Below are positions 1-64,000 of a stretch of 64,000 nucleotides of DNA, piece by piece. A model generated the notes under the pieces. The model saw nothing but the letters and a program-made list of their open reading frames with translations, was not told the DNA's origin and did no database searches. Position 1 is the first letter of the stretch, and each line of letters opens with the position of its first letter. The stretch is from NCBI RefSeq assembly GCF_012726195.1, contig NZ_JAASAF010000007.1, forward strand, positions 62,001-126,000, read 5' to 3'. The position numbers were made by a program, and so were the translations under genes. The stretch comes from Rhodococcus sp. HNM0563 (GTDB lineage: Bacteria; Actinomycetota; Actinomycetes; Mycobacteriales; Mycobacteriaceae).

Positions 1-525
1 CATCTGGCGATCATGGAACGCGGGAACGTCCTCTACGTCGACAAGGTGATCGGCACCCACAACATCACCGTCCAGGGTGCTCGGGTGGGGGCCCGCCTCG
101 ACGCCCACTGCACCGCGGTGGGCAAGGTTCTCCTCGCCCAATTCGACAAGCCGGAGTTGGCCAATTACCTCGCGAAGCATCCGCTCCGCCGGTTGACACC
201 TTCGACGACCACGAGTCCCCACGCCCTCGCCGACGCACTCACCACCGTGCGCTCGAGCGGGTTCGCTACAGACATGGGTGAAACGGTGTCGGAGGTGCAT
301 TGTGTCGCGGCCCCGGTTCGTGATGACCTCGGGTCGGTGGTCGCAGCCATCAGCCTGAGCGTGCCCGCCACGCGCTTCACTGCCCGCCGGCATCAGCTCG
401 AACGTGCGGTGGTGGCGGCGGCGCACGAGGTCACCCGTGCGGTCGCTGACGCCGCAGATGCCGAGCCGTCGGTGTCTCGCGACTACCCCGCGCTACAGCC
501 TGTCCCGGACATTCGTGCCTCATGA
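1..525 (+). CDS. IclR-family transcriptional regulator, C-terminal part (5' end outside window)
   Basis: The reading frame is open from base 1, so the gene starts upstream of the window; 174 residues are visible. They form the effector-binding (IclR C-terminal, GAF-like) domain: the LDAHCTAVGKVLLA segment and the RSSGFATDMGE...VAAPVRDDLGSVVAAISLS stretch are typical of the family. The N-terminal winged helix is not in view. IclR proteins usually sit beside the aromatic-catabolic genes they control, and this one lies 47 bases upstream of the hydratase gene on the same strand, so a role in regulating the meta-cleavage genes is likely but inferred. The ligand is unknown. Confidence 0.85.
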   Translation, partial: HLAIMERGNVLYVDKVIGTHNITVQGARVGARLDAHCTAVGKVLLAQFDKPELANYLAKHPLRRLTPSTTTSPHALADALTTVRSSGFATDMGETVSEVHCVAAPVRDDLGSVVAAISLSVPATRFTARRHQLERAVVAAAHEVTRAVADAADAEPSVSRDYPALQPVPDIRAS

Positions 526-572
526 CCCGGCGGGGAGCTCGAACAGGCAGTACCGACAGAAACAGAGGAGCA

Positions 573-1364
573 ATGGATACCGCTGTCCAGAAGGCCGCCG
601 ATCGTCTGCTCGAGGTGTATCGCACCGGTGAGCCGATCGACCCGCTCACTCCCGAGCATCCCGACGCGACCCTCGAGCTCGCATATCGCATCCAGCAGAG
701 GCAGGTCGAGCAGTGGGTGCTCGCCGGGGATATCGTCAAGGGCCACAAAGTGGGTTTGGCCTCCCGTGCGATCCAACGTCAGATGGGAGTCGATCAACCC
801 GACTTCGGTCACCTCACCCAGAGCATGTTCCACCTCGAACATCACCCGATTCCTGAGGGGACGTTCCTGCAGCCGCGAATCGAGCCGGAGGTGGCATTCG
901 TTCTCGGCAGGCCACTGACAGGGCCCGGCGTCACAGTGGCGGAGGCTGCCCGCGCCGTCGATTTCGTGCTCCCTGCGCTCGAGATCGTCGACTCCCGGAT
1001 TCGGGACTGGAAGATCGGGATCTTCGACACGATCGCGGACAACGCATCGTCGGGTGGAGTGATCCTGGGTAGCCGACCCGTCGCACTCGACTCACTGGAT
1101 CTGCGGCTGGCCGGATGCAACCTGCACATCGACGGCGAACTTGTCGCAACGGGAGCGGGCGGCGCCGTCCTCGGCTCGCCGCTCAACGCTCTGGTGTGGT
1201 TGGCCAACACCGTCGGACCTCTGGGCGTGACACTCGAACCCGGCCACATAGTGCTGCCGGGTTCGATGACCGCGGCACATGCGGTCTCGCCGGGGGATTC
1301 AGTGGTGGCGACGATCAATGGACTCGGCAGCGTCACCGCCGTGCTCGGGAAGGACGAGAAGTGA
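573..1364 (+). CDS. 2-hydroxypenta-2,4-dienoate (2-keto-4-pentenoate) hydratase
   Basis: This 263-residue protein belongs to the MhpD/XylJ/BphE hydratase family, which adds water to 2-hydroxy-2,4-dienoates to give 4-hydroxy-2-oxo acids in the lower meta-cleavage pathway. The family metal-site region appears as RIEPEVAFVLGRPLTGPG. The ATG at 573 is chosen because AGAGGAG lies just upstream and the protein then begins like its relatives; the frame stays open to 522 without a better ribosome site. It overlaps the next gene by 4 bases (GTGA). The neighbour is a paralogous decarboxylase of identical length; in related pathways the two enzymes form a complex that protects the unstable dienol. Long-chain 4-hydroxy-2-oxo acids would result from alkylcatechols. 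Confidence 0.9.
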   Translation: MDTAVQKAADRLLEVYRTGEPIDPLTPEHPDATLELAYRIQQRQVEQWVLAGDIVKGHKVGLASRAIQRQMGVDQPDFGHLTQSMFHLEHHPIPEGTFLQPRIEPEVAFVLGRPLTGPGVTVAEAARAVDFVLPALEIVDSRIRDWKIGIFDTIADNASSGGVILGSRPVALDSLDLRLAGCNLHIDGELVATGAGGAVLGSPLNALVWLANTVGPLGVTLEPGHIVLPGSMTAAHAVSPGDSVVATINGLGSVTAVLGKDEK

Positions 1365-2152
1365 GCGGACAAGGCTGGAGCGCGGCTCGGATAGCGGACC
1401 AACTGTTGCGGGCGGAAAGCACCGTGACGGCCCAGGCATCGATTCTGGCCGAATGGGACGGACTCGACCTCGAAACGGCCTACGAGGCACAGGATATCGC
1501 ATTGCGTATTCGCGTCGCCCGGGGTGAGACGATCACCGGTGTGAAGCTGGGTGTCACGTCGAAGGCAAAACAGCAGCAGGTCGGGGTCGATTCCCCGTCG
1601 ACGGCGTGGCTGACCGACGCGATGATCCTTCCGATCGGAGAGCCCGTTCCGCTGGGGAGAATGATCCACACGCGTGCCGAACCGGAAATCGCGTTCGTGA
1701 TGGGACGTCGTCTGGAAGGTCCAGGGGTGTCCGCGGCGACGGCGTTGGCGGCAGTGGATCACGTGGTCGGAGCGATCGAACTCATCGACAGCCGCTATTC
1801 CGGCTACAAGTTCTCGATGATGGACGCCGTCGCAGACAACAATTCGTCCGGACTGTACGTGACCGGTCCGATCGCAGTGCGTCCGGAGTCGCTGGATCTG
1901 GGGCTGGAGGCGTGCCTACTCGAGGTCGACGGCGAGGTCGTCGACTCGGCGACGGGCGCTGCGGTCCATGGTCATCCGGCCGAAGCACTTGCGTTCGCCG
2001 CGAATACGCTCGCAGAGCGTGGATTGGCGATCGAACCGGGTTGGGTCGTGCTCACCGGCGGGATGACCGACGCGGTCCCGGTGCGTCCCGGCGTGGGGAT
2101 CGCGGCGCACTTCACCAGTCTCGGAACCGTGACAGTGACGGGAGTCGAATGA
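1361..2152 (+). CDS. 4-oxalocrotonate (2-oxo-3-hexenedioate) decarboxylase
   Basis: A 263-residue member of the same fumarylacetoacetase-like superfamily as the preceding gene, but closer to the DmpH/XylI decarboxylases. It should remove CO2 from the 2-oxo-3-hexenedioate made by the tautomerase, giving the dienol for the hydratase. Visible signatures are AEPEIAFVMGRRLEGPG and the MMDAVADNNSSG segment, which parallels IFDTIADNASSG in the hydratase. The start is GTG inside a GTGA overlap with the upstream stop; no separate ribosome site is needed under translational coupling. The stop overlaps the next start by one base. Assignment as decarboxylase rather than second hydratase rests on family resemblance and on the neighbouring tautomerase. 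Confidence 0.85.
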   Translation: MSGQGWSAARIADQLLRAESTVTAQASILAEWDGLDLETAYEAQDIALRIRVARGETITGVKLGVTSKAKQQQVGVDSPSTAWLTDAMILPIGEPVPLGRMIHTRAEPEIAFVMGRRLEGPGVSAATALAAVDHVVGAIELIDSRYSGYKFSMMDAVADNNSSGLYVTGPIAVRPESLDLGLEACLLEVDGEVVDSATGAAVHGHPAEALAFAANTLAERGLAIEPGWVVLTGGMTDAVPVRPGVGIAAHFTSLGTVTVTGVE

Positions 2153-2349
2153 TGCCGTTCATCGATGTGACGATCTCGGAGGGGCGGTCACCCGACCAGC
2201 TCAGGGCCCTGATCCACGAACTGACGGTTGCGGCGCAGCGTGCCCTGGACGCCCCACTGGCCAATATCCGGGTGGTGCTGCGGGAAACGCCGCTGACACA
2301 TTTCGCGGCGGGCGACGTGACGATCGCCGAACGACATGCGGCGAAGTAG
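2152..2349 (+). CDS. 4-oxalocrotonate tautomerase (small, Pro-1 type)
   Basis: A 65-residue enzyme of the classic 4-OT family (DmpI/XylH), usually a hexamer, which isomerises 2-hydroxymuconate to 2-oxo-3-hexenedioate. Two consecutive ATG codons occur at 2149 and 2152. I choose 2152 because the catalytic residue of the family is an N-terminal proline exposed after Met removal, and only this start gives Met-Pro (MPFIDVTISEGRSPDQ). The Arg residues in SEGRSPDQLR and in IRVVLRE fit the family active site. The stop of the decarboxylase (2150-2152) overlaps it, so the three genes hydratase-decarboxylase-tautomerase are one coupled unit. Confidence 0.9.
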   Translation: MPFIDVTISEGRSPDQLRALIHELTVAAQRALDAPLANIRVVLRETPLTHFAAGDVTIAERHAAK

Positions 2350-2481
2350 GCCGGATCCGAGTATGCCGAATATCGAGTGCTCAACGGATGCGCGCATTCC
2401 GTCATCGTGCCAGTGTCCGTTCCGATGTGTCCCACGGCGATAGACAGGGTATTCCATGACTTTCGAACCGGAGTGACCAGT

Positions 2482-3744
2482 ATGACGACGACAGACCAGC
2501 AGGTGCCGACGATCGGCGAGCCGAAGTCCGCTCCTGAGCGACTCGCGGATCGGATGTACCACGACCTACTGTCTCCGCCGGAGGTGCAGGAGATCCGCTC
2601 CAAGGTGAGGCGGTCTGCCACGCGGGCGATCGCTCCGATCGCGGCGCGTATTGCCGGCGGAGACGAGCGCGTGGACGGTTTCCCTCGGGATGCATTCGAA
2701 GCGATGGGCCGCGACGGACTTTTTCGCATCCCCTTCGCTGCCGACGTCGGCGGTGACGATCTGACGTACCGCGCTACGGCAACGGCTGTCGCCGTCGAGG
2801 AGCTGGCCTACCATTCGAACAGCGTGGCAGCGATTTTCGACGTCCACTGCATCCTCGCGGGCACTGCTCTCGATCAAGGCGACGAATCGCAGCGCCGTCG
2901 GTGGTTGCGCCCGATCGTTGCGGGTGAGCTCGTCGGATCGTTCGCGACGAGCGAACCGGGGGCCTCGAGCGACCTCTCGCCCGTCGCGGTGCAGACGGTT
3001 GCGGTGGCGGACGGCGACGAGTGGATACTCACAGGGCGGAAGCGATGGATCACCAACTCGGTGGTCGCGGGGGTCGTGGTGGTCCTGGCACGTACCGGGG
3101 ACAATTTGACCACGTTCATCGTGCCGACGAACACTCCTGGAGTGGCGATCGGTACCGCCGACCGTAAACTGGGCAACCGTGGACAGATCACCGCAGACGT
3201 GATTCTCGACGGCGTGCGGCTCGGGCCGGACGCGGTACTGGGTGAGGTCGGCGGCGGACTGCGTATTGCACTGCAGACGCTCACCTACGGCCGGATCGGC
3301 ATCGGAGCCGCTGGTGTCGGGATGGCGCAGGCAGCGTTCGATCGCACTGTCGCGCACCTGAAATCACGGCGCGCGTTCGGTGGGTCGCTGGCGTCCAAAC
3401 AGCATTGGCAGTTCCTTATGGCCGACTATGCGACCGATCTCGACGTTGCGCGCACTCTGTATCTGAAGGCGGCCCTGAGGCTCGATGCGGGGGAGCGGTT
3501 CCCTGAGCCGGAGGCAGCGATGGCGAAGTTGCGTGGAACCGATCTCGCGGCCCGGATCGCACGTGATGCGGTACAGGCATTCGGTGGGCTCGGTTTCGTG
3601 CGTGAGTTGGGTGCGGACGGCACCGAGGGACCGGTGGAGGCGATCTATCGGGACAGTAAGATTGGAGAAATCTACGAGGGCGCCAACGAGATCCAGCGTT
3701 GGGTGCTGGCTCGGCAGATCTTCGGACGTGACCACACGGGATAG
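2482..3744 (+). CDS. Acyl-CoA dehydrogenase of the meta-cleavage cluster
   Basis: A 420-residue acyl-CoA dehydrogenase with the usual helical N-terminal, beta-barrel (FATSEPGASSDLSPVAVQ) and C-terminal helical domains. The catalytic glutamate is present in IYEGANEIQRWVLARQIFG near the C-terminus. The ATG at 2482 follows a GGAG at 2470; upstream in-frame codons lack family similarity. It follows the tautomerase by 132 bases on the same strand and ends at a strong bidirectional hairpin. Its job is not stated by the sequence. My inference is that it oxidises butyryl- or pentanoyl-CoA formed when alkylcatechols run through aldolase and acylating dehydrogenase. A branched-chain or other acyl-CoA substrate is equally possible. 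Confidence 0.85.
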   Translation: MTTTDQQVPTIGEPKSAPERLADRMYHDLLSPPEVQEIRSKVRRSATRAIAPIAARIAGGDERVDGFPRDAFEAMGRDGLFRIPFAADVGGDDLTYRATATAVAVEELAYHSNSVAAIFDVHCILAGTALDQGDESQRRRWLRPIVAGELVGSFATSEPGASSDLSPVAVQTVAVADGDEWILTGRKRWITNSVVAGVVVVLARTGDNLTTFIVPTNTPGVAIGTADRKLGNRGQITADVILDGVRLGPDAVLGEVGGGLRIALQTLTYGRIGIGAAGVGMAQAAFDRTVAHLKSRRAFGGSLASKQHWQFLMADYATDLDVARTLYLKAALRLDAGERFPEPEAAMAKLRGTDLAARIARDAVQAFGGLGFVRELGADGTEGPVEAIYRDSKIGEIYEGANEIQRWVLARQIFGRDHTG

Positions 3745-3761
3745 GTCAGGTGTGCCGTGTC

Positions 3762-3789
3762 GGCCGACCGGAAGTGTCTCCGGTCGGCC
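3762..3789. terminator. Perfect hairpin between convergent genes
   Basis: An 11-bp perfect stem (GGCCGACCGGA, 3762-3772, with its complement at 3779-3789) and a 6-base loop lie between the acyl-CoA dehydrogenase and the convergent AraC gene. There is no T-run, as is common for actinobacterial terminators. It could serve both strands. Confidence 0.7.
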
Positions 3790-3799
3790 TACGCGACTG

Positions 3800-4858
3800 T
3801 CATGGTTGTGCGTCCGGTCGAGCGACTGCTCCGGAATGTGGTTTCGACTGAGCGGCTGTGCCGTGGCGACGGAACTGAGCCGGACTTGCGCCGAATCGGC
3901 GTCGGAAGGCACGGCTGAAGTGGGACACGTCTCGAAATCCGACGTGCTCACTGATTTCCGCCACTGTGAGATCGGTTGTCAGTAGCCGAGTCCGGGCCCG
4001 GTCGAGACGCAGTCCGTAGAGCCACGTCCGCGGTGTCGTTCCGGCTGTGCTGAACAGCTTGTGGATGTACCGCACAGACATTCCCAATTCGGCGCTGATC
4101 TCGGTAGTCGTGTGGTCCGGGTCGTGCAGATACCGTTCCATCATCCGCTGCACACTCTGAAGGTCCTGATAGTGCACGCGCTGTGTGGAGTTCGACGTAG
4201 GTGCCGCATCTCCGATCGTGGTCACGAGCAGATCGAGCGCCGATTCGGCGACCGACGCGGCCGACCGCGTCGACAGCGGGTCGGAGGTGGTTGCCAGTTC
4301 GACGAGAAGCCGTGACACGATGCGACCCATGCCCGCCCGGCCGGAGAATCCTGCACCGGTGACGTCGTGCATGGTGTGCGGGGGCAAGCGCGCGTCCAGT
4401 AGTTCGCGTGGGGCGCGCACTACGACCTGCTCGAATTCGGTCACACCGTCGACGACGAACGGGGCCGTTGCGTCGAGGATCGCGAACGCACCTTGCTCGA
4501 GTACAGCCTCCCGCCCGTTCTGCAGAAGTGCCACGGAACCGCGGGTTATCAGGCACAGGAGGTAGTCGTCGTTCGGGTCCGATGCGATCATCGCAGGTGT
4601 CCGTACGACGGTATGGGGATCGGCTTTCACGAGGCTCATCGTCAACTCGCCGTACGGGCGCACTGCGAGTTCGGCTTCGAATGGACTCATCCCGTCGCGC
4701 CAGTCGACATCCATCTCGCAGTACGTTGCGTCGAGCGTATCTGCCCAGAGCACACGCCGCTCTGTCGATGCGAGTTCATGTGTGCTCAGCACTATTTGCC
4801 GGCCGGTGGCGTCGGTGCAAACGGAGTCATCTATCGGTGCACTGTCGGTCATGTCCAT
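3800..4858 (-). CDS. AraC-family regulator divergent from the P450 genes
   Basis: A 352-residue regulator with an AraC-binding-like cupin N-terminal half (about residues 20-200) and a C-terminal double helix-turn-helix (about 240-335; IHKLFSTAGTTPRTWLY and VAEISEHVGFRDVSHFSRAFRRRFG). I choose the ATG at 4858, which stands 5 bases after GGAGG; an in-frame GTG at 4870 lies inside that ribosome site. It is read divergently from the P450/reductase genes, so it is probably their activator, responding to a guaiacol or alkylphenol. It is clearly paralogous to the regulator at 7303-8307 (shared ADTLD.YCEMDV, VVRTPAMI/VVRSPAMI and FRDVSHFSR segments). Confidence 0.85.
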   Translation of the reverse strand: MDMTDSAPIDDSVCTDATGRQIVLSTHELASTERRVLWADTLDATYCEMDVDWRDGMSPFEAELAVRPYGELTMSLVKADPHTVVRTPAMIASDPNDDYLLCLITRGSVALLQNGREAVLEQGAFAILDATAPFVVDGVTEFEQVVVRAPRELLDARLPPHTMHDVTGAGFSGRAGMGRIVSRLLVELATTSDPLSTRSAASVAESALDLLVTTIGDAAPTSNSTQRVHYQDLQSVQRMMERYLHDPDHTTTEISAELGMSVRYIHKLFSTAGTTPRTWLYGLRLDRARTRLLTTDLTVAEISEHVGFRDVSHFSRAFRRRFGASPAQFRRHGTAAQSKPHSGAVARPDAQP

Positions 4859-4862
4859 ACCT

Positions 4863-4894
4863 ACCTCCACCTTCTAGTGTTCCAGATCACAGGA
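4863..4894. promoter_or_regulatory. Copy 1 of a 32-base element in front of an AraC gene
   Basis: Thirty of 32 bases match the copy at 8318-8349; the first 20 bases are identical. On the minus strand the element carries the GGTGGAGGT ribosome site of the regulator. The rest extends into the divergent promoter region. It may be a shared operator, a shared core promoter, or a relic of duplication. The remaining 4895-4981 stretch should hold the P450 promoter, but I see no convincing -35/-10 pair. Confidence 0.6.
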
Positions 4895-4995
4895 GTTCGA
4901 GCGACGGGCATCCCGCACACCATCGCCGCCCATGCGCTCACTTCCACGGATATTGCACACCTACGAATCCTGATGAGCCCGAAGGAGACGAGACC

Positions 4996-6213
4996 ATGAC
5001 GGTAAGCGCTACCCGCTGGATCGAAGCGATCACGATGGAGGAACTGAACCGTGACCCGAATCCGATCTACGAGCGACTGAGGCGTGAGGCGCCGGTCGCC
5101 TTCGTCCCGGCCGTCGGCATGCATGTTGTCGCCACCCGCGAATTGTGCCTGCAGATTACCCAGGATTCGGAGGCCTGGTCCACAGTGATCGCGCCTTCAG
5201 GGGGGCGGACATTCGGTAAGGGGACGGTGCTCGACTCGAACGGTGAGACGCACCGGAAGCTACGCGAATGGATCGATCCCCAACTGCGCCCTACCGCTGT
5301 CGACTCCTATATTGAGGCGTTGGTCCGGCCCGGCGCACGCACGATCCTCGAAGCGATCGAGGAGATCGGTGCCGTCGACATCCAGGAAGCCTATTTCGCG
5401 CCGGTCAGCGTACGCGCGGTCGGCGACCTTATGGGCTTGACGACGGTGCCCTCGAAAACCTTGGTGCGGTGGTTCCAGACATTGGCCAAGTCCTACGGCA
5501 ACGCGGAAGTCGACGAGAACGGCCAGTTCGTCCACCATGAACCGTTCGAGGCCGGCGACGAAATCAAGAACGAGATCATCGCGACCGTCGACCCTCTGCT
5601 CGACCACTGGACCGTGTATCCGGATCACACGCTCATCTCGCACTGGCTGCATGACGGGATGCCTGACGGGCAGACCAGAGATCGAGCGGAGATCTACCCG
5701 AACATTTACGTGTTCCTGCTCGGGGCGCTGCAGGAGCCGGGTCATGTCATGACTACGACCCTGGCCGGACTCCTCGAAAATCCCGATCAGTTGGAACGGG
5801 TCATCGACGACCCGACGCTGATTCCCCGGGCGATCAACGAGGGCGCACGCTGGGTTGCACCGATCTGGAGTGCTGCGGTCAAGGTCGCCAACCGGGACGT
5901 CGAGCTGGCCGGTGTCGATCTGCCTGCCGGAACGGCTGTGATGCTTGCATACGGTTCGGCCAACCGCGATACATCCGCGTGGGACGACCCGGACGTGTTC
6001 GACGTCGATCGGCCGATGATGCCCCATCTGACCTTCGGATCGGGTGCGCACGCCTGCGCCGGAACCTATCTCGGATCTGCGGTCGTGCGGATTGCACTCG
6101 AGGAGCTGTTCGAGACCATTCCGAACATCGAACCCGACCCGGAACACACGCCGACGTTCTGGGGATGGACCTTCCGCGGACCTCAGAGCCTCCACATCAA
6201 GTGGGAGGTGTGA
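4996..6213 (+). CDS. agcA: Cytochrome P450, CYP255A (AgcA/GcoA) guaiacol O-demethylase type
   Basis: A 405-residue P450 resembling GcoA of Amycolatopsis along its length, with the related AgcA of Rhodococcus as the likely closest function: O-demethylation of (4-alkyl)guaiacol to (4-alkyl)catechol plus formaldehyde. The heme ligand is Cys354 in FGSGAHACAGTYLG; the ExxR is in NEGARW. The I-helix reads LLGALQEPGH and lacks the canonical acid-Thr pair, as in GcoA. By recalled alignment with GcoA, pocket residues Phe75 and Phe395 are kept (Phe73 and Phe393 here) while Phe169 is Tyr167. The ATG at 4996 follows AAGGAGA. Its reductase is encoded 3 bases downstream. The choice between guaiacol and alkylguaiacol as preferred substrate is inferred from the Aph neighbours. 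Confidence 0.85.
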   Translation: MTVSATRWIEAITMEELNRDPNPIYERLRREAPVAFVPAVGMHVVATRELCLQITQDSEAWSTVIAPSGGRTFGKGTVLDSNGETHRKLREWIDPQLRPTAVDSYIEALVRPGARTILEAIEEIGAVDIQEAYFAPVSVRAVGDLMGLTTVPSKTLVRWFQTLAKSYGNAEVDENGQFVHHEPFEAGDEIKNEIIATVDPLLDHWTVYPDHTLISHWLHDGMPDGQTRDRAEIYPNIYVFLLGALQEPGHVMTTTLAGLLENPDQLERVIDDPTLIPRAINEGARWVAPIWSAAVKVANRDVELAGVDLPAGTAVMLAYGSANRDTSAWDDPDVFDVDRPMMPHLTFGSGAHACAGTYLGSAVVRIALEELFETIPNIEPDPEHTPTFWGWTFRGPQSLHIKWEV

Positions 6214-6216
6214 ACG

Positions 6217-7242
6217 ATGGACCACACCATCACTATTTCCGGTCGTGACGCCACATTCCCGGCCGGCTCTGGGCAGTCGGTGCTCGAAGCGGCGCTCCGG
6301 GCGAATCAGTGGCTTCCCCACGCATGCTCGCAGGGAACCTGTGGTACATGCAAGATCCGGGTTGTCTGCGGTGAGGTCGAGTACGGCACTGCCGACGAAT
6401 CGATCCTGTCGCAGGCGGATCGACAGGCCGGGTTGGCGCTGGCCTGCCAGTCGAGTCCACGCACCGATGTCACGGTGGCGCCGCTCGATGAAGGAGCGCC
6501 GGACGGCCCCGTTCATATGCTCCGAGATCATCGCGGCACTGTGGTGGAGCTGTCCGAAATTGCCTGCCGCACGAGACGTCTGGTGATCGAACTCGATGAT
6601 CCGATGGAGTTCTCGGCCGGCCAGTACGCTGAGCTGATCGTGCCGGGACGCGGGATCGCACGGCAGTATTCGATGGCCAACCCGCCGTCCGAGTCCACAC
6701 GTCTCGAGTTTCATATTCGGCTCACAGAAGGTGGGTTGGCCACAGAGCGATGGATCTTCGCGTCTCTGGCCGAAGGGGACCGGGTGGATCTGCGGGGTCC
6801 GTTCGGGAGGTTCGTAATACAAGACACGTACCCCGAACCTGCCATCCTGATCGGCGGAGGAACCGGGCTTGCACCCTTGAAATCGATGGTGCGGCACGCG
6901 TTGAGCAACGATCTTCTGCCTGAGATCCACCTGTTCCACGGTGGTAGGCGCGAGACGGACCTCTACGACGTGGAGTATTTTCGGGCACTTGAAGTGGCCG
7001 ATTGCCGATTCCACTATCACCCGGTGCTCAGCGAGGAGAAATGGGATGGGGCGACCGGGATGGTCACCGGCGCCGTCGTCGACAATTTCGCCAGCTGTAA
7101 AGGCTACCGCGGGTATCTGTGTGGGCCGCCGGCAATGATCACCGCCGCAGTCAAGGCTCTCAAGCGGCGACGGATGGCGCCGAGGCTGATCTTCCGTGAA
7201 GCATTCACCACGCAGCAGGATGTCGTGTCCGTCCCGGTGTGA
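6217..7242 (+). CDS. agcB: P450 reductase: [2Fe-2S] ferredoxin-FAD-NAD(P)H fusion (AgcB/GcoB type)
   Basis: A 341-residue three-domain electron donor for the adjacent P450. Residues 1-90 form a plant-type ferredoxin with cluster ligands Cys37, Cys42, Cys45 and Cys77. The FAD domain follows, with ARQYSMANPP as flavin-binding motif, and then the nicotinamide domain with LIGGGTGLAPLKSM. The domain order matches GcoB and other class IB-like reductases with the ferredoxin at the N-terminus. The start codon is 3 bases past the P450 stop, and a strong terminator hairpin follows the stop, so agcAB is a self-contained two-gene unit. Confidence 0.9.
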   Translation: MDHTITISGRDATFPAGSGQSVLEAALRANQWLPHACSQGTCGTCKIRVVCGEVEYGTADESILSQADRQAGLALACQSSPRTDVTVAPLDEGAPDGPVHMLRDHRGTVVELSEIACRTRRLVIELDDPMEFSAGQYAELIVPGRGIARQYSMANPPSESTRLEFHIRLTEGGLATERWIFASLAEGDRVDLRGPFGRFVIQDTYPEPAILIGGGTGLAPLKSMVRHALSNDLLPEIHLFHGGRRETDLYDVEYFRALEVADCRFHYHPVLSEEKWDGATGMVTGAVVDNFASCKGYRGYLCGPPAMITAAVKALKRRRMAPRLIFREAFTTQQDVVSVPV

Positions 7243-7262
7243 TGGGATTCTCGAGTACTGTG

Positions 7263-7299
7263 CGGCGTCCCCGAGCAGCTTCGGCGGTCGGGGACGCCG
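7263..7299. terminator. Perfect 12-bp hairpin between convergent genes
   Basis: Stem CGGCGTCCCCGA at 7263-7274 pairs perfectly with 7288-7299 around a 13-base loop. It ends the P450/reductase unit and, on the other strand, the convergent AraC gene. Confidence 0.75.
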
Positions 7300-7302
7300 T
7301 AT

Positions 7303-8307
7303 CTAACTCTCCGACATGGAAAGGCTCCGGTATCGGCCGGGGCTGGTGCCGTAGGCGGCTCGGAATGTTCTGCTGAAGTGTGAGACATCTCGGAATCCGG
7401 ATGCGATGCTCACCTCTGCAACGGTGAACGCGGTGGTCAGCAGGTATCTGCGTGCTCGTTCGAGACGAGTGCGGTAGAGCCACGCGCGCGGTGTCGTCCC
7501 CGCATCGCTGAAGAGCTTCTGGATCTGACGCACCGATATGTTCGCCTCGGCCGCGACGTCGCTCAGCGTGAGTTCGGGATCATGGAGACGTTCCTCGACG
7601 ATCTGCTGAACCCGCGCAAGATCGCGGGAATGATGCAAGTCGACGGATCTGGTCGTGTCCGCAGCCCCGGACAGGGCCGTGACCAGCATGTCCAACGTTG
7701 ATGTGGACAGTGCTGTTGCGGGACCGTCGGGAACCTCCTGATCCAGTGTGGAGAGCTCGACGAGAAACCGGCCGACGAGTTTACCGGCGCCCGAGGTGCC
7801 CGGGATCGTTCGAGCGGTCAGGTGCTCGACAACGCGTTCGGGAAGCCGACTTGTCAATAGCTCCCGGGGAATCCTCACAACCGCCTGACGGAAGTCGGTC
7901 GGCGCGTCGAAGTCGAACGGAACCGACAGGTCCAGGAGCGCGAGTGCCCCCTGGTCGAGGCGGGTGGTACGACCGTGTTGTGTCACGGCCACGCTTCCCT
8001 CGGTGACCACGCACACGAGGAATCCGTCGACGCTGTCGGAGCGGATCATCGCCGGTGAGCGGACCACGGTGTGCAATCCGGCGTGGATGCTGCTGACGTG
8101 CAGACCTCCGAACGGATGACCGCCCCACTCTCCATCGAACGGTGTGCGTTCGGGCCACGCGACATCCATCTCGCAGTACAGCGTGTCGAGCGTATCGGCC
8201 CACCTGTTGCGTCCCTCGGTGGTGTCGAGTTCGCGCGTATCGAGTGATACGACTGTCGATTTCGTGTAGTTGCGCGTGGAGTCATCGTTATGTTCGCGCT
8301 CAGTCAT
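7303..8307 (-). CDS. AraC-family regulator divergent from the phenol hydroxylase genes
   Basis: A 334-residue paralog of the regulator at 3800-4858, with the same cupin-like N-terminal half and C-terminal AraC helix-turn-helix pair (IQKLFSDAGTTPRAWLYR; VAEVSIASGFRDVSHFSRTFRAAYG). The ATG at 8307 is taken as start; GTG at 8325 lies within the GGTGGAGGT segment and is less likely. It is read divergently from the aphAB-type genes, and AraC-type activators are known for such alkylphenol hydroxylases in Rhodococcus (AphR). Which effector each of the two paralogs senses cannot be read from the sequence. Confidence 0.85.
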   Translation of the reverse strand: MTEREHNDDSTRNYTKSTVVSLDTRELDTTEGRNRWADTLDTLYCEMDVAWPERTPFDGEWGGHPFGGLHVSSIHAGLHTVVRSPAMIRSDSVDGFLVCVVTEGSVAVTQHGRTTRLDQGALALLDLSVPFDFDAPTDFRQAVVRIPRELLTSRLPERVVEHLTARTIPGTSGAGKLVGRFLVELSTLDQEVPDGPATALSTSTLDMLVTALSGAADTTRSVDLHHSRDLARVQQIVEERLHDPELTLSDVAAEANISVRQIQKLFSDAGTTPRAWLYRTRLERARRYLLTTAFTVAEVSIASGFRDVSHFSRTFRAAYGTSPGRYRSLSMSES

Positions 8308-8317
8308 GTTGCCCTGC

Positions 8318-8349
8318 ACCTCCACCTTCTAGTGTTCGATATCACAGGA
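8318..8349. promoter_or_regulatory. Copy 2 of the 32-base element in front of an AraC gene
   Basis: Matches 4863-4894 at 30 of 32 positions and holds the same relation to its AraC gene, including the GGTGGAGGT segment on the minus strand. The remaining divergent region up to 8430 should contain the aphA promoter. Confidence 0.6.
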
Positions 8350-8448
8350 TCCACGCGTGTCCGGCGATGGAGACAACGGTGCGCAGCAGCCGAACTCGAA
8401 CAGACCGAAGGGATCCCGGTCGAGAACCGACAACAGGAGTGATCACCC

Positions 8449-10011
8449 ATGACGATTCAAGCACCCCTCGACGCAGTCGCCGCAACACCCAACGACGTGC
8501 GGCCGATGACGGGGTCGGAATACATCGAGTCGTTGAAGGACGGCCGCGAGGTCTACTTCCGCGGTGAGCGTGTCGACGACGTCACCACACACCCGGCCTT
8601 CCGGAACTCGGTGCGATCGATCGCGCGTATGTACGATGCGCTGCACGAACCGGCGTCCGCCGGGATCCTCACCGTTCCCACCGACACCGGCAACGGCGGC
8701 TTCACGCACCCGTTTTTCAAGACCTCGAAGTCGGCGGACGATCTGCTGCTGGCCAGGGACGCGATCGCAACATGGCAGCGTGAAGTCTACGGCTGGATGG
8801 GCCGCTCGCCCGACTACAAGGCTTCGTTCCTGGGGACGCTCGGTGCAAACGCCGACTTCTACGGCGACTACAAGCAGAACGCACTCGACTGGTACAAGAA
8901 GTCCCAGGAAAGGGTGCTGTACCTCAACCACGCCATCGTGAACCCGCCGATCGATCGTGACAAGCCTGCCGACGAGACCGCCGACATCTGCGTCCACGTC
9001 GAGGAGGAAACCGATGCCGGATTGATCGTCTCCGGGGCAAAGGTCGTGGCGACCGGCTCCGCGATCACGAACGCCAACTTCATCGCCCACTACGGACTTC
9101 CTCTGCGGAAGAAAGAGTTCGGGCTGATCTTCACCGTTCCGATGGATTCTCCCGGGCTGAAGTTGTTCTGCCGGACCTCGTACGAGATGAATGCTGCCGT
9201 GATGGGCAGCCCGTTCGACAATCCGTTGTCGAGCCGCTTCGACGAGAACGACGCGATCATGGTGTTCGACCGTGTCCTCGTGCCATGGGAGAACGTCTTC
9301 GCGTACGACACCGATACCACCAACGGATTCGTGATGAAGTCGGGCTTCATGGCGCGGTTCATGTTCCACGGATGTGCCCGCCTCGCGGTGAAGCTCGATT
9401 TCATCGCCGGCTGTGTGCTGAAGGCTGTGGAAATGACCGGTACCAACGGGTTCCGAGGTGTACAGATGCAGATCGGTGAGATCCTCAATTGGCGGGACAT
9501 GTTCTGGGGACTGTCTGATGCCATGGCGAAGACGCCCGACCAGTGGGTGAACGGGGCCGTACAACCGAACCTGAATTACGGTCTTGCCTACCGCACATTC
9601 ATGGGAGTGGGCTACCCGCGGATCAAGGAGATCATCCAGCAGACCCTGGGCAGCAGCCTGATCTACCTGAACTCTCATTCGAGCGACTGGGCGAACCCGG
9701 ACATCCGGCCGTACCTCGACCAGTACGTGCGCGGATCCAACGGCATCGCCGCAATCGACAGGGTGCAGCTGCTCAAACTGCTGTGGGATGCCGTCGGTAC
9801 CGAGTTCGGAGGCCGGCACGAACTGTACGAACGCAACTACGGCGGTGACCACGAGGCCGTGCGCTTCCAGACTCTGTTCGCCTATCAGGCACAGGGGTTG
9901 GATACGCAGCTCAAGGGATTTGCGGAACAGTGCATGTCCGAGTACGGCGTCGACGGCTGGAAGCGCCCCGATCTGATCAACAACGACGATCTGAAGATCA
10001 TCCGGAGCTGA
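8449..10011 (+). CDS. aphA: Two-component flavin monooxygenase, large subunit (4-alkylphenol 3-hydroxylase, AphA/HpaB type)
   Basis: A 520-residue FADH2-dependent aromatic hydroxylase of the 4-hydroxyphenylacetate 3-monooxygenase (HpaB) family, which fold like acyl-CoA dehydrogenases. It should convert 4-alkylphenols to 4-alkylcatechols using reduced flavin from the next gene. Family features include the N-terminal [22 protein letters not shown], the central [10 protein letters not shown] and the C-terminal [16 protein letters not shown]. The ATG follows an AGGAG at 8433-8440. Substrate preference for alkylphenols over hydroxyphenylacetate is inferred from the meta-cleavage neighbours and the adjacent agcAB genes, a pairing known in Rhodococcus. 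Confidence 0.85.
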
Positions 10012-10035
10012 GCGGTACGACGGAGGAGGAGCACA

Positions 10036-10566
10036 ATGACGACCGATGGAACAGTCGACACCGAACTCGACGTCACACCGTTGCATATGCGGAAGGCCCT
10101 CGGGCGGTTCGTCAGTGGCGTTACCATCGTGACCACGGCGGAGCGTGAGGACGAGTCGGCGGTGCACGGAATGACCGCGAACGCATTCACGTCGGTGTCT
10201 CTCGACCCGCCGCTGGTACTCGTGTCGATTGCCAACCGGGCCAAGATGAACGAACGCATCACCGAGACAGGCCGCTACGGGGTATCCATTCTGGCCGGCG
10301 ACCAGGAGCCCTTGTCGCTGCACTTTGCGGGAGCCGCCAGCGAACCCGATCTTGTCCGCTTCGTGTGGCGAAAAGGTGTGCCGTTGCTCGAAGGCGCGTT
10401 GGTTCACCTTGCATGCACCGTGGTCGATTCGCATCCGGCGGGAGATCACACCTTGCATGTGGGGAGGGTCGAAGAGCTCCGTTACGACGATGGGCATCCG
10501 CTGGTCTTCTACACCGGTAGTTTCCGTTCGCTCGAATTGGTTCGTGACGACCCGTGGGGGTTCTGA
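10036..10566 (+). CDS. aphB: Flavin reductase component (AphB/HpaC type)
   Basis: A 176-residue flavin reductase-like protein that should supply FADH2 to the hydroxylase encoded 24 bases upstream, at the expense of NADH. Features are KALGRFVSGVTIVTT near residue 20, HGMTANAFTSVSLDPPLVLVSI in the flavin-binding half, and the C-terminal GHPLVFYTGSFRSLE. GGAGGAGGAG precedes the start. A perfect GC hairpin 18 bases after the stop closes the unit. Confidence 0.85.
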   Translation: MTTDGTVDTELDVTPLHMRKALGRFVSGVTIVTTAEREDESAVHGMTANAFTSVSLDPPLVLVSIANRAKMNERITETGRYGVSILAGDQEPLSLHFAGAASEPDLVRFVWRKGVPLLEGALVHLACTVVDSHPAGDHTLHVGRVEELRYDDGHPLVFYTGSFRSLELVRDDPWGF

Positions 10567-10584
10567 GACAAGCACAGCAGTGCA

Positions 10585-10610
10585 GCGGCCGCGACGAATG
10601 TCGCGGCCGC
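10585..10610. terminator. Perfect 11-bp hairpin after aphB
   Basis: Stem GCGGCCGCGAC (10585-10595) and its complement (10600-10610) enclose a GAAT loop and are followed by TTCGGTGTTTTCC. This is the most classical intrinsic terminator in the window and lies between convergent genes. Confidence 0.85.
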
Positions 10611-10637
10611 TTCGGTGTTTTCCATCCGTTGTCGAAG

Positions 10638-11051
10638 TTACCGGGCCGCACGGGTCGCGATCTCGTCCGCGCGGAGTGTTGCAGCGGAGGTTCCTGCTAT
10701 GGACCAATTCTCCGGATCGACCTCGATGATCCGACCACGGACCGGTTCCTTCGTCGATCCCAGGATCTCGACGATCAGGTTCGTGAATCGGGCAGCGAGT
10801 TCCTGCCGCTGCTCGACGGGACGTCCGGCGAGGACAACGGCGGTGAAATAGGGTGCCGCAACACCACCGTCAGAGACGATGGTGCCGGCTGTAGCGACGT
10901 CCTCGGGTGAATATCGGACGATGAACATCCGTACCCGATCCATCGGAGCGCCGAGAACCTCCGCATATGCGCGGCTTGCCTCGATCAGCAGACGGCGATG
11001 CTGGTCTGACGTGTATACACCATCGACGAGGTGGAAATGGGCTACCGGCAT
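10638..11051 (-). CDS. Tautomerase-superfamily protein, long form (cis-CaaD-like)
   Basis: A 137-residue protein starting Met-Pro-Val, so the mature protein would carry the catalytic Pro-1 of the tautomerase superfamily. It is twice the length of the 4-OT at 2152 and resembles the trimeric cis-3-chloroacrylate dehalogenase/MSAD-type group, which fuse two beta-alpha-beta units. Arg residues in DQHRRLLIEASR and VRMFIVRYSP could serve the active site. GAGGAG precedes the ATG. It is encoded 30 bases after the SDR gene on the same strand. A role in isomerising alkyl-substituted pathway intermediates is possible; a hydratase/dehalogenase role cannot be excluded. Confidence 0.7.
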   Translation of the reverse strand: MPVAHFHLVDGVYTSDQHRRLLIEASRAYAEVLGAPMDRVRMFIVRYSPEDVATAGTIVSDGGVAAPYFTAVVLAGRPVEQRQELAARFTNLIVEILGSTKEPVRGRIIEVDPENWSIAGTSAATLRADEIATRAAR

Positions 11052-11081
11052 GAAAACTCCTCGAGTGGTCGACTGTTCGAA

Positions 11082-11837
11082 CTAGTGGATTCCGCGCTGG
11101 GTACCGGCGTCGACGTTGAGTACGCTCCCGTGGAGGACTCCGGCTTCCGGAGCAAGCAACGTTTCGAGCACCCACCCGAGTTCGTCCAGTGTCGGGAGTC
11201 TGCCGAGTGTTGTCCTGGCGCGGTAGCGACTCCAGATCTCCTCCGGATCGCGCCCGGTTTCGGCCGCTTCGGCGTCGACGAATCTGTGCAGCCGCGGTGT
11301 ATCGACCGGGCCCGGGGCGATCGTGTGAGTGGTGATGCCTTTCGGGCCGTAGAGGGCGCTGAGCTGCCGCATGAGGTTGAAGACTGCCGCGTTGACGGTA
11401 CCGGGCCCGGCATCGAGCGGACCCGGCTCGAGTCCGAGCGAACCTGCGACAGTGACGAATCGCGACCCCGGGACGAGATGACCGCGGACCGCGTGCAGTA
11501 GCCGTACGAGCCCTCCGACCTTGATGTTCGCCCCGATCGCAAGGTCGCTCGGCGCGATCGTGTCGGCAGATCCGCGAACGGGCAGCCCGGCAGCGAAGAC
11601 GGCCATGCGCACCGGAGTATCGAGCTGTGCGGCGATCGCCTCGATCGCACTGTCGTCGGCGATATCGGCTACGCAGGGTATGACCAGCGCGTTTCCGGAT
11701 GCGAGTTCATCCAATTCGGTGTGGTTGCGAGCGACTGCGACCACACGAAGCCCTTGGCGGGTCAACCTGCGTGTGAACTCGCGTCCCATCGCGCCTGTGG
11801 CGCCCACGACCACACACGATGTGGGGCTGGTGTCCAT
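11082..11837 (-). CDS. Short-chain dehydrogenase-like protein lacking the YxxxK motif
   Basis: A 251-residue Rossmann protein with the SDR nucleotide motif GATGAMG at residues 12-18 and an FAAG segment in the position of NNAG. A Ser is present in TVAGSLG, but where the catalytic Tyr-x3-Lys should be the sequence reads PGTVNAAV, so both Tyr and Lys appear replaced. The C-terminal GSVLNVDAG is typical of SDRs. GAGGAG stands before the ATG. A strong hairpin separates it from the upstream aldehyde dehydrogenase. It may bind nucleotide without oxidoreductase activity or use other chemistry; its pathway role is unknown. Confidence 0.75.
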   Translation of the reverse strand: MDTSPTSCVVVGATGAMGREFTRRLTRQGLRVVAVARNHTELDELASGNALVIPCVADIADDSAIEAIAAQLDTPVRMAVFAAGLPVRGSADTIAPSDLAIGANIKVGGLVRLLHAVRGHLVPGSRFVTVAGSLGLEPGPLDAGPGTVNAAVFNLMRQLSALYGPKGITTHTIAPGPVDTPRLHRFVDAEAAETGRDPEEIWSRYRARTTLGRLPTLDELGWVLETLLAPEAGVLHGSVLNVDAGTQRGIH

Positions 11838-11862
11838 GGAGTGCTCCTCTGTGAGACAACGA

Positions 11863-11895
11863 CGCGGCCGACGCGGTGTCTTCGCGTCGGCCGCG
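11863..11895 (-). terminator. Perfect 13-bp hairpin between the aldehyde dehydrogenase and SDR genes
   Basis: CGCGGCCGACGCG (11863-11875) pairs perfectly with 11883-11895 around a 7-base loop. Both flanking genes are on the minus strand, so the hairpin should separate the dehydrogenase-aldolase unit from the SDR-tautomerase unit or attenuate read-through. Confidence 0.75.
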
Positions 11896-11913
11896 CAGGT
11901 GCGGTCGATTCGG

Positions 11914-13392
11914 TCAGTGGCGCAGGCGCATCGTTACTGCCCGCGGCTCGGTGAAGAAGTCGCGCGAGTACTGGCCACCCTCGCGGCCGAGCCCACTGCT
12001 GCCCTCACCGCCGAACGGCAGTCGAAGGTCGCGTTCGAAGAACGTGTTGATCCACACCGTGCCGGCCTTCCATCGAGCAGCCATCCGGTGGGCTCGGTCG
12101 AGGTTCTGAGTGAACAGCATTCCCGCGAGCCCGTATGGAGAGTCGTTGGTGATGCGAAGTGCCTCGTCCTCGGTGTCGAACCCGAGGACGGTCTCGACGG
12201 GCCCGAAGATTTCTTCCCGTGCGGTGCGGGACTCGTTGGTCAAGCCCGTGATGACTGTCGGCGGGTAGTAGAAGCCCGCGGCGTGATCTGCACCGGTCAG
12301 GCGCGCTCCACCGGTGATGATCTTGCCGCCTTCTTCTTGCGCGAGCTCGACGTAGCTGTGGACCTTCTCGAGGTGCCGCTGCTCGATGAGTGGCCCGATG
12401 AAGTTCGACGGGTCCTTCGGGTCGCCGACAGTGAGCTTGCTCGCCTCCTCGGTGAAACGAGCGAGGAACTCGTCCATGATGCTGTTCTGAACGAGCAGCC
12501 GCGACCCGGACAGACATACCTGTCCGTTGCCCGCGAAGATCGCCCGGATCGACATGGGTACCGCCACATCGAGATCGGCGTCGTCGAAGATGATGTTCGC
12601 TGATTTACCGCCCATCTCCGCCGACACCGGCGTGTGGTTGGGGGCAGCGGACTGCAGGATCTTCACCCCGGTGGCGCTGGAGCCGGTGAAGGTGATCCGG
12701 TCGACCCGCGGGTCGGAGGTCAGTGGCCCGGCGACGGCCTCGCCCCCGAAACCGTGCACCACGTTGAGGACACCTTCGGGCAGGCCTGCCTCGAGCGCGA
12801 GCTCGGCGAAACGATGCGCGGTCAGCGGCGTCTGAGGTGCTGGCTTGAGGACAGTCGTGTTTCCGAAGGCCAGGGCCGGCGCTATCTTCCAGGTGGCCAG
12901 CATGAGCGGCGCGTTCCACGGGCTGATCGCCGACACTACTCCGGCAGGTGGATACAGCACATAGGAGAACAGGTCGCCATCCGGGTAGGCCTCGTTGGCT
13001 GCCAATGAGACATAGTCGGCGAAGAACCGCAAATTATGGGCAACACGGGGTATTTCGGCGTGCAGCGACTGGTTGATTCCTTTGCCGCCGTCCCGGGTTT
13101 CGAGGAGGGCGAGTTCGTCGCGGTGCTCGTCGACCTTGTCGGCGACCGCATGCAGGATCTTCGCCCGTTCCTTCGGGGACATCTGCGGCCAGGGACCTTC
13201 GTCGAACGCGGTGCGAGCCGAGGTGATCGCTGCTCTGCCATCGTCGGCGGTGCCTTTCGGGACGAGCCCGAGGAGCGAGCCATCGTGCGGGTCACGCGTT
13301 TCGAAGGTCGCGCCGTCCGAGGCTTGCTTCCATTCGCCGCCGATGAGGTGGCGGACTTCGCCGACCTGCGCTGGTCTCTGTGTCTGAGTCAT
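11914..13392 (-). CDS. 2-hydroxymuconic semialdehyde dehydrogenase (aldehyde dehydrogenase)
   Basis: A 492-residue NAD-dependent aldehyde dehydrogenase. The general-base Glu is in SAEMGGKSAN and the nucleophile Cys in GNGQVCLSGSR; the NAD site segment is FTGSSATG. The position among meta-cleavage genes and the absence of a ring-fission-product hydrolase point to oxidation of 2-hydroxymuconic (or 5-alkyl-2-hydroxymuconic) semialdehyde, as for DmpC/XylG. AGGAG precedes the ATG. It lies 21 bases downstream of the aldolase gene and is probably the last gene of that unit, which ends in a hairpin. Confidence 0.85.
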   Translation of the reverse strand: MTQTQRPAQVGEVRHLIGGEWKQASDGATFETRDPHDGSLLGLVPKGTADDGRAAITSARTAFDEGPWPQMSPKERAKILHAVADKVDEHRDELALLETRDGGKGINQSLHAEIPRVAHNLRFFADYVSLAANEAYPDGDLFSYVLYPPAGVVSAISPWNAPLMLATWKIAPALAFGNTTVLKPAPQTPLTAHRFAELALEAGLPEGVLNVVHGFGGEAVAGPLTSDPRVDRITFTGSSATGVKILQSAAPNHTPVSAEMGGKSANIIFDDADLDVAVPMSIRAIFAGNGQVCLSGSRLLVQNSIMDEFLARFTEEASKLTVGDPKDPSNFIGPLIEQRHLEKVHSYVELAQEEGGKIITGGARLTGADHAAGFYYPPTVITGLTNESRTAREEIFGPVETVLGFDTEDEALRITNDSPYGLAGMLFTQNLDRAHRMAARWKAGTVWINTFFERDLRLPFGGEGSSGLGREGGQYSRDFFTEPRAVTMRLRH

Positions 13393-13413
13393 CTCGGGAT
13401 CTCCTGGTGGGTG

Positions 13414-15563
<2,150 letters not shown>

Positions 15564-16658
15564 ATGACCGACCCGAACGCCCGCTTCGACATCGCGCACC
15601 TTGCCCGTGCAGAGCTGTTCACCCCGAAGCCGCAGGAGACCCTGGACTTCTTTACGAAGTTCCTCGGCATGTACGTCACACACCGTGAGGGACAGTCCGT
15701 CTACCTCCGTGGTTACGAGGACCCCTACCAGTGGAGCCTCAAGGTCACCGAGGCCGCCGAGTCCGGTATGGGCCACGCCGCGCTGCGGGCCAGCTCACCC
15801 GATGCGCTCGAACGCCGCGTCGCGTCGCTGAAGCAGGGAAATATCGACGGCAAGTGGACCGAGGACCAATACGGCTACGGCAAGACCTTCGAGTTCCAGT
15901 CGCCCGACGGCCACAACCTGCAGTTGCTGTGGGAAGTGGAGAAGTACAAGGCTCCGGACGAACTGCGAAGCAAGATTCTCTCGCGCCCCTCGAAGAAGCC
16001 GCTGTCGGGAATTCCGGTCAAGCGGATCGATCACCTCAACCTCATGGCCTCGGACGTGACAGCGATCAAGGATTCGTTCGAACGGCACCTCGGGTTCCGC
16101 ACCACCGAGCGCGTGGTGGACGGCAACGTCGAGATCGGGGCGTGGATGAGTTCGAACCTGCTCGGCCATGAGGTCGCGTGCATGCGCGACATGACCGGTG
16201 GACACGGCAAGCTGCACCATCTGGCCTTCTACTACGGCACCGGGCAGCACCTCGCCGATGCGGTGGAAATGTTTCGCGACTACGACATCCGAATCGAGGC
16301 CGGACCGGACAAGCACGGCATCACCCAAGGGCAGTTCCTCTATGTGTTCGAACCCGGTGGCAACCGCATCGAACTGTTCGGCGAGGCGGGATATCTTCAT
16401 CTGGATCCGGATGCGGATACCAAGACCTGGCAGATGTCCGACATCGATACCGGACTGGCGGTCGGTGGCGCGAAGCTGCCGTGGGAGACCTACTTCACCT
16501 ACGGCACGCCGAGCCCCCTCGAACTGGATCATCACATCGAGAAGTTTTCCCACTTCGGGCCGGGCACACCGGTTGAGGATCCTGATGTGATCGCGGCAGA
16601 ACAGGCGATTCCGGACGACATCGACCGCTCGCGCGCGGTCGCGGGGTCTCCGCTCTGA
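15564..16658 (+). CDS. aphC: Catechol 2,3-dioxygenase (extradiol, vicinal-oxygen-chelate type; AphC-like)
   Basis: A 364-residue type I extradiol dioxygenase made of two VOC modules. The Fe(II) ligands should be His157 (KRIDHLNLM), His219 (KLHHLAFYY) and Glu270 (NRIELFGEAG). It cleaves catechol or 4-alkylcatechol between C2 and C3 to a 2-hydroxymuconic semialdehyde. The ATG at 15564 follows AGGAG at 15554; the frame is open upstream, but without family similarity. It is the only ring-cleavage enzyme in the window and is where the agcAB and aphAB branches converge. A large hairpin follows. Confidence 0.9.
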   Translation: MTDPNARFDIAHLARAELFTPKPQETLDFFTKFLGMYVTHREGQSVYLRGYEDPYQWSLKVTEAAESGMGHAALRASSPDALERRVASLKQGNIDGKWTEDQYGYGKTFEFQSPDGHNLQLLWEVEKYKAPDELRSKILSRPSKKPLSGIPVKRIDHLNLMASDVTAIKDSFERHLGFRTTERVVDGNVEIGAWMSSNLLGHEVACMRDMTGGHGKLHHLAFYYGTGQHLADAVEMFRDYDIRIEAGPDKHGITQGQFLYVFEPGGNRIELFGEAGYLHLDPDADTKTWQMSDIDTGLAVGGAKLPWETYFTYGTPSPLELDHHIEKFSHFGPGTPVEDPDVIAAEQAIPDDIDRSRAVAGSPL

Positions 16659-16670
16659 TCGATCCGCCCC

Positions 16671-16723
16671 CGAATGCGTACATCTTGACGGTTTCGATCG
16701 CCGCCGCAAGGTGTACGCATTCG
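16671..16723 (+). terminator. 12-bp inverted repeat after the dioxygenase gene
   Basis: CGAATGCGTACA (16671-16682) pairs perfectly with TGTACGCATTCG (16712-16723). The 29-base loop can continue the stem with CTTG/CAAG. There is no T-run. It may end the aphC transcript or stabilise its 3' end before the lipoprotein gene on the same strand. Confidence 0.6.
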
Positions 16724-16817
16724 CGCTGTCGACTCTCGGTTTCCAACCGAGTCGGCCCAATTTGCCCGGTGTTTCATCGGCCGGCAGCACTGTCAACGTT
16801 CTGGCGAAGGGAATCGA

Positions 16818-17867
16818 ATGAGAATCGGAACACGTCTCGGGCTTGCAGGGGTCATTTCTGGCGCGCTCTGTCTGACGCTAGCCGCATGCAGTACGTCCGA
16901 ACCTGCCTCGCAGGACGGGGCCGTATCGGGCCGAACATCCTCGCCACCGGCTGAGCTGGCCTCTGCTGCAGGTGCTGACCAAGCGGACATCGAAGTTGTG
17001 CTTCTGGGTACCGGAAGTCCCGTTCCGAGCGTCGAGAGGTTCGGTAATTCGACCTTGGTCCGGGCAAATGGGCTCAACCTCGTTTTCGACGCAGGCCGTG
17101 GTGCCTCGATCCGTTTGAATCAGCTGGGCGTCCCGATCGGCACAATCGACGGAGTGTTCCTCACCCATTTCCATTCTGACCACGTCAATGGGCTCGCTGA
17201 CCTGTGGCTCACCGGCTATATTCCGGCGCTGGGCGGTCGTGAAGGTTCATTCCACCTATATGGTCCTCCAGGCGTCAGCCAGATCAGCGATGGCCTTCTG
17301 CTCACGCACCAGAACGATATCGATGTCCGTGTCGCGGACGAGAATTTGCTTCGCGATACCGCGGCCATCACCCCCCATGAGTTCGACGACGAAGGCGTCA
17401 TCTTTGATAGGGATGATGTGCGTGTGACGATGTTCGAGGTCGAACACGATGCGGCCGGCGCAATAGATCCGGCAGTGGGTTACCGGATCGACTACGGCGA
17501 GAGTTCGGTTCTGATCAGCGGAGATACCCGACCGACTCCGAATATACTGAAGTACGGTGAGGACGTCGACCTGCTCATCCACGAGGTTGCAGACTTCGTC
17601 GATCCGTCACTTCCCGCTCTGCAGAATGTGTATTCGCATCACACCAACCCCCAGCAGGCTGGTGAGATTTTTGCTCGTACGCGACCGGCGATGGCTGCGT
17701 ACTCCCACATCGTGCACGGGGCACCGCCTCGGATCCCGGATCTGCCAATCGAAGTGATTGTCGAGCGCACCCGCGAAACATACGACGGTCCATTGACTGT
17801 GGGCGAAGACCTGATGGCATTTTATATTTCTGATCGAGACGTTCGGGTCGAATCACACACGGGGTAA
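16818..17867 (+). CDS. Secreted lipoprotein with metallo-beta-lactamase fold (RNase Z/arylsulfatase-like)
   Basis: A 349-residue protein with a lipoprotein signal: positively charged start, hydrophobic core and lipobox LAAC with Cys24. The mature part is an MBL-fold hydrolase with the motif HFHSDH at 117-122 and later metal ligands in SGDTRPTP and YSHIVHG. The ElaC/arylsulfatase subgroup is the nearest type I recognise. It would sit on the outer face of the cell membrane. AAGGGAA precedes the ATG. It stands between the dioxygenase gene and IS remnants; a hydrolytic role on a phenolic ester, sulfate or lactone is speculation. Confidence 0.8.
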   Translation: MRIGTRLGLAGVISGALCLTLAACSTSEPASQDGAVSGRTSSPPAELASAAGADQADIEVVLLGTGSPVPSVERFGNSTLVRANGLNLVFDAGRGASIRLNQLGVPIGTIDGVFLTHFHSDHVNGLADLWLTGYIPALGGREGSFHLYGPPGVSQISDGLLLTHQNDIDVRVADENLLRDTAAITPHEFDDEGVIFDRDDVRVTMFEVEHDAAGAIDPAVGYRIDYGESSVLISGDTRPTPNILKYGEDVDLLIHEVADFVDPSLPALQNVYSHHTNPQQAGEIFARTRPAMAAYSHIVHGAPPRIPDLPIEVIVERTRETYDGPLTVGEDLMAFYISDRDVRVESHTG

Positions 17868-17915
17868 CCGTCAGGGTGCCGTAGTTGTTGACTTCCAGGT
17901 CTGTGAACTGCGGTT

Positions 17916-18145
17916 TCATGCACACAGGACCAGGTCGACAGCGCGATGAGGGTCGGCGGCCAATCGCCGGCACGCCCGGGCGATGTTCGATTCCCAGCCC
18001 GACGATGAAGACCGACCACAACGTTCCTCAACGTCGCCATCACCTGCGGACCATGACCGGTGCGGACGGTGGAGCGGTCCTCATCGAACGTCACATCCCG
18101 CACGTAGTGGATCTTGTTCTCGATGTGCCAATGCCCCACGAATCC
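17916..18145 (-). pseudogene. ISAs1-family transposase, C-terminal remnant
   Basis: Minus-strand translation begins GHWHIENKIHYVRDV and continues with FDEDRSTVRTG and VMATLRN, the conserved C-terminal block of ISAs1 (H-repeat) transposases. A frameshift near 17995-18010 moves the remainder (SNIARACRRLAADPHRAV, stop at 17916) into another frame. The 5' part is missing: the remnant stops exactly where the ISL3 left end begins. The outer end of this element may be near 17873 (CAGGG), just after the lipoprotein stop. Confidence 0.75.
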
Positions 18146-18166
18146 GGCTCTTCCGAGTTAGCAGGG
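18146..18166. repeat. ISL3 left terminal inverted repeat
   Basis: Begins GGCTCTTCCGAGTTAGCAGG; about 15 of the first 21 positions match the right end at 19578-19598 read on the minus strand. Confidence 0.75.
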
Positions 18167-19477
18167 GCGGAGCTGCCTGACACTTGACGCCCGCCGAGAC
18201 TGGCGGGTGCAGGCCACCGTACCCGCCGACGTTGATTCTCCGGGTTGCGGAACCCGAACGCGATCCTGCCGACGTGCTTGACGATCCGGTTGTAGCCCTC
18301 GCTGCGGGCGTTCGACAGGCCGGTGGTGATCGCCAGGACCATCGGGTCCTGCCACGTGGTGATGGTGTTCGCGAACGCGGCGATCTCGGGCACCGAGCAG
18401 GCGGCACAGAACTCGTAGAACCGATACAACGCATCTCGAACCTCGTAGCGAAGCCCACCACGATCGGTGCACGCCAACACATCTCGAAGCAACTCCTTGA
18501 CGATCCAAGCCGCTGCGATGTCCCCGTTCGGGTCCGCGGAGGTGAGCTTGTCGAACAGGACGCGCCGCTGCTCGTCTGTGAGCCGTTCCGCGGCCCGCAG
18601 TAGCCGGCGCCGGTTGATCCACTCGACGTCGGACTTGCGGCCCCGGCGGCCTCGCCGGGTCTGGGTGATCCGCCGGCGCACCGCGTCGACCATCTCGTTG
18701 GCCTTCTTCGCCAGGTGGAAGCGGTCCACCACGACGCGGGCGTGCGGAAGAGCTTCACGGACGGCCTTCGCGTAGACGGCGGACATGTCGATGGCGACGT
18801 GGGTGATCGGGGCTTTCCAGTCCGGGTCGCACCCCGCGAACCAGTCGGTGACCACCGCCGAGGTGCGCCCGTTCACCTGCACCAACAGTCCCTGATCGCC
18901 GGAGATGTCGACCAGGCCGGTGTCCCACCGATCGACCCGCGTCCGGCGGCCGGTCTCCTCGCAGATCTCCCAGCGGGCTCGGCCGCGGCGTGTCTCGTCG
19001 ATGCCGAGGACCCGCACTGGTGCGGGAGCGACTTCAAGGACGGGGTCGGCGACCGCCACCACCGCACGATGACAGGTGTTCCACGTGCAGCCGTACGCGG
19101 CGACCGCCTGCACTGACCGATCGTCGTCGAGGACCGCCAGTGCCATCTCGGACTTCGCCCACGCTGTCACCCGTGACCGCGGTGGAATCTGCGGCACCGA
19201 CTCGGTGAACCCCCTTCCGGTCACACACGATGTTGGTGCACAACCACTTCCGCTTGCGCCACACCAGGTTCGGCCGGTCTGGACCGATCATGATGTCCCG
19301 TGGGCGGGTGCTGACCCACCTCTTCGAACGCGTCGACCGGTGCGCACACTTCGGGCACCGTCCGACCCATTGGGGTGCGGTGCGGATCTCGACCACACGG
19401 GTTCCGTCGCCATCGACACGAACGGTCTCGACGACAATGCCGTCGGGACCGAACAGCCGTGAACTACTGTTGGGCAT
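18158..19477 (-). pseudogene. ISL3-family transposase with two frameshifts
   Basis: The N-terminal zinc-ribbon part (RCPKCAHRSTRSKRW, WLCTNIVCDRKG) is in one frame. The body (FTESVPQIPPRSRV onward, with LGIDETRRGR, AIDMSAVYAKAV and NARSEGYNRIVKH giving the DDE residues) is in a second. The tail (ACTRQSRRASSVRQLRPC) is in a third. The first shift is explained by one extra C in the five-C run 19210-19214, the second by one lost base at 18211-18216. Net change is zero, and the repaired protein would have 439 residues, normal for the family. Either real decay or homopolymer errors in the assembly could explain this. Confidence 0.85.
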
Positions 19478-19577
19478 GCTCGCGCCTTTGTTGCTGCTGG
19501 ATGCGTAGGAACACCCAGTTCACAAGGGCGCGAGCCCTGATCAATCACCGACACGATCCGGATCGGTCATGTCAGAC

Positions 19578-19598
19578 CCCCATCAAGTCGGGAGAGCC
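19578..19598. repeat. ISL3 right terminal inverted repeat
   Basis: On the minus strand it begins GGCTCTCCCGACTTGATGGG and mirrors the left end at 18146. It defines the outer edge of the element. Confidence 0.75.
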
Positions 19599-19792
19599 TG
19601 AAATCCACTGAACTGGCCAACCTGTGCCCCGACACCCTCGGCGAGGTCCGTGTGGCCACCGAGGCAGGGCTGACCCGGATCGGGTCGGACTAGAACCGTG
19701 TGTCACGGCTTCCTCGACCACACCGGGCTTCCTTATGACCTTCCATCACTCAATTACCGAAACATCTTGAACTGAACTGAACTGTATTGGTC
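19599..19792. other. Intergenic debris beside the IS element
   Basis: No gene is supported here. A 30-codon open stretch ending at the TAG at 19691 (reading ...LANLCPDTLGEV...RIGSD) could be the tail of a gene cut by the insertion or a deletion, but I do not recognise it. A short GAACT tandem repeat occurs near 19770-19780. It does not resemble the missing 5' half of the ISAs1 transposase. Confidence 0.4.
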
Positions 19793-20788
19793 CTAGAACA
19801 CACCCTCGCGCCGAATAGTTTCGGCGTCGGCGAAAGCCCGTGCACGGCGCAGCACAGTGGGTGGTCCGGGTGGGTTTCCGTGCCACTGGTCGAACAGGGT
19901 GCTCAGGCTCAGCACCATCCGCTCCGGTGAGCTCCAGTGGTTCCATCGTTCGAATTCGGTGCTGCGAGCCAGTTCTCGTGCCGCCTGGTGGGCCGCGATT
20001 CCGCGGTCGTATCGTGCGCGGGCGGCCTCGCTCAACCACACCCAGTACGCGCGTAGTTCACGGATCTCGTCGGCGCCGCACAGTGGTCCGTGACCCGGAA
20101 CGTAGACGTCGGCGTCCCACGCGAGCAGCCGATCGAGCGCCGCGATCCAGTTCTCGAGCGGGCCGTGCCACAGGATGGGCGTCGTCCCGATGAACAGCAT
20201 GTCGCCGGCGAAGACCACGCCCGCGTCGGGCACGTGCGCCACGAGGTCGCCCGCGGTGTGGCACGGTCCGAGCCGTTCGAGGTCGACGGTTCGGTCGCCG
20301 ATCGTGAGCCGGTGGGTCTCGTCGAAGGTGTGGTCGGGGAAGCGGGGCGTCCGGCGCGGAAACCGGGCGCCGGCCCGTACCCGGGCCATGTAGGACCCGG
20401 CCGCGCCGACCGGTCCGGGCATCCACCCGATCAGCTCGCCGGCAGAGGCCATCGCGGTCAGCGCCGCCGGAGGCAGATCCTCGTGCATTCCGTCCAGTGC
20501 CGCCGCACTGGTCGTGATGCGTGTCCCGGCGGGAAGTGTGTCGTTGCCCCACCAGTGGTCGCCGTCGGAGTGAGTATTGACGGCCTCGGTGATCGGTGCG
20601 TCGGCCACGAGCGGTTGCTGCACTTCGGCGACACGTTTTGCCCACGCGACGTCCCACACGGTATCCACCACGAGCGACGCGGTGCCCTGTGCGACGACGA
20701 GCCCGGTGTTGGCCTCGCCCCAGCCGCCCGACGGGCGCAGGAACGCCCACACCCCGTCGCCTAGTTGTGTCAGTCCCGACTCCGACAT
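19793..20788 (-). CDS. MBL-fold hydrolase with altered HSDGDH metal motif
   Basis: A 331-residue metallo-beta-lactamase-fold protein without a signal peptide. The usual HxHxDH is HSDGDH here (residues 73-78 in NTHSDGDHWWGN), so the second His is Asp. Later ligands are present: GPCHTAGDLVAHVP, VFAGDMLF and YVPGHGPL. The C-terminal about 80 residues are helical and not part of the core fold. It ends just inside the IS flank and starts 44 bases from the ArsR stop on the same strand, so it may share the SRPBCC-ArsR transcript. Substrate unknown. Confidence 0.8.
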   Translation of the reverse strand: MSESGLTQLGDGVWAFLRPSGGWGEANTGLVVAQGTASLVVDTVWDVAWAKRVAEVQQPLVADAPITEAVNTHSDGDHWWGNDTLPAGTRITTSAAALDGMHEDLPPAALTAMASAGELIGWMPGPVGAAGSYMARVRAGARFPRRTPRFPDHTFDETHRLTIGDRTVDLERLGPCHTAGDLVAHVPDAGVVFAGDMLFIGTTPILWHGPLENWIAALDRLLAWDADVYVPGHGPLCGADEIRELRAYWVWLSEAARARYDRGIAAHQAARELARSTEFERWNHWSSPERMVLSLSTLFDQWHGNPPGPPTVLRRARAFADAETIRREGVF

Positions 20789-20832
20789 GCGCTCCCCCTC
20801 GACAAGTTCGGCTTTCTCACGCTACTCCGAAC

Positions 20833-21171
20833 TCAACGAGAACGTTCCGCAGCCGCCTTGATGGCATCGAGCCTGCGATCCCAGCCCGAGCCGACAGCGT
20901 CCAATGCCCGGCCCACCGCGCTCAGCCTGGAACCGGCGGCGGAGAACCGGAGTTCGCGGCCGACGCGTTCGGATGTGACGAGTTCGCATGCTTCGAGTAC
21001 TGCCAGGTGTTTGGCGATGGCCTGGCGCGACACCGTGAACTCGGATGCGAGGCCCGACGCGGACGCGGGCGATCGCCCGAGGCGTTGAAGGATCCGCCAC
21101 CGCGTCTCGTCGGCCAGAGCCGCGAAAACGCGTGTGGTCTCGGATTCCTGATCGGGCTCAGTGTGCTGCAA
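20833..21171 (-). CDS. ArsR-family winged-helix regulator
   Basis: A 112-residue ArsR/SmtB-type repressor: VFAALADETRWRILQRLG, then the recognition part EFTVSRQAIAKHLAVLEACELV, then a short winged region. There are no metal-site Cys residues, as expected for ArsR proteins paired with SRPBCC proteins. I choose TTG at 21171, which overlaps the SRPBCC stop by 14 bases and is preceded by GGAGAAGGGGA; longer starts run inside the SRPBCC gene with no family similarity. It probably represses its own unit through the two palindromes at 21649-21699. Confidence 0.85.
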   Translation of the reverse strand: MQHTEPDQESETTRVFAALADETRWRILQRLGRSPASASGLASEFTVSRQAIAKHLAVLEACELVTSERVGRELRFSAAGSRLSAVGRALDAVGSGWDRRLDAIKAAAERSR

Positions 21172-21616
21172 CCGTTTTCCCCTTCTCCAGGTGAGCCTTG
21201 GCGAGGTCCAGTTCGATGATCCAGCCTTCGACATTGCCCTCGTACTTTGCGCGGCGTTCGACGGCGTCACCCGGGAGTGAATCGAACCCGGTCTCCGTCA
21301 CGCTCAGGACGGTCGAGGTGTCGGAGACGGCATCGAGTCGGAATTCGACGAGCGTGGAGGGGCTGCCGGGGTCTGTGTGGTCGGACAGCCAGCGGAATGC
21401 TGCATACTTCGGTTCGTCCAGCGTGACTGTGCGGAATGTGAAGGCGCCGTGGACGGGGTCGTGGACTACAGTGAAGTCGCCGTTGCGTTCGATCCGGTGT
21501 TCGGTGATCCTGCTGTCGTTGATGTACCAGCCGGGTTCGGCGACGAGTTCCCATACTCGTGCGGCCGGGGCGTCGATCGTGATCTGTCGTTCGATGGTGC
21601 CGAGTTGGTCGGTCAT
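21158..21616 (-). CDS. SRPBCC (AHSA1-like) domain protein
   Basis: A 152-residue START/Bet v1-like protein: IERQITIDAPAARVWELVAEPGWY opens the fold and GNVEGWIIELDLAKAHLEKG forms the closing helix. Such proteins bind hydrophobic small molecules and are very often encoded with an ArsR gene, as here. AGGAGG stands 5 bases before the ATG at 21616. The order SRPBCC first, ArsR second is the reverse of the commoner arrangement. Ligand unknown. Confidence 0.85.
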   Translation of the reverse strand: MTDQLGTIERQITIDAPAARVWELVAEPGWYINDSRITEHRIERNGDFTVVHDPVHGAFTFRTVTLDEPKYAAFRWLSDHTDPGSPSTLVEFRLDAVSDTSTVLSVTETGFDSLPGDAVERRAKYEGNVEGWIIELDLAKAHLEKGKTVAAH

Positions 21617-21648
21617 GATTCCTCCTGAGGGTGGATCTCCGGATGAAG

Positions 21649-21699
21649 TGCAACTCCATGGTTGCAGCGCATGGCCGTTATTGCAACCCCCCGGTTGCA
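21649..21699. promoter_or_regulatory. Two TGCAAC-N6-GTTGCA palindromes, likely ArsR operators
   Basis: The first palindrome is 21649-21666 and the second 21682-21699. Arms are identical (TGCAAC/GTTGCA), spacers are both 6 bases, and centres are 33 bases apart, about three helical turns. They lie 33 bases upstream of the SRPBCC start, where a repressor would block the promoter. Confidence 0.8.
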
Positions 21700-21767
21700 T
21701 ATCGGTGCGCGTATCGCACTACCCAACCGGTGGCATCGGTTCGCCCGGTGTACGGAATGATGGACAC

Positions 21768-21950
21768 ATGCTCGAAACACCTGTGATCATCGGAATCGGC
21801 TCCATCTGTCTGGGCTTCGTATTCTTCCTCGCCGCGGCCAGCGGAGCGCGAGCCAAGTGGAACCGGAAGCTGACGATCGCCCTGTTCGTCATCGCGATCG
21901 TGTTCATGACGGTCATCCCGGTGATCGGCGCGGTCGGATTCGCGGCGTAG
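21768..21950 (+). CDS. Small two-helix membrane protein
   Basis: A 60-residue protein with two hydrophobic helices (IIGIGSICLGFVFFLAAA and LTIALFVIAIVFMTVIPVIG) joined by a basic loop (RAKWNRK). I do not recognise a family. The ATG at 21768 is preceded by GGAATGA. It is divergent from the SRPBCC gene across the operator region, so it might be co-regulated. Confidence 0.6.
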   Translation: MLETPVIIGIGSICLGFVFFLAAASGARAKWNRKLTIALFVIAIVFMTVIPVIGAVGFAA

Positions 21951-22011
21951 ATTTCGTCGGATCAAAGGATTGCGGACCGAAATCGACCGCGATTGTTCTT
22001 ACATTGACTGC

Positions 22012-22542
22012 ATGACCGAAAACATGACCGTCGAAGCCGCCGATATTCTGGCCATGCTCGCGGAACAACGAGACATGCTCCTCATCACCGTGCGCGGACT
22101 CGACGACGCGGGCGCTCGCGCCCGAAGCACCGCCAGCGACCTCACCCTCGGCGGACTCATCAAGCACGTATCGGGCACCGAGAGCGGCTGGATCGACAGG
22201 ATCCGCCAGCTCGACGAGAACGCCGTCTTCGACATGGACTCTGCAGCGGAGTCGTACCACATGAGCGACGACGAGACCCTGGCCGGTTTGCTGGACGAGT
22301 ATGCGAAGGTGGCGGCCGCGACCGAGCAATTCGTCGCACGCCTCGACCTCGACCTGCAGGTTCCGCTCCCGACCGCACCGTGGGCGCCGGAGCGGGAATG
22401 GTGGAGTGCGCGAAAGGTGTTGCTGCACATCATCCGCGAAACAGCCCACCACAGCGGTCATGCCGACATCATTCGCGAGTCGCTCGACGGTGCGAACACC
22501 ACCATGCAACGCGGCGCCGATGCCGGCATGACCTTCGACTGA
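22012..22542 (+). CDS. DinB/DUF664-like protein (mycothiol-dependent enzyme fold)
   Basis: A 176-residue four-helix-bundle protein of the DinB superfamily. The usual three metal-binding His can be seen in LIKHVSGTESGW and HIIRETAHHSGHADIIRE. In actinomycetes such proteins often use mycothiol as a cofactor in transferase or detoxification reactions. The ATG at 22012 is chosen over the upstream 21970 because family similarity starts there. It is convergent with the symporter gene, 14 bases apart. Exact reaction unknown. Confidence 0.75.
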   Translation: MTENMTVEAADILAMLAEQRDMLLITVRGLDDAGARARSTASDLTLGGLIKHVSGTESGWIDRIRQLDENAVFDMDSAAESYHMSDDETLAGLLDEYAKVAAATEQFVARLDLDLQVPLPTAPWAPEREWWSARKVLLHIIRETAHHSGHADIIRESLDGANTTMQRGADAGMTFD

Positions 22543-22556
22543 TCTTCTCGCAGACG

Positions 22557-24173
22557 TCAGTGGGTGCCGGCGAGCTCCGCGCCGATGCCGGTCTCTGCCC
22601 GGACGAGCATCTCGGCGAACTTCTCGTCGTCGTGGACGCCGCGACCATGGCGCTTCTCGGCCACGAGCGAGCCGACGACACAGGCGGCCAGGCCGAGCGG
22701 CATCGTGAAGATCACCGGCAGCTGGATCGTCAAGGGCGCGGGTCCGCTGCCCATCCACAGTGCCTCGGTGAACATCAGGCTCACGACGGTCGAGATCAGC
22801 CCGGTAAGCACGCCCCACACCGCGCCGGTGCTGTTGAACCGTCGCCAGTTCAGGCTCAGGACCAGGGCGGGGAGATGGGCGCTACCGGCGACCATGAACG
22901 CCATGCCCATGAAGAACGTGATGTTGGTGTCGTCGCCGATCAGCATGGTCAGACCGATGGCGATGATGCTGAATACGACCGCGCCGTATCGGGCGATTCG
23001 CGCCTGGGCGTTCTCCTCGCGCCGCCGGTCCGCGACGTCGAGATGCTCGACGGGTTCCTTGCGGGTCAGGGCCGGCCACACATCGCGGGCGAATGTTCCT
23101 GCGGCGGAGATGACCACACCTGCGACGACGGCGATGATGGACGCGAAGGCAACCGCGGCGACGAGCGCGAGCGCGATCGAACCGCCGGTGGTGCCGATGC
23201 CGCCGCCGAGTTCGGTGACGAGGACCGGAGCGGCGAGGTTGCCGCCGGGGCCGACGAGATCGGTACCGTTCGGGCCGAGCAGCGCCGCGGCGCCGAAGCC
23301 CATCACGATGACGATGAGGTAGAACATGCTGCACAGCGCGACTGTCCAGCCGAGCGAGCGTCGTGCGGTCTGTGCCTCAGGGACGGTGAAGAACCGGATG
23401 AGGATGTGCGCCATGCCGGCGGTGCCGAGTGCGAACGCCAAGGCGTAGGAGACGAGGTTGATCGCGCTGGTCTCGCCGAAGATCAGGCCCGGTGACAGGA
23501 TGGCTTCGCCCGCAACAGCATTGTCGGTGGCGTCGCCGAGAACCTTGGGGAAGCTGAAGCCGAACTGCGCGAGAATGCCGAAGCACACGATGAGCGCGAG
23601 GACCGACAGGATCGACGACTTGATGACCTGAACCCAGGTCGTGGCGAGCATGCCGCCGACGAACACGTAGATACCCATGAGCGAACCCGCGACGATCACC
23701 GACAGCCAGAACGGGATACCGGACACCGATTCGAGCAACACGCCGGCGGCGACGAGCTGGGCGAGCAACACGAACGTGCCGGTCGCGATGGTGCTGAGCG
23801 CCACCACGACCCGCACATTGCGGGATTCGGTGCGGAAGACGAGCACGTCGGCGAGGGTGTACTTGCCGAGATTGCGCATCTTCTCAGCGAGCAGGAACAG
23901 CACCGGCAGGAAAGAGATGACGGACGTGAACAGGATGACGGTGCCGTCGACGCCCTTGGAGAAGATCAGGCCTGTGGTGCCGAGGAAGCTACCGGCGGAG
24001 ATGAACTCACCGGCGATGGCAAATCCGTTCTGCCAACTAGAGATCGAGCGGCCGGCCGCGAAGAAACCATCGGCGCTCTTGGCGCGCCGGGATGCCGCGA
24101 ACGTCACCCACAGGGTCAGTGAGATGACGGCACTGCAGATTGCGATGGCCAGGTAATCGGCGTCGCCGGTCAT
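22557..24173 (-). CDS. Solute:sodium symporter (MctC/ActP-like monocarboxylate transporter)
   Basis: A 538-residue SSS-family transporter with about 13 membrane helices. Family segments include SADGFFAAGRSISSWQNGFAIAGEF near the N-terminus, LGTAGMAHILIRFFTV and SAAGTFARDVW. Actinobacterial relatives (MctC) take up acetate, propionate or pyruvate and, as here, are encoded right after a DUF485 protein with a 4-base overlap. The gene lies opposite the six-gene CoA-ligase operon, suggesting it imports that pathway's acid (inference). Confidence 0.88.
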   Translation of the reverse strand: MTGDADYLAIAICSAVISLTLWVTFAASRRAKSADGFFAAGRSISSWQNGFAIAGEFISAGSFLGTTGLIFSKGVDGTVILFTSVISFLPVLFLLAEKMRNLGKYTLADVLVFRTESRNVRVVVALSTIATGTFVLLAQLVAAGVLLESVSGIPFWLSVIVAGSLMGIYVFVGGMLATTWVQVIKSSILSVLALIVCFGILAQFGFSFPKVLGDATDNAVAGEAILSPGLIFGETSAINLVSYALAFALGTAGMAHILIRFFTVPEAQTARRSLGWTVALCSMFYLIVIVMGFGAAALLGPNGTDLVGPGGNLAAPVLVTELGGGIGTTGGSIALALVAAVAFASIIAVVAGVVISAAGTFARDVWPALTRKEPVEHLDVADRRREENAQARIARYGAVVFSIIAIGLTMLIGDDTNITFFMGMAFMVAGSAHLPALVLSLNWRRFNSTGAVWGVLTGLISTVVSLMFTEALWMGSGPAPLTIQLPVIFTMPLGLAACVVGSLVAEKRHGRGVHDDEKFAEMLVRAETGIGAELAGTH

Positions 24174-24541
24174 GCGACGACCTCCTCGGTCTCGGGCCGG
24201 TTGTCGGCGACAGCGCGGATCGCGGCGTCGGCGGCGGGCTGAATGTAGGTGCGGGACAGTCGGAAATACGCCCATACGAGGACCCAGGTTCCAGCGAACT
24301 GGCTCAGAACCACCCAGAGCGAAAGCGGGATTCCCAGGACGGATGTGGAACCGAGTTGATCGGGGAATCCGATCCAGGCCACGAGGAAGCCCGTGAACAA
24401 CGCGATGGTGATGCCGCCGAGGGTGGTGGTGACCATCTTGCGTCGATGCCGCAGTTCGGCGACCTCGGGTAGCTGCAGCATCCGCGACCAGATCAGATCG
24501 TCCGCAGCGAAGGTGCCCTGGTTGGAGACGGTGCCGTTCAT
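24170..24541 (-). CDS. DUF485 membrane protein, symporter partner
   Basis: A 123-residue protein with two membrane helices (GGITIALFTGFLVAWIGF and LWVVLSQFAGTWVLVWAYF). DUF485 proteins accompany SSS carboxylate symporters (YjcH-ActP type). It overlaps the symporter start by 4 bases, and its own start overlaps the stop of the upstream SnoaL-like gene by 4 bases. Confidence 0.85.
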   Translation of the reverse strand: MNGTVSNQGTFAADDLIWSRMLQLPEVAELRHRRKMVTTTLGGITIALFTGFLVAWIGFPDQLGSTSVLGIPLSLWVVLSQFAGTWVLVWAYFRLSRTYIQPAADAAIRAVADNRPETEEVVA

Positions 24542-25035
24542 GCCCGCACCGCCGCCCGGCGTGCTGTGTCGAGCGCGAAGAGGTTCTCGTCCCAGCCGGC
24601 TTCGAGGGGCCCGAAGAAATGGAATCGGACCTGTTTGACGCGATAGAGCCACCGGCCGTCGATCTTGACGACCTCGTCGGTGTAGCGTCCGGCCGCGATG
24701 CTTGCCGTGCCGTCGGTGACGCACGGCTGCCACAGGAACGAGCGGACCGTGGCGCGGTCACCGTTGAGGTCGATTTCGAGGTTGGTGATGAAATGCCAGA
24801 ACGCAGTGAGGCCGCCGTCGGCAAGTCCGGCGAAGAACGTTTTCATCTCGTCCTTGCCCTTGGGATGTGATAGGCCGTCGAACTCGCCGTCCTCGGTGAA
24901 CAGGTCCATCAGGGCGTCCCAGTTTCCGTCGTCGAGATGGCGGCAGTACCGGGCATCGAGCGTGCGGATCGCCTCCAGGTCTTCGAGGCGAGTGATGCGC
25001 TCGATGAGAGAGCGATCGGATTCGGGGTTGGTCAC
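24538..25035 (-). CDS. SnoaL/NTF2-like protein
   Basis: A 165-residue cone-fold protein: IERITRLEDLEAIRTLDARYCRHLDDGNWDALMDLFTEDG is the typical SnoaL-like opening and YTDEVVKIDGRWLYRVKQVRF the closing sheet. Members act as isomerases, dehydratases, cyclases or binding proteins. The GTG start at 25035 has GGAGG 7 bases upstream. It is the first gene of the transport operon, divergent from the TetR gene, and may act on the imported acid or its CoA ester. Confidence 0.8.
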   Translation of the reverse strand: MTNPESDRSLIERITRLEDLEAIRTLDARYCRHLDDGNWDALMDLFTEDGEFDGLSHPKGKDEMKTFFAGLADGGLTAFWHFITNLEIDLNGDRATVRSFLWQPCVTDGTASIAAGRYTDEVVKIDGRWLYRVKQVRFHFFGPLEAGWDENLFALDTARRAAVRA

Positions 25036-25064
25036 GGGAGAGCCTCCGGAAGCGCTTGGATTAA

Positions 25065-25086
25065 CGCATGTTCATGTGATGCGAAC
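25065..25086. promoter_or_regulatory. Overlapping short inverted repeats in a divergent promoter
   Basis: CGCAT-N9-ATGCG (25065-25083) overlaps GTTC-N9-GAAC (25070-25086). The site is between the SnoaL-like and TetR genes and could be the TetR operator. Arms are short, so this is tentative. Confidence 0.4.
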
Positions 25087-25160
25087 CATAGCAAGGGGTA
25101 GGTATGCGGTCAACCAGGGCGTTGTTGCTGGTCGACGCATGTACCTCTACCCTTCGAAAG

Positions 25161-25763
25161 ATGAACACGCGGTCAACTGCGACACTGTCGTCCGTCCGGG
25201 AGCGAATTCTCGAGACCGCTCTCGACGAGTTCTATGCCTCCGGATTTCACGGTGCAACCATGCGAAATATCGCGAACAGTGCAGGTTGTAGTGCTGCAAA
25301 TGTCTACAACCACTTCGAGAACAAGTCGGAACTGCTGGTCGAGATCCTGCGTCGAGCGAGCGATGAGCAGTTCACCGCGACCCGGAATGCTCTGCGGAAG
25401 GCCGGTTCGGATCCGGCGGAGAGATGGAAGGTCGCCGTCGTCGCCCATGCGCTGTTCACTGCGCGGAATCCGCGGGCCTGTCTGGTGGCCAACACGGAGC
25501 TGCGTTATCTCGACGATCTCAATCGCCGACGTGTCGTGGGGTCGCGTGACGCGCAGGAGCAATTGTTCGTCGGGATTGCGGAAGCGGCCTCCCAACAGGG
25601 GTTATTCGATCTCCCGAACGTGCATCAGGCCGTCACGGCGGTGTTGACGATGTGTGCGGGGATCCCGCTGTGGTTCCGTGCGGACGGCCCGCTCACTGCG
25701 CAGGAAGTGGCCGACGATTACGGGCGATATGCGCTCAACCTCGTGGGATACCGGAAAGCCTGA
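25161..25763 (+). CDS. TetR-family regulator of the acid-catabolic operon
   Basis: A 200-residue TetR protein: VRERILETALDEFYASGFHGATMRNIANSAGCSAANVYNHFENK is the N-terminal helix-turn-helix, and the helical ligand domain follows. I choose ATG 25161 because similarity begins there; no strong ribosome site is visible and the message may be nearly leaderless. It lies 87 bases before the six-gene operon and divergent from the transport operon, so it probably controls both, with an acyl-CoA or acid as effector (inference). Confidence 0.85.
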   Translation: MNTRSTATLSSVRERILETALDEFYASGFHGATMRNIANSAGCSAANVYNHFENKSELLVEILRRASDEQFTATRNALRKAGSDPAERWKVAVVAHALFTARNPRACLVANTELRYLDDLNRRRVVGSRDAQEQLFVGIAEAASQQGLFDLPNVHQAVTAVLTMCAGIPLWFRADGPLTAQEVADDYGRYALNLVGYRKA

Positions 25764-25850
25764 CCCCGGGACATTGACGGCCGATAGGTCTCGTGCTGTA
25801 CTGGGTGAACAAGCGTTAATGACCTACTCCGGTCCATAGAGGGAGTACCC

Positions 25851-27047
25851 ATGACTCACCGGCCGTCTCAGCCCCGCACCGATTCGCCGCGCTACTTGAC
25901 CGAAGAGCGCCTCGAGATCCGAGATCTCGCCCGCGACTTCGCGATGACGCGGGTGTTGCCCGTGGCGAACGAACTCGACCCCGTCCAGGGCACGATCCCG
26001 GATTCGCTGAAGAAGGAGATGGCCGAGATCGGCTTCTTCGGGATCATGATCCCCGAGGAGTACGGCGGCCTCGGGCTCGGCGTCTTCGAGTACTGCCTCG
26101 TCGCGGAGGAACTCTCCCGTGCATGGATGAGCGTGTCGGGTCTGCTTGCGCGCGGTAACGGTATGGGCGGTGGCTTCACGCCGGAACAGCAGGAAGCCCT
26201 GCTCCCCAAGGTCGCGCGCGGCGAATACCTCGGTGCCTACGCGCTGTCCGAGGCCGAAGCGGGTTCCGACGTTGCCAACATTTCGTGCCGAGCCGTGCGT
26301 GACGGCGACGAATGGGTCGTGAACGGCACGAAGATGTGGTGCACATACGCCGACGAGGCAGACTACATGGTGCTGTTCGCTCGTACCGACCCGAACAAGG
26401 ACCCGGCCAAGCCGCATCGCGGGATCAGCGCGTTCCTCATCGAGAAGGAGCGCGGCGGATTCCCCGACGGAATCTCGGGCACGAAGGTCCGGAAGATCGG
26501 TTACTTCGGCTGGAGCACTTGGGAATTGGCGTTCGACAACTACCGCATCCCGGCAGGCAGGATGCTCGGCGAAGAAGGCAAGGGCTTCTACCTTGCCGTA
26601 TCCGGCCTCGAAGTAGGCCGCGCCCACACCGCTGCCCGCGCGATCGGCCTGGCCCGCGCCGCGCTCGAGGACTCCATCGAATACATGCACACCCGCCGTC
26701 AGTTCGGGCGCCCCATCGGCGATTTCCAGCATCTTCGGTTCAAGATCGCCAAGATGGCCGCCGATATCGAAGCGGCCCGCCAGCTCATGTACTCGGTGGC
26801 TACCGACATCGATTCCGGACGCCGCTGCTCGCTCGAAGCGTCGATGTGCAAGCTGGTGGCAACCGAGATGGCCGAACAGGTCACGAGCGAGGCAGTGCAG
26901 ATCCACGGTGGCGCCGGTTACACCACCGACTTCCAGGTCGAAAGGCATTGGCGCGACGCCCGCCTGACGAAGATCTTCGAAGGCACCAGCGAGATCCAGA
27001 TGCGAATCATCTCGGACGAACTGCTCGGAAGGCCGGAAAAAGCATGA
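25851..27047 (+). CDS. Acyl-CoA dehydrogenase (first gene of six-gene operon)
   Basis: A 398-residue acyl-CoA dehydrogenase. FAD and substrate segments are YALSEAEAGSDVANI and IGYFGWSTWELAFDNYRIP; the catalytic Glu is in FEGTSEIQMRIISDELLG. It is not closely similar to the enzyme at 2482. GAGGGAG precedes the ATG. Its last bases overlap the next start (ATGA). It starts a chain of six genes coupled by overlaps, and probably dehydrogenates the CoA ester made by the ligase of the same operon. Confidence 0.88.
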   Translation: MTHRPSQPRTDSPRYLTEERLEIRDLARDFAMTRVLPVANELDPVQGTIPDSLKKEMAEIGFFGIMIPEEYGGLGLGVFEYCLVAEELSRAWMSVSGLLARGNGMGGGFTPEQQEALLPKVARGEYLGAYALSEAEAGSDVANISCRAVRDGDEWVVNGTKMWCTYADEADYMVLFARTDPNKDPAKPHRGISAFLIEKERGGFPDGISGTKVRKIGYFGWSTWELAFDNYRIPAGRMLGEEGKGFYLAVSGLEVGRAHTAARAIGLARAALEDSIEYMHTRRQFGRPIGDFQHLRFKIAKMAADIEAARQLMYSVATDIDSGRRCSLEASMCKLVATEMAEQVTSEAVQIHGGAGYTTDFQVERHWRDARLTKIFEGTSEIQMRIISDELLGRPEKA

Positions 27048-27790
27048 GCACCGCAATGTCCCCGAAACTTGCCGCGGTCGGCGACCGGACCGGGCCGCAG
27101 TCGTTCCTCGTGTCCGAGATCCTCTCGGCTGCCGGGGTGTCCCTGCCCGCCGGCTCCCCCGGTGTCGGTGTGACTGCCGCAGACATCGTCGTCCCCGCCG
27201 TACCCGATGCCAACCGGACGCAAGCCCAATGGAAGACGGACCGTCCAGTGGGCGTGAACGACACGGTGATCATCGAGTCCGTGATCACCCGCGTTGCCGG
27301 TGGCCGCATCGAGCGGCACATCAGGCTGCGCGACGAAGCCGGGGCGATTCTCGAGAGCGGCACCGAAACATGGATTCTCGACGACCCCGCCGCGGCCGTA
27401 TCCGCCCCGGAACTCGACTTCTGCAGCGCTGAATGGGGAAACCTTCTGAGCGACAGCCTCGAAGACGATCGGGGCTTTACCTCGTCACTGTCCACCTGGG
27501 ACGGCACGATCGGTCTGCGCTGCGGCGACAGGGAACTCCACCTCCGGGTCTACAAGGGCAACATCATCGATGTCACCCGCCGTGTCCCTCACGGCGCCAC
27601 GTTCACCTTCGTCGCACCGGCCCATACCTGGGTCGACCTCGTGCTGTCGGATGCCGACGATTTCATGCGGCGCGCGATCAGCGGTGAGTTCTCCTCCACC
27701 GGAGACGGATACGAGTACCTGAGGTTGACCAAACCGCTCAACATGATCATCGCGCATGCGCGACTCATCGCCCGGAAGGCCGACTCATGA
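27044..27790 (+). CDS. Two-part protein: hotdog-like N-terminus and SCP2-like C-terminus
   Basis: A 248-residue protein. Residues about 1-110 look like a hotdog or MaoC-like half (VGVNDTVIIESVITRVAGGRIERHIRLRDEAG). Residues about 125-245 resemble an SCP2 sterol/lipid-carrier domain (WDGTIGLRCGD, THTW-like APAHTWVDLVLSD, GEFSSTGDGYEYLRL). I infer both from pattern, not from a match to a named protein. It is translationally coupled to genes on both sides (4-base overlaps), so it is part of the pathway, perhaps as hydratase, thioesterase or acyl-CoA carrier. Confidence 0.6.
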   Translation: MSTAMSPKLAAVGDRTGPQSFLVSEILSAAGVSLPAGSPGVGVTAADIVVPAVPDANRTQAQWKTDRPVGVNDTVIIESVITRVAGGRIERHIRLRDEAGAILESGTETWILDDPAAAVSAPELDFCSAEWGNLLSDSLEDDRGFTSSLSTWDGTIGLRCGDRELHLRVYKGNIIDVTRRVPHGATFTFVAPAHTWVDLVLSDADDFMRRAISGEFSSTGDGYEYLRLTKPLNMIIAHARLIARKADS

Positions 27791-28647
27791 TCGAGGCACG
27801 TTATCTCGAAATCGATGGCGCTCTCGGCTTCGTCGAGATCGTCACACCCGACCACCTCGACGTCGAGGCATTGCCTGCGGTCCTGTGCATCCACACTGCC
27901 GGTCAGAGCGGCGTGCAGTGGCGGCACGTGTCGCGCGACCTCGCAGACCGGGGTTACCGCGTGATCGTGCCCGACCTGCCCGGTCATGGACGCTCCGAGC
28001 CTGCACCGTCCGGTCCGGTGACCAGTATCGTCGACTACGGCGACTGGCTGTGCGGCGTACTCGACGCTCTGGAGATCGAACGCCCCTACGTGATCGGTTG
28101 CTCGATCGGTGGCAAACTCACCCTCGAACTCGCAACCCGCCCCGAGCGGCCACTCTCCGGCGCGATCGCCATGGAGGCCGAAGCAGGTCCCGGTCGCGTC
28201 AACGTCAACGGTCTCCGTCGAGAACTCGAAGACGTCGCCGGTCCTGCTCGTGCCGAACGGACGTACCTGGGTACTCTTGCATCGGTGGGACGTTCGGTTC
28301 CCGAGCGCAAGGCCCACCTGATAGCGCTCATGCACAAGCGTGAAGACCCGGAGATCTCGTCGTCCGACCTGATCGGCTGGGGCACTCATGACGTGCGCGA
28401 CCGGCTGAACCAGGTCACGGCACCCTTGCATGTCGTCGCGGGCCGTGATGACCCGTGGATCAATGTCGACGAAATCGCGCGCGTCGCAGAGATCGCCAAC
28501 GAAACCACGCCCGGTCGTGCACGATTCACCGTACTGGACGGGATCGGCCACTACCCGATGGAAGAGATCGACGACTTCGCAGTACTCGTCGATACCTGGA
28601 TCAACGAATTGCAGCAGTCGGTTGTCGCCGAGGAGGTAGTGCTGTGA
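27787..28647 (+). CDS. Alpha/beta hydrolase
   Basis: A 286-residue alpha/beta-fold hydrolase. The nucleophile elbow is GCSIGG, the acid is in VVAGRDDPWI and the His in DGIGHYPMEE; the oxyanion segment is IHTAGQSG. It overlaps its neighbours by 4 bases each. Within a CoA pathway it could hydrolyse an ester or lactone substrate before activation, or a CoA thioester. No more exact prediction is possible. Confidence 0.85.
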   Translation: MIEARYLEIDGALGFVEIVTPDHLDVEALPAVLCIHTAGQSGVQWRHVSRDLADRGYRVIVPDLPGHGRSEPAPSGPVTSIVDYGDWLCGVLDALEIERPYVIGCSIGGKLTLELATRPERPLSGAIAMEAEAGPGRVNVNGLRRELEDVAGPARAERTYLGTLASVGRSVPERKAHLIALMHKREDPEISSSDLIGWGTHDVRDRLNQVTAPLHVVAGRDDPWINVDEIARVAEIANETTPGRARFTVLDGIGHYPMEEIDDFAVLVDTWINELQQSVVAEEVVL

Positions 28648-30338
28648 GCACCAGAACCGAGACTCTCTCGGCGCTACTGGACACACTCGTCTCCGAAAAC
28701 CCCGAATCGGCAATCACGTACGACGTGGTCGGCGACGACGTCATCGTCAGCAGCAGAGCCGATCTGCGCAACCGCGCCGAAGCGCTGTGCGCCGAACTCG
28801 ACGCCGTCGGAGTCCGTCCCGGCCAATGCATCGCGGTGATGCTGCCCAACTGGTCCGACGCGCTTGTCTGGCAGTTCGCCGCAGCCACGGTGGGCGCTCA
28901 CGTCATCGGTGTCAATACCCGGTACAACACCGGTGAGGTCGCCCACATCCTCACTGCTGCATGTCCGGCCGTGGTCGCCGTCCCGGCTGCATTCCACGGT
29001 TTGGACCTGTTCGGTCGCCTCGCCGAAGCCGCCGCATCTGTTCCCGATGTGGCGACCCCGGTCGTCGCGGTGGTGCACGGACCCATCGAAACCTCCACCA
29101 TCGACAGAGAATTCGATCTCGGCGGGGGATCCTGGATCGCTGGGAGCGGAGTCACGGGAGGCATCCGGGTTCCCGACACACCCGATCGGGCAACCCTCAC
29201 CGCAGCCGGAGTCGACGACGACCCCGACGACAGGCTGGCTGTCGCGTTCACGACCTCCGGCTCGACCGGTGTCCCGAAGCTCGCGGCCCACCGTCACAGC
29301 GCCATCGTGCGACACGGCCATGCCGATGCTGCGATCATGCAGGTCGGGGAGGGTGACGTGGGGCTGTGTGTTCTTCCCGTCTCCGGTGTGTTCGGCTTCA
29401 GCACCGCCATGGCGATGATCGCCGGGGGCGGAGCACTGCTCATGGAAACGGTGTTCGATCCGTCGGCGGTGCTCCGCCGCATGCGGCAGGTGAAGGTCAC
29501 CCATGCGGTGGGTGCCGACGACCTGTTCGGCCGCCTCTACGACGAGTGGCATGACGGAGAGCGAATGGATCTGTCGACCCTGAGGTGGATCGGGATCGCC
29601 GATTTCCTCGGACGATCGCACGAGATCGCACGGTGGGCGCGCGACGAGTTCGGCACGCACACCTCCGGTGTCTTCGGGTCGTCCGAGGTGTTCGCTCTCA
29701 CGATGTTGTGGAACGCAGACGACCCGGAATCGGTGCGCTGGAACGGTGGTGGCCGCGCGGTCGAGCCTGCGATCGAACTGCGTGTCGCGGATCCTCTCGA
29801 CGACACGCGGGTCGCAGACGGCGAGCAGGGTGAACTGCAGTTCCGCGGCCCCAACGTCGTCGACGCCTACCTGGGTAATCCCGAGGCTGCGGTGCGCGCC
29901 TTCACGAAGGACGGCTGGTTTCGCAGCGGCGACCTCGCTGTGGCACTGGGCGACGGCGGCTACCGTTACGTGTGCCGCATGGGCGACGTGCTGCGCCTGC
30001 GAGGGTTCCTCGTCGACCCCGCCGAAATCGAGGGTCGCCTCGCACAGCACCCGGGGGTGGGTGTCGTGAAGGTCGTCGGGATCACCGGCGACGGTGGCTA
30101 CACGCAGGCCGTCGGTTTCGTGGTACCGACGGACGATGCGCCCGCCGACACGGATGCCGAGAACCTGAAAGCTTGGTGCAAGAGCGAACTCGCCGCATTC
30201 AAGGTGCCGGCGGCCATCCATGTCATCGACCGCATGCCCACCACTGTGGGCGGGAACGGCTCGAAGATCCGGGCCGTAGAACTGCGCGAATGGGCGCAGA
30301 ACTGGACCGACCGTGAAAGGGATTTCCGTCGTGACTGA
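28644..30338 (+). CDS. AMP-forming acyl-CoA ligase
   Basis: A 564-residue member of the ANL superfamily. The phosphate loop is FTTSGSTGVPK; the hinge region is GDLAVALGDGGYRYVCRMGDVLRLRG, where the usual RxKD is R-MGDVLRLRG; the lysine near the end lies in GNGSKIRAVELR. It should activate a carboxylic acid with ATP and CoA. The GTG start overlaps the previous stop (GTGA) with AGGAGG just upstream. Substrate not deducible; neighbours suggest a short or branched acid. Confidence 0.85.
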   Translation: MSTRTETLSALLDTLVSENPESAITYDVVGDDVIVSSRADLRNRAEALCAELDAVGVRPGQCIAVMLPNWSDALVWQFAAATVGAHVIGVNTRYNTGEVAHILTAACPAVVAVPAAFHGLDLFGRLAEAAASVPDVATPVVAVVHGPIETSTIDREFDLGGGSWIAGSGVTGGIRVPDTPDRATLTAAGVDDDPDDRLAVAFTTSGSTGVPKLAAHRHSAIVRHGHADAAIMQVGEGDVGLCVLPVSGVFGFSTAMAMIAGGGALLMETVFDPSAVLRRMRQVKVTHAVGADDLFGRLYDEWHDGERMDLSTLRWIGIADFLGRSHEIARWARDEFGTHTSGVFGSSEVFALTMLWNADDPESVRWNGGGRAVEPAIELRVADPLDDTRVADGEQGELQFRGPNVVDAYLGNPEAAVRAFTKDGWFRSGDLAVALGDGGYRYVCRMGDVLRLRGFLVDPAEIEGRLAQHPGVGVVKVVGITGDGGYTQAVGFVVPTDDAPADTDAENLKAWCKSELAAFKVPAAIHVIDRMPTTVGGNGSKIRAVELREWAQNWTDRERDFRRD

Positions 30339-31560
30339 TTCCAACGCGAACGATGTGGTGATCTGCGAGCCACTGCGTACCCCCGTCGGTCGCTACGGCG
30401 GCATGTACATCGACGTGCCCGCCACCGACCTGGCCGCGCGTGTCATCTCGGAGTTACTGTCGCGCACAGCGCTCGACCCCGGGAAGATCGACGATGTCAT
30501 CTTCGGCCAGTGCTATCCCAACGGTGAGGCACCCGCGATCGGTCGTGTGGCGGCACTCGATGCGGGCCTGCCCGTCACCGTCCCCGGTCTGCAACTCGAC
30601 CGTCGATGCGGTTCCGGTCTGCAGGCGGTGCTCGATGCCGCGATGCGCGTGCAGACCGGGGTCGCCGACATCGTCATCGCCGGCGGAGTCGAATCGATGA
30701 GCCGCTCCGAGTACTACACCGAATCGATGCGCTGGGGAGCGAAGGGTGCGCCCGCCGCGTTGCACGACCGCCTCGCCCGCGGCCGTGTCACCGCCGGTGG
30801 CCGCAACTATCCGGTGCCCGGTGGCATGCTCGAAACCGCCGAGAACTTGCGGCGGAAGTACGACATCCCCCGCCTAGAACAAGACGAACTGGCTGTCGAA
30901 TCGCACCGCCGTGCCGTTGCCGCGATCGAATCGGGGAAGTTCGCCGACGAGATCGTGTCCGTGCAGGTGCCGCAGCGCAAGGGTGATCCGAAGACGATCG
31001 ACCGCGACGAGCACCCGCGCGCCGACACCACCGTCGAGACGCTCGCGAAGCTCCGCCCGATCATGGGCAAGCAGGATCCCGACGCCACCGTCACTGCGGG
31101 CAACGCCAGCGGGCAGAACGACGGTGCCGCAGCCTGCATCGTGACCAACCGCGCGACCGCGGACCGGCTCGGTCTGCGCCCGCTGGGCAAGCTCGTCACA
31201 TGGGCTGCCGCCGGAGTGGCGCCCGCCGAGATGGGCATCGGCCCGGTGCCGTCCACCGCGAAAGCACTCGATCGTGCGGGACTGAACCTGTCGGATATCG
31301 ACCTCATCGAACTCAACGAGGCATTCGCCGCACAGGCCCTCGCCGTGACGCGCGAATGGAAGTTCACCGCAGCAGATTTCGAGCGCACCAACGTCAACGG
31401 ATCCGGGATCTCCCTCGGTCACCCTGTCGGCGCGACCGGCGTGCGGATCCTCGCGACGATGCTGCGTGAACTCGATCGTCGCGGCGCGCGCTACGGCCTC
31501 GAGACGATGTGCATCGGCGGTGGTCAGGGCCTGACCGCGATCTTCGAGCGGGTCGCGTGA
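30331..31560 (+). CDS. Thiolase (acetyl-CoA C-acyltransferase type)
   Basis: A 409-residue degradative-type thiolase. The acyl-accepting Cys93 is in RRCGSGLQAV, the His in GHPVGATG, and the second Cys in MCIGGGQG; NEAFAAQAL is also present. I choose the GTG at 30331, which follows AAAGGG and overlaps the ligase stop by 8 bases, over the GTG at 30313. It would cleave a 3-oxoacyl-CoA from this operon's pathway, although a dedicated hydroxyacyl-CoA dehydrogenase is not encoded here. Confidence 0.9.
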   Translation: MTDSNANDVVICEPLRTPVGRYGGMYIDVPATDLAARVISELLSRTALDPGKIDDVIFGQCYPNGEAPAIGRVAALDAGLPVTVPGLQLDRRCGSGLQAVLDAAMRVQTGVADIVIAGGVESMSRSEYYTESMRWGAKGAPAALHDRLARGRVTAGGRNYPVPGGMLETAENLRRKYDIPRLEQDELAVESHRRAVAAIESGKFADEIVSVQVPQRKGDPKTIDRDEHPRADTTVETLAKLRPIMGKQDPDATVTAGNASGQNDGAAACIVTNRATADRLGLRPLGKLVTWAAAGVAPAEMGIGPVPSTAKALDRAGLNLSDIDLIELNEAFAAQALAVTREWKFTAADFERTNVNGSGISLGHPVGATGVRILATMLRELDRRGARYGLETMCIGGGQGLTAIFERVA

Positions 31561-32711
31561 CCGTGCGGCCGTTGGACGGCGTCCGCGTAATCGATCTGTC
31601 CAGCTTCGTCGCCGGGCCGACGGCAGGCCGGATGCTCGCCGAACTCGGCGCCGACGTCATTCGCGTCGACCCGGTCGGCGGTGCCGTCGACGGAGGCCGC
31701 TGGCCAGTGACCGAGAACGGCGCGAGCCTGTACTGGACGGGGCTGAATCAGGCGAAACGTTCGATCGCGGTGGATCTGCGCAGCGACGAGGATCGCGCCC
31801 GCGTCATCGAATTGATCGCCGACGCAGGCATCGTCCTCGAGAACGCGGCGCACGCCCCGTGGCTCGCCCACGATGTGCTCCTCGCGCATCGGCCGGACCT
31901 GATCCACGTGCATATCGCGGGCAATGCGGACGGCACCCCGGCGGTCGACTACACCGTCAACGCTGCCGCGGGCATCCCGCTGATGACGGGCCCGACCGGT
32001 CTCGGTGCACCGGTCAACCATGTGCTGCCCGCGTGGGATCTGCTCACCGGCGTGCATGCCGCACTCGGCATCGTCACCGCGCTGCGTCGCCGTGAACAGA
32101 CCGGCGAGGGAGCGTATCTCGAACTCGCGCTCGACGACGTCGCACATGCTGCGGTCGCGAGCATGGGCTGGCTTGCAGAAGCTCAGGCACGTGGGTCGGG
32201 GCGTGAGTTGCAGGGCAACGCCCTGTACGGCAGCTACGGTTCCGAGTTCGCAACCGCAGACGGCCGCTACGTCATGATCGTCGGTCTGACTCGTGGACAG
32301 TGGCGGGCGCTTGTCGAGGTCACCGGCACCGGAGCGGTGTTCGACGCGCTCGGTGCGCAGCGCGGGCTCGACTTCGATCTCGAGGGCGACCGCTATGCGG
32401 CGCGCGAGGCGATCACCGCAATCCTTGCACCCTGGTTTTCGCGACGAACCCTCGCTCGAATCGAAGCGGACCTCGCGGGCACGCGGGTGTTGTGGGCGCC
32501 GTACCGCACGATGGACGAAGTGGCCGCAGATCTCGCCGCCCGCCCCGACTCGGTGGTGCAGTACATCGATCAGCCGGATATCGGCCCTGTGCTCACCGCG
32601 CGGTCTCCGTTGCGCTGGAACGGCCGGTACACCGATGCGCGTCCAGCACCTCGGCACGGGGAGCACACCGCCGAGGTGCTCGGAGCAGGTCAGCTGCCGG
32701 GCGCTCGATAG
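31557..32711 (+). CDS. Family III CoA transferase resembling 2-methylfumaryl-CoA isomerase (Mct)
   Basis: A 384-residue CaiB/BaiF protein. It resembles mesaconyl-C1-CoA/C4-CoA isomerase (Mct) more than formyl-CoA transferase, in segments such as VDYTVNAAAGIPLMTGP, GAPVNHVLPAWDLLTG, GNALYGSYGSEFATADGRYVM and WAPYRTMDE. Mct moves CoA between the two carboxylates of a methyl-branched unsaturated diacid. The resemblance is from memory and needs a search. GTG start in a GTGA overlap; last gene of the operon, ending 22 bases inside the convergent GYD-domain gene. Confidence 0.75.
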   Translation: MTVRPLDGVRVIDLSSFVAGPTAGRMLAELGADVIRVDPVGGAVDGGRWPVTENGASLYWTGLNQAKRSIAVDLRSDEDRARVIELIADAGIVLENAAHAPWLAHDVLLAHRPDLIHVHIAGNADGTPAVDYTVNAAAGIPLMTGPTGLGAPVNHVLPAWDLLTGVHAALGIVTALRRREQTGEGAYLELALDDVAHAAVASMGWLAEAQARGSGRELQGNALYGSYGSEFATADGRYVMIVGLTRGQWRALVEVTGTGAVFDALGAQRGLDFDLEGDRYAAREAITAILAPWFSRRTLARIEADLAGTRVLWAPYRTMDEVAADLAARPDSVVQYIDQPDIGPVLTARSPLRWNGRYTDARPAPRHGEHTAEVLGAGQLPGAR

Positions 32712-33010
32712 GACGCATCGCGGCGCGAAGCCTCATCGACCTGCTCGGGGGTGAGCAGCGCGATCGGCTTCGACCGCGCTGCACCCGACGCGATGGTGCG
32801 CAGTTCCAAAGTGGCGGCGGCAATTTCGTCGGGCACCTCACCGAGCACGTACAGATCGTGCCCTCCCAACGCGAAGTGCACGGACTCGACGGTGCCGCCG
32901 ACGCTTTCGACCATGGCGACGATCGCATCGCGGCGGGCGCTCCCGCCGTCGCTCAGTAGTCCCTTTGCGCCCTCTGCGGTATAGGTGACCTGCCACAGGT
33001 ATGTCGGCAT
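32690..33010 (-). CDS. GYD-domain protein
   Basis: A 106-residue protein of the GYD family (YLWQVTYTAEGAKGLLSDGGSARRDAIVAMVESVGGTVES, then HFALGGHDLYVLGEVPD), a ferredoxin-like fold of unknown function. AGGA precedes the ATG. It overlaps the end of the convergent CoA-transferase gene by 22 bases. Confidence 0.8.
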   Translation of the reverse strand: MPTYLWQVTYTAEGAKGLLSDGGSARRDAIVAMVESVGGTVESVHFALGGHDLYVLGEVPDEIAAATLELRTIASGAARSKPIALLTPEQVDEASRRDASYRAPGS

Positions 33011-33135
33011 GGTTCCTGCTTTCCTCGGCCGGCGTTGCTGTCGCCTTCCATGGTCGGACACCTCGCGCGCAACGCGCGGTGGTTTCGAGGAAAGAGACCC
33101 ACCTGTCGACGAGGCACCTTCGGGAGTGCGCTTCC

Positions 33136-34614
33136 CTAGACGATGCGAACCTTGTCGTCGTCTTCCACGGGGACCAGGGACTCGGGTCGAGACGATTCGG
33201 CTGCTGCCGGGTGGATCTTCGTCGCGGTGAGAATCGCGATCAAGCAGAGCACCCCCGAGATCAGGAATGCCCAGCGGGCTCCCGCGATCTCCGCGGCAGG
33301 TCCCGTTTCGGTCGCCTTGGAGGCACCGAATGTCATGGCCGCCACCAACAGTGCGGTGCCGGCAGCTCCGGCCAGCTGCTGGAAGGTGTTCATGATCGCT
33401 GAACCGTGGCCGTAGAGGTGGCGCGGTAGCGACGAGAGCGAGACGGTCAGCAGGGATGTGAGCACGAAGGCCATACCGGCTCCGTACAGGGTGTTGAAAA
33501 GCAGCACGTACCAGATCTGGGTGGAGGTGGAGATGAAGGCCAGTGCGAACATCGACACGGCCAGGAGGACGGTCGCGGGAAGGACCAAAGGGCGGGGGCC
33601 GACGCGATCGAAAGCCCGGCCGACGAAGGGTGCAAGCACCGCCTGGACGAGCCCGGCGGGTAGCAACAACAGTCCGACCTCGAGCGAGTTCATTCCGAGT
33701 CCGTGCTGCAGAACCATGGACAGCAGGACCACCGAACCCAAGAGCAGGCCGAAGCCGATTGCCACGGTGATGACGGAGTAGCGGAACGTCGGCACAGAGA
33801 AAGGGCGCAGATCCAGTAGTGACGCGCCGCGGTCCTGCAGCATCCGCTGGCGCGCGACGAAGAGCACCAGCCCGACGGCTCCTACCGCAAGGGCTATGGC
33901 CGTGGGAATCCATGCGCCTCTCAGTGCGGCCTCCGCGCCCGACAGGGCGTAGACGATGCCACCGAAACCGAACGCGGACAGGACTACCGAGAGCACATCG
34001 AGCGGGGCGCGCCGGGGCTCGCCGCCATTGGCGATGAAGGTCAGTCCGATCGGCAGCGTCACGGCGGCGATGGCGACCATCATCCAGAAGATCCAGCGCC
34101 AGCCGACCGAACCCAGGATGGCTCCGGAGAGCGTGGGGCCGACGGCCGGGGCGCATGCGATGACGATGGTGTTCATGCCCATGATCGCGCCGCGTCGGGC
34201 CGGGGGTACCGAGGTGAGCGTGGTGGTCATGAGCAGCGGCATGATGATCGCGGTGCCGCCGGCCTGGACCACACGGGCAGCGAGCATGACGGGGAAGCTG
34301 GGGGCCAACGCGGCGATCAGCGAACCGGCGAGGAACAGTACGAGCGCGCTCGTGAACAGGGCGCGGACCGTGAAGCGTTGCAGGAGAAAGCCGGTCGTCG
34401 GGATGACTACGGCCATGGTCAGCAGGAATCCCGTCGAGAGCCACTGGATTGCTGTGGCGTCCACGCCGAAGTCGATCATGAGTTGCGGCATGGCCACTGC
34501 CAGGACCGTCTCGTTGAGGATCATGACGAAGGCGGCTACGGCGAGCACGGTGATCGTGCCCTTCACAGCCGGCGCGAGTGCTGTGGGTGCGGCGGTTCGG
34601 GCCGTCGTGGTCAA
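33136..34614 (-). CDS. MFS transporter, 14-helix drug:H+ antiporter (DHA2) type
   Basis: A 492-residue transporter with about 14 membrane helices. The start of the fold is LNETVLAVAMPQLMIDFGVDATAIQWLSTGFLL, and ARVVQAGGTAIIMPLLMTT is the DHA2 antiporter motif region. It probably exports drugs or toxic compounds. The start is uncertain: TTG at 34614 fits the length, without a good ribosome site. It is divergent from a TetR gene, the usual repressor-pump layout. Confidence 0.85.
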   Translation of the reverse strand: MTTTARTAAPTALAPAVKGTITVLAVAAFVMILNETVLAVAMPQLMIDFGVDATAIQWLSTGFLLTMAVVIPTTGFLLQRFTVRALFTSALVLFLAGSLIAALAPSFPVMLAARVVQAGGTAIIMPLLMTTTLTSVPPARRGAIMGMNTIVIACAPAVGPTLSGAILGSVGWRWIFWMMVAIAAVTLPIGLTFIANGGEPRRAPLDVLSVVLSAFGFGGIVYALSGAEAALRGAWIPTAIALAVGAVGLVLFVARQRMLQDRGASLLDLRPFSVPTFRYSVITVAIGFGLLLGSVVLLSMVLQHGLGMNSLEVGLLLLPAGLVQAVLAPFVGRAFDRVGPRPLVLPATVLLAVSMFALAFISTSTQIWYVLLFNTLYGAGMAFVLTSLLTVSLSSLPRHLYGHGSAIMNTFQQLAGAAGTALLVAAMTFGASKATETGPAAEIAGARWAFLISGVLCLIAILTATKIHPAAAESSRPESLVPVEDDDKVRIV

Positions 34615-34668
34615 GGAGGTACCTGATTTCCGAGTGGGATGCGGAGACAGGAAATTATGACACACTCT

Positions 34669-34679
34669 GCCAAGTTGGC
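34669..34679. promoter_or_regulatory. GCCAA-G-TTGGC palindrome, possible TetR operator
   Basis: A perfect 11-base palindrome between the divergent MFS and TetR genes. Short, but placed where a repressor site is expected. Confidence 0.45.
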
Positions 34680-34734
34680 GTAATGCGACAGAATGGTGTG
34701 GTGCCCCACAGGATCGATGCGGCAGGATGTCGAT

Positions 34735-35388
34735 ATGTCTGAATCCGCACCCGCGCGGGGATTGCGCGAGCGCCGCCGACGCGAGACCACTGCGCTGATC
34801 CACCAGGCCGCTGTCGATTGCGTGGAGCGCGATGGGCTGGAGGCGACGACGGTGGCTCGGATCGCGGAGACGGCCGGCGTTTCCGCACGGACCTTCTTCC
34901 GTTATTTCCCATCCAAGGAGGCTGCGATCCTGCCCGGGCAGGGTGAACTCAGGGTGGCCCTGCTTGCCCTCGCGGCGAATCACCCCCCGGACGCCGATGC
35001 TGCGCTGACTCCCCGGCACGCCGTAGGACGTTTGATGGGCAGGCTCGGAGAACTCATCCGCGACGATCCGATCGATCATCACGAACATCGGCGCATCGGC
35101 GCGCTGCTGGATGCGGAACCGGAACTGCGTGCCCATCTCTCGAGCGAGGATGGTGAATTGACCCGTGTCGCCGTCACGGTCCTGCGTGCACTGGCCCCGA
35201 GTTTCGACGCGGGCGAAGCGCGACTCCACGCGGAATTGGCTTTCAGCGCCTGGCGTGTGGCGTTGTGGACCTGGGACACGATGGGTTCCACTCCGGAGCA
35301 TCCGACGCCGTACTCGCGATGGTTGTGGGCGCTGGATCGGATGGCCCCAGCGGTGGCTGCCATGACGTCGTCGGCTGCCGACGGATAG
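34735..35388 (+). CDS. TetR-family regulator of the adjacent MFS pump
   Basis: A 217-residue TetR protein: RRRETTALIHQAAVDCVERDGLEATTVARIAETAGVSARTFFRYFPSKEAAI is the DNA-binding part. The C-terminal part resembles the TetR_C group common in mycobacteria (EARLHAELAFSAWRVALWTW). ATG 34735 is preceded by AGGA. It likely represses the divergent transporter. Confidence 0.85.
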   Translation: MSESAPARGLRERRRRETTALIHQAAVDCVERDGLEATTVARIAETAGVSARTFFRYFPSKEAAILPGQGELRVALLALAANHPPDADAALTPRHAVGRLMGRLGELIRDDPIDHHEHRRIGALLDAEPELRAHLSSEDGELTRVAVTVLRALAPSFDAGEARLHAELAFSAWRVALWTWDTMGSTPEHPTPYSRWLWALDRMAPAVAAMTSSAADG

Positions 35389-35497
35389 AGGTTGCCGGCG
35401 CAACCACGGTTGCCGATGGAGGACGGAGAGATGTGTAGCCTTCCGGAGCCTGGGCGTGTCGGCTGGGTGGCGTGTGACCCGATTGTGGTGTAATGCC

Positions 35498-35523
35498 AAT
35501 CACAATGAAATGTGTTTGTGATT
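35498..35523. promoter_or_regulatory. Inverted repeat AATCACAA-N10-TTGTGATT
   Basis: Perfect 8-base arms, 55 bases before the ATG of the next gene, followed by TTGTTGACA (35533-35541), a possible -35. Likely an operator for an unidentified regulator. The rest of 35389-35577 holds nothing else I can support. Confidence 0.55.
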
Positions 35524-35577
35524 TCACCCATTAGTTGTTGACACGTTGGATCCGTGGAGACCTCCGAAAGGCAACTC

Positions 35578-35931
35578 ATGACCGCAGTCCGTCCCGACAC
35601 ATTCGTCTCCCCGGAACCCGTGCGGCCGGGCGCAACCCGACCACGGGTGCTGCTGATCGGGACCCCGGCCAGCCTGGCGGAGCTCACCCGATGGGAACTT
35701 GTGCGGCGATGGGCGGTCGAGCACGGGCTCACCCCGACCCGGGAACTCGATGAGCGGGTCGTCTACGCGGTCGCGACCGACAACGTCCTCGACGGACTGT
35801 GTACTCCCGCGGAGGCCACGCTGATGCAGCGCGCCAAGTCCTGGGGCGTTCCGTGCAGTGGTGTGGACGAGGCGCTGCGGGATCCGGGGGAGCAGGCCGA
35901 ACACGGCGGTTTCGCTGCGCTCCCCAAATGA
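35578..35931 (+). CDS. Small BRCT-like protein
   Basis: A 117-residue protein. From about residue 22 the pattern RVLLIGTPASLAELTRWEL, RVVYAVATDN and ATLMQRAKSWGVPCSGVDEAL looks like a single BRCT domain (as in ligase or polymerase III epsilon relatives), in which a stretch resembling the TxKxxKAxxxGIPI motif ends the fold. The N-terminal 20 residues are unstructured. AAAGG precedes the ATG. DNA-repair role is only suggested by the fold. Confidence 0.5.
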   Translation: MTAVRPDTFVSPEPVRPGATRPRVLLIGTPASLAELTRWELVRRWAVEHGLTPTRELDERVVYAVATDNVLDGLCTPAEATLMQRAKSWGVPCSGVDEALRDPGEQAEHGGFAALPK

Positions 35932-36018
35932 CCGTGCGGGAGGCATGGTCTCGAGACCGGTGTTCGCTACGCTCGGGTTTCGAACTCGAACAGACCACCG
36001 TCCTGGAGGAGTTTCACC

Positions 36019-36426
36019 GTGCCGAAGCCCCCGCTTCCCGACGCCGTTGCAGAACTACTCGCTCGTCCCAACCACGCAACGATTGCTTCGTTGCGCGCCA
36101 GCGGCCAGCCCGTTTCGGTCCCCACCTGGTACATCTACGAAAACGGCCGCATCCTCGTGAACATGGACGAGGGCCGCAAGCGTCTCGAATATCTCCGCAA
36201 TGATCCGCGAGTGGCTTTGAGTGCGATGGATCCGGACGACTGGGTCACCCACGTGAGCATTCAGGGCAGGGTCGTCGAATTCGTCGACGACCCCGACCTG
36301 ACCGACATCGATCGGATCGCCCGGCACTACACCGGGCAGCCCTATCATGTTCGCGACCGTAAGCGTGTGAGCGCGTGGATCGAGATCGACCGCTGGCATG
36401 CGTGGGGCCGGTTGATGAACGCGTGA
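36019..36426 (+). CDS. PPOX-class flavin/F420-dependent protein
   Basis: A 135-residue split-barrel protein of the pyridoxamine-phosphate-oxidase-like family: HATIASLRASGQPVSVPTWYIYENGRILVNMDEGRKRLEYLRNDPRVALSAMD. In actinomycetes many such proteins reduce substrates with F420H2. GGAGGAG stands before the ATG-type start. No operon partner; the next gene is convergent. Confidence 0.85.
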   Translation: MPKPPLPDAVAELLARPNHATIASLRASGQPVSVPTWYIYENGRILVNMDEGRKRLEYLRNDPRVALSAMDPDDWVTHVSIQGRVVEFVDDPDLTDIDRIARHYTGQPYHVRDRKRVSAWIEIDRWHAWGRLMNA

Positions 36427-36450
36427 GGCCGGCGCCGGGGAGCGGCCTGC

Positions 36451-37038
36451 TCACATGATGCCGGCCTTCTTGGCGGCGCTGCGAACCTGGAACGACATGA
36501 CGATCAGCAGGATGCCGAACAGGATCGCGTAGATGCCGAGCAGGACGATCAGGCCGAGGATGCCGGAGCCGGGGAAGATCAGCAGGATCACGCCGAAGAT
36601 CACTGCAACTACCCCGGCGATCAGCGACCACACCCACCCGGAATCCGGGACCTTACGGAACCGCAGGGCACCGACAATGCCGATGATGCCGAACAGGATT
36701 GCGTAGAACGCGATCAGGTACAGCAGTACCAGCGCTGTGATTCCCGGCCAGAACAGCGCGACCAGGCCGGCAACAACCGACAGGATGCCCATGGCCAGCC
36801 ACAGCCCCCAGCCGTCGAGCGTTGCTCGATCGCGGATGGAATGCCACACGAGGACCACCCCGTCGACGATCGCGTACGCGGCGAATACGACAACGAGGGC
36901 CCACACGGTGATCCCCGGCCATACCAGGGCGACGATGCCGAACAGGACCGCGAGGATGCCTCGAATCAGCACCACCCACCACACTGTTTTGAACACCGAA
37001 CGGAACAGGTCGGATGCTGACTCCGGATTCGCGGACAT
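36451..37038 (-). CDS. HdeD/DUF308 family membrane protein
   Basis: A 195-residue protein with six membrane helices in three similar pairs, for example VLIRGILAVLFGIVALVWPGITVWALVVVF and GILSVVAGLVALFWPGITALVLLYL. The repeated FGIVALVWPG-like turn is characteristic. AAGGAG precedes the ATG. Function in acid or general stress is known for the E. coli relative only. Confidence 0.88.
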   Translation of the reverse strand: MSANPESASDLFRSVFKTVWWVVLIRGILAVLFGIVALVWPGITVWALVVVFAAYAIVDGVVLVWHSIRDRATLDGWGLWLAMGILSVVAGLVALFWPGITALVLLYLIAFYAILFGIIGIVGALRFRKVPDSGWVWSLIAGVVAVIFGVILLIFPGSGILGLIVLLGIYAILFGILLIVMSFQVRSAAKKAGIM

Positions 37039-37269
37039 GACGGCTCCTTGCGTATGACGACGCGATCTTGATGGTCCGATGTTGATGGTCCTCAGAATAG
37101 GTCGGCTTACCTTGATTCGTAGGGGAAATCGAGACCGTCATACCGATGGACCAATGCAGCCGTAGTCGCGGGGCGCGGCATGAAAGGATTCGCCCCGTAC
37201 GACGCGCTGTCATCGCAGCGCCGGCTACGACCCGGAACCGCCGGGACCGAGCGTCTGGAGGAGTAGCAC

Positions 37270-37743
37270 GTGTGGCCCGAACATTGGCCGACGATCACCC
37301 GGCAGATCGCCACTGAGACCGACGCCGCGGTGACGGCGGCCCGCAGCGAGGCGGTGTCCGCGTTCGACGAAGCGCTCGCCGAGCTGGTCGCGTTTCCGTA
37401 CGAGCAGGTCACCGCGGTGCACGCGGGGATGGTGCGCGAGTTGCTCGAGGAGCTTCACCCGGACGGATTGACGGGTGAGGATGTCCAGAGCGTGCTCGAG
37501 CGAGCCCTTCGGCACGGGATGCGCTGGCTGCCGTCGCTGCAGCCCGACGCGGTGGTTGCCGTGCTCACCGGCACCTTGGGTGTGCACGACGAGGAAGCGC
37601 CGAAAGTGCGACCGGCCGACTACCTGAGCGCGGGTGTACTGGTGCTCGCCGACCTTCTTGCCGCGCGCCGATCTACGCCGGGCCCGTATCTGCGACGTGC
37701 TGTCGCCGAGATCGAGCGGTCCGAGACCATGGAAATGCCCTGA
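37270..37743 (+). CDS. Conserved-looking hypothetical protein
   Basis: A 157-residue acidic, mostly helical protein that I do not recognise. It starts with GTG after GGAGGAG (37257-37263), which supports real translation. No signal peptide or membrane helix. It stands between the divergently read HdeD gene and the convergent MarR gene. Confidence 0.55.
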   Translation: MWPEHWPTITRQIATETDAAVTAARSEAVSAFDEALAELVAFPYEQVTAVHAGMVRELLEELHPDGLTGEDVQSVLERALRHGMRWLPSLQPDAVVAVLTGTLGVHDEEAPKVRPADYLSAGVLVLADLLAARRSTPGPYLRRAVAEIERSETMEMP

Positions 37744-37765
37744 CCGACACTGTCCCGGGCGCGCG

Positions 37766-38278
37766 TCAGCGCAGCGTCTGCTCTTCGACATTGCGCGCGA
37801 TGCGCTGCAGCAGTCCGGTGAGCACGTCGAGTTCGTCGTCGCTGAGTCCGTCGAGCATCTTCTTCTCGCTTGCGACGCGGCGCGGAAGTTCCCGCTCGAC
37901 GACCTCGCGCCCCTCATCGGTCAGCGAGAGCAGGACCACGCGTCCGTCGCGTTCGAGACGCTGACGTTCGATCAGGCCGATCTTCACGAGTCGTTCGGTG
38001 TGCTTGGTGGTGGAGGCCCCCGAGATGCCGGTGACGGAGGTGACCTCGCTGGCACGTAGTGGGTGTTCACTGCGTGCGAGTGCGCTGAGTACCTCGAATT
38101 CGGTGCGTCCGACGCCGCTCGGCTCGAGTTCTTTCTCGAGCTGCGCAAGCGCGAGCGAGCCGATTCTGGTGATACGGCCGATCACGTCGATTGCGCGGAG
38201 ATCGAGTTCGGGGTAGCGGGCCGCCCACGCGTGACGTATGCGTTCGACGTAGTCGGGCGGGGTGGGGTGCGTGGGCAT
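37766..38278 (-). CDS. MarR-family regulator
   Basis: A 170-residue winged-helix protein: LEPSGVGRTEFEVLSALARSEHPLRASEVTSVTGISGASTTKHTERLVKIGLIERQRLERDGRVVLLSLTDEGREVVE is the MarR core. It is divergent from the FUSC-type transporter gene and likely represses it in the absence of an aromatic or hydrophobic ligand. Confidence 0.88.
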   Translation of the reverse strand: MPTHPTPPDYVERIRHAWAARYPELDLRAIDVIGRITRIGSLALAQLEKELEPSGVGRTEFEVLSALARSEHPLRASEVTSVTGISGASTTKHTERLVKIGLIERQRLERDGRVVLLSLTDEGREVVERELPRRVASEKKMLDGLSDDELDVLTGLLQRIARNVEEQTLR

Positions 38279-38307
38279 GTGTGCATTCTAACGTCCGAGA
38301 ACCAACA

Positions 38308-38334
38308 ACTTCGTAGATATTTTACCTGTGAAGT
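38308..38334. promoter_or_regulatory. Imperfect inverted repeat, possible MarR operator
   Basis: ACTTCGTAGA (38308-38317) and CCTGTGAAGT (38325-38334) match at 7 of 10 arm positions around a 7-base spacer, inside an AT-rich divergent promoter between the MarR and FUSC genes. Confidence 0.5.
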
Positions 38335-38348
38335 ATTAACCTGGAATC

Positions 38349-39854
38349 ATGCTTCCGACACGCCGACTCTCCGACCGCGACCGCCTCCGTGATTCGGGCG
38401 GCGCTCTGGCGCATTCGGTGTCGGCCACCGCGTGGCGGGAAGCTCTCGAGATACGCAGGGGTGATCCCACGATCGCTGTGGCCGTTCGTGTCGGCGTCGC
38501 CACCTTGATCGCGCTGGTCGGGGGTGGCCTGCTCGGCCACCCGGAAGTTGCGGGATTCGCCGCGCTGGGTGCGCTCTGTTCGGCCTTTCTCCGCTACGAA
38601 CCGTTTCCGAGGCTCGCCACGAAGCTTGCGTGCGTTGCCGGCGGACTCATCGCTTTCACCGCATTCGGTGCCACGCTCGGCGCCGTGGGGCTGCCGATGT
38701 GGTTGCAGATTCTTCTTCTGTCGGGAGCTGCCGGCGTATCGTTCTGGCTGTTCACAGCCTTCCGTCTCACTGGCCCCGGCCCCGTGATCCTCATCTTCGC
38801 CGCAGCTGGTGCGGCCGGTTTCGCCCACAGTGCTGCGGACGTGGGTCTCGTCACCGCTGCAGCCGCCATCGGTTCGATGGTCGGTTGGACTATCGCGATG
38901 CTCCCCGCGCTGTCGCACCCGCAGAGTCCGGCGCGAGTCGCAGTTGCCCGTGCGCTGGCCTCTGTTTCTGCGCTCGAAAGTGTCGCGGTGGAATCCGACG
39001 GCGCGGCAGAAGTTGCTACGGCCCGCCGGAACATCGCCGCTGCCCGTGAGGTGATCGCCCTCGGTGGCGACCGCCGGATACGAACTCACAGCCGCGAGCT
39101 GCTCGCACTGCTCGACGCCGCCGAGAACGTGCTCGACAGTGGGTCCCACGACACGGTGCGTGCGCGGCGCGACGACTTCCGCCGGTTCGAGACGGAATTG
39201 CGCAAGGTGCGGCGCGACATCGACATTCCCCGAATCGATGCGGAGGGGGTCGTGGTCGGCGGTGCCGGAGTTGCCGGGCGCTTCTGGGGTTTCGTCGGAG
39301 ACGGTGTTCGGCGCCTACGCGATGGTGAGATCTTGATGGGTGTCGCACGGGTTGCGATCGCGTCTCTGCTTGCGGGATGGTTTGCCGCCGCCGTCGGGAT
39401 GGACCATCCGCTTTGGGCGACGATGGGCGCGATGGCCGCACTACAGGGCGTGAACTACCGCCATACCGTGCAGCGTGCGATCCAACGACTGATCGGCAAT
39501 GCGTTCGGAGCAATGCTTGCTGCGGTGCTGCTCGTGCTGGATCTGGGCTATTGGCCGCTGGTCGTCGTCATCGTGGTGCTCCAGACGGCCACCGAAATGG
39601 TCGTCACGCGAAATTACGCGCTCGCGTCGGTGTTCGTCACTGCGATGGCGCTGATGCTGACCGGACTGGGCACCGGTCTCGGTCCGGATGTCGCACTCAG
39701 TCGCGTCGGCGACACCTTGATCGGCGTTGTGGTCGGTGTGATCGTCGCCGCGCTGACCCTCCAGCGCGGCGACCGTGCTCACCTGACCGAGGTCACGCGT
39801 GAGCTGCCTCGAAACTCTCGAGAATGTGCGACGGAATTCGTCCGCGTGAACTGA
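38349..39854 (+). CDS. FUSC/aromatic-acid exporter family membrane protein
   Basis: A 501-residue protein with two sets of about five or six helices (from residue 45 and from residue 325) separated by a soluble helical middle part (about 195-310). The second set contains HPLWATMGAMAALQGVNYRHTVQRAIQRLIGN, the conserved FUSC block. Relatives (YccS, AaeB, fusaric acid resistance) export aromatic acids. Its 3' end overlaps the convergent Lsr2-like gene by 62 bases. Confidence 0.85.
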   Translation: MLPTRRLSDRDRLRDSGGALAHSVSATAWREALEIRRGDPTIAVAVRVGVATLIALVGGGLLGHPEVAGFAALGALCSAFLRYEPFPRLATKLACVAGGLIAFTAFGATLGAVGLPMWLQILLLSGAAGVSFWLFTAFRLTGPGPVILIFAAAGAAGFAHSAADVGLVTAAAAIGSMVGWTIAMLPALSHPQSPARVAVARALASVSALESVAVESDGAAEVATARRNIAAAREVIALGGDRRIRTHSRELLALLDAAENVLDSGSHDTVRARRDDFRRFETELRKVRRDIDIPRIDAEGVVVGGAGVAGRFWGFVGDGVRRLRDGEILMGVARVAIASLLAGWFAAAVGMDHPLWATMGAMAALQGVNYRHTVQRAIQRLIGNAFGAMLAAVLLVLDLGYWPLVVVIVVLQTATEMVVTRNYALASVFVTAMALMLTGLGTGLGPDVALSRVGDTLIGVVVGVIVAALTLQRGDRAHLTEVTRELPRNSRECATEFVRVN

Positions 39855-40194
39855 CATCGAAGCCCTGGCCCCGTGCCCAATGACGGACCGCGGCCAGCTG
39901 CTCGGGTGAGCGACCGGGAATCACCTTGCGATCGCGTGGCTTTCGCTTCCGTGCCGGAGTGGGTGCCGCTACCTGGGCTGTGGGAGGGATGCTGGGTAGC
40001 TTCGGTGTCCGATTGCGCTTCGACTCGCTGAGCCATGGCTGCAGAACGGCCCAGAACTTGTCTGCGTTGGAGGGGCGAAGATCGATCTCGTATTCCACGT
40101 CGTCGACCGTGATCCGGAATGATTGCGCCAGACCGTCGGTAATCGGTTCGCCGTCGATATCGTCGTAATACTCGACACGCACCTGCTGCGCCAC
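39793..40194 (-). CDS. Lsr2-family nucleoid-associated protein
   Basis: A 133-residue Lsr2 paralog. The N-terminal dimerisation part (VRVEYYDDIDGEPITDG, then VDDVEYEIDLRPSNADKF) and the C-terminal DNA-binding part (AAVRHWARGQGFDVSSRGRIPSHI, with the minor-groove RGR at 117-119) are both present. The linker (about 60-95) is longer and more Pro/Lys-rich than in classic Lsr2. GTG at 40194 follows AAGGAGA. Lsr2 silences AT-rich, foreign DNA in mycolata. The name lsr2 is avoided because the main copy is probably elsewhere. Confidence 0.85.
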   Translation of the reverse strand: MAQQVRVEYYDDIDGEPITDGLAQSFRITVDDVEYEIDLRPSNADKFWAVLQPWLSESKRNRTPKLPSIPPTAQVAAPTPARKRKPRDRKVIPGRSPEQLAAVRHWARGQGFDVSSRGRIPSHILESFEAAHA

Positions 40195-40229
40195 ACTGTC
40201 TCCTTGTCCCCGAACTTTCAACCAAGACG

Positions 40230-41309
40230 CTAGTTGTTACTGAAGGGTAGCTTCAAATTCCGGGCAAATGCACCAACCCGGGCGACGAAGTGCTCGAAGA
40301 ATGCCTCGGGCCGGGTGCCGGTCACGATATCCGCGTTCGGTTCGCGCCCCCACATGCCCGCCCAGTCGGCGATCGTGGTGCCACGGGTGAGGCGTCCCTC
40401 CAGCTCGACATCCACGGTCGCGGGCTTTGTCGTGTACTGAATTGTTCCCAGCGCCACGGCTGCCGCGAACGGATCGTGCACGTGCGCGAGGAACCCGAGA
40501 TTCTGGTCGCGGTGGAACTCCATGTAGAAGCGAAGGGAATCCGACAGGTGACGCACCACCATGTTCGACGCCCGAGACCGCAGCCCCCGCGGATCGTCGG
40601 GCGACAGTACTTCGGCAGGAAGGCTTTCCGCTGCCTCCGCGATCCTCGCCACATGCACGGCGTGCATCTCGATGGTCTCGGTGACGTCCAGCGGACACAC
40701 GATCGGACGCTGCGAGTCGGGTAGACCGGAGAACGCATCGAACACTTCGCGCGCGGCCTCCGGGTCGACCGCCACATTCCATTCGGACGTCGGCGTCGTG
40801 TTTCCGGGATGGTTGAAACAACCGCCCATGATCACCAGTCGGCGCAGTCGTCTCGGAAGGTCCGGGTCCATCCGTATCGCCAGCGCGAGATTCGTCATCG
40901 GCCCGGTCACCAGTCCGGTCAGCTCGCCCGGGTGTGTGCGTGTGAGCTCGACCCATGCCTCGGCTGCGCTGCGTGCCGACGGCGCGCGCGATGCCGGCGG
41001 AAGCTCGGCGTACCCGACCCCCAGCGGTCCGTGGGTGTCCTCGGTGGTCATCAACGGTGCGACGAGCGGAACCTGCGCCCCGACCGCGACCTCGATGTCG
41101 GATCTGCCGCACATTTCAAGCACCGCAAGGGTATTCGCGGTCACCTGATCGACGGGAACATTTCCGGCCGTGCACAACACCGCAGCGATGTCGGCGTCCG
41201 GGCTCGCGAGCAGATACAGCAGCGCAAGGGCATCATCGATGCCGGTGTCCACGTCGACGACGAGTCGAGCCGGTGTGTTCGGGAGGTCGGGGGAGCCCAC
41301 AGCACACAT
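40230..41309 (-). CDS. Nucleoside hydrolase (IunH/RihA-like)
   Basis: A 359-residue nucleoside N-ribohydrolase. The calcium-binding motif DVDTGIDDALAL is near the N-terminus, EWNVAVDPEAA in the middle and AHVHDPFAAAVAL near the end. It would cleave nucleosides to base and ribose. The start is uncertain: ATG 41309 gives the motif close to the N-terminus but lacks a good ribosome site. Divergent from the thioesterase gene by 75 bases. Confidence 0.88.
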   Translation of the reverse strand: MCAVGSPDLPNTPARLVVDVDTGIDDALALLYLLASPDADIAAVLCTAGNVPVDQVTANTLAVLEMCGRSDIEVAVGAQVPLVAPLMTTEDTHGPLGVGYAELPPASRAPSARSAAEAWVELTRTHPGELTGLVTGPMTNLALAIRMDPDLPRRLRRLVIMGGCFNHPGNTTPTSEWNVAVDPEAAREVFDAFSGLPDSQRPIVCPLDVTETIEMHAVHVARIAEAAESLPAEVLSPDDPRGLRSRASNMVVRHLSDSLRFYMEFHRDQNLGFLAHVHDPFAAAVALGTIQYTTKPATVDVELEGRLTRGTTIADWAGMWGREPNADIVTGTRPEAFFEHFVARVGAFARNLKLPFSNN

Positions 41310-41384
41310 CTTGCGACATCGCATCGGCATCGTGCACCCGGGGGTCCCGGTCTGCCGCCGATCCCGGCTTGGGAACATTCGACG

Positions 41385-42194
41385 ATGCAGAAGAAGGCCT
41401 GGGGATTTTTCACGGACGCCGAGGGCACATACCTGCCCACCAAGTACGCCGAGAGTCCGTGGTCGTCCACGATGCTCGCGGGGCCGTGCGTGTGCGGGCT
41501 GATCGCCCGCGAGCTCGAGAACCTGCACGGCGACGACACGATGGTGCCCGCGCGCCTGACCGTCGACCTGTTCAAGCCGGTCCGCAACGCCGAGATCCGA
41601 TTCACCACCACGCGCGTGCGCGACGGTAACCGGATCCGTGTCGCCGATGCGCTGCTGAAGCAGGGGGACGACATCTCCGCCCGCGCGACCGTCGTCTTCC
41701 TGCGGCCATCGGAGCAGCCGCCGGGTGTGGTGTGGGTCCGTGAGGACCGGCCGGAGCCGCCCGCGGAAACCCCCGCCGATCCGGAGACCGGATTCGTCTT
41801 CCCCACCTGGTTCGGTAGCGACGCTCATCCCGACGGGTGGTCGACCACGCGATCCGAACACCAGAACGCGAGTCGCAAGCGCTTGTGGGCGCGCCAGCTG
41901 CCCGTCGTCGTCGGCGAAGAAATGTCGCCGTTCGTGCGCACCGCGACGGTCGGGGAGGCAACGAGCCTGGTGACCAACTGGAGCGACCGCGGTGTGGGAT
42001 TCATCAACGCCGACCTCACCATCACACTGTCACGGCTACCCGTCGGACCGGAAGTGGGTGTCGAGGCCGACCACCACATCAGCTCCGACGGCATCTCCGT
42101 CGGCACGTCGGTGCTGTTCGATCGACTCGGGCCGTTCGGTTCCGGAACGGTGACCGCACTGGCCGATCCGCACCGGCAGGTCGATTTCGGCTGA
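41385..42194 (+). CDS. Acyl-CoA thioesterase-like double-hotdog protein
   Basis: A 269-residue protein of the TesB-like/4HBT_3 type: STMLAGPCVCGLIARELENLHGDDTMVPARLTVDLFKPV opens the first hotdog, and the second (about 150-269) ends GISVGTSVLFDRLGPFGSGTVTALADP. GGGAA precedes the ATG. It would hydrolyse acyl-CoA esters; chain-length preference is unknown. Confidence 0.8.
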   Translation: MQKKAWGFFTDAEGTYLPTKYAESPWSSTMLAGPCVCGLIARELENLHGDDTMVPARLTVDLFKPVRNAEIRFTTTRVRDGNRIRVADALLKQGDDISARATVVFLRPSEQPPGVVWVREDRPEPPAETPADPETGFVFPTWFGSDAHPDGWSTTRSEHQNASRKRLWARQLPVVVGEEMSPFVRTATVGEATSLVTNWSDRGVGFINADLTITLSRLPVGPEVGVEADHHISSDGISVGTSVLFDRLGPFGSGTVTALADPHRQVDFG

Positions 42195-42224
42195 GGGCGA
42201 CGATGCCGAACTAGCATGTGCGCC

Positions 42225-42875
42225 ATGCGAGTAGTGCGGGTCATCGACCTCAGTCACCCGGTGTCGCCGAGCACGCAGGTGTATCCGGGAGACCCGACAC
42301 CCGTATTCACGTCGCACGCGAGCATCGCCGGCGACGGCTACAACCTGCTGCACATCGCGATGGGGTCGCAGACCGGCACCCACGTCGACGCACCGCGACA
42401 CATCCGCGACGACGGCGACTCCGTCGAGCAACTCTCGCCCACGGCGTTCGTGGGCAGGGGAGTGGTACTGGACGTGCGCGGACGCGTCGGCCCGGGCGAG
42501 CTGATCACTCCGGACCAGTGGGGTGAGACCGAACTCCGCTCGGGCGACATCGCCCTCGTGCACACCGGCTGGTCGGAGTATTTCGGCACCGATGAGTACT
42601 TCCGGCATCCGGCGCTGAGCCCGGACACCTGCCGGTGGCTGCTGACCCGCGGTGTGCGCACCATCGGCATCGACGCCCCGAGCATCGATCCGACGGGTGA
42701 CGAGATACTTGCCGCGCACCACGTGATCGCCGATGCGGGCGGCGTGATCTGTGAGAATCTGAAGAACCTCGCGGGGATCGATTTCGACGACCCGCTGGTG
42801 AGCATGCTGCCGATTCCGTTCGAGGGCGCCGACGGGGCGCCTGTGCGCGCGGTGGCGATGCAGCTCGCGCAGTGA
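42225..42875 (+). CDS. Cyclase/kynurenine formamidase-like metal hydrolase
   Basis: A 216-residue protein of the cyclase family with the metal motif GTHVDAPRHI and the IDLSHPVSPSTQVYPGDPTP start. Family members include bacterial kynurenine formamidase and other amidohydrolases. I prefer ATG 42225 to ATG 42216. No other kynurenine gene lies nearby, so the substrate stays open. Confidence 0.82.
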   Translation: MRVVRVIDLSHPVSPSTQVYPGDPTPVFTSHASIAGDGYNLLHIAMGSQTGTHVDAPRHIRDDGDSVEQLSPTAFVGRGVVLDVRGRVGPGELITPDQWGETELRSGDIALVHTGWSEYFGTDEYFRHPALSPDTCRWLLTRGVRTIGIDAPSIDPTGDEILAAHHVIADAGGVICENLKNLAGIDFDDPLVSMLPIPFEGADGAPVRAVAMQLAQ

Positions 42876-42877
42876 AG

Positions 42878-43636
42878 TCAGGGCAGGTGCGTCACCACGA
42901 CACGAGCCGTCCCGTACACCGCGGTCCCCGCCGTGATCAGGCCGAACACCACGATCCACACACCTGCCGGGATCCGCGTCAGCCACCTCAGCTGATCGGC
43001 GTCCGAGCCCTGGCCACGCCCTCGCATGTGAGTACGGGCGAGTTCGAACACCGGACGGGTCGCGCCGAGCAACAACACCCAGGTGATCAGATACGCGGCG
43101 GCGTAGCGCACGACCGGATCACCGAGATATGCCGCGGCACCCACGATCGCACCCGCGATCACGACGGTTACGAACCCGTACAGATTGCGGATCAACAGGA
43201 GCAATAGCGCCAACGCAGCGAGAATCGACCACAACACCGCCGCCGGCCGGTTCAGGGTCAGCAGTGTGGCCGCGGCGAAACCGAGCACCGCCGGGCCGGT
43301 GTACCCCGCGAACGCCGTCGCGACCATGCCGGGGCCGCGCGGGTTTCCCGACGACACCGTCACACCCGAGGTGTCGCTGTGCAGTCGGATGCCCGACAGT
43401 TTGCGTCCCACCAACGCTGCGACGAGCGCATGCGAACCCTCGTGCGCCTGCGTGATCACGTGCCGGGTTTTCAGCCACAGCGGCCGGACCGTCACCAGGA
43501 TCAGCGCGATCACCGCCGTGACGATCACCAGCGCTGTCGACGCGGGTTCGTCGACGGCAGAGACGGCCTGCCATGCGGATTCCATCACGTCTGTGAACGA
43601 GTCTGTGTTCGTGGACGAGTCAGGGCTCGATGCCAC
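42878..43636 (-). CDS. M50B-like membrane metalloprotease family protein
   Basis: A 252-residue protein with about six membrane helices. The zinc motif HExxH is present as HEGSH in ITQAHEGSHALVAALVG (about residues 80-95), with the following HSDTSGVTV segment typical of M50B relatives. A GTG start follows AAAGG. It is convergent with the cyclase gene, 2 bases apart. Intramembrane proteolysis is the family role; target unknown. Confidence 0.75.
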   Translation of the reverse strand: MASSPDSSTNTDSFTDVMESAWQAVSAVDEPASTALVIVTAVIALILVTVRPLWLKTRHVITQAHEGSHALVAALVGRKLSGIRLHSDTSGVTVSSGNPRGPGMVATAFAGYTGPAVLGFAAATLLTLNRPAAVLWSILAALALLLLLIRNLYGFVTVVIAGAIVGAAAYLGDPVVRYAAAYLITWVLLLGATRPVFELARTHMRGRGQGSDADQLRWLTRIPAGVWIVVFGLITAGTAVYGTARVVVTHLP

Positions 43637-43694
43637 TGGTCACCTTTCGTCGGGTGCAGGTGAGGCACGACACGTCGCCGGCCTCGATAGCCTC

Positions 43695-44393
43695 ATGAGC
43701 ATGCCTGACAGTCGTGCCATCGCGGTCCGCGCGGGTATCGCGGACTCGTGGGCCGTCGGACTCGGACTGATTCCGCTCGGCCTCGCGTTCGGCGTGGTGC
43801 TCACCCAGGGCGGCTTCGACTGGTGGTGGGCGCCGATCTTCTCGATCGTGATCTACGCCGGCTCGATGGAATTCCTGGCGATCGGTCTCGTCAGCGCGGT
43901 GACACCGTTCGCATCGATCGCGGCGGCGACGCTGCTCGTGAACTTCCGGCACGTGTTCTACGGTCTGTCGTTTCCCCTGCACTCGATCGGCAGCAGAATC
44001 GGCCGCCTCTACGCCGTCTACGCGCTCACCGACGAGTCCTACGCAATCATTGCGCCGAAGGCCGGTCAGGAGCTGGCCGGCACCCGCGTGCTGACCGTGC
44101 AGGTGTTGTGCCAGGCCATGTGGGTGGTGTCGGGCACCGTCGGCGCACTCATCGGTGCGGTGCTGCCGGCCGGCCTCACGGGCCTCGAGTTCGCGCTCAC
44201 CGCATTGTTCACGGTGCTCGCGATCGACGCGTTCCGAGTCAACCGCGACATTCCGGCCACGGTGATCGCGGTGGTGTGCGGGCTGGTGGCGATGTTGATC
44301 GCGAAGGAACAGATGCTCATCGTCGGACTCGGATTGTTCGTCGCGTGTCTGCTCGCGCGGTTCGTCTATCGGAACAGGGCTGCCAGTGCCTGA
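43695..44393 (+). CDS. azlC: AzlC-family branched-chain amino acid exporter, large subunit
   Basis: A 232-residue protein with seven or so membrane helices. GIADSWAVGLGLIPLGLAFGVVLTQ, IVIYAGSMEFLAIGLV and NFRHVFYGLSFPLH are AzlC/BrnF signatures. Together with AzlD it exports branched-chain amino acids or methionine (BrnFE in Corynebacterium). It overlaps azlD by 8 bases. Confidence 0.88.
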   Translation: MSMPDSRAIAVRAGIADSWAVGLGLIPLGLAFGVVLTQGGFDWWWAPIFSIVIYAGSMEFLAIGLVSAVTPFASIAAATLLVNFRHVFYGLSFPLHSIGSRIGRLYAVYALTDESYAIIAPKAGQELAGTRVLTVQVLCQAMWVVSGTVGALIGAVLPAGLTGLEFALTALFTVLAIDAFRVNRDIPATVIAVVCGLVAMLIAKEQMLIVGLGLFVACLLARFVYRNRAASA

Positions 44394-44715
44394 ATCGGTA
44401 CCCGGCGCCGGATATGTGCTCGGCGCGCTGCTGGTGATGTTCGTCGTGACGGTCGCGCTGCGCGCCGCGCCATTCGTGGCGCTGTCCGCCCTGAAGCATT
44501 CGGCCGTCGTCGACTTTCTGGGCCGGACGATGCCCGTCGGCGTCATGATCATCCTCGTCATGTACACGCTGCGGGACGTGGGTGCGACGACGTGGCTCCC
44601 CGCGACGATCGGGTTGTCCGGCACGATCGCGATGCACCTGTGGCGGCGCAACGCGGCACTGAGCACCGTGGCAGGGACCGGCCTCTACTTGGTGGCGTCG
44701 GCCTTCTGGAGCTGA
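44386..44715 (+). CDS. azlD: AzlD-family exporter, small subunit
   Basis: A 109-residue protein with three to four membrane helices, BrnE/AzlD type: ALRAAPFVALSALKHSAVVDFLGRTMPVGVMIILVMY. GTG start 8 bases inside the azlC end. The stop lies 31 bases inside the convergent GT87 gene. Confidence 0.86.
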   Translation: MPESVPGAGYVLGALLVMFVVTVALRAAPFVALSALKHSAVVDFLGRTMPVGVMIILVMYTLRDVGATTWLPATIGLSGTIAMHLWRRNAALSTVAGTGLYLVASAFWS

Positions 44716-45923
44716 GCGTCCGCTGTCGGGATGGTGACCGGCGGGATCGGGGTCATGATCTCGCCGCGGCGGGTGCGTGCGGCGAAGACCGCGGCGACGA
44801 ACACGACGACCGCGATGATGGCCTGCGAGTTGCCGAGGGTCTCGAGCACCATCTGTTCCACCCAGCCGCGCGACGACGCATCGGTGAGCAGCTTGTTGGG
44901 CCCGAACAGGAAGATCAACGTCGCGGGCACGAGTACGGGCCACCAGCGGCGGTAGCGCGGGGCGACGAGCAGCGGCACCAGGAACAGCGAATACACCCAG
45001 TGGTGGGTGACGGCGATCGGTGCGGCGAGCAGCGTCGCGAGGCCCACCAGGGCGAGGGCGGGCACGGTTTCTCCTGCGCGGAGGAAGCGGTGCGCGGCCC
45101 ACGCGGTCGCGGCGACGATGAGCGCGGCGCCGATGATCCACAGGATCTTGCTGGTGCCCTCGGAGAATCCGAACCGGGCGATCAAGCCGGTGAGTGCCTG
45201 GTTGCGGAAGAATTCCTGGTCGCCGGCGCGGTCGGTCGCGAAGAATTCTTCGGTCCAGAAGAACACCGAGGAGTCGGGTCGCAGCCAGTAGCCGAACGCG
45301 ACCGTCGCGAAGAACGCGCCGAACGCCCGGGCCACCGACGGGATGTCCTTGCGGAGCAGGAGCAACAGACCGAACGCGGCGGGCGTCACCTTGATTGCTG
45401 CGGCCACTGCGATACCGACCCCGCGGAAGCGGGCGGGAATCACGCCGAGGACGTCGGCGACCACGAGTGCCATGAGGATGATGTTGATCTGGCCGAACGC
45501 GAAGTTCGACCGGAACGGCTCGAGCAGAAGGACCACACCGAGGGAGGCGGACGCGACGAGGCTCGCGCGGGTGACGTCGAGACGCTGGTAGACGACCTTG
45601 AGGATCCACCACACCAGGGCGATGAGGCCGGCTGTCCACAGCACCTGCAATGTTGTGCTGCCGACCATCGCCATCGGCGCGAACAGGAACGCGGCGAACG
45701 GTGGGTAGATGAATCGGAAGCCCGAGTGGCTGTAGAAGCCCTCCGTGTACAGGGGGGTGTGGTGAAGGAACGCGTACCCGGCGTCGCGGAAGACGTCGAG
45801 ATCCATGAGGTATTCGGTGAACGCGTCCTGGACATATCCCGCCACCGCGTACGCCGTGACCAACAGTCCGATGGCGATCAGTGCGGAGTGCACGGGCCTT
45901 GCGCGGACTTCGGACAACAGCAC
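44685..45923 (-). CDS. GT87 (DUF2029) alpha-mannosyltransferase-like membrane protein
   Basis: A 412-residue polytopic protein of the GT87/PimE-like family of polyprenyl-phosphomannose-dependent mannosyltransferases. MDLDVFRDAGYAFLHHTPLYTEGF carries the loop Asp expected for catalysis; YPPFAAFLFAPM and FGQINIILMALV are family blocks. I choose GTG 45923 because GGAGG stands 8 bases before it; longer starts up to 46157 would add an implausible AT-rich-coded leader. Likely role in PIM, LM or LAM mannan assembly outside the membrane. Confidence 0.85.
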   Translation of the reverse strand: MLLSEVRARPVHSALIAIGLLVTAYAVAGYVQDAFTEYLMDLDVFRDAGYAFLHHTPLYTEGFYSHSGFRFIYPPFAAFLFAPMAMVGSTTLQVLWTAGLIALVWWILKVVYQRLDVTRASLVASASLGVVLLLEPFRSNFAFGQINIILMALVVADVLGVIPARFRGVGIAVAAAIKVTPAAFGLLLLLRKDIPSVARAFGAFFATVAFGYWLRPDSSVFFWTEEFFATDRAGDQEFFRNQALTGLIARFGFSEGTSKILWIIGAALIVAATAWAAHRFLRAGETVPALALVGLATLLAAPIAVTHHWVYSLFLVPLLVAPRYRRWWPVLVPATLIFLFGPNKLLTDASSRGWVEQMVLETLGNSQAIIAVVVFVAAVFAARTRRGEIMTPIPPVTIPTADAQLQKADATK

Positions 45924-45983
45924 GGGGTAGACCTCCGGGGACGACGACGTTTCGGGATCCCGTCGGGGCGACCCCGTGGTCAC

Positions 45984-46187
45984 GTTACACAAACGTTGTA
46001 CGGCGCAGCCGAGTCCGGACGGTTCTGCCACATAAGCTGTTCGGTTTATCCCTTTCAGGCGTTTTCCGAAGGCTTGATACGGAGGCGTATCCGATATATA
46101 CCTATTTATCGTATATTTGCTAGATATAGGTAGAGACTCCGATAGCGCGTACTCCACCTATGAATATCCAGGTGTATCGGCCTATCA
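45984..46187. other. AT-rich intergenic patch
   Basis: Between the GT87 and GAF-regulator genes the sequence turns strongly AT-rich, most of all 46090-46135 (GATATATACCTATTTATC and similar), unlike anything else in the window. It contains an inverted repeat TACCTAT (46099-46105)/ATAGGTA (46126-46132). No gene is supported. It may be a promoter or a silencer-binding site. Confidence 0.6.
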
Positions 46188-47480
46188 CTAGACTGCCGAA
46201 TACTTCTCCGAGATCCGGGTTCGCACGCCGAAACCGGCACAGTGCAGCACGAATGCAGATTCGCTCACGTCCTCGGCTCCGCAGAGATCCAACGACAATT
46301 CCACCGACTCGGCCAGACGATAAGGCCTGCTATCCACGACCGAGCCCAACGCACGGCGCAACCGCGACACCTCCGCGCGTACCGCAACGGCGTGATCAGC
46401 ATCGCCGAACAGCGTGTGGCTCAACTCCGTCACCGACATCCCGATTCGGCCACGCATCTGTAACAGCAGCAGGATCTCAGCGTGTCGGACCGTCACAGCG
46501 CTGCGCCACTGACGCCCCGTGCCCGTTACCTCGACGGTCGGTGACGATGACAGCCGCAACGTCATGCGGATCGTCGCCGCAGATTCGGACGGCCTGATCA
46601 ACCATCCGTGCGACAACTGCTCCGGCACGCACAGTCCGAGACCGGGCACTGTCAGGGCGCGGTCGGTACGGGGAGCACCGACGCGACGGGTCGCGGCGAC
46701 CCCGGACGCGTGCGCGACCCAACCGTGATCGTCGACCAGCAGAACCGGACCGCTGACCGCCGCCAGCAGGGGCGCGGCCTCGGTGCGCAGACGATCGAGT
46801 CGTTGTTCGTGCTGCCGCCACAACTGCGATTCGGCGAGGCGCACCGCGGTGTCGACCAACGCTCCGATTGCGGGATGCAGCGTCATGGCCGGCCCGCTGA
46901 CGTCGACGATGCCCAGCAGATCGCCACTGATGGGGTCATGTATCGGCGCTGCCGTGCAGTACCAGGGGTGTTGCGACTGCTCGAAATGTTCGCCGGAGAA
47001 CAACTGCACCGGCGCGGTCTCGGCCAGCGCGGTGCCGATCGCGTTGGTGCCCACCTTCTCTTCCGTCCAGACGGACCCCACGCAGAACCCCAGCGCATCG
47101 GCCCGCGACCGCACGCGTGCCGAACCGCTGCGCCACAGGATGACGCCGTCCGCGTCCGTCACGACGAGCAACATCTGTGAAGCGTCGGCAACCGGCGAGA
47201 TCACCTGTTCGAGGTCGCCGATGATCGAGGCCAGCGGCGACGACCGCCGACGCTGTTCGATCTCCTCTGGCGAATACGGAACGCGCACGTTGCTGCCCAC
47301 TGGGTCGAGACCTGTGCGCAGGACTCGAGACCACGACCGGGCGACAACGCTGCGCGGCTGCATCGTCGGCTTACCGCCACCGATGACCGTGTCGTGCATC
47401 CGCATCAGGTCGCGGGCGTAGCGGGACAGATCGGTGCCGGGTGTGATCGCGCTGAACGTACTCCTGTCCATCCGCGTCAC
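46188..47480 (-). CDS. GAF-domain regulator with C-terminal winged helix, no AAA+ domain
   Basis: A 430-residue regulator. The N-terminal half resembles the sensor part of AcoR/DhaR-type activators (PEEIEQRRRSSPLASIIGDL, FCVGSVWTEEKVGTNAIGTAL, GEHFEQSQHPWYCTAAPIHDP). Instead of the sigma-54 AAA+ module it ends in a winged-helix region (VRHAEILLLLQMRGRIGMSVTELSHTLFGD...VRAEVSRLRRALG). GTG 47480 with GGAGG 4 bases upstream. Divergent from the flavin monooxygenase gene it probably activates, through 47521-47550. Confidence 0.85.
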   Translation of the reverse strand: MTRMDRSTFSAITPGTDLSRYARDLMRMHDTVIGGGKPTMQPRSVVARSWSRVLRTGLDPVGSNVRVPYSPEEIEQRRRSSPLASIIGDLEQVISPVADASQMLLVVTDADGVILWRSGSARVRSRADALGFCVGSVWTEEKVGTNAIGTALAETAPVQLFSGEHFEQSQHPWYCTAAPIHDPISGDLLGIVDVSGPAMTLHPAIGALVDTAVRLAESQLWRQHEQRLDRLRTEAAPLLAAVSGPVLLVDDHGWVAHASGVAATRRVGAPRTDRALTVPGLGLCVPEQLSHGWLIRPSESAATIRMTLRLSSSPTVEVTGTGRQWRSAVTVRHAEILLLLQMRGRIGMSVTELSHTLFGDADHAVAVRAEVSRLRRALGSVVDSRPYRLAESVELSLDLCGAEDVSESAFVLHCAGFGVRTRISEKYSAV

Positions 47481-47520
47481 TGTCCCTCCGTGTTCCTGCT
47501 GGTCTCCGCAGCATAGGTCC

Positions 47521-47550
47521 CACGTTGTGTCGCGCGCCACACGCAACGTG
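47521..47550. promoter_or_regulatory. CACGTTG-N16-CAACGTG inverted repeat
   Basis: Perfect 7-base arms (47521-47527 and 47544-47550) with an inner TGT/ACA pair, in the 139-base divergent region between the GAF regulator and the monooxygenase. Good candidate for the regulator's site. Confidence 0.55.
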
Positions 47551-47619
47551 ATGCAACGCTTGCCGCGCCGCTGCATCGAGAGTGTGCTGGATCACATCAA
47601 CGACCGGAAAGGATCGGCC

Positions 47620-49440
47620 ATGACCGACATTCTCGAGCACCCCTCGGATCGCGTCACCGGCCCGCAGCAGCGGGTCGATGTATGGCTGCGAGATTTCGAA
47701 GCGGCGCTCGCTGCACGTGACGTCGAGGCGGCCGCAGGCATGTTCGCCACCGACAGCTTCTGGCGTGATCTCGTGTCCTTCACCTGGAACCTCAAGACTG
47801 TCGAGGGACGCGACGGTGTCGCCGGGATGCTGCGCGAACGCCTCGCCGATACCGATCCCAGCGGCTTCCGCACCACCGAGACGCCGACCGAGGACGACGG
47901 CGTGGTCAGCGCCTGGATCGCTTTCGAGACCGCCGTCGGTCGCGGCGAGGGGCACCTGCGTCTGAACGACGAGGGCGCGTGGACGCTGCTCACCACGCTC
48001 CAAGAGTTGAAGGGGCACGAGGAAGGGAAGAAGGAACGCCGCCCGCGCGGAACGAAGCACGGCGCCGACCGCCACCGCGTCACGTGGTCGGAACAGCGCG
48101 AAGCGGAGGAACGCGAGCTCGGTTACAAGACTCAGCCGTACGTCGTCATCGTCGGTGGTGGCCAGGGCGGTATCGCGCTCGGCGCGCGGATGCGTCAGCT
48201 CGGGATACCGGCGCTCGTCCTCGACAAGTACGACCGCCCGGGCGACCAGTGGCGCGGCCGGTACAAGTCGCTGTGCCTGCACGACCCCGTCTGGTACGAC
48301 CACCTTCCGTACCTGCCGTTCCCCGAGAACTGGCCGGTGTTCGCGCCGAAGGACAAGATCGGCGACTGGCTCGAGATGTACACCCGCATCATGGAAGTGC
48401 CGTACTGGTCGAAGACGTTGTGCACGTCGGCGTCGTACGACGATGCGGCCGGCGAGTGGACCGTGAACGTCGAGCGCGACGGAGAACCGCTCGTGCTGCG
48501 GCCCAAGCAACTCGTGATCGCGACGGGTATGTCGGGTAAACCGAACATTCCGAGCTTCCCCGGCATGGACCGTTTCCAAGGCGACCAGCACCATTCGAGT
48601 GCGCACCCGGGACCGGACGCCTACGCGGGCAAGAAGGCGGTGGTGATCGGAGCCAACAACTCCGCACACGACATCTGCGGTGCGCTCTGGGAGGTCGGCG
48701 CCGACGTGACCATGGTGCAGCGCTCGTCGACGCACATCGTCAAATCAGATTCGCTCATGGACCTCGGACTCGGCGACCTCTACTCCGAACGTGCACTCGC
48801 CAACGGCGTGACCACGCACAAGGCCGATCTGACGTTCGCATCGCTGCCGTACCGGATCATGCACGAGTTCCAGATCCCGGTCTATCAGAAGATTGCCGAA
48901 CGCGACGCCGACTTCTACGACCGCTTGGAAAAGGCCGGATTCCTTCATGATTGGGGCGACGACGGATCGGGCCTGTTCATGAAATACCTGCGCCGCGCGT
49001 CAGGTTATTACATCGACGTCGGAGCCTCCGAGCTCGTCGCGAACGGCGACATCAAGCTCGCCCACGGCAACGTGCGGGAGCTGACCGAGCACTCCGTCAT
49101 CCTCGAGGACGGCACTGAACTCGAAGCCGACCTCGTCGTGTACGCGACGGGATACGGCTCGATGAACGGCTGGGTCGCCGACCTGATCGGTCAGGACGTC
49201 GCCGACAAGGTCGGAAAGTGCTGGGGCCTGGGCTCGGACACCACCAAGGACCCGGGGCCGTGGGAGGGCGAGCAGCGCAACATGTGGAAGCCCACGCAGC
49301 AGGACGGGCTGTGGTTCCACGGCGGAAATCTGCATCAGTCGCGGCACTATTCGCTCTATCTCGCCCTCCAGCTCAAGGCGCGGTACGAGGGAATCCCGAC
49401 GCCTGTCTACGGGCTCCAGGAAGTCCACCACTTAAGCTGA
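47620..49440 (+). CDS. Flavin-containing monooxygenase with NTF2-like N-terminal domain
   Basis: A 606-residue protein. Residues about 15-130 are NTF2/SnoaL-like (DFEAALAARDVEAAAGMFATDSFWRDLVSFTWNLKT). The flavoprotein part follows, with the FAD motif GGGQGG at 179-184, GDQWRGRYKSLCLHDP, and the NADPH motif VVIGANNSAHD, and ends with YATGYGS. This resembles class B (FMO/Baeyer-Villiger-like) enzymes acting on ketones, amines or sulfur compounds. GGAAAGGA precedes ATG 47620. It is divergent from the GAF regulator. Confidence 0.88.
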   Translation: MTDILEHPSDRVTGPQQRVDVWLRDFEAALAARDVEAAAGMFATDSFWRDLVSFTWNLKTVEGRDGVAGMLRERLADTDPSGFRTTETPTEDDGVVSAWIAFETAVGRGEGHLRLNDEGAWTLLTTLQELKGHEEGKKERRPRGTKHGADRHRVTWSEQREAEERELGYKTQPYVVIVGGGQGGIALGARMRQLGIPALVLDKYDRPGDQWRGRYKSLCLHDPVWYDHLPYLPFPENWPVFAPKDKIGDWLEMYTRIMEVPYWSKTLCTSASYDDAAGEWTVNVERDGEPLVLRPKQLVIATGMSGKPNIPSFPGMDRFQGDQHHSSAHPGPDAYAGKKAVVIGANNSAHDICGALWEVGADVTMVQRSSTHIVKSDSLMDLGLGDLYSERALANGVTTHKADLTFASLPYRIMHEFQIPVYQKIAERDADFYDRLEKAGFLHDWGDDGSGLFMKYLRRASGYYIDVGASELVANGDIKLAHGNVRELTEHSVILEDGTELEADLVVYATGYGSMNGWVADLIGQDVADKVGKCWGLGSDTTKDPGPWEGEQRNMWKPTQQDGLWFHGGNLHQSRHYSLYLALQLKARYEGIPTPVYGLQEVHHLS

Positions 49441-49552
49441 CGGATACGCAGCCGCGCGGTGCGGTGGCAGAGACCGCCTGTCGACCGGGTGCGTCTGCCA
49501 CCGCATCGAGCGGTTGCGCTTCCCCTCGCTTCGCTCGCCCCGACTGTGGAGG

Positions 49553-50773
49553 TCAGGGGATGCTGATCTCGTTGGGGGTGTGCGGCAGGGTCGTCGTGCG
49601 GATCCCGCCCGACTCGAGGTCGACGGCGTGCAACTCGTCGTTCGCCGGATCGGTGACGTACGCGGTGTGGCCCTGCACTTCCAATGCTGGTCGCGGCGAC
49701 TGCCACTCGTCGGGCTCGGTCCACGGGTCGAGGACTGCGATGCGGTCGACGACATCACCCGTCTCAGGGTCGATCACGTGCAGCGCACCGTCGGTACCGA
49801 GCACCAGTGCCTCGCCGTGCGGCCCCCGTCCCAGCGAGCGGAACGTGTAACTCGTCCCCAGATCCACGAGTTTCATCTGCGCGGTGCGGGTGTCGACGAG
49901 CGCAACTCGTTCGGGGCGTTCGAGCTCGGCGTCGGGGTCGGTCTTGTAGTCGCCCAGCACGATCGGTGACTCGTCGGATCCGGCCTGGTTCCCGAGCCGT
50001 CCGTACGGGTCGGGGGCGGTGACCTTCGTGAAGGTGCCGTCGCGGAAGGTCACCATGCCGTCCTCACATCCGAACACGACCGAGTCGGCTGCGACGGCTT
50101 CTCCGTGGACTCCGGTGCACTCGTCGGTTCGCGCGACTTCGTTGCGGTCGACGTCGAGAAGAACAACGCTGCTGCGGCTTTCGCTATCGCCCTCGGTGAC
50201 GAGGAGTGATCCGTCTTCGAGTGGCACGGCGACACCGTGGTGGGCGTCGGGTGTCGTGTACGTATCCGTGTCGGGGCGTGGGCCGCTGGGGTCGAGTTCG
50301 TCGGAATCGAACAGTGCGATATTTCCTGTGCCGTCGTCGAACAGTGCGGTTGTGCCCGCGTGGGCGACGATGTGGCCGGGCTTGTCGGCGGGAAACGTCA
50401 GGTCGGTGAGCGCCGGTGTTCCTGCGAAGTGGTGGCTGTGGTCGCCGTGGGCGTCGCTCCAACTGCCCGTGTCCAAGGCGCGAAAGCCTCCGGCGGTGGA
50501 AACGAACACGTGGCGGTCGTCGCCCGCGGGACCGAGTCGGTTGAATCCGTCGAGTGGCAGATTCGCGACGATGTCGAGTTCTGTCGCGTCGACGACGAGG
50601 ATGCCGCCGTCGTAGGTGAGGGCCAATCGCGGCTCGGGTGAGGTGACCTCGACGGCCGGTGCTGCGTTGATCGGTGCGGCATCGGCTGGCTGGGGCGATG
50701 AGGAGCAGCCTGCAACCAGTGCGGCTGCGAGCGCTGCAGACAGCGCGAGGCTGCCGTGGTGGATCGGTTTCAT
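49553..50773 (-). CDS. aztD: AztD-like zinc metallochaperone lipoprotein
   Basis: A 406-residue lipoprotein (signal with LVAGC, lipidated Cys23) forming a beta-propeller-like protein. The His-rich loop AHGDHSHH (about 108-115), followed by TFPADKPGHIVAHAGTTALFDDGTG, is typical of AztD, which binds Zn outside the membrane and passes it to the AztC solute-binding protein. No azt ABC transporter is encoded nearby. A close Zur-box match at 50794-50808 upstream supports zinc control. Confidence 0.8.
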   Translation of the reverse strand: MKPIHHGSLALSAALAAALVAGCSSSPQPADAAPINAAPAVEVTSPEPRLALTYDGGILVVDATELDIVANLPLDGFNRLGPAGDDRHVFVSTAGGFRALDTGSWSDAHGDHSHHFAGTPALTDLTFPADKPGHIVAHAGTTALFDDGTGNIALFDSDELDPSGPRPDTDTYTTPDAHHGVAVPLEDGSLLVTEGDSESRSSVVLLDVDRNEVARTDECTGVHGEAVAADSVVFGCEDGMVTFRDGTFTKVTAPDPYGRLGNQAGSDESPIVLGDYKTDPDAELERPERVALVDTRTAQMKLVDLGTSYTFRSLGRGPHGEALVLGTDGALHVIDPETGDVVDRIAVLDPWTEPDEWQSPRPALEVQGHTAYVTDPANDELHAVDLESGGIRTTTLPHTPNEISIP

Positions 50774-50793
50774 GGTGAGAATTCAGTCATTAA

Positions 50794-50808
50794 TGAAAAT
50801 GAATGTCA
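50794..50808 (-). promoter_or_regulatory. Candidate Zur box in the aztD promoter
   Basis: TGAAAATGAATGTCA matches the actinobacterial Zur consensus TGAAAATGATTTTCA at 13 of 15 positions. On the minus strand it overlaps TTGACA (50809-50804), a probable -35 for aztD. Zinc-bound Zur there would block transcription. Confidence 0.75.
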
Positions 50809-50847
50809 AAGTATATAATGCGTACTCTTGCATTCGTGTCTCTACTG

Positions 50848-51261
50848 TCACCCAGGGCGACGTTGGGATTTCACGTAGTCGGCTACCACCGACAACGGGC
50901 ACCGCCCGCGGTCCCGCAGCAATACGAGCGGGACCATAAATGCCCGCCCCACAGGTACCGGGAAAGGTGCTCCGCGTGATCGCGCCGCAAGTGCCGCGAT
51001 GACACACTTGAGCGAGTTCACCAGCTTCGACAGCTGCACAGTCGCGGGAGAGCTGATCAGCAGGTGCACATGATCGTCCTCGCCGTAGAACTCCGGCAGT
51101 TCGCATCCGAAGTCCACTCACACCTCCCGCATCACCTCCTCGCAGTCCGCCAAGATCGGGCCGGTGAACGCGCCACGCCGATATTTCGTGACGAGCACCA
51201 AATGTGCGTGACAGTCCCACACTGCGTGTCTGCCACATCTGACAAACCCAATCTCATCCAT
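50848..51261 (-). pseudogene. tnpA: IS200-type Y1 transposase tnpA, inactivated
   Basis: Starts MDEIGFVRCGRHAVWDCHAH, followed by LVLVTKYRRG. An internal TGA at 51118-51120 interrupts the gene after MREV; the HUH motif follows (GEDDHVHLLIS). One frameshift at about 51000 moves LRRDHAEHLSRYLWGG into another frame, and a second at about 50900 restores PLSVVADYVKSQRRP, which holds the catalytic Tyr. The repaired length would be 137 residues, normal for the family. The element cannot move by its own transposase. Confidence 0.82.
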
Positions 51262-51285
51262 GACACCAAAAGTTATCGTCGGGGT

Positions 51286-52530
51286 GTGCTCAAGCGATAC
51301 CGCTGCCGTGCCTACCCCACAGGGGAGCAGCACAGGGCGCTGTCGCGACTGTTCGGGTGCTGCCGGGTGGTGTTCAACGATGCCCTCGCCGCGCGGGAAT
51401 CCGCCCGCAGGGCGGGCCGGCCGATCCCGAGTAAAGGCGAGTTGTCGGCAGCGCTGACCGCCGCGAAGGCGACACCCGAACGGGCGTGGTTGGCCGAGGT
51501 GTCCTCGGTGCCGTTGCAGCAGTCGCTGGCGGACCTGCATCGCGCGTACGCCAATTTCTTCGATTCCCATACCGGGAAACGCAAGGGCCGCAAGGTCGGT
51601 GCGCCACGCTTCAAGAGGCGGACACATCGCCAGTCCGCTCGTTTCACCCGTAACGCGGGTTTCGGTGTCCTCGAGCCGGGCGCCGGTGCCGGGTTTGTGC
51701 GGTTGCCGAAGATCGGGCGGGTGCGGTACGAGTCGTCACGGCCGTTGCCGGCGGACCCGTCGAGTGTGACGGTGATCCGGGAGGCCGACGGTCGGCACTA
51801 TGTGTCCTTCGTCGTTGATGAGCCGGCGCCGGCGGTGGTTCCGGCTTCGCCGGCTCGGGCTGCCGGTGTGGATGTGGGGTTGACGGATCTGGCGACGATC
51901 GTCTATGACGACGGTACTCGCGAGAAGATCGACAATCCTCGCTGGTTGCGGTCGAAGGAGCGAGGATTGGCCCGTGCGCAGCGGGCATACTCACGCACCA
52001 TGAAGGGGTCGAAGAATCGGGATAAGGCTCGCCGGAAGGTCGCGGCGGCGCACCGGAAGGTGCGGGAGACCCGCCTGGATCACCACCACAAGCTGGCACT
52101 GAGGTTGGTCCGCGAGAACCAAGCGGTCGCCCTCGAGGGGTTGTCGGTGGCGGGTTTGGCGCGCACGAGGTTGGCGAAGTCGGTACACGATGCCGGCTGG
52201 TCGACCCTCAGGCGGTTGATCGAGGAGAAAGCCGCCCGGTATGGCGCGGTGGTGCACACGATCAGTCAGTGGGAACCGACGTCGCAGGTGTGCGCGGGCT
52301 GTGGGGTGCGGGACGGGAAGAAGCCGCTGGATGTGCGGGTGTGGGTGTGCTCGTCGTGTGGGTTGGTGCTGGATCGGGATTACAACGCCGCTGTGAATGT
52401 GATGCTCGCCGCTGGGCTGGTGGAGAGGGTAAACGCTTGTGGAGGGAGCGTAAGACGTGTGCTTGCATGCGCGGACCCGGTGAAGCAGGAACCCGCTGAA
52501 CAGATCTTGCCGGATGGTGAGGCTGCGTAG
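51286..52530 (+). CDS. tnpB: TnpB, RNA-guided RuvC nuclease of an IS605-type element
   Basis: A 414-residue TnpB with all catalytic parts. Asp196 (GVDVGLTDL), Glu284 (VALEGLSVAGL) and the DRDYN motif at 363-367 give the RuvC site; the zinc ribbon uses Cys336, Cys339, Cys355 and Cys358. The N-terminal helix-turn-helix-like part begins LKRYRCRAYPTGEQHRAL. GTG 51286 is chosen from the start of similarity. Related TnpB proteins use a guide RNA from the element's right end to cut DNA next to a short motif and help keep the element in place. No frameshift or stop is seen, unlike tnpA beside it. Confidence 0.9.
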   Translation: MLKRYRCRAYPTGEQHRALSRLFGCCRVVFNDALAARESARRAGRPIPSKGELSAALTAAKATPERAWLAEVSSVPLQQSLADLHRAYANFFDSHTGKRKGRKVGAPRFKRRTHRQSARFTRNAGFGVLEPGAGAGFVRLPKIGRVRYESSRPLPADPSSVTVIREADGRHYVSFVVDEPAPAVVPASPARAAGVDVGLTDLATIVYDDGTREKIDNPRWLRSKERGLARAQRAYSRTMKGSKNRDKARRKVAAAHRKVRETRLDHHHKLALRLVRENQAVALEGLSVAGLARTRLAKSVHDAGWSTLRRLIEEKAARYGAVVHTISQWEPTSQVCAGCGVRDGKKPLDVRVWVCSSCGLVLDRDYNAAVNVMLAAGLVERVNACGGSVRRVLACADPVKQEPAEQILPDGEAA

Positions 52531-52617
52531 GAATCCTTCGTGTTCACGCGGAGGAGGAAGTCAAGACACGCGCTAGAGGAACTCAGAATCCCCTGACATC
52601 GTCGTTACCATCGACCG

Positions 52618-53805
52618 ATGGACCCGGTCCGCAACCCGTACGCCCCCGGCGCGGGGCAGCGCCCACCCGAACTCGCCGGCCGAGAGAAACAGCTCACAGC
52701 CTTCGGCGTGGTGCTCGAACGCATCGCACGAGGAAGACCCGAGCGCAGCGTCGTGCTCACCGGCCTCCGCGGAGTCGGCAAGACCGTCCTGCTCAACCAC
52801 CTGCGCTCGCTCGCGATCGCGAAGAGCTGGGGTACCGGCAAGATCGAAGCCCGCCCCGATCAAGGTCTGCGCCGGCCTCTGTCGTCCGCGCTCCACATGG
52901 CTGTCCGCGAGATAGCTGCGGGCCATCCGGATCCGGAATCGGTCGACTACTTCCTCGGCGTCCTCAAGTCGTTTGCGCTGCGCGCCACCGCCGACAAGGG
53001 CATGCGCGAACGTTGGCAACCCGGCATCGACGCCCCTGCGGTCAAGGGTCGCGCCGACTCCGGCGACATCGAGATCGATCTCGTCGAACTGCTCGTCGAC
53101 GCTGCCGGACTCGCGCGCGACGTGGGCGTCGGGATCGCCCTGTTCGTCGACGAGATGCAGGACCTCGGCCCCGACGACGTCTCCGCGATCTGCGGCGCGT
53201 GCCACGAATTGAGTCAGGATGCTGCGCCGCTCATCGTCGTCGGCGCGGGGCTGCCGCATCTGCCCGCCGTGCTGTCGGCGTCCAAGTCGTACTCCGAGCG
53301 ATTGTTCACCTATCACCGCATCGACCGACTCGACCGCGAAGCGGCAGACCACGCACTGATCGCCCCTGCGGAACGCGAAGACGTCGAATTCACGCAGGAA
53401 GCGCTCGACGTGCTGTACGAAATGGCCGATGGTTACCCGTATTTCGTTCAGGCCTACGGAAAAGCCACGTGGGACGTCGCCGCGGCCAGTCCGATCACCC
53501 CCGACGATGTGCGAGTCGGGTCCCCCGACGCGGAGGAGGAACTTGCCGTCGGCTTCTTCGGCTCCCGCTACGAGCGGGCAACACCCGCCGAACGCGAATA
53601 CATGCGCGCAATGGCCGAACTCTCCGGCGACGACGGCCCGGTGCCCACGTCGAAGATCGCAGTGGAACTCGGACGCAAACCGGCGTCGCTGTCGCCGGCT
53701 CGCGACGGACTCATCAAGAAGGGCCTGATCTATTCAGCCGAACGAGGATTCATCGGCTTCACCGTGCCGCACTTCGGGAAGTATCTTCGTGCTCAAACAG
53801 ACTGA
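52618..53805 (+). CDS. AAA ATPase with ORC/Cdc6-like layout
   Basis: A 395-residue ATPase. Walker A is GLRGVGKT (49-56), Walker B IALFVDEMQD (about 175), and SYSERLFTYHRI the sensor region; the C-terminal about 90 residues look like a winged helix (EREYMRAMAELSGDDGPVPTSKIAVELGRKPASLSPARDGLIKKGLI). Such stand-alone AAA_16 ATPases are common in actinomycetes with unclear targets; some are mobile-element linked. The IS605-type element lies just upstream. The 3' end overlaps the sigma-factor gene by 47 bases. Confidence 0.82.
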   Translation: MDPVRNPYAPGAGQRPPELAGREKQLTAFGVVLERIARGRPERSVVLTGLRGVGKTVLLNHLRSLAIAKSWGTGKIEARPDQGLRRPLSSALHMAVREIAAGHPDPESVDYFLGVLKSFALRATADKGMRERWQPGIDAPAVKGRADSGDIEIDLVELLVDAAGLARDVGVGIALFVDEMQDLGPDDVSAICGACHELSQDAAPLIVVGAGLPHLPAVLSASKSYSERLFTYHRIDRLDREAADHALIAPAEREDVEFTQEALDVLYEMADGYPYFVQAYGKATWDVAAASPITPDDVRVGSPDAEEELAVGFFGSRYERATPAEREYMRAMAELSGDDGPVPTSKIAVELGRKPASLSPARDGLIKKGLIYSAERGFIGFTVPHFGKYLRAQTD

Positions 53806-54343
53806 TCTGTGTGCGTAGACGCGTCAAGGCACGGTGCTGCGCCACGCGCACAGCGCCGGGTGTGGTGCCGAGCATGAGTGCGGTGCGTTCGGTGCTGTAG
53901 CCGCGGAAGATTCGCAGAATCACGATCTGGCGTTGTTGCTCCGGCAGTAGGTCGACGAAACGACGTGCAGCAGCGGCGAGTTCGCTGTCGAGTACATCCT
54001 CGTCGGGTGAGGGTTCGTGTACCTCGTGGACGGGCGCAACCGGGCGCGGTGCTTTGCGCCGGGCGTCGACGACCTTGTTTGCTGCGATCGCGAAGGCGAA
54101 CCGCAACACCGACCCGCCTCGATCGTCGTATCGGGGCAGCGCGCGTACCAGGGCCAGGCAGGTTTCCTGCGCGACGTCTTCGGCGGGTGTGTGTGCCCGG
54201 GTCTGCTCATCCATGCGGGCGGTGCAGAACTGCAGGATGTGCGGGCGTACACAGCTCACCACGGTGCCGACGGCGTGCGGCTCGCCGGCGACGGCGCGCG
54301 GTACCCAGTGGCGGAGCAGGAGTTCGGTGTTCTTGTCGGCCAC
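53759..54343 (-). CDS. ECF sigma factor, SigD/ShbA-like
   Basis: A 194-residue sigma factor with region 2 (TPAEDVAQETCLALVRALPRYDDRGGSVLRFAFAIAANKVVDARRK) and region 4 (LPEQQRQIVILRIFRGYSTERTALMLGTTPGAVRVAQHRALTRLR). Its pattern recalls mycobacterial SigD and streptomycete ShbA. GTG 54343 is preceded by AGAGGA; longer starts exist up to 54406. No anti-sigma gene adjoins it; the upstream gene is a nitroreductase. Confidence 0.85.
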   Translation of the reverse strand: MADKNTELLLRHWVPRAVAGEPHAVGTVVSCVRPHILQFCTARMDEQTRAHTPAEDVAQETCLALVRALPRYDDRGGSVLRFAFAIAANKVVDARRKAPRPVAPVHEVHEPSPDEDVLDSELAAAARRFVDLLPEQQRQIVILRIFRGYSTERTALMLGTTPGAVRVAQHRALTRLRTQISLFEHEDTSRSAAR

Positions 54344-54424
54344 GGCGGTGGTCCTCTCGGGTGGTGTGGATGTCACACCACCTTCCGTCGCGGCGTGGCC
54401 GAGCAATACCGACCCTCGGGTGGG

Positions 54425-55102
54425 TTATTCGTCCACCCACTCGACGGTGTCGTCGAGCGATGCCCGATCGGTGCGGCACGTGTTGGCCGGATGAGCGTCG
54501 TCTGCGTACCCGAAGGCGATCGCGCAGACGACGTCGCGGTCGTCGCCGATGTTCAGTTCGCGCCGCAACGCCGTCCCGGCCATGGGTACGGCGGCCTGCG
54601 GGACGGCAGCGATGCCGAGGGACTCCGCGGCGAGCAGCAGCGTGGAGACATAGCCACCGCAGTCGACCGCACCGTACACACCGAGGGCCTTGTCGGTGGT
54701 GATGATCGCGACGTGCGGTGCGCCGAAGAATCGGTAGTTCTCGAGCATCTGCTCGGTGCGGCGCGCGTAGTCGTCGCGGGCGATGCCGAGCGCGTTGTAC
54801 AGCGCGTATCCCGCTCCGCGGCGGCGTTCGGCGTACTCGCCCCGGTACTCGACCGGACCCGGGATATCGGGGTCGAGTTCGCCGGACGAGGCTTGCGCGT
54901 AGAGCGCCTCACGAAGGCGTTCGATGGCGTCTCCGTTGACGAGATGCACGCGCCACGGCTGGGAGTTGCACCACGACGCGGTGCGCTGTCCCATCTGCAG
55001 CATGCGTTCGATGTCCTCGCGCGGTACCTGTTTGTCGAGGAAGCCGCGGCAGCTGTAGCGGGAGTCGAGGAGGGTCGACAACATCTCTGCGTTGCTGGTC
55101 AT
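54425..55102 (-). CDS. Nitroreductase-family flavoprotein
   Basis: A 225-residue FMN-dependent nitroreductase-like protein: LLDSRYSCRGFLDKQVPREDIERMLQMGQRTASWCNSQPWRVHLV gives the FMN phosphate and flavin-binding Arg, Ser and Asn; GGYVSTLLLAAESLGIAAVPQAA is the second family block. ATG 55102 is preferred to GTG 55111. The physiological substrate is unknown; quinone or nitroaromatic reduction is usual for the family. Confidence 0.85.
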   Translation of the reverse strand: MTSNAEMLSTLLDSRYSCRGFLDKQVPREDIERMLQMGQRTASWCNSQPWRVHLVNGDAIERLREALYAQASSGELDPDIPGPVEYRGEYAERRRGAGYALYNALGIARDDYARRTEQMLENYRFFGAPHVAIITTDKALGVYGAVDCGGYVSTLLLAAESLGIAAVPQAAVPMAGTALRRELNIGDDRDVVCAIAFGYADDAHPANTCRTDRASLDDTVEWVDE

Positions 55103-55365
55103 GTCGACCACGATGGCACAAGCGAGGACTTAGCGCTCGTTCAGGGTCGGTGATCCGGCGTGCGGACCAGGATGGTCGACGTCCTCGGCTTGCGCCTCGA
55201 TCCACCACCGGTTGCATGCGAAGAATCGAGGAATATACGCATATCTAGCGCACAGCTGAGATATTGGAATATTCCCATGGGGACGTGCGTTCTGTCGCCG
55301 AGAGCCACGCTGTGTGAGACTGCAGGAATATCCGCCGACCGCATGTCTCGCAGAAGGGCGTGGGA

Positions 55366-56199
55366 ATGGACGAACAGCCGCTCATGGGACGGTCGTGGCG
55401 CACCGACCTCTTCGATGTCCCGGAGTATCTCGCCGCCGTCGGAGTTCGGCCCACCGCGCCGACCCTCGACCTGCTCGAGGAATTGCACGGCGCCCACGTG
55501 CGTACCTTTCCCTTCGGGAACGTGGACGTGCTGCTCGGCACCCATCCCGGCGTCGCGCCCGACGCGATCCAGGAACAATTGGTGCGACGAAGCCGAGGTG
55601 GTTACTGCTTCGAGCATTCGCAGATCTTCGCAGCGGCGCTCGAACACCTCGGATTCTCTGTGCGCCGGGCATTGGGGCGAGTGCACGAGCCGACCAATAC
55701 CCGGACCCACATGACGATCCACGTCGAGCTCGATGGTGAGAGATGGTTGTGCGACCCGGGTTTCGGATTCAGCATTACCGGACCCATCGCGCTGAAGGAC
55801 GGTGCTACACGCGCGGAGGGAGACCGGCAGTTCGGCGTGCGAGGGCTCACCGATCAGGGCACCACCGTCTGGGCGCTCACACGGGAGGGCGACGCCGAAC
55901 ACTACGTCGACGAGAGCCCGGTCCATCCAGCCGACGTCAGGACCGGGCATTTCATCACCTCGCGCGAGGAGAATTCGCCGTTCGTGAATCACCTCATGGT
56001 CATGCGCCACATGCCGCACGCTCACGTCACACTCACCGAAGCTGCGCGCACGACCCGAACCCCAGGAAGGGCCACCGAACACACGAAGTTATCGGTCGCC
56101 GAAGTCGTCGACACGGTACTGGAACTCGGAATTGCGTTGGACCGGAGTGAGATCAGCGCATTATCGTCCGTCGTGGAGCGGCTACGGTCCCGCAGTTGA
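55366..56199 (+). CDS. nat: Arylamine N-acetyltransferase
   Basis: A 277-residue NAT. The triad is Cys81 (RGGYCFEHS), His115 (RTHMTIHV) and Asp130 (CDPGFGF). It moves acetyl or propionyl from CoA to arylamines and hydrazines. In mycobacteria nat lies in a cholesterol-catabolic operon, but here it stands alone. The AT-leaning 55112-55365 upstream region contains a GGAATATTCC palindrome near 55265. ATG 55366 is chosen over GTG 55360 from ribosome-site spacing. Confidence 0.9.
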   Translation: MDEQPLMGRSWRTDLFDVPEYLAAVGVRPTAPTLDLLEELHGAHVRTFPFGNVDVLLGTHPGVAPDAIQEQLVRRSRGGYCFEHSQIFAAALEHLGFSVRRALGRVHEPTNTRTHMTIHVELDGERWLCDPGFGFSITGPIALKDGATRAEGDRQFGVRGLTDQGTTVWALTREGDAEHYVDESPVHPADVRTGHFITSREENSPFVNHLMVMRHMPHAHVTLTEAARTTRTPGRATEHTKLSVAEVVDTVLELGIALDRSEISALSSVVERLRSRS

Positions 56200-56223
56200 C
56201 ATGCAGCGGCCGGACAGTGGAAA

Positions 56224-57231
56224 TCACACGATGTCCTGCTCGTGTCCGGCCGCAACCCTCCGTAGCCCTCGGTACGCCTCGGCAGGCGAGCGCCTCTCCG
56301 CGACCACCGCCTCCACCTCCGCCGCGATCGGCATCACGACGTCGTATTCGCGCGCGAGTTCCATCACCGTCGGTGCGGTCTTGACGCCCTCTGCGACCTG
56401 ACCGAGCTCGGCGAGGGTTTCGTCCAATGTCAGGCCGCGTGCGAGCGACTCGCCCACACGCCGGTTCCGCGATGCCGGGCTCATGCAGGTGGCGATCAGA
56501 TCACCGATCCCGGTCAGGCCCGCGAACGTGCGCGGATCGGCACCCATTGCTTCCCCGAGCCGGGTCATTTCGGCGAGGCCACGCGCCAGCACCATCGCCC
56601 GGGTGTTGTCGCCCACCCCCAGCCCCTCGGCCATTCCCGCGGCGATCGCGATGATGTTCTTCAACACGCCGCCGAGTTCACACCCGAGTACATCGGTGTT
56701 GCGGTACACACGAAACACTTTCGACGCGAACAGCGGCTGTAGCGCCGTCGCCACCGACTCGGCCTGCATCGCCACGACCGATGCCGCAGCCATGCCGTCG
56801 GCAATCTCGCTGGCGATGTTCGGCCCCGACAGCAGGCCGACCGGGTGCCCGGGCAGGCATTCCGAGACCACCTGCGTCGGCCGCAGCCGGGTGCCAGGCT
56901 CGAGTCCTTTCGCCAGGGACAGCAACGGCACCCAGGCCCGCACTTCGTCGGCGATCGGTTCGAGGGTCGCGCGCACCGCGTGCGACGGCACACCCACCAC
57001 CATCACGTCGGCCTCGTGGGCCGCCTCGACGAGATCCGATGTCGCACGCAGATCCTTCGGCAGTTCCCGGTCGCCGAGGTACCGGCTGTTGCGATGGGTC
57101 TCGTTGATCTCGGCTGCAGTGTCGGGGTTGCGCGCCCACAGCAGAGTCGGGGTGTTGCGAGCCGCGAGCCCCGCGACCGTGGTGCCCCACGATCCGGAAC
57201 CGAGAACGACGACGCGAACCGGACGTGCCAT
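56224..57231 (-). CDS. gpsA: Glycerol-3-phosphate dehydrogenase [NAD(P)+]
   Basis: A 335-residue GpsA that reduces dihydroxyacetone phosphate to sn-glycerol 3-phosphate for phospholipid synthesis. The nucleotide motif is [13 protein letters not shown] (GxGxWG at 11-16). The catalytic Lys is in [17 protein letters not shown] and substrate residues in SRNRRVGE; the C-terminal helices match the family. It may be one of two copies, since actinomycetes often have a second next to other genes. Confidence 0.93.
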
Positions 57232-57356
57232 CGGAATCCTTCCGTCGGTGGTCTTCGAAGAACAGATTGTCAGGCACTGCGCTGTCGTGAGTGCTCTTTA
57301 CCCGACATCGTGCCGGTATCCCCTTCGTTGTTCGTCCAGTTCGCGCTGCGTCGAGC

Positions 57357-58067
57357 TCACCGGCCGAGCAGATCCGACACCGTCATGAACCGGTACCCCT
57401 CGGCGCGCAGACCGTCGACGATGTCGGGAATCGCCTCGAGCGACGACGTCCGGGATGGGTACATCACGTGCAGCAGGATGATCGAACCGGGGCGTGTCTC
57501 CTCGAGTGCTGTCCGGACGATCTCGCCGGTGTCGGACGAGGCCGAGTCCGGTTCGACGTCCCACATGACGGTGGTCCGGTCGTGTTCGTCGAGATAGCGG
57601 GGAAGCGCAATCAGTTTCTTTCCGTAGGGCGGCCGGAAGGTGATCTCTCCGTCGTAACCGGCGTCGCGGATTGCAGCGTCGGTGCTCTCGATTTCCTCCG
57701 CGACGGTGTCGCGGCCGACGAAAACCATCCTGCGGTGTGTTGCGGTGTGGTTCCCGAGTTCGTGACCGGCCTCGACAATCGCTCGACCGAGTTCGGGTCG
57801 CTCGGCCATCTCTGTGCCCGTGACGTAGAAGGTGGCAGGTACATCGGCGTCCGCGAGAGTCTGCAACACCTCGGGTGTGAGCGGGCTCGGCCCGTCATCG
57901 AGCGTCAGCGCCACGACCTTCTCGTCGGTGTCCACGCGGTCGACGAGGGTGCCGAACAGTTGCGTGCTCCTCGAATCCATGAGGCGATACGCCGTGAATG
58001 CGGCGACGATCAGTACCAGCACGACGATCGACACGATCAGCGCTGTGACGCGGGAGCGGAAGGCCAT
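57357..58067 (-). CDS. Membrane-anchored polysaccharide deacetylase (NodB domain)
   Basis: A 236-residue protein with an N-terminal membrane helix (VTALIVSIVVLVLIVAAFTAY) and a NodB catalytic domain: LTLDDGPSPLTPEVL gives the DD metal motif, HELGNHTATHRR the HxxxH metal motif, TFRPPYGKK the RxxY groove. It faces outward and would de-N-acetylate or de-O-acetylate wall glycans such as peptidoglycan. It lies 28 bases after benE on the same strand, but functional linkage is unlikely. Confidence 0.88.
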   Translation of the reverse strand: MAFRSRVTALIVSIVVLVLIVAAFTAYRLMDSRSTQLFGTLVDRVDTDEKVVALTLDDGPSPLTPEVLQTLADADVPATFYVTGTEMAERPELGRAIVEAGHELGNHTATHRRMVFVGRDTVAEEIESTDAAIRDAGYDGEITFRPPYGKKLIALPRYLDEHDRTTVMWDVEPDSASSDTGEIVRTALEETRPGSIILLHVMYPSRTSSLEAIPDIVDGLRAEGYRFMTVSDLLGR

Positions 58068-58095
58068 TCACGCATGCTGCCAGAAGCCGGACTTC

Positions 58096-59358
58096 CTACT
58101 CGCCGTGGGGATCCGTCCAATCCTGGCGTTCGAGCAACCACGACACCGCGACACCACCGACGATCCCCCAGAACGCCGCACCGATGTTGAAGAACATCAC
58201 GTCGGACGCCGTGACGATGAACGCGACGAGCGCACCCATTGTGTAGCGGCGACTGAACCCGGCGACGAACGCACCCTGCAGGGCCTTGAGCATTGCGAGG
58301 CCACCCAGGACCGCGACGAACGACGCCGGGGCCGCGATCATCCAACGCACGAACAGTGGTGCGAACAGCCCGAAGATGATTGCCAGCGCGCCGCACGTCA
58401 ACGCCGCTGTGTACTGGCGGGACCGCTCACCGGACGAGGTCAGCAGCGCGTTCGTAGGGCCGGTCAAGCAGGTCGACACTGCTCCGACGCAGGCAGCGGG
58501 GAACGACCACAGCCCGCACATGATCGTGGAGACGTTGATCGGCGGGTTGTGCCCGACCGAGCGCAGCACGGCCACACCTTGCCCGTTCTGAACGACGATG
58601 ACGGTGATCGCGAGCGGAACCACCAGTTCGAGAAGTGCCGACCAGGTGAAGACCGGCGCGGTGAAGACCGGTGCTGCAAAGACGTTTCCACTGCCGGGCT
58701 GCGGTTCGAACCGGCCCGAGAACGCGACCGCGACGGCGCCGGCGAGCAGTGCCCCCAGGATGGGCGGCATCCACCGGCCCAGTGCTCCTACCGTGCTGAG
58801 CAGCAGGAACACCACAATCATGGGCACTGCGATCGCGAAATCGGAGCCCAGGGCCTTCACCAGGTTCGTCCCGAACGACAGGAACACACCCGCGACCATG
58901 GCCATCACGATGGGCATGGGGAGCGCTTCCATTGTGCGGCGGACGAGGCCCGTCACTCCCAGCACGGTGATCAATGCGGCCGTGGCGAAGAACGCCCCGA
59001 CCACCTCGGCCCAGCTCAGGTGGGTGAGGGACCCGCCGACGAGAATCGTGCCGGGGATCGTCCAGAAGAAGCCGAGCGGCTGCCGGTAGGCGAGGCTCAT
59101 GGCGATCGTGAGGATGCCGTTGAGCGCGAAGACCCCGAAGATCCACGACGCCAACTCCGCCTGTGACAGCCCGCCGGTGGCGCCTGCCGCGAGAATCACG
59201 GCGACAGGCCCGGTGCACGAGAAGATCAGTCCGATGAGCCCGTTCGATACGTACCTGGGTCCGAAGTCACGCAACACCGCCGCGGGCCGGAGCCATGGCC
59301 GAGGGGGCCGCTCGAACAGGTCGGTGTCGGGGCGTGTGACGTCGTCGACAGCTGTCAT
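58096..59358 (-). CDS. benE: Benzoate/H+ symporter, BenE family
   Basis: A 420-residue transporter with about 12 helices: FGPRYVSNGLIGLIFSCTGPVAVILAAG, PTNALLTSSGERSRQYTAALTCG and ALPMPIVMAMVAGVFLSFGTNL are BenE features. It lies 15 bases after the LuxR-type regulator gene in the ben gene line and should import benzoate, together with BenK. Confidence 0.9.
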   Translation of the reverse strand: MTAVDDVTRPDTDLFERPPRPWLRPAAVLRDFGPRYVSNGLIGLIFSCTGPVAVILAAGATGGLSQAELASWIFGVFALNGILTIAMSLAYRQPLGFFWTIPGTILVGGSLTHLSWAEVVGAFFATAALITVLGVTGLVRRTMEALPMPIVMAMVAGVFLSFGTNLVKALGSDFAIAVPMIVVFLLLSTVGALGRWMPPILGALLAGAVAVAFSGRFEPQPGSGNVFAAPVFTAPVFTWSALLELVVPLAITVIVVQNGQGVAVLRSVGHNPPINVSTIMCGLWSFPAACVGAVSTCLTGPTNALLTSSGERSRQYTAALTCGALAIIFGLFAPLFVRWMIAAPASFVAVLGGLAMLKALQGAFVAGFSRRYTMGALVAFIVTASDVMFFNIGAAFWGIVGGVAVSWLLERQDWTDPHGE

Positions 59359-59373
59359 CGGGCTGCTTCTTCC

Positions 59374-62076
59374 TTACTCTTCTTGGCGGAAACGTGCTGC
59401 GAGCTCGCTGCGTGAGCGGATGCCGAACTTCGCATAGACGCGGGTCAGGTGGTACTGGACGGTCTTGACCGAGAGAAACAGTTCTCCCGCCACTTCCTTG
59501 TTGGTGTGGCCCGACGCGACGAGTGTGGCGACAGCACGTTCCTGCGGTGTCAACGCGGACACGTCGGTGTGATTCCGAATGCTCACCGCGTCGCCGGACT
59601 TCAACCCGCCCGCTTTGAGCTCGCGGTCGCAGCGCGCGACGATCGAGCCCGCGCCGAGCACGGCATACAGCTCCCGCGCGGTGCGGATCACACTGTCTGC
59701 GTCACGTCGCCGTCCGGCGCGGCGCAAGGTCTGCCCGTACGCGAAATTGATGCGTGCGCGATCGTACGGCAATGGGAGGGTGTCGATTTCGGACAATGCA
59801 CTCTCGAAGGAGTCGCGGGCTGCGTCGATGTCGCCGCGCGCGCCGTGAATGCGTCCGCGCACGTACCCGAGTCGTGCTTTCGCGGAACGGTGACCTCGCT
59901 CGGCGGCACGTTCTTCGTGGGGGCGCAGGAAGGCGTCGGCGTCGTCGACGCGGCCGGTCATCACCAGCGCGTTGCCGTAGAGGTCGGGCCACGGCCAGAA
60001 TCCGGGTTCGTCGAGGGCTTCTCTGTGCCGCAGGGTCACGAGGGGGTCGAGTTGGCGGAGCACCCCGTCGTAATCTGCTGCTACCTCTGCGCATTGGGCT
60101 GCGGAGATGCAGGAGGGGACGAGCATGAGCGTGTAGTCATTGCTCCCGGCGCGGCCGCGCCGCAGGTGCTCGCGCGCGGCATCCCAGTTGCCGCGCAGCG
60201 CATGCACCTGGGCTCCCGTCCAATGGACGAGTGGCCGCAGCAGATCCAGACCGGTCGAATCGAGTTGTGCAGCGGCCCGATCCACGGTGCGCAGGGCATC
60301 GCTCCACGCCCCCAGGGTGAACTGGGTGCGGGCGAGCCACGCTTGCGCCCACAGGGAGATCCGGAGAGAGCCACCGCGGAACGTGGTGGGTTCGGAGGCT
60401 TCCAGTTCGGTACGGGCACGATCGGGCGCATCCAACGCCAACGCGAGCCAGCCTTCGGCCATGCGGATGCGCTGGCTCTGTGCTCCGAGACGGACGTGGT
60501 CGGCAAGGCCGGCGTACGAAGCACGGGCCTCGTCGATGCGTCCGGTCATGCCCAGGCCGAGGCCCCGGATGGCGTTGGACTCCACGACGGCGGGTGCATT
60601 GCCCGGGACCAGCGACGAGGCGCGATCGGCCCAGGCCACGAGTTCGTCGCCGCGCATCCTGGCCAGCGAGTGCAGAACCATCCGCTGGCAGATCATCGCT
60701 GCCAGTTCGGGGTCGCTCTCCGACTCGTCGACCATCGTCCAGGCTTCCGAGAGCAGGTAGTGCGCCTCGGCGGCGCGGCCCCGCTGGATTGCGAGGTAGC
60801 CGAGGACCGCGTTGCGCATCGGACCTCCGGGGGCGCTTTCGATCTCGGGAACGAAGGTCTGAGCCTGGGGGAGATCGGCGGCGCCGGTGAGTGCGTCGAC
60901 CCCGCGGATCAAACGTTGTGTGCGGAGGTCGCGTTCGGGCGTGATGCGACCTGCCGTGATGAGCGCCTCGGCGGCCTGCGCCCATGCACCGTCGGCAGCG
61001 CGTTGCCGAGCGAACCGATCGAGTTTGTCCGCGAGGGTGCCGTCGGCGGCGGGTGTGGCCGACACCAGATGGAACAGGGCGTTGCCCTCGTCGTCGACAA
61101 GTGTGGCCGCTCGCGCATGCAGTTCGCGCCACCGCGCCGGCCCGATCTCGTCGGTGACGGCGGCGCTGGTCATCGGGTCGGGGAACAGCAGGGTGACGAT
61201 GCCCTGCCGTTCCCGCATCGTCAGCAGACCGGCGGTGTGTGCTTCGTCGAGCAACGGTGTGGGGTCGTCGACTTCGGCAAGTGCGGCAGCCGGAGCGAGC
61301 GGCGATCCGGTGCCCAGGATCGCCGCTGCTTCGATGAGGGCGCGTGTGTCGGGTGAGCAGGCGGTGAGGACGCGTCGGACTGCTGCGGCGTGTTGCGCAG
61401 GTGCGGGGAACCGCGCCTGCCACCGCTGCCATTGGGCGCGCGGGATCTCGTCGAGGAGTTGCAACACCGGCCGGGGACTCCCGAGTGTGTGCTCGTGCAG
61501 GCGTTGAGCCGTCCAGGGTGAGAGGTCCACGCCCGCGCGGAGAAGCGCGAGCTGGGCGACATCGCCGGAGGTGAGGGCGCGGACATGGATGGTGTCGGCC
61601 CGTTGCGACGACAGGATTCGTGCGGTGGTGTCGTCGATGCCGTCGGGCAGGACGTCGGGGATCACCCACAACATCAGGATCGGGCGTTGGTGTGCGCGGC
61701 GGATCATCGACGAAAGCGACTGCAACGACTCGATATCCGACCAGTGGGCGTCATCGACGACGATGATCGTGGTGCTGTGGATCGTGTCCAGGTACGCATG
61801 CGCAGCATCGATGGGGTCGGCCCCCGGCTCCGGGGCGTGCGTCAACTGTTCGAGGACCGCCCACGGATGGTCCGACTCCCACGGCGCCCCTGATGCGAAC
61901 TGTGCGTGTATATCACGGTGCCTGCTCGTGAAAGACCGCACGAGAGCGCTTTTTCCGATGCCGGGTGGACCCTCGACGAGGGCGAGCACGGGAGACCCGG
62001 CGCGCGCCCCGTCGAGTAGTCGGTCGAGCTGCGAGAGCTCGGTGTCACGTCCTACCAGCATCGAATTGTCCGTCAC
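59374..62076 (-). CDS. Large ATP-binding LuxR (LAL-type) regulator in the ben operon
   Basis: A 900-residue regulator: N-terminal ATPase (Walker A EGPPGIGKSAL near 36-43, Walker B TIIVVDDAHW), a long TPR-like middle, and a C-terminal LuxR helix-turn-helix (LTPQERAVATLVASGHTNKEVAGELFLSVKTVQYHLTRVYAKFGIRSR). GTG 62076 overlaps the benK stop (GTGA), so it is translated with the transporter. LuxR-type regulators occur in several rhodococcal ben clusters; control of ben genes is likely but inferred. Confidence 0.9.
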   Translation of the reverse strand: MTDNSMLVGRDTELSQLDRLLDGARAGSPVLALVEGPPGIGKSALVRSFTSRHRDIHAQFASGAPWESDHPWAVLEQLTHAPEPGADPIDAAHAYLDTIHSTTIIVVDDAHWSDIESLQSLSSMIRRAHQRPILMLWVIPDVLPDGIDDTTARILSSQRADTIHVRALTSGDVAQLALLRAGVDLSPWTAQRLHEHTLGSPRPVLQLLDEIPRAQWQRWQARFPAPAQHAAAVRRVLTACSPDTRALIEAAAILGTGSPLAPAAALAEVDDPTPLLDEAHTAGLLTMRERQGIVTLLFPDPMTSAAVTDEIGPARWRELHARAATLVDDEGNALFHLVSATPAADGTLADKLDRFARQRAADGAWAQAAEALITAGRITPERDLRTQRLIRGVDALTGAADLPQAQTFVPEIESAPGGPMRNAVLGYLAIQRGRAAEAHYLLSEAWTMVDESESDPELAAMICQRMVLHSLARMRGDELVAWADRASSLVPGNAPAVVESNAIRGLGLGMTGRIDEARASYAGLADHVRLGAQSQRIRMAEGWLALALDAPDRARTELEASEPTTFRGGSLRISLWAQAWLARTQFTLGAWSDALRTVDRAAAQLDSTGLDLLRPLVHWTGAQVHALRGNWDAAREHLRRGRAGSNDYTLMLVPSCISAAQCAEVAADYDGVLRQLDPLVTLRHREALDEPGFWPWPDLYGNALVMTGRVDDADAFLRPHEERAAERGHRSAKARLGYVRGRIHGARGDIDAARDSFESALSEIDTLPLPYDRARINFAYGQTLRRAGRRRDADSVIRTARELYAVLGAGSIVARCDRELKAGGLKSGDAVSIRNHTDVSALTPQERAVATLVASGHTNKEVAGELFLSVKTVQYHLTRVYAKFGIRSRSELAARFRQEE

Positions 62077-63416
62077 GCATCCACGGTAGTCCCGGTCGAG
62101 GCGTCCGGAACGTCGATCCGCGTGTTGTGCTGCAGCGGTCGGGGAACGAAGAACGTGACGAGGCCACCGGCGAGAGCGATCACCGCGAAGATGTAGAAGT
62201 TCACGTTGTTCGCGAAGCCGGCGCCGATCAAAAGGCCACCGATGATCGGGCCGAAGATCCCGCCGAGTCGGCCGAACCCGGCGCACCATGCGACACCGGC
62301 TGCGCGAGCGGGGGTGTCGTAGTAGTTGGACACGAACCCGTAGACGAGCACCTGGGTGCCGATCGTGCCGACACCGGCGATCGCGACGGCGGTGAGGAGT
62401 ACGGACAGAGGGAACCCGAGCGTGAGCGTCACCAGGGCAACGGCGGCGAGGAAGAAGGTGGTCACGATGACGGATTGCGGACCGCGACCGTCGGCGATCT
62501 TCGATGCGATGAGGCCGCCGATGATGGCACCGCCGTTGAGGACGAGGAGGAATGCGAGCGAGCCGTCGGCGTTGTAGCCGGCGTCGGCCATGATTTTCGG
62601 CAACCATGTGTTCAGGCCGTAGGTCAGGAGCAGGCCGGCGAAGCTCATCAGGCCGAGCAGACCGGTGCCGAGCGCGTACTTCCTGGTGGCGAGCGCAGCG
62701 AAGCCGACCTTCTCGGTGGGTGCGGCAGGCGCGGCCGTGGGCATCGGGAAGCCGAACTTGTCGCAGGTGGATTTCGCTTCGTCGAGGCGACCGCGGGAGG
62801 CCAGCCACGCGGGTGATTCGGGGAGCTTGGCCAGCGCGAGTGGAAACAGGATGACGAGCGGCAGAGCGCCGATCAGGAACAGTCCGCGCCACCCGATGAC
62901 GTCACGCAACAGGATCGCGAGCAGTGATGCGAGGACACCTCCGGCGGGGACACCGCTGTAGACGATGGCGTTGAACAGGTTGCGCTTGCCGGGCGGGGCG
63001 AATTCCGCGACGACGGCACCGGCGGTGGCGACCAGGCCGCCGACACCGATACCGGTGAAGAACCGGAGGCCACCGAACATCGCGATGCTCGTCGAGAAGG
63101 CTGCTGCGCCCATACCGACCGAGAACCACACGATGTTGATCAGCATCATCTTGCGGCGGCCGACGCGGTCGCCGAACGCGCCGGTGACTAGAGCACCGAC
63201 CATGACACCGATCAGGGCGTAGGAGCCGAGTGCCCCGGCCTGCTGCGCGGAGATTTCGCCGAGCTGGGTGGGGTCGCCCATGAGTGTCGGAAGAACAGTT
63301 CCGTACACGACGAGGTCGTATCCGTCGAAGATGATCGCGACGGTGGCGAGAGCGACGATCCAGATGACGCTTCGTTTGTGCTGTGGGCTGGCCCAGGTCT
63401 GTGTGGTTCGGGTCAT
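62073..63416 (-). CDS. benK: MFS aromatic acid:H+ symporter, BenK type (AAHS family)
   Basis: A 447-residue 12-helix transporter. IFDGYDLVVYGTVLPTLM carries the AAHS motif GYD; GAFGDRVGRRKMML is the MFS loop 2-3 motif. Placement between benD and the LuxR gene and upstream of benE supports benzoate as the substrate. Gap to benD 101 bases. Confidence 0.9.
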   Translation of the reverse strand: MTRTTQTWASPQHKRSVIWIVALATVAIIFDGYDLVVYGTVLPTLMGDPTQLGEISAQQAGALGSYALIGVMVGALVTGAFGDRVGRRKMMLINIVWFSVGMGAAAFSTSIAMFGGLRFFTGIGVGGLVATAGAVVAEFAPPGKRNLFNAIVYSGVPAGGVLASLLAILLRDVIGWRGLFLIGALPLVILFPLALAKLPESPAWLASRGRLDEAKSTCDKFGFPMPTAAPAAPTEKVGFAALATRKYALGTGLLGLMSFAGLLLTYGLNTWLPKIMADAGYNADGSLAFLLVLNGGAIIGGLIASKIADGRGPQSVIVTTFFLAAVALVTLTLGFPLSVLLTAVAIAGVGTIGTQVLVYGFVSNYYDTPARAAGVAWCAGFGRLGGIFGPIIGGLLIGAGFANNVNFYIFAVIALAGGLVTFFVPRPLQHNTRIDVPDASTGTTVDA

Positions 63417-63517
63417 TACATGCTCCGGTTTGTGTGAGAGGTCACAAATGAATTCGGGCAGAAAAGTGGCCTCACCAGCAGGGGAAGGCCCACTGGCGAG
63501 GCCCGGTCGAACGGCTG

Positions 63518-64000
63518 TCAGCCTTGATCGCCTCCGGCTACGGGAAGGACCGAACCGGTGATGTACGAGGCCTCATCGGAGGCCAGGAAAGTAATCGCCG
63601 CGGCTTGCTCCTCGAGCGTGCCGTACCGCTTGAGCAGCGAAGAATCGACGGTCTGGTCCACGATCTGCTGGTACCAGGCCTTCTCCTGCTCGGTCTGCGG
63701 GGCAGGCCCCCGCGCGACCCGCCGCTCCGGCGCGACGGTCCCGCCCGGGGCGGTGGCGACGACGCGAACGCCGTACTGCGACAGCTCGAGCGCAAGCGCG
63801 GAGGTGATGGCGTTGACGCCACCTTTCGCCGCGGCATACGGAACCCGGTTCACCCCGCTCGTCGCCACGGACGACACGTTCACGATCGTGCCGGAACGCT
63901 GGTCGATCAGGTACGGCGCAGCCGCGCGGCACGACCACAACGTGGGGAACAACGACCGGCGGATCTCTTTCTCGATCTCGTCGGGCGCGTAGTGCTCGTA
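63518..64000 (-). CDS. benD: 1,6-dihydroxycyclohexa-2,4-diene-1-carboxylate dehydrogenase (C-terminal part)
   Basis: The frame runs out of the window, with 160 C-terminal residues visible. The YEHYAPDEIEKEIRRSLFPTLWSCRAA segment, the SDR Ser in VNVSSVATSG, and the Tyr-x3-Lys in VPYAAAKGG fit BenD, which rearomatises the benzoate cis-diol to catechol with loss of CO2 and NADH formation. The next gene downstream is benK, so the rest of benABC should lie beyond the right edge. Confidence 0.9.
   Translation of the reverse strand, partial: YEHYAPDEIEKEIRRSLFPTLWSCRAAAPYLIDQRSGTIVNVSSVATSGVNRVPYAAAKGGVNAITSALALELSQYGVRVVATAPGGTVAPERRVARGPAPQTEQEKAWYQQIVDQTVDSSLLKRYGTLEEQAAAITFLASDEASYITGSVLPVAGGDQG

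Follow-up and report, generated by a model that had tools for sequence, protein, structure and literature searches.

Organization and conservation of the locus

The window, the whole stretch of 64,000 nucleotides of a Rhodococcus genome that was analysed here, contains a gene for a TetR-family regulator with a TetR_C_24 domain (25161..25763, + strand; PF17932, PF00440) that is followed by six genes on the same strand. These encode an acyl-CoA dehydrogenase (25851..27047; PF00441, PF02770, PF02771), a protein consisting of a degenerate MaoC hotdog and an SCP2 domain (27044..27790; assigned by predicted fold and MaoC-SCP2 relatives), an alpha/beta hydrolase (27787..28647; PF00561), an AMP-forming acyl-CoA ligase of 59.9 kDa (28644..30338; PF00501, PRK06164), a thiolase (30331..31560; PRK06205) and an Mct-like family III CoA transferase (31557..32711; TIGR04253, PF02515). 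The six genes are joined by overlaps of 4, 4, 4, 8 and 4 bp, in gene order, and thus form the fully coupled operon described in an earlier note on this DNA. The coordinates and strands also bear out the regulator upstream and the divergent carboxylate symporter operon of that note. The divergent genes, on the - strand and likewise overlapping by 4 bp, specify a SnoaL_4/NTF2-fold protein (24538..25035; PF13577), a DUF485 membrane protein representing the symporter partner (24170..24541; PF04341; overlaps of 4 bp on each side) and, in the last position, an SSS-family sodium:solute (carboxylate) symporter (22557..24173; PF00474, 227 bits).

Two copies of an operator-like palindrome were recognised by the pattern TNAACRNNYGTTNA and by their conservation, namely TTAACGCATGTTCA at 25061..25074 in the gap between the SnoaL and tetR genes and TGAACAAGCGTTAA at 25806..25819 between the tetR and acyl-CoA dehydrogenase genes. 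The pattern occurs at four sites in the whole 5.54 Mb genome, two of which are those around the regulator; the other two are located at C12:609008 and C22:50806, and the genes around C12:609008 gave no tie to the pathway proposed below.

The locus was compared with 47 named loci, 24 of which are of the Rhodococcus type (Rhodococcus, Gordonia, Prescottella and Williamsia) and share a common core, and a separate survey covered 151 genomes. Two perfect copies of one palindrome flank the regulator gene in all 24 Rhodococcus-type loci. The identical order of all ten genes was found in eight of the 47 loci, belonging to Rhodococcus and Prescottella (L056, L057, L058, L060, L066, L072, L075 and L077), and in six further relatives, so that the arrangement is not due to chance. 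The acyl-CoA dehydrogenase is 89-97% identical across the Rhodococcus-type loci (24/24) and the symporter 75-98% identical in the 19 of them where it was found, while the ligase is present in all 47 loci. The modules of Pseudonocardia and Actinomycetospora are composed of the regulator, MaoC-SCP2, hydrolase and ligase genes only and are devoid of the thiolase, dehydrogenase and Mct-like genes. A search of a plasmid collection yielded one distant relative of the ligase (45%), from Sinorhizobium.

Assignment of the transferase and its putative partner enzymes

The transferase clearly belongs to the family III fold (PF02515, 226.3 bits; cut-off 23.3). Its score with the Mct model TIGR04253 was 361.1 bits, the next model reaching 128 bits; since this value is below the equivalog cut-off of 725, the protein is named Mct-like and not Mct. 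Among solved structures, the Mct chains scored 346 and 342 bits and the next structure 101 bits, and the alignment with Mct structure 7xkg revealed 48% identity over 367 residues. The catalytic Asp165 and the substrate-binding Arg47 of Mct (7xkg; 8apq by entry name) are both kept as D161 and R48. The RWP motif that holds the arginine is present in the window protein, in all 18 sampled homologues, in the paralogue and in both Mct chains, and was absent with its arginine from all eight other family III proteins inspected (the genome has 15) and from 4ed9. Within the CoA pocket, Arg75, Asn100 and Arg314 are kept, whereas Phe101, Arg104, Ser132 and Glu133 are changed. A tree built with two outgroup rows placed the transferase in one clade with Mct, the branching inside the Mct-like clade being poorly resolved; a version with nine outgroups was spoiled by long branches that placed four of them beside Mct. 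This is the phylogeny that the earlier note had called for, and the grouping with formyl-CoA or carnitine transferases that it had named as one half of the refuting outcome did not occur. The identity as an ordinary formyl-CoA or carnitine transferase was rejected by profile scores, solved structures and tree alike. On the basis of these residues and relationships, the protein is proposed to interconvert mesaconyl-C1-CoA and mesaconyl-C4-CoA. It would do so in a degradative setting, whereas Mct acts in a CO2-fixing one.

Within the fetched stretches, to which the count refers, the Mct-like gene lies inside the operon in 12 of the 47 loci, and the 35 loci without it include Gordonia and the R. 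jostii/opacus group as well as two stretches that end at contig ends (L054 and L097). In four of the 12 operons (from Prescottella, Rhodococcus and Saccharopolyspora) it is followed by genes for a citramalyl-CoA lyase-like (RipC/CitE-like) protein and an Rv0216-like hydratase. The survey of 151 genomes detected the hydratase in 37 of 50 genomes with the Mct-like gene versus five of 101 without it; both genes are at most 131 bp apart in five genomes, on the same strand in four of them. In the genome under study, the hydratase and lyase genes are present but unlinked (C12:575-577 kb), with no operator copy near them. The grouping with Mct and these neighbours in some relatives support the earlier suggestion of a branched dicarboxylate intermediate.

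The other enzymes are less precisely delimited by their scores. The ligase (643.6 bits with PRK06164, cut-off 677) and the hydrolase remained under every equivalog cut-off among the models shown; the best NCBIfam model for the hydrolase was PcaDC with 72 bits (cut-off 390) and PcaD came third with 59 bits (cut-off 256), both far under, and its identity to the PcaD of the same genome is 29% over 198 amino acids. The thiolase exceeded the cut-off of PRK06205 (717 bits; cut-off 551) and stayed under that of PcaF (390.5 bits; cut-off 597). It is 69% identical to the thiolase of the pca cluster of this genome, which itself scores under the PcaF cut-off with 418 bits. No single substrate was picked out for the dehydrogenase by its solved relatives, with 292 bits for the best match, 290 for FadE3, 277 for 6es9, a structure of the methylsuccinyl-CoA dehydrogenase type, and 220 for 8ciw, which is named as that type.

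The MaoC-SCP2 and SnoaL proteins

The second protein of the operon has neither a Pfam nor an NCBIfam match, and some of its relatives carry recognisable MaoC and SCP2 domains. Its predicted fold is a hotdog plus an SCP2 domain (AlphaFold pLDDT 90.9), with Foldseek matches to the SCP2 structure 2cx7 and to R-hydratases. In R-specific enoyl-CoA hydratases of the MaoC type, the catalytic aspartate and histidine reside in a GDxxPxH loop. Compared with the MaoC-SCP2 relatives, this loop is deleted in the window protein, and it is absent from all 24 Rhodococcus-type loci. The hotdog-SCP2-like protein noted earlier is thus recast as a fusion of MaoC and SCP2 domains whose hydratase residues are gone. 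On the tree, two or more changes are needed to account for the missing catalytic pair, or three losses if loss is irreversible; the SCP2 half is strongly conserved.

Both catalytic residues are missing in 28 of the 47 loci. A SnoaL gene is present near the tetR gene in 31 loci, comprising 28/28 of those with lost MaoC residues versus 3/19 of the rest. BaiE and a putative scytalone dehydratase are among the relatives of the SnoaL protein with solved structures.

Proposed pathway and alternative substrates

Gene content, coupling, conservation, palindromes, residues and neighbourhoods were read from the DNA; the individual reactions, the inducing compound and the sense in which TetR acts are inferred. 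The block probably covers the lower steps of a modified 3-oxoadipate pathway that runs on CoA esters and serves 4-methylcatechol originating from p-cresol or p-toluate. In Amycolatopsis tucumanensis and A. deserti (L078 and L080), genes for phenol hydroxylase (PheA2-PheA1), catechol 1,2-dioxygenase (CatA) and muconate cycloisomerase (CatB) are followed on one strand by those for an MFS transporter, MaoC-SCP2, hydrolase, ligase, thiolase, Mct-like transferase and dehydrogenase; CatA and CatB of L078 exceed their cut-offs (TIGR02438, 423.8 bits; TIGR02534, 486.3 bits). Since the Amycolatopsis genes follow those of the upper route, the 'unknown acid' of the earlier note is most likely a methylmuconolactone derived from 4-methylcatechol. 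Eight of the 47 loci have homologues of phenol hydroxylase and catechol 1,2-dioxygenase together, arranged in four different ways.

Catechol 1,2-dioxygenase and muconate cycloisomerase, encoded elsewhere on the contig, would form methylmuconolactone, which the symporter might also import. The ligase, as putative methylmuconolactone-CoA synthetase, would generate the lactone-CoA, and the SnoaL protein, a candidate lactone-CoA double-bond isomerase, or, in other genera, the active site of MaoC would shift the ring double bond to yield the enol-lactone, which the hydrolase, a predicted (methyl)enol-lactone-CoA hydrolase, may open to 4-methyl-3-oxoadipyl-CoA. Cleavage by the proposed 4-methyl-3-oxoadipyl-CoA thiolase would release acetyl-CoA and methylsuccinyl-C1-CoA, and the candidate methylsuccinyl-C1-CoA dehydrogenase would produce mesaconyl-C1-CoA. 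Because thiolysis of 4-methyl-3-oxoadipyl-CoA yields the C1 ester, the Mct-like enzyme, as proposed mesaconyl-CoA C1->C4 transferase, would be needed to move the CoA to C4 and so reach citramalyl-CoA, which the Rv0216-like hydratase and the RipC/CitE-like lyase would form and split into pyruvate and acetyl-CoA. The TetR protein may repress both divergent operons via the two operators. For C. necator, methylsuccinyl-C1-CoA is described as a dead end (PMC12290011).

Counted against this pathway are the low Mct score and changed pocket residues of the transferase, the 35 loci without its gene, the hydrolase and ligase scores under the cut-offs, the search for MmlI (PF09448), which had no match in the 151 genomes (nor in any of the 14 control genomes), and the position of the phe and cat genes, which lie on the same contig but about 45 kb from the operon. 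Moreover, the phenol hydroxylase-like gene of the window is grouped with a meta-cleavage cluster. Further points on this side are the reduced modules of Pseudonocardia and Actinomycetospora, the missing operator near the hydratase and lyase genes, and the methyl-shifting isomerase and the published transcriptome of R. opacus 1CP described below.

Two alternatives are each unlikely. In the first, cyclic terpenoids or branched alkanes would supply an aliphatic diacid with a methyl branch, for instance 3-methyladipate, which could pass through beta-oxidation by ligase, dehydrogenase, hydratase and thiolase to methylsuccinyl-CoA and the mesaconyl-CoA ending, the hydrolase opening a lactone made earlier. 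The ligase, dehydrogenase and thiolase do belong to beta-oxidation, the operon includes a MaoC fold, and neither the end product nor the need for an Mct-like enzyme would change. However, a 3-hydroxyacyl-CoA dehydrogenase gene is absent from the operon and this clade no longer has the MaoC residues, so that the keto group must arise otherwise, as lactone opening would give; the phenol hydroxylase, CatA and CatB genes of some neighbourhoods also disagree with an aliphatic substrate. Improbable, too, is a different ring-cleavage acid (muconolactone, 2-methylmuconolactone formed from 3-methylcatechol, or a muconolactone with a longer alkyl group), with the Mct-like enzyme used in some strains only. 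The reduced modules of Pseudonocardia and Actinomycetospora would suit it, and 2-methylmuconolactone would on chemical grounds yield methylsuccinyl-C4-CoA and require no Mct, but operons that combine Mct-like, lyase and hydratase genes point to a C1 ester, and the genome already has catABC, pcaD, pcaIJ and a thiolase for the unsubstituted route. It is very improbable that the substrate is itaconate, mesaconate or methylsuccinate, taken up through the symporter as the free C5 diacid and then converted to its CoA ester by either the ligase or the family III enzyme. The Mct-like, lyase-like, hydratase and carboxylate symporter-like genes would fit, but the thiolase and hydrolase would have no role, the core is widespread without any C5 enzyme, and the phe/cat neighbours would be unexplained.

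The earlier note knew of no named pathway for this gene set. A named one does fit, in a form with a CoA ligase and a mesaconyl-CoA ending: the methylmuconolactone route proposed here shares its chemistry with the modified 3-oxoadipate (mml) pathway of Cupriavidus/Ralstonia, which converts 4-methylmuconolactone by isomerisation, enol-lactone hydrolysis, CoA ester formation and thiolysis to acetyl-CoA and methylsuccinyl-CoA (PMC6449761). The block differs by an ATP-dependent ligase in place of the CoA transferase MmlFG, by the proposed SnoaL/MaoC-SCP2 pair in place of MmlI/MmlJ, by a TetR instead of the LysR-type regulator MmlR, and by genes for steps after methylsuccinyl-CoA. Because the AMP-forming ligase replaces MmlFG, the block is called an mml-like variant and not a member. 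The pseudomonadal itaconate/methylsuccinate cluster shares a methylsuccinyl-CoA dehydrogenase followed by the mesaconyl- and citramalyl-CoA steps, but it comprises no ligase, thiolase or lactone part, and it needs no Mct since its C4 esters are made by itaconate CoA transferase (PMC12290011). ThnP of anaerobic naphthalene degradation likewise transfers CoA intramolecularly between two carboxylates, beside acyl-CoA dehydrogenases, but is a family I enzyme acting on an alicyclic diacid (PMC11659651).

It is also possible, though rather doubtful, that the locus records an active-site hand-over within a conserved catabolic complex, in which SnoaL and MaoC would be unrelated catalysts of one step, the double-bond shift on methylmuconolactone-CoA, while the SCP2 domain would hold the lactone-CoA for ligase and hydrolase; lactone metabolism would then proceed wholly on CoA esters and lead into the final mesaconyl-CoA steps of the 3-hydroxypropionate cycle. 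The proposed CoA-first order may have a counterpart in the 3-methylmuconolactone-CoA synthetase of Rhodococcus rhodochrous N75, which reportedly (Cha, Cain and Bruce 1998) adds CoA before hydrolysis of the butenolide ring and is built of subunits of about 62 kDa, compared with 59.9 kDa for the ligase of the operon. No gene named for the N75 enzyme was found in the literature searched.

That rhodococci can break down p-cresol and p-toluate by ortho cleavage is known from biochemistry. R. opacus 1CP degrades p-cresol via ortho cleavage, but the steps past 3-methylmuconate cycloisomerase 'remained speculative' in the published account (PMC13101518), and this strain possesses a methyl-shifting isomerase (PMC4321380). 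Phenol upregulates its PheA1(3)/CatA2 cluster in the wild type, as p-cresol does in a triple mutant, the p-cresol transcriptome being that of a mutant using meta cleavage; a 'putative 2-hydroxy-6-oxononadienedioate hydrolase' printed beside this cluster is up on styrene and, in the mutant, on p-cresol, and the operon is not named in the main text of that paper (PMC13101518).

No genes named in actinobacteria for the CoA-linked finishing of ring-opened methylated phenols were found in the literature. The locus provides candidates for every step of the lower ortho route, including the fate of methylsuccinyl-CoA, and thereby makes an open question testable in laboratory strains. Additionally, it suggests mesaconyl-C4-CoA hydratase as the function of Rv0216-like proteins and presents an apparent replacement of the active site of one enzyme by an unrelated protein.

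Organization and putative regulation of the operon

The window corresponds to C51:62001-126000 of a 5.54 Mb genome, which is assigned to Rhodococcus by its best protein match (Rhodococcus sp. SJ-2, 96%). The six genes on the forward strand encode an acyl-CoA dehydrogenase (25851-27047), a hotdog/SCP2 protein (27044-27790), a hydrolase (27787-28647), a CoA ligase (28644-30338), a thiolase (30331-31560) and an Mct-like CoA transferase (31557-32711) and, as the earlier note had described, are fully coupled, with overlaps of 4, 4, 4, 8 and 4 bp. The tetR gene (25161-25763) upstream and the diverging symporter operon were likewise found, the latter consisting of SnoaL_4, DUF485 and SSS symporter genes that also overlap by 4 bp. 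Aligned hotdog/SCP2 proteins, used to scan one genome per species with the window's own genome possibly excluded, yielded 47 related loci (L054-L100). The hydrolase and ligase genes are present in all of them and the tetR gene in 46. The 24 Rhodococcus-type loci (L054-L077; Rhodococcus, Gordonia, Prescottella and Williamsia) share the order tetR, dehydrogenase, hotdog/SCP2, hydrolase and ligase with a divergent SnoaL gene, and a thiolase gene is added in 22 of them (exceptions L059 and L076); contig ends truncate L054 within the thiolase gene and L097 shortly past the ligase gene. Twelve of the 47 loci (L056, L057, L058, L060, L066, L072, L075, L077, L078, L080, L081 and L083) continue with the Mct-like gene; Gordonia and the R. 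jostii/opacus group have operons that lack it. Seven genomes of the same genus (G002, G004, G006, G009, G011, G014 and G017) contain the ligase gene and, distant from it, a single Mct-like gene with a product 49-51% identical to that of the window, which might stand in for the operon copy. Minimal modules of Pseudonocardia and Actinomycetospora (L079, L082, L085, L087-L089 and L092-L096) comprise an MFS transporter, TetR, an intact MaoC-SCP2 protein, the hydrolase and the ligase; thiolase, dehydrogenase and Mct-like genes were all absent from the fetched stretches, as was tetR from that of L096.

The imperfect palindrome TNAACRNNYGTTNA occurs once in each of the two gaps beside the tetR gene. 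The pattern has four sites in the genome, the other two being perfect matches at C12:609008-609021 and C22:50806-50819, neither of them assigned to this pathway, and its reverse has two. Two perfect copies occupy the same gaps in all 24 Rhodococcus-type loci. In each of the 22 remaining loci with a detected tetR gene, one or more copies with a single mismatch lie no more than 1.5 kb from that gene; many of these copies read NGAACGNNCGTTCN, and some lie at the tetR gene start. Since the palindromes in the flanking gaps are conserved, TetR probably controls both divergent operons. It would act as a repressor responding to a putative ligand.

The Mct-like transferase and its neighbours

The last gene product matched TIGR04253, the model of 2-methylfumaryl-CoA isomerase (mesaconyl-CoA C1-C4 transferase, Mct), with 361 bits at a cut-off of 725 (runner-up model 128), and the two solved Mct chains with 346 and 342 bits (next chain 101). 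It is 48% identical to the Roseiflexus Mct over 367 aligned residues; among the residues whose roles are described in PMC9196870, Asp165, Arg47, Arg75, Asn100 and Arg314 are retained and Phe101, Arg104, Ser132 and Glu133 are changed. The likeness to Mct proposed from the sequence was upheld by a phylogenetic tree of 27 rows, in which 25 Mct-like rows including both solved Mct proteins were split from two outgroup rows with support of 100/100, with poor resolution within the Mct-like rows. When nine outgroup rows with long branches had been included, four of them were placed beside Mct, a placement regarded as a long-branch artefact. At C51:6195-9826 (L034) of this genome, a second Mct-like gene, with 51% identity to that of the window, adjoins two acyl-CoA dehydrogenase genes and lies close to thiolase- and ligase-like genes; genes of this kind occur across the order without the remaining operon genes.

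Downstream of the Mct-like gene, genes designated c21 and c28 lie on the same strand in four of the 12 loci carrying it: L066 (Prescottella agglutinans), L072 and L075 (both Rhodococcus), and L081 (Saccharopolyspora rectivirgula). The c21 proteins are of the HpcH/HpaI type, with RipC, a C-C lyase of itaconate degradation, as the top NCBIfam model (194 bits, cut-off 375). The c28 proteins matched neither Pfam nor NCBIfam models at the thresholds applied and are double-hotdog proteins by their match to Rv0216 (2bi0, 423 bits); further structure matches were beta-methylmalyl-CoA dehydratase (8hgn, 84 bits) and a MaoC-domain dehydratase (4e3e, 69 bits). The window's genome contains such a pair at C12:575131-576965 (63% and 70%), and no palindrome copy with up to one mismatch was detected within the 19.9 kb fetched around it. 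Acyl-CoA dehydrogenase and GntR-like genes diverge from this CitE-like/Rv0216-like pair (C12:573735-576971; L110:7736-10972). Among 151 related genomes (E <= 1e-60), the Mct-like gene was present in 50, c28 in 42 and both in 37 (Fisher p = 7e-19, the relatedness of the genomes being ignored). The two genes lie at most 131 bp apart in five genomes, on one strand in G023, G036, G065 and G081 and on opposite strands in G101, and are separated by the space of c21 in G089. The adjacency of Mct-like and Rv0216-like genes in the five genomes, all other than the window's, offers a clue to what Rv0216 does. The c21/c28 neighbours and the co-occurrence with c28 provide good sequence-based evidence that the Mct-like enzymes act on mesaconyl-CoA.

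Phenol and catechol genes and the proposed route

In Amycolatopsis tucumanensis (L078), genes for a flavin reductase, an HpaB-type phenol hydroxylase, catechol 1,2-dioxygenase, muconate cycloisomerase, an MFS transporter, MaoC-SCP2, hydrolase, ligase, thiolase, the Mct-like protein (TIGR04253, 392.3 bits) and dehydrogenase follow each other on one strand, adjoined by PcaR/PcaU-type regulator, tetR and SnoaL genes. The dioxygenase (TIGR02438, 423.8 bits) and the cycloisomerase (TIGR02534, 486.3 bits) exceed their cut-offs, and the hydroxylase is under that of its model. The same gene set is present in A. deserti (L080). Phenol hydroxylase and catechol 1,2-dioxygenase genes occur together in eight of the 47 loci (L061, L067-L070, L078, L080 and L086) in four arrangements, representing approximately four independent cases because L067-L070 and L078/L080 are close relatives. 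In L075 a hydroxylase gene lies past c28 at the locus end; L064 and L071 stop short of the region. Genes above the TIGR02438 and TIGR02534 cut-offs occur at a single site in the window's genome (C51:139101-141188), some 45 kb away from the operon, beside genes for catC, benzoate dioxygenase and a second phenol hydroxylase. Farther along, at about C51:159-164 kb, lie pcaD, pcaIJ and a thiolase gene whose product is 69% identical to the operon thiolase.

A meta-cleavage cluster near the operon (573-2152 and 8449-16658) encodes an HpaB-type phenol hydroxylase with flavin reductase (8449-10566), a catechol 2,3-dioxygenase-like protein (15564-16658; TIGR03211, 285 bits, cut-off 320), aldehyde dehydrogenases, an HMGL-type aldolase and DmpE/DmpH-like proteins. 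Beside it lie genes for a cytochrome P450 and, by translation, a ferredoxin/reductase-like protein (4996-7242), and a transposase-like reading frame (18091-19477), recognized from translation alone, separates it from the operon.

We infer a route from methylmuconolactone to pyruvate and acetyl-CoA, with the ligase, isomerase and hydrolase steps assigned by neighbourhood and chemical logic. The ligase would convert methylmuconolactone and CoA into the lactone-CoA, SnoaL (MaoC in other genera) would shift the double bond to give an enol-lactone, and the hydrolase would form 4-methyl-3-oxoadipyl-CoA; such lactone opening would account for a hydrolase but no 3-hydroxyacyl-CoA dehydrogenase in the operon. 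The thiolase would release acetyl-CoA and HOOC-CH2-CH(CH3)-CO-SCoA (methylsuccinyl-C1-CoA), which the dehydrogenase would oxidize to mesaconyl-C1-CoA, the Mct-like enzyme would convert to mesaconyl-C4-CoA, c28 to citramalyl-CoA and c21 to pyruvate and acetyl-CoA. Mct would be needed because of the methyl position, since 4-methylcatechol would yield the C1 ester and 3-methylcatechol the C4 ester. In R. rhodochrous N75, CoA is reportedly attached to 3-methylmuconolactone ahead of hydrolysis. The synthetase responsible is reported to have a 62 kDa subunit, compared with 59.9 kDa for the operon ligase.

No gene assignments for the route in actinobacteria were found in a search of openly accessible literature. 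PMC6449761 describes the modified 3-oxoadipate (mml) pathway of two Ralstonia (Cupriavidus) strains, with a CoA transferase and with methylsuccinyl-CoA and acetyl-CoA as products. According to PMC4321380, R. opacus 1CP grows on 3-methylmuconolactone and has an isomerase shifting the methyl group of 4-methylmuconolactone, and methyl-isomerase work on nocardioform actinomycetes is cited there. In the account of PMC13101518, the steps of strain 1CP beyond 3-methylmuconate cycloisomerase 'remained speculative'; PheA1(3)/CatA2 were up in the wild type on phenol and in a triple mutant, which uses meta cleavage, on p-cresol.

The SnoaL gene and loss of the MaoC loop

The hotdog/SCP2 protein looks like a remnant of a MaoC-SCP2 fusion. 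Structure matches of the predicted model (pLDDT 90.9) include SCP2 (2cx7) and, among hotdog hydratases, PhaJ1 and HadAB. The GDxHPLH-like loop kept in relatives from Amycolatopsis, Streptomyces and others is deleted in the window protein. According to a pattern search, reading by eye of the eight pattern-failing loci outside the Rhodococcus group and an alignment of all 47 loci, 28 loci lack both the Asp and the last His of the loop, and 19 retain the pair, including L097-L099, in which the two residues between them are changed. All 24 Rhodococcus-type loci show gaps at these positions (a stray residue occurring in L070), as do L083 and L090; L081 and L086 have substitutions. Every one of the 28 loci that lost the pair has a SnoaL gene, against three of the 19 that kept it (L078, L080 and L100; Fisher p = 6e-10, ignoring relatedness). 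Among the loci scored without SnoaL, L084, L095 and L097 have short upstream stretches. In a tree of hydrolase and ligase, the lost state corresponds to two or three changes, with L084 (loop kept) nested among L083 and L090 (loop lost). The simplest reading of these sequence patterns is that SnoaL may perform the MaoC step, and this was the least expected result of the analysis.
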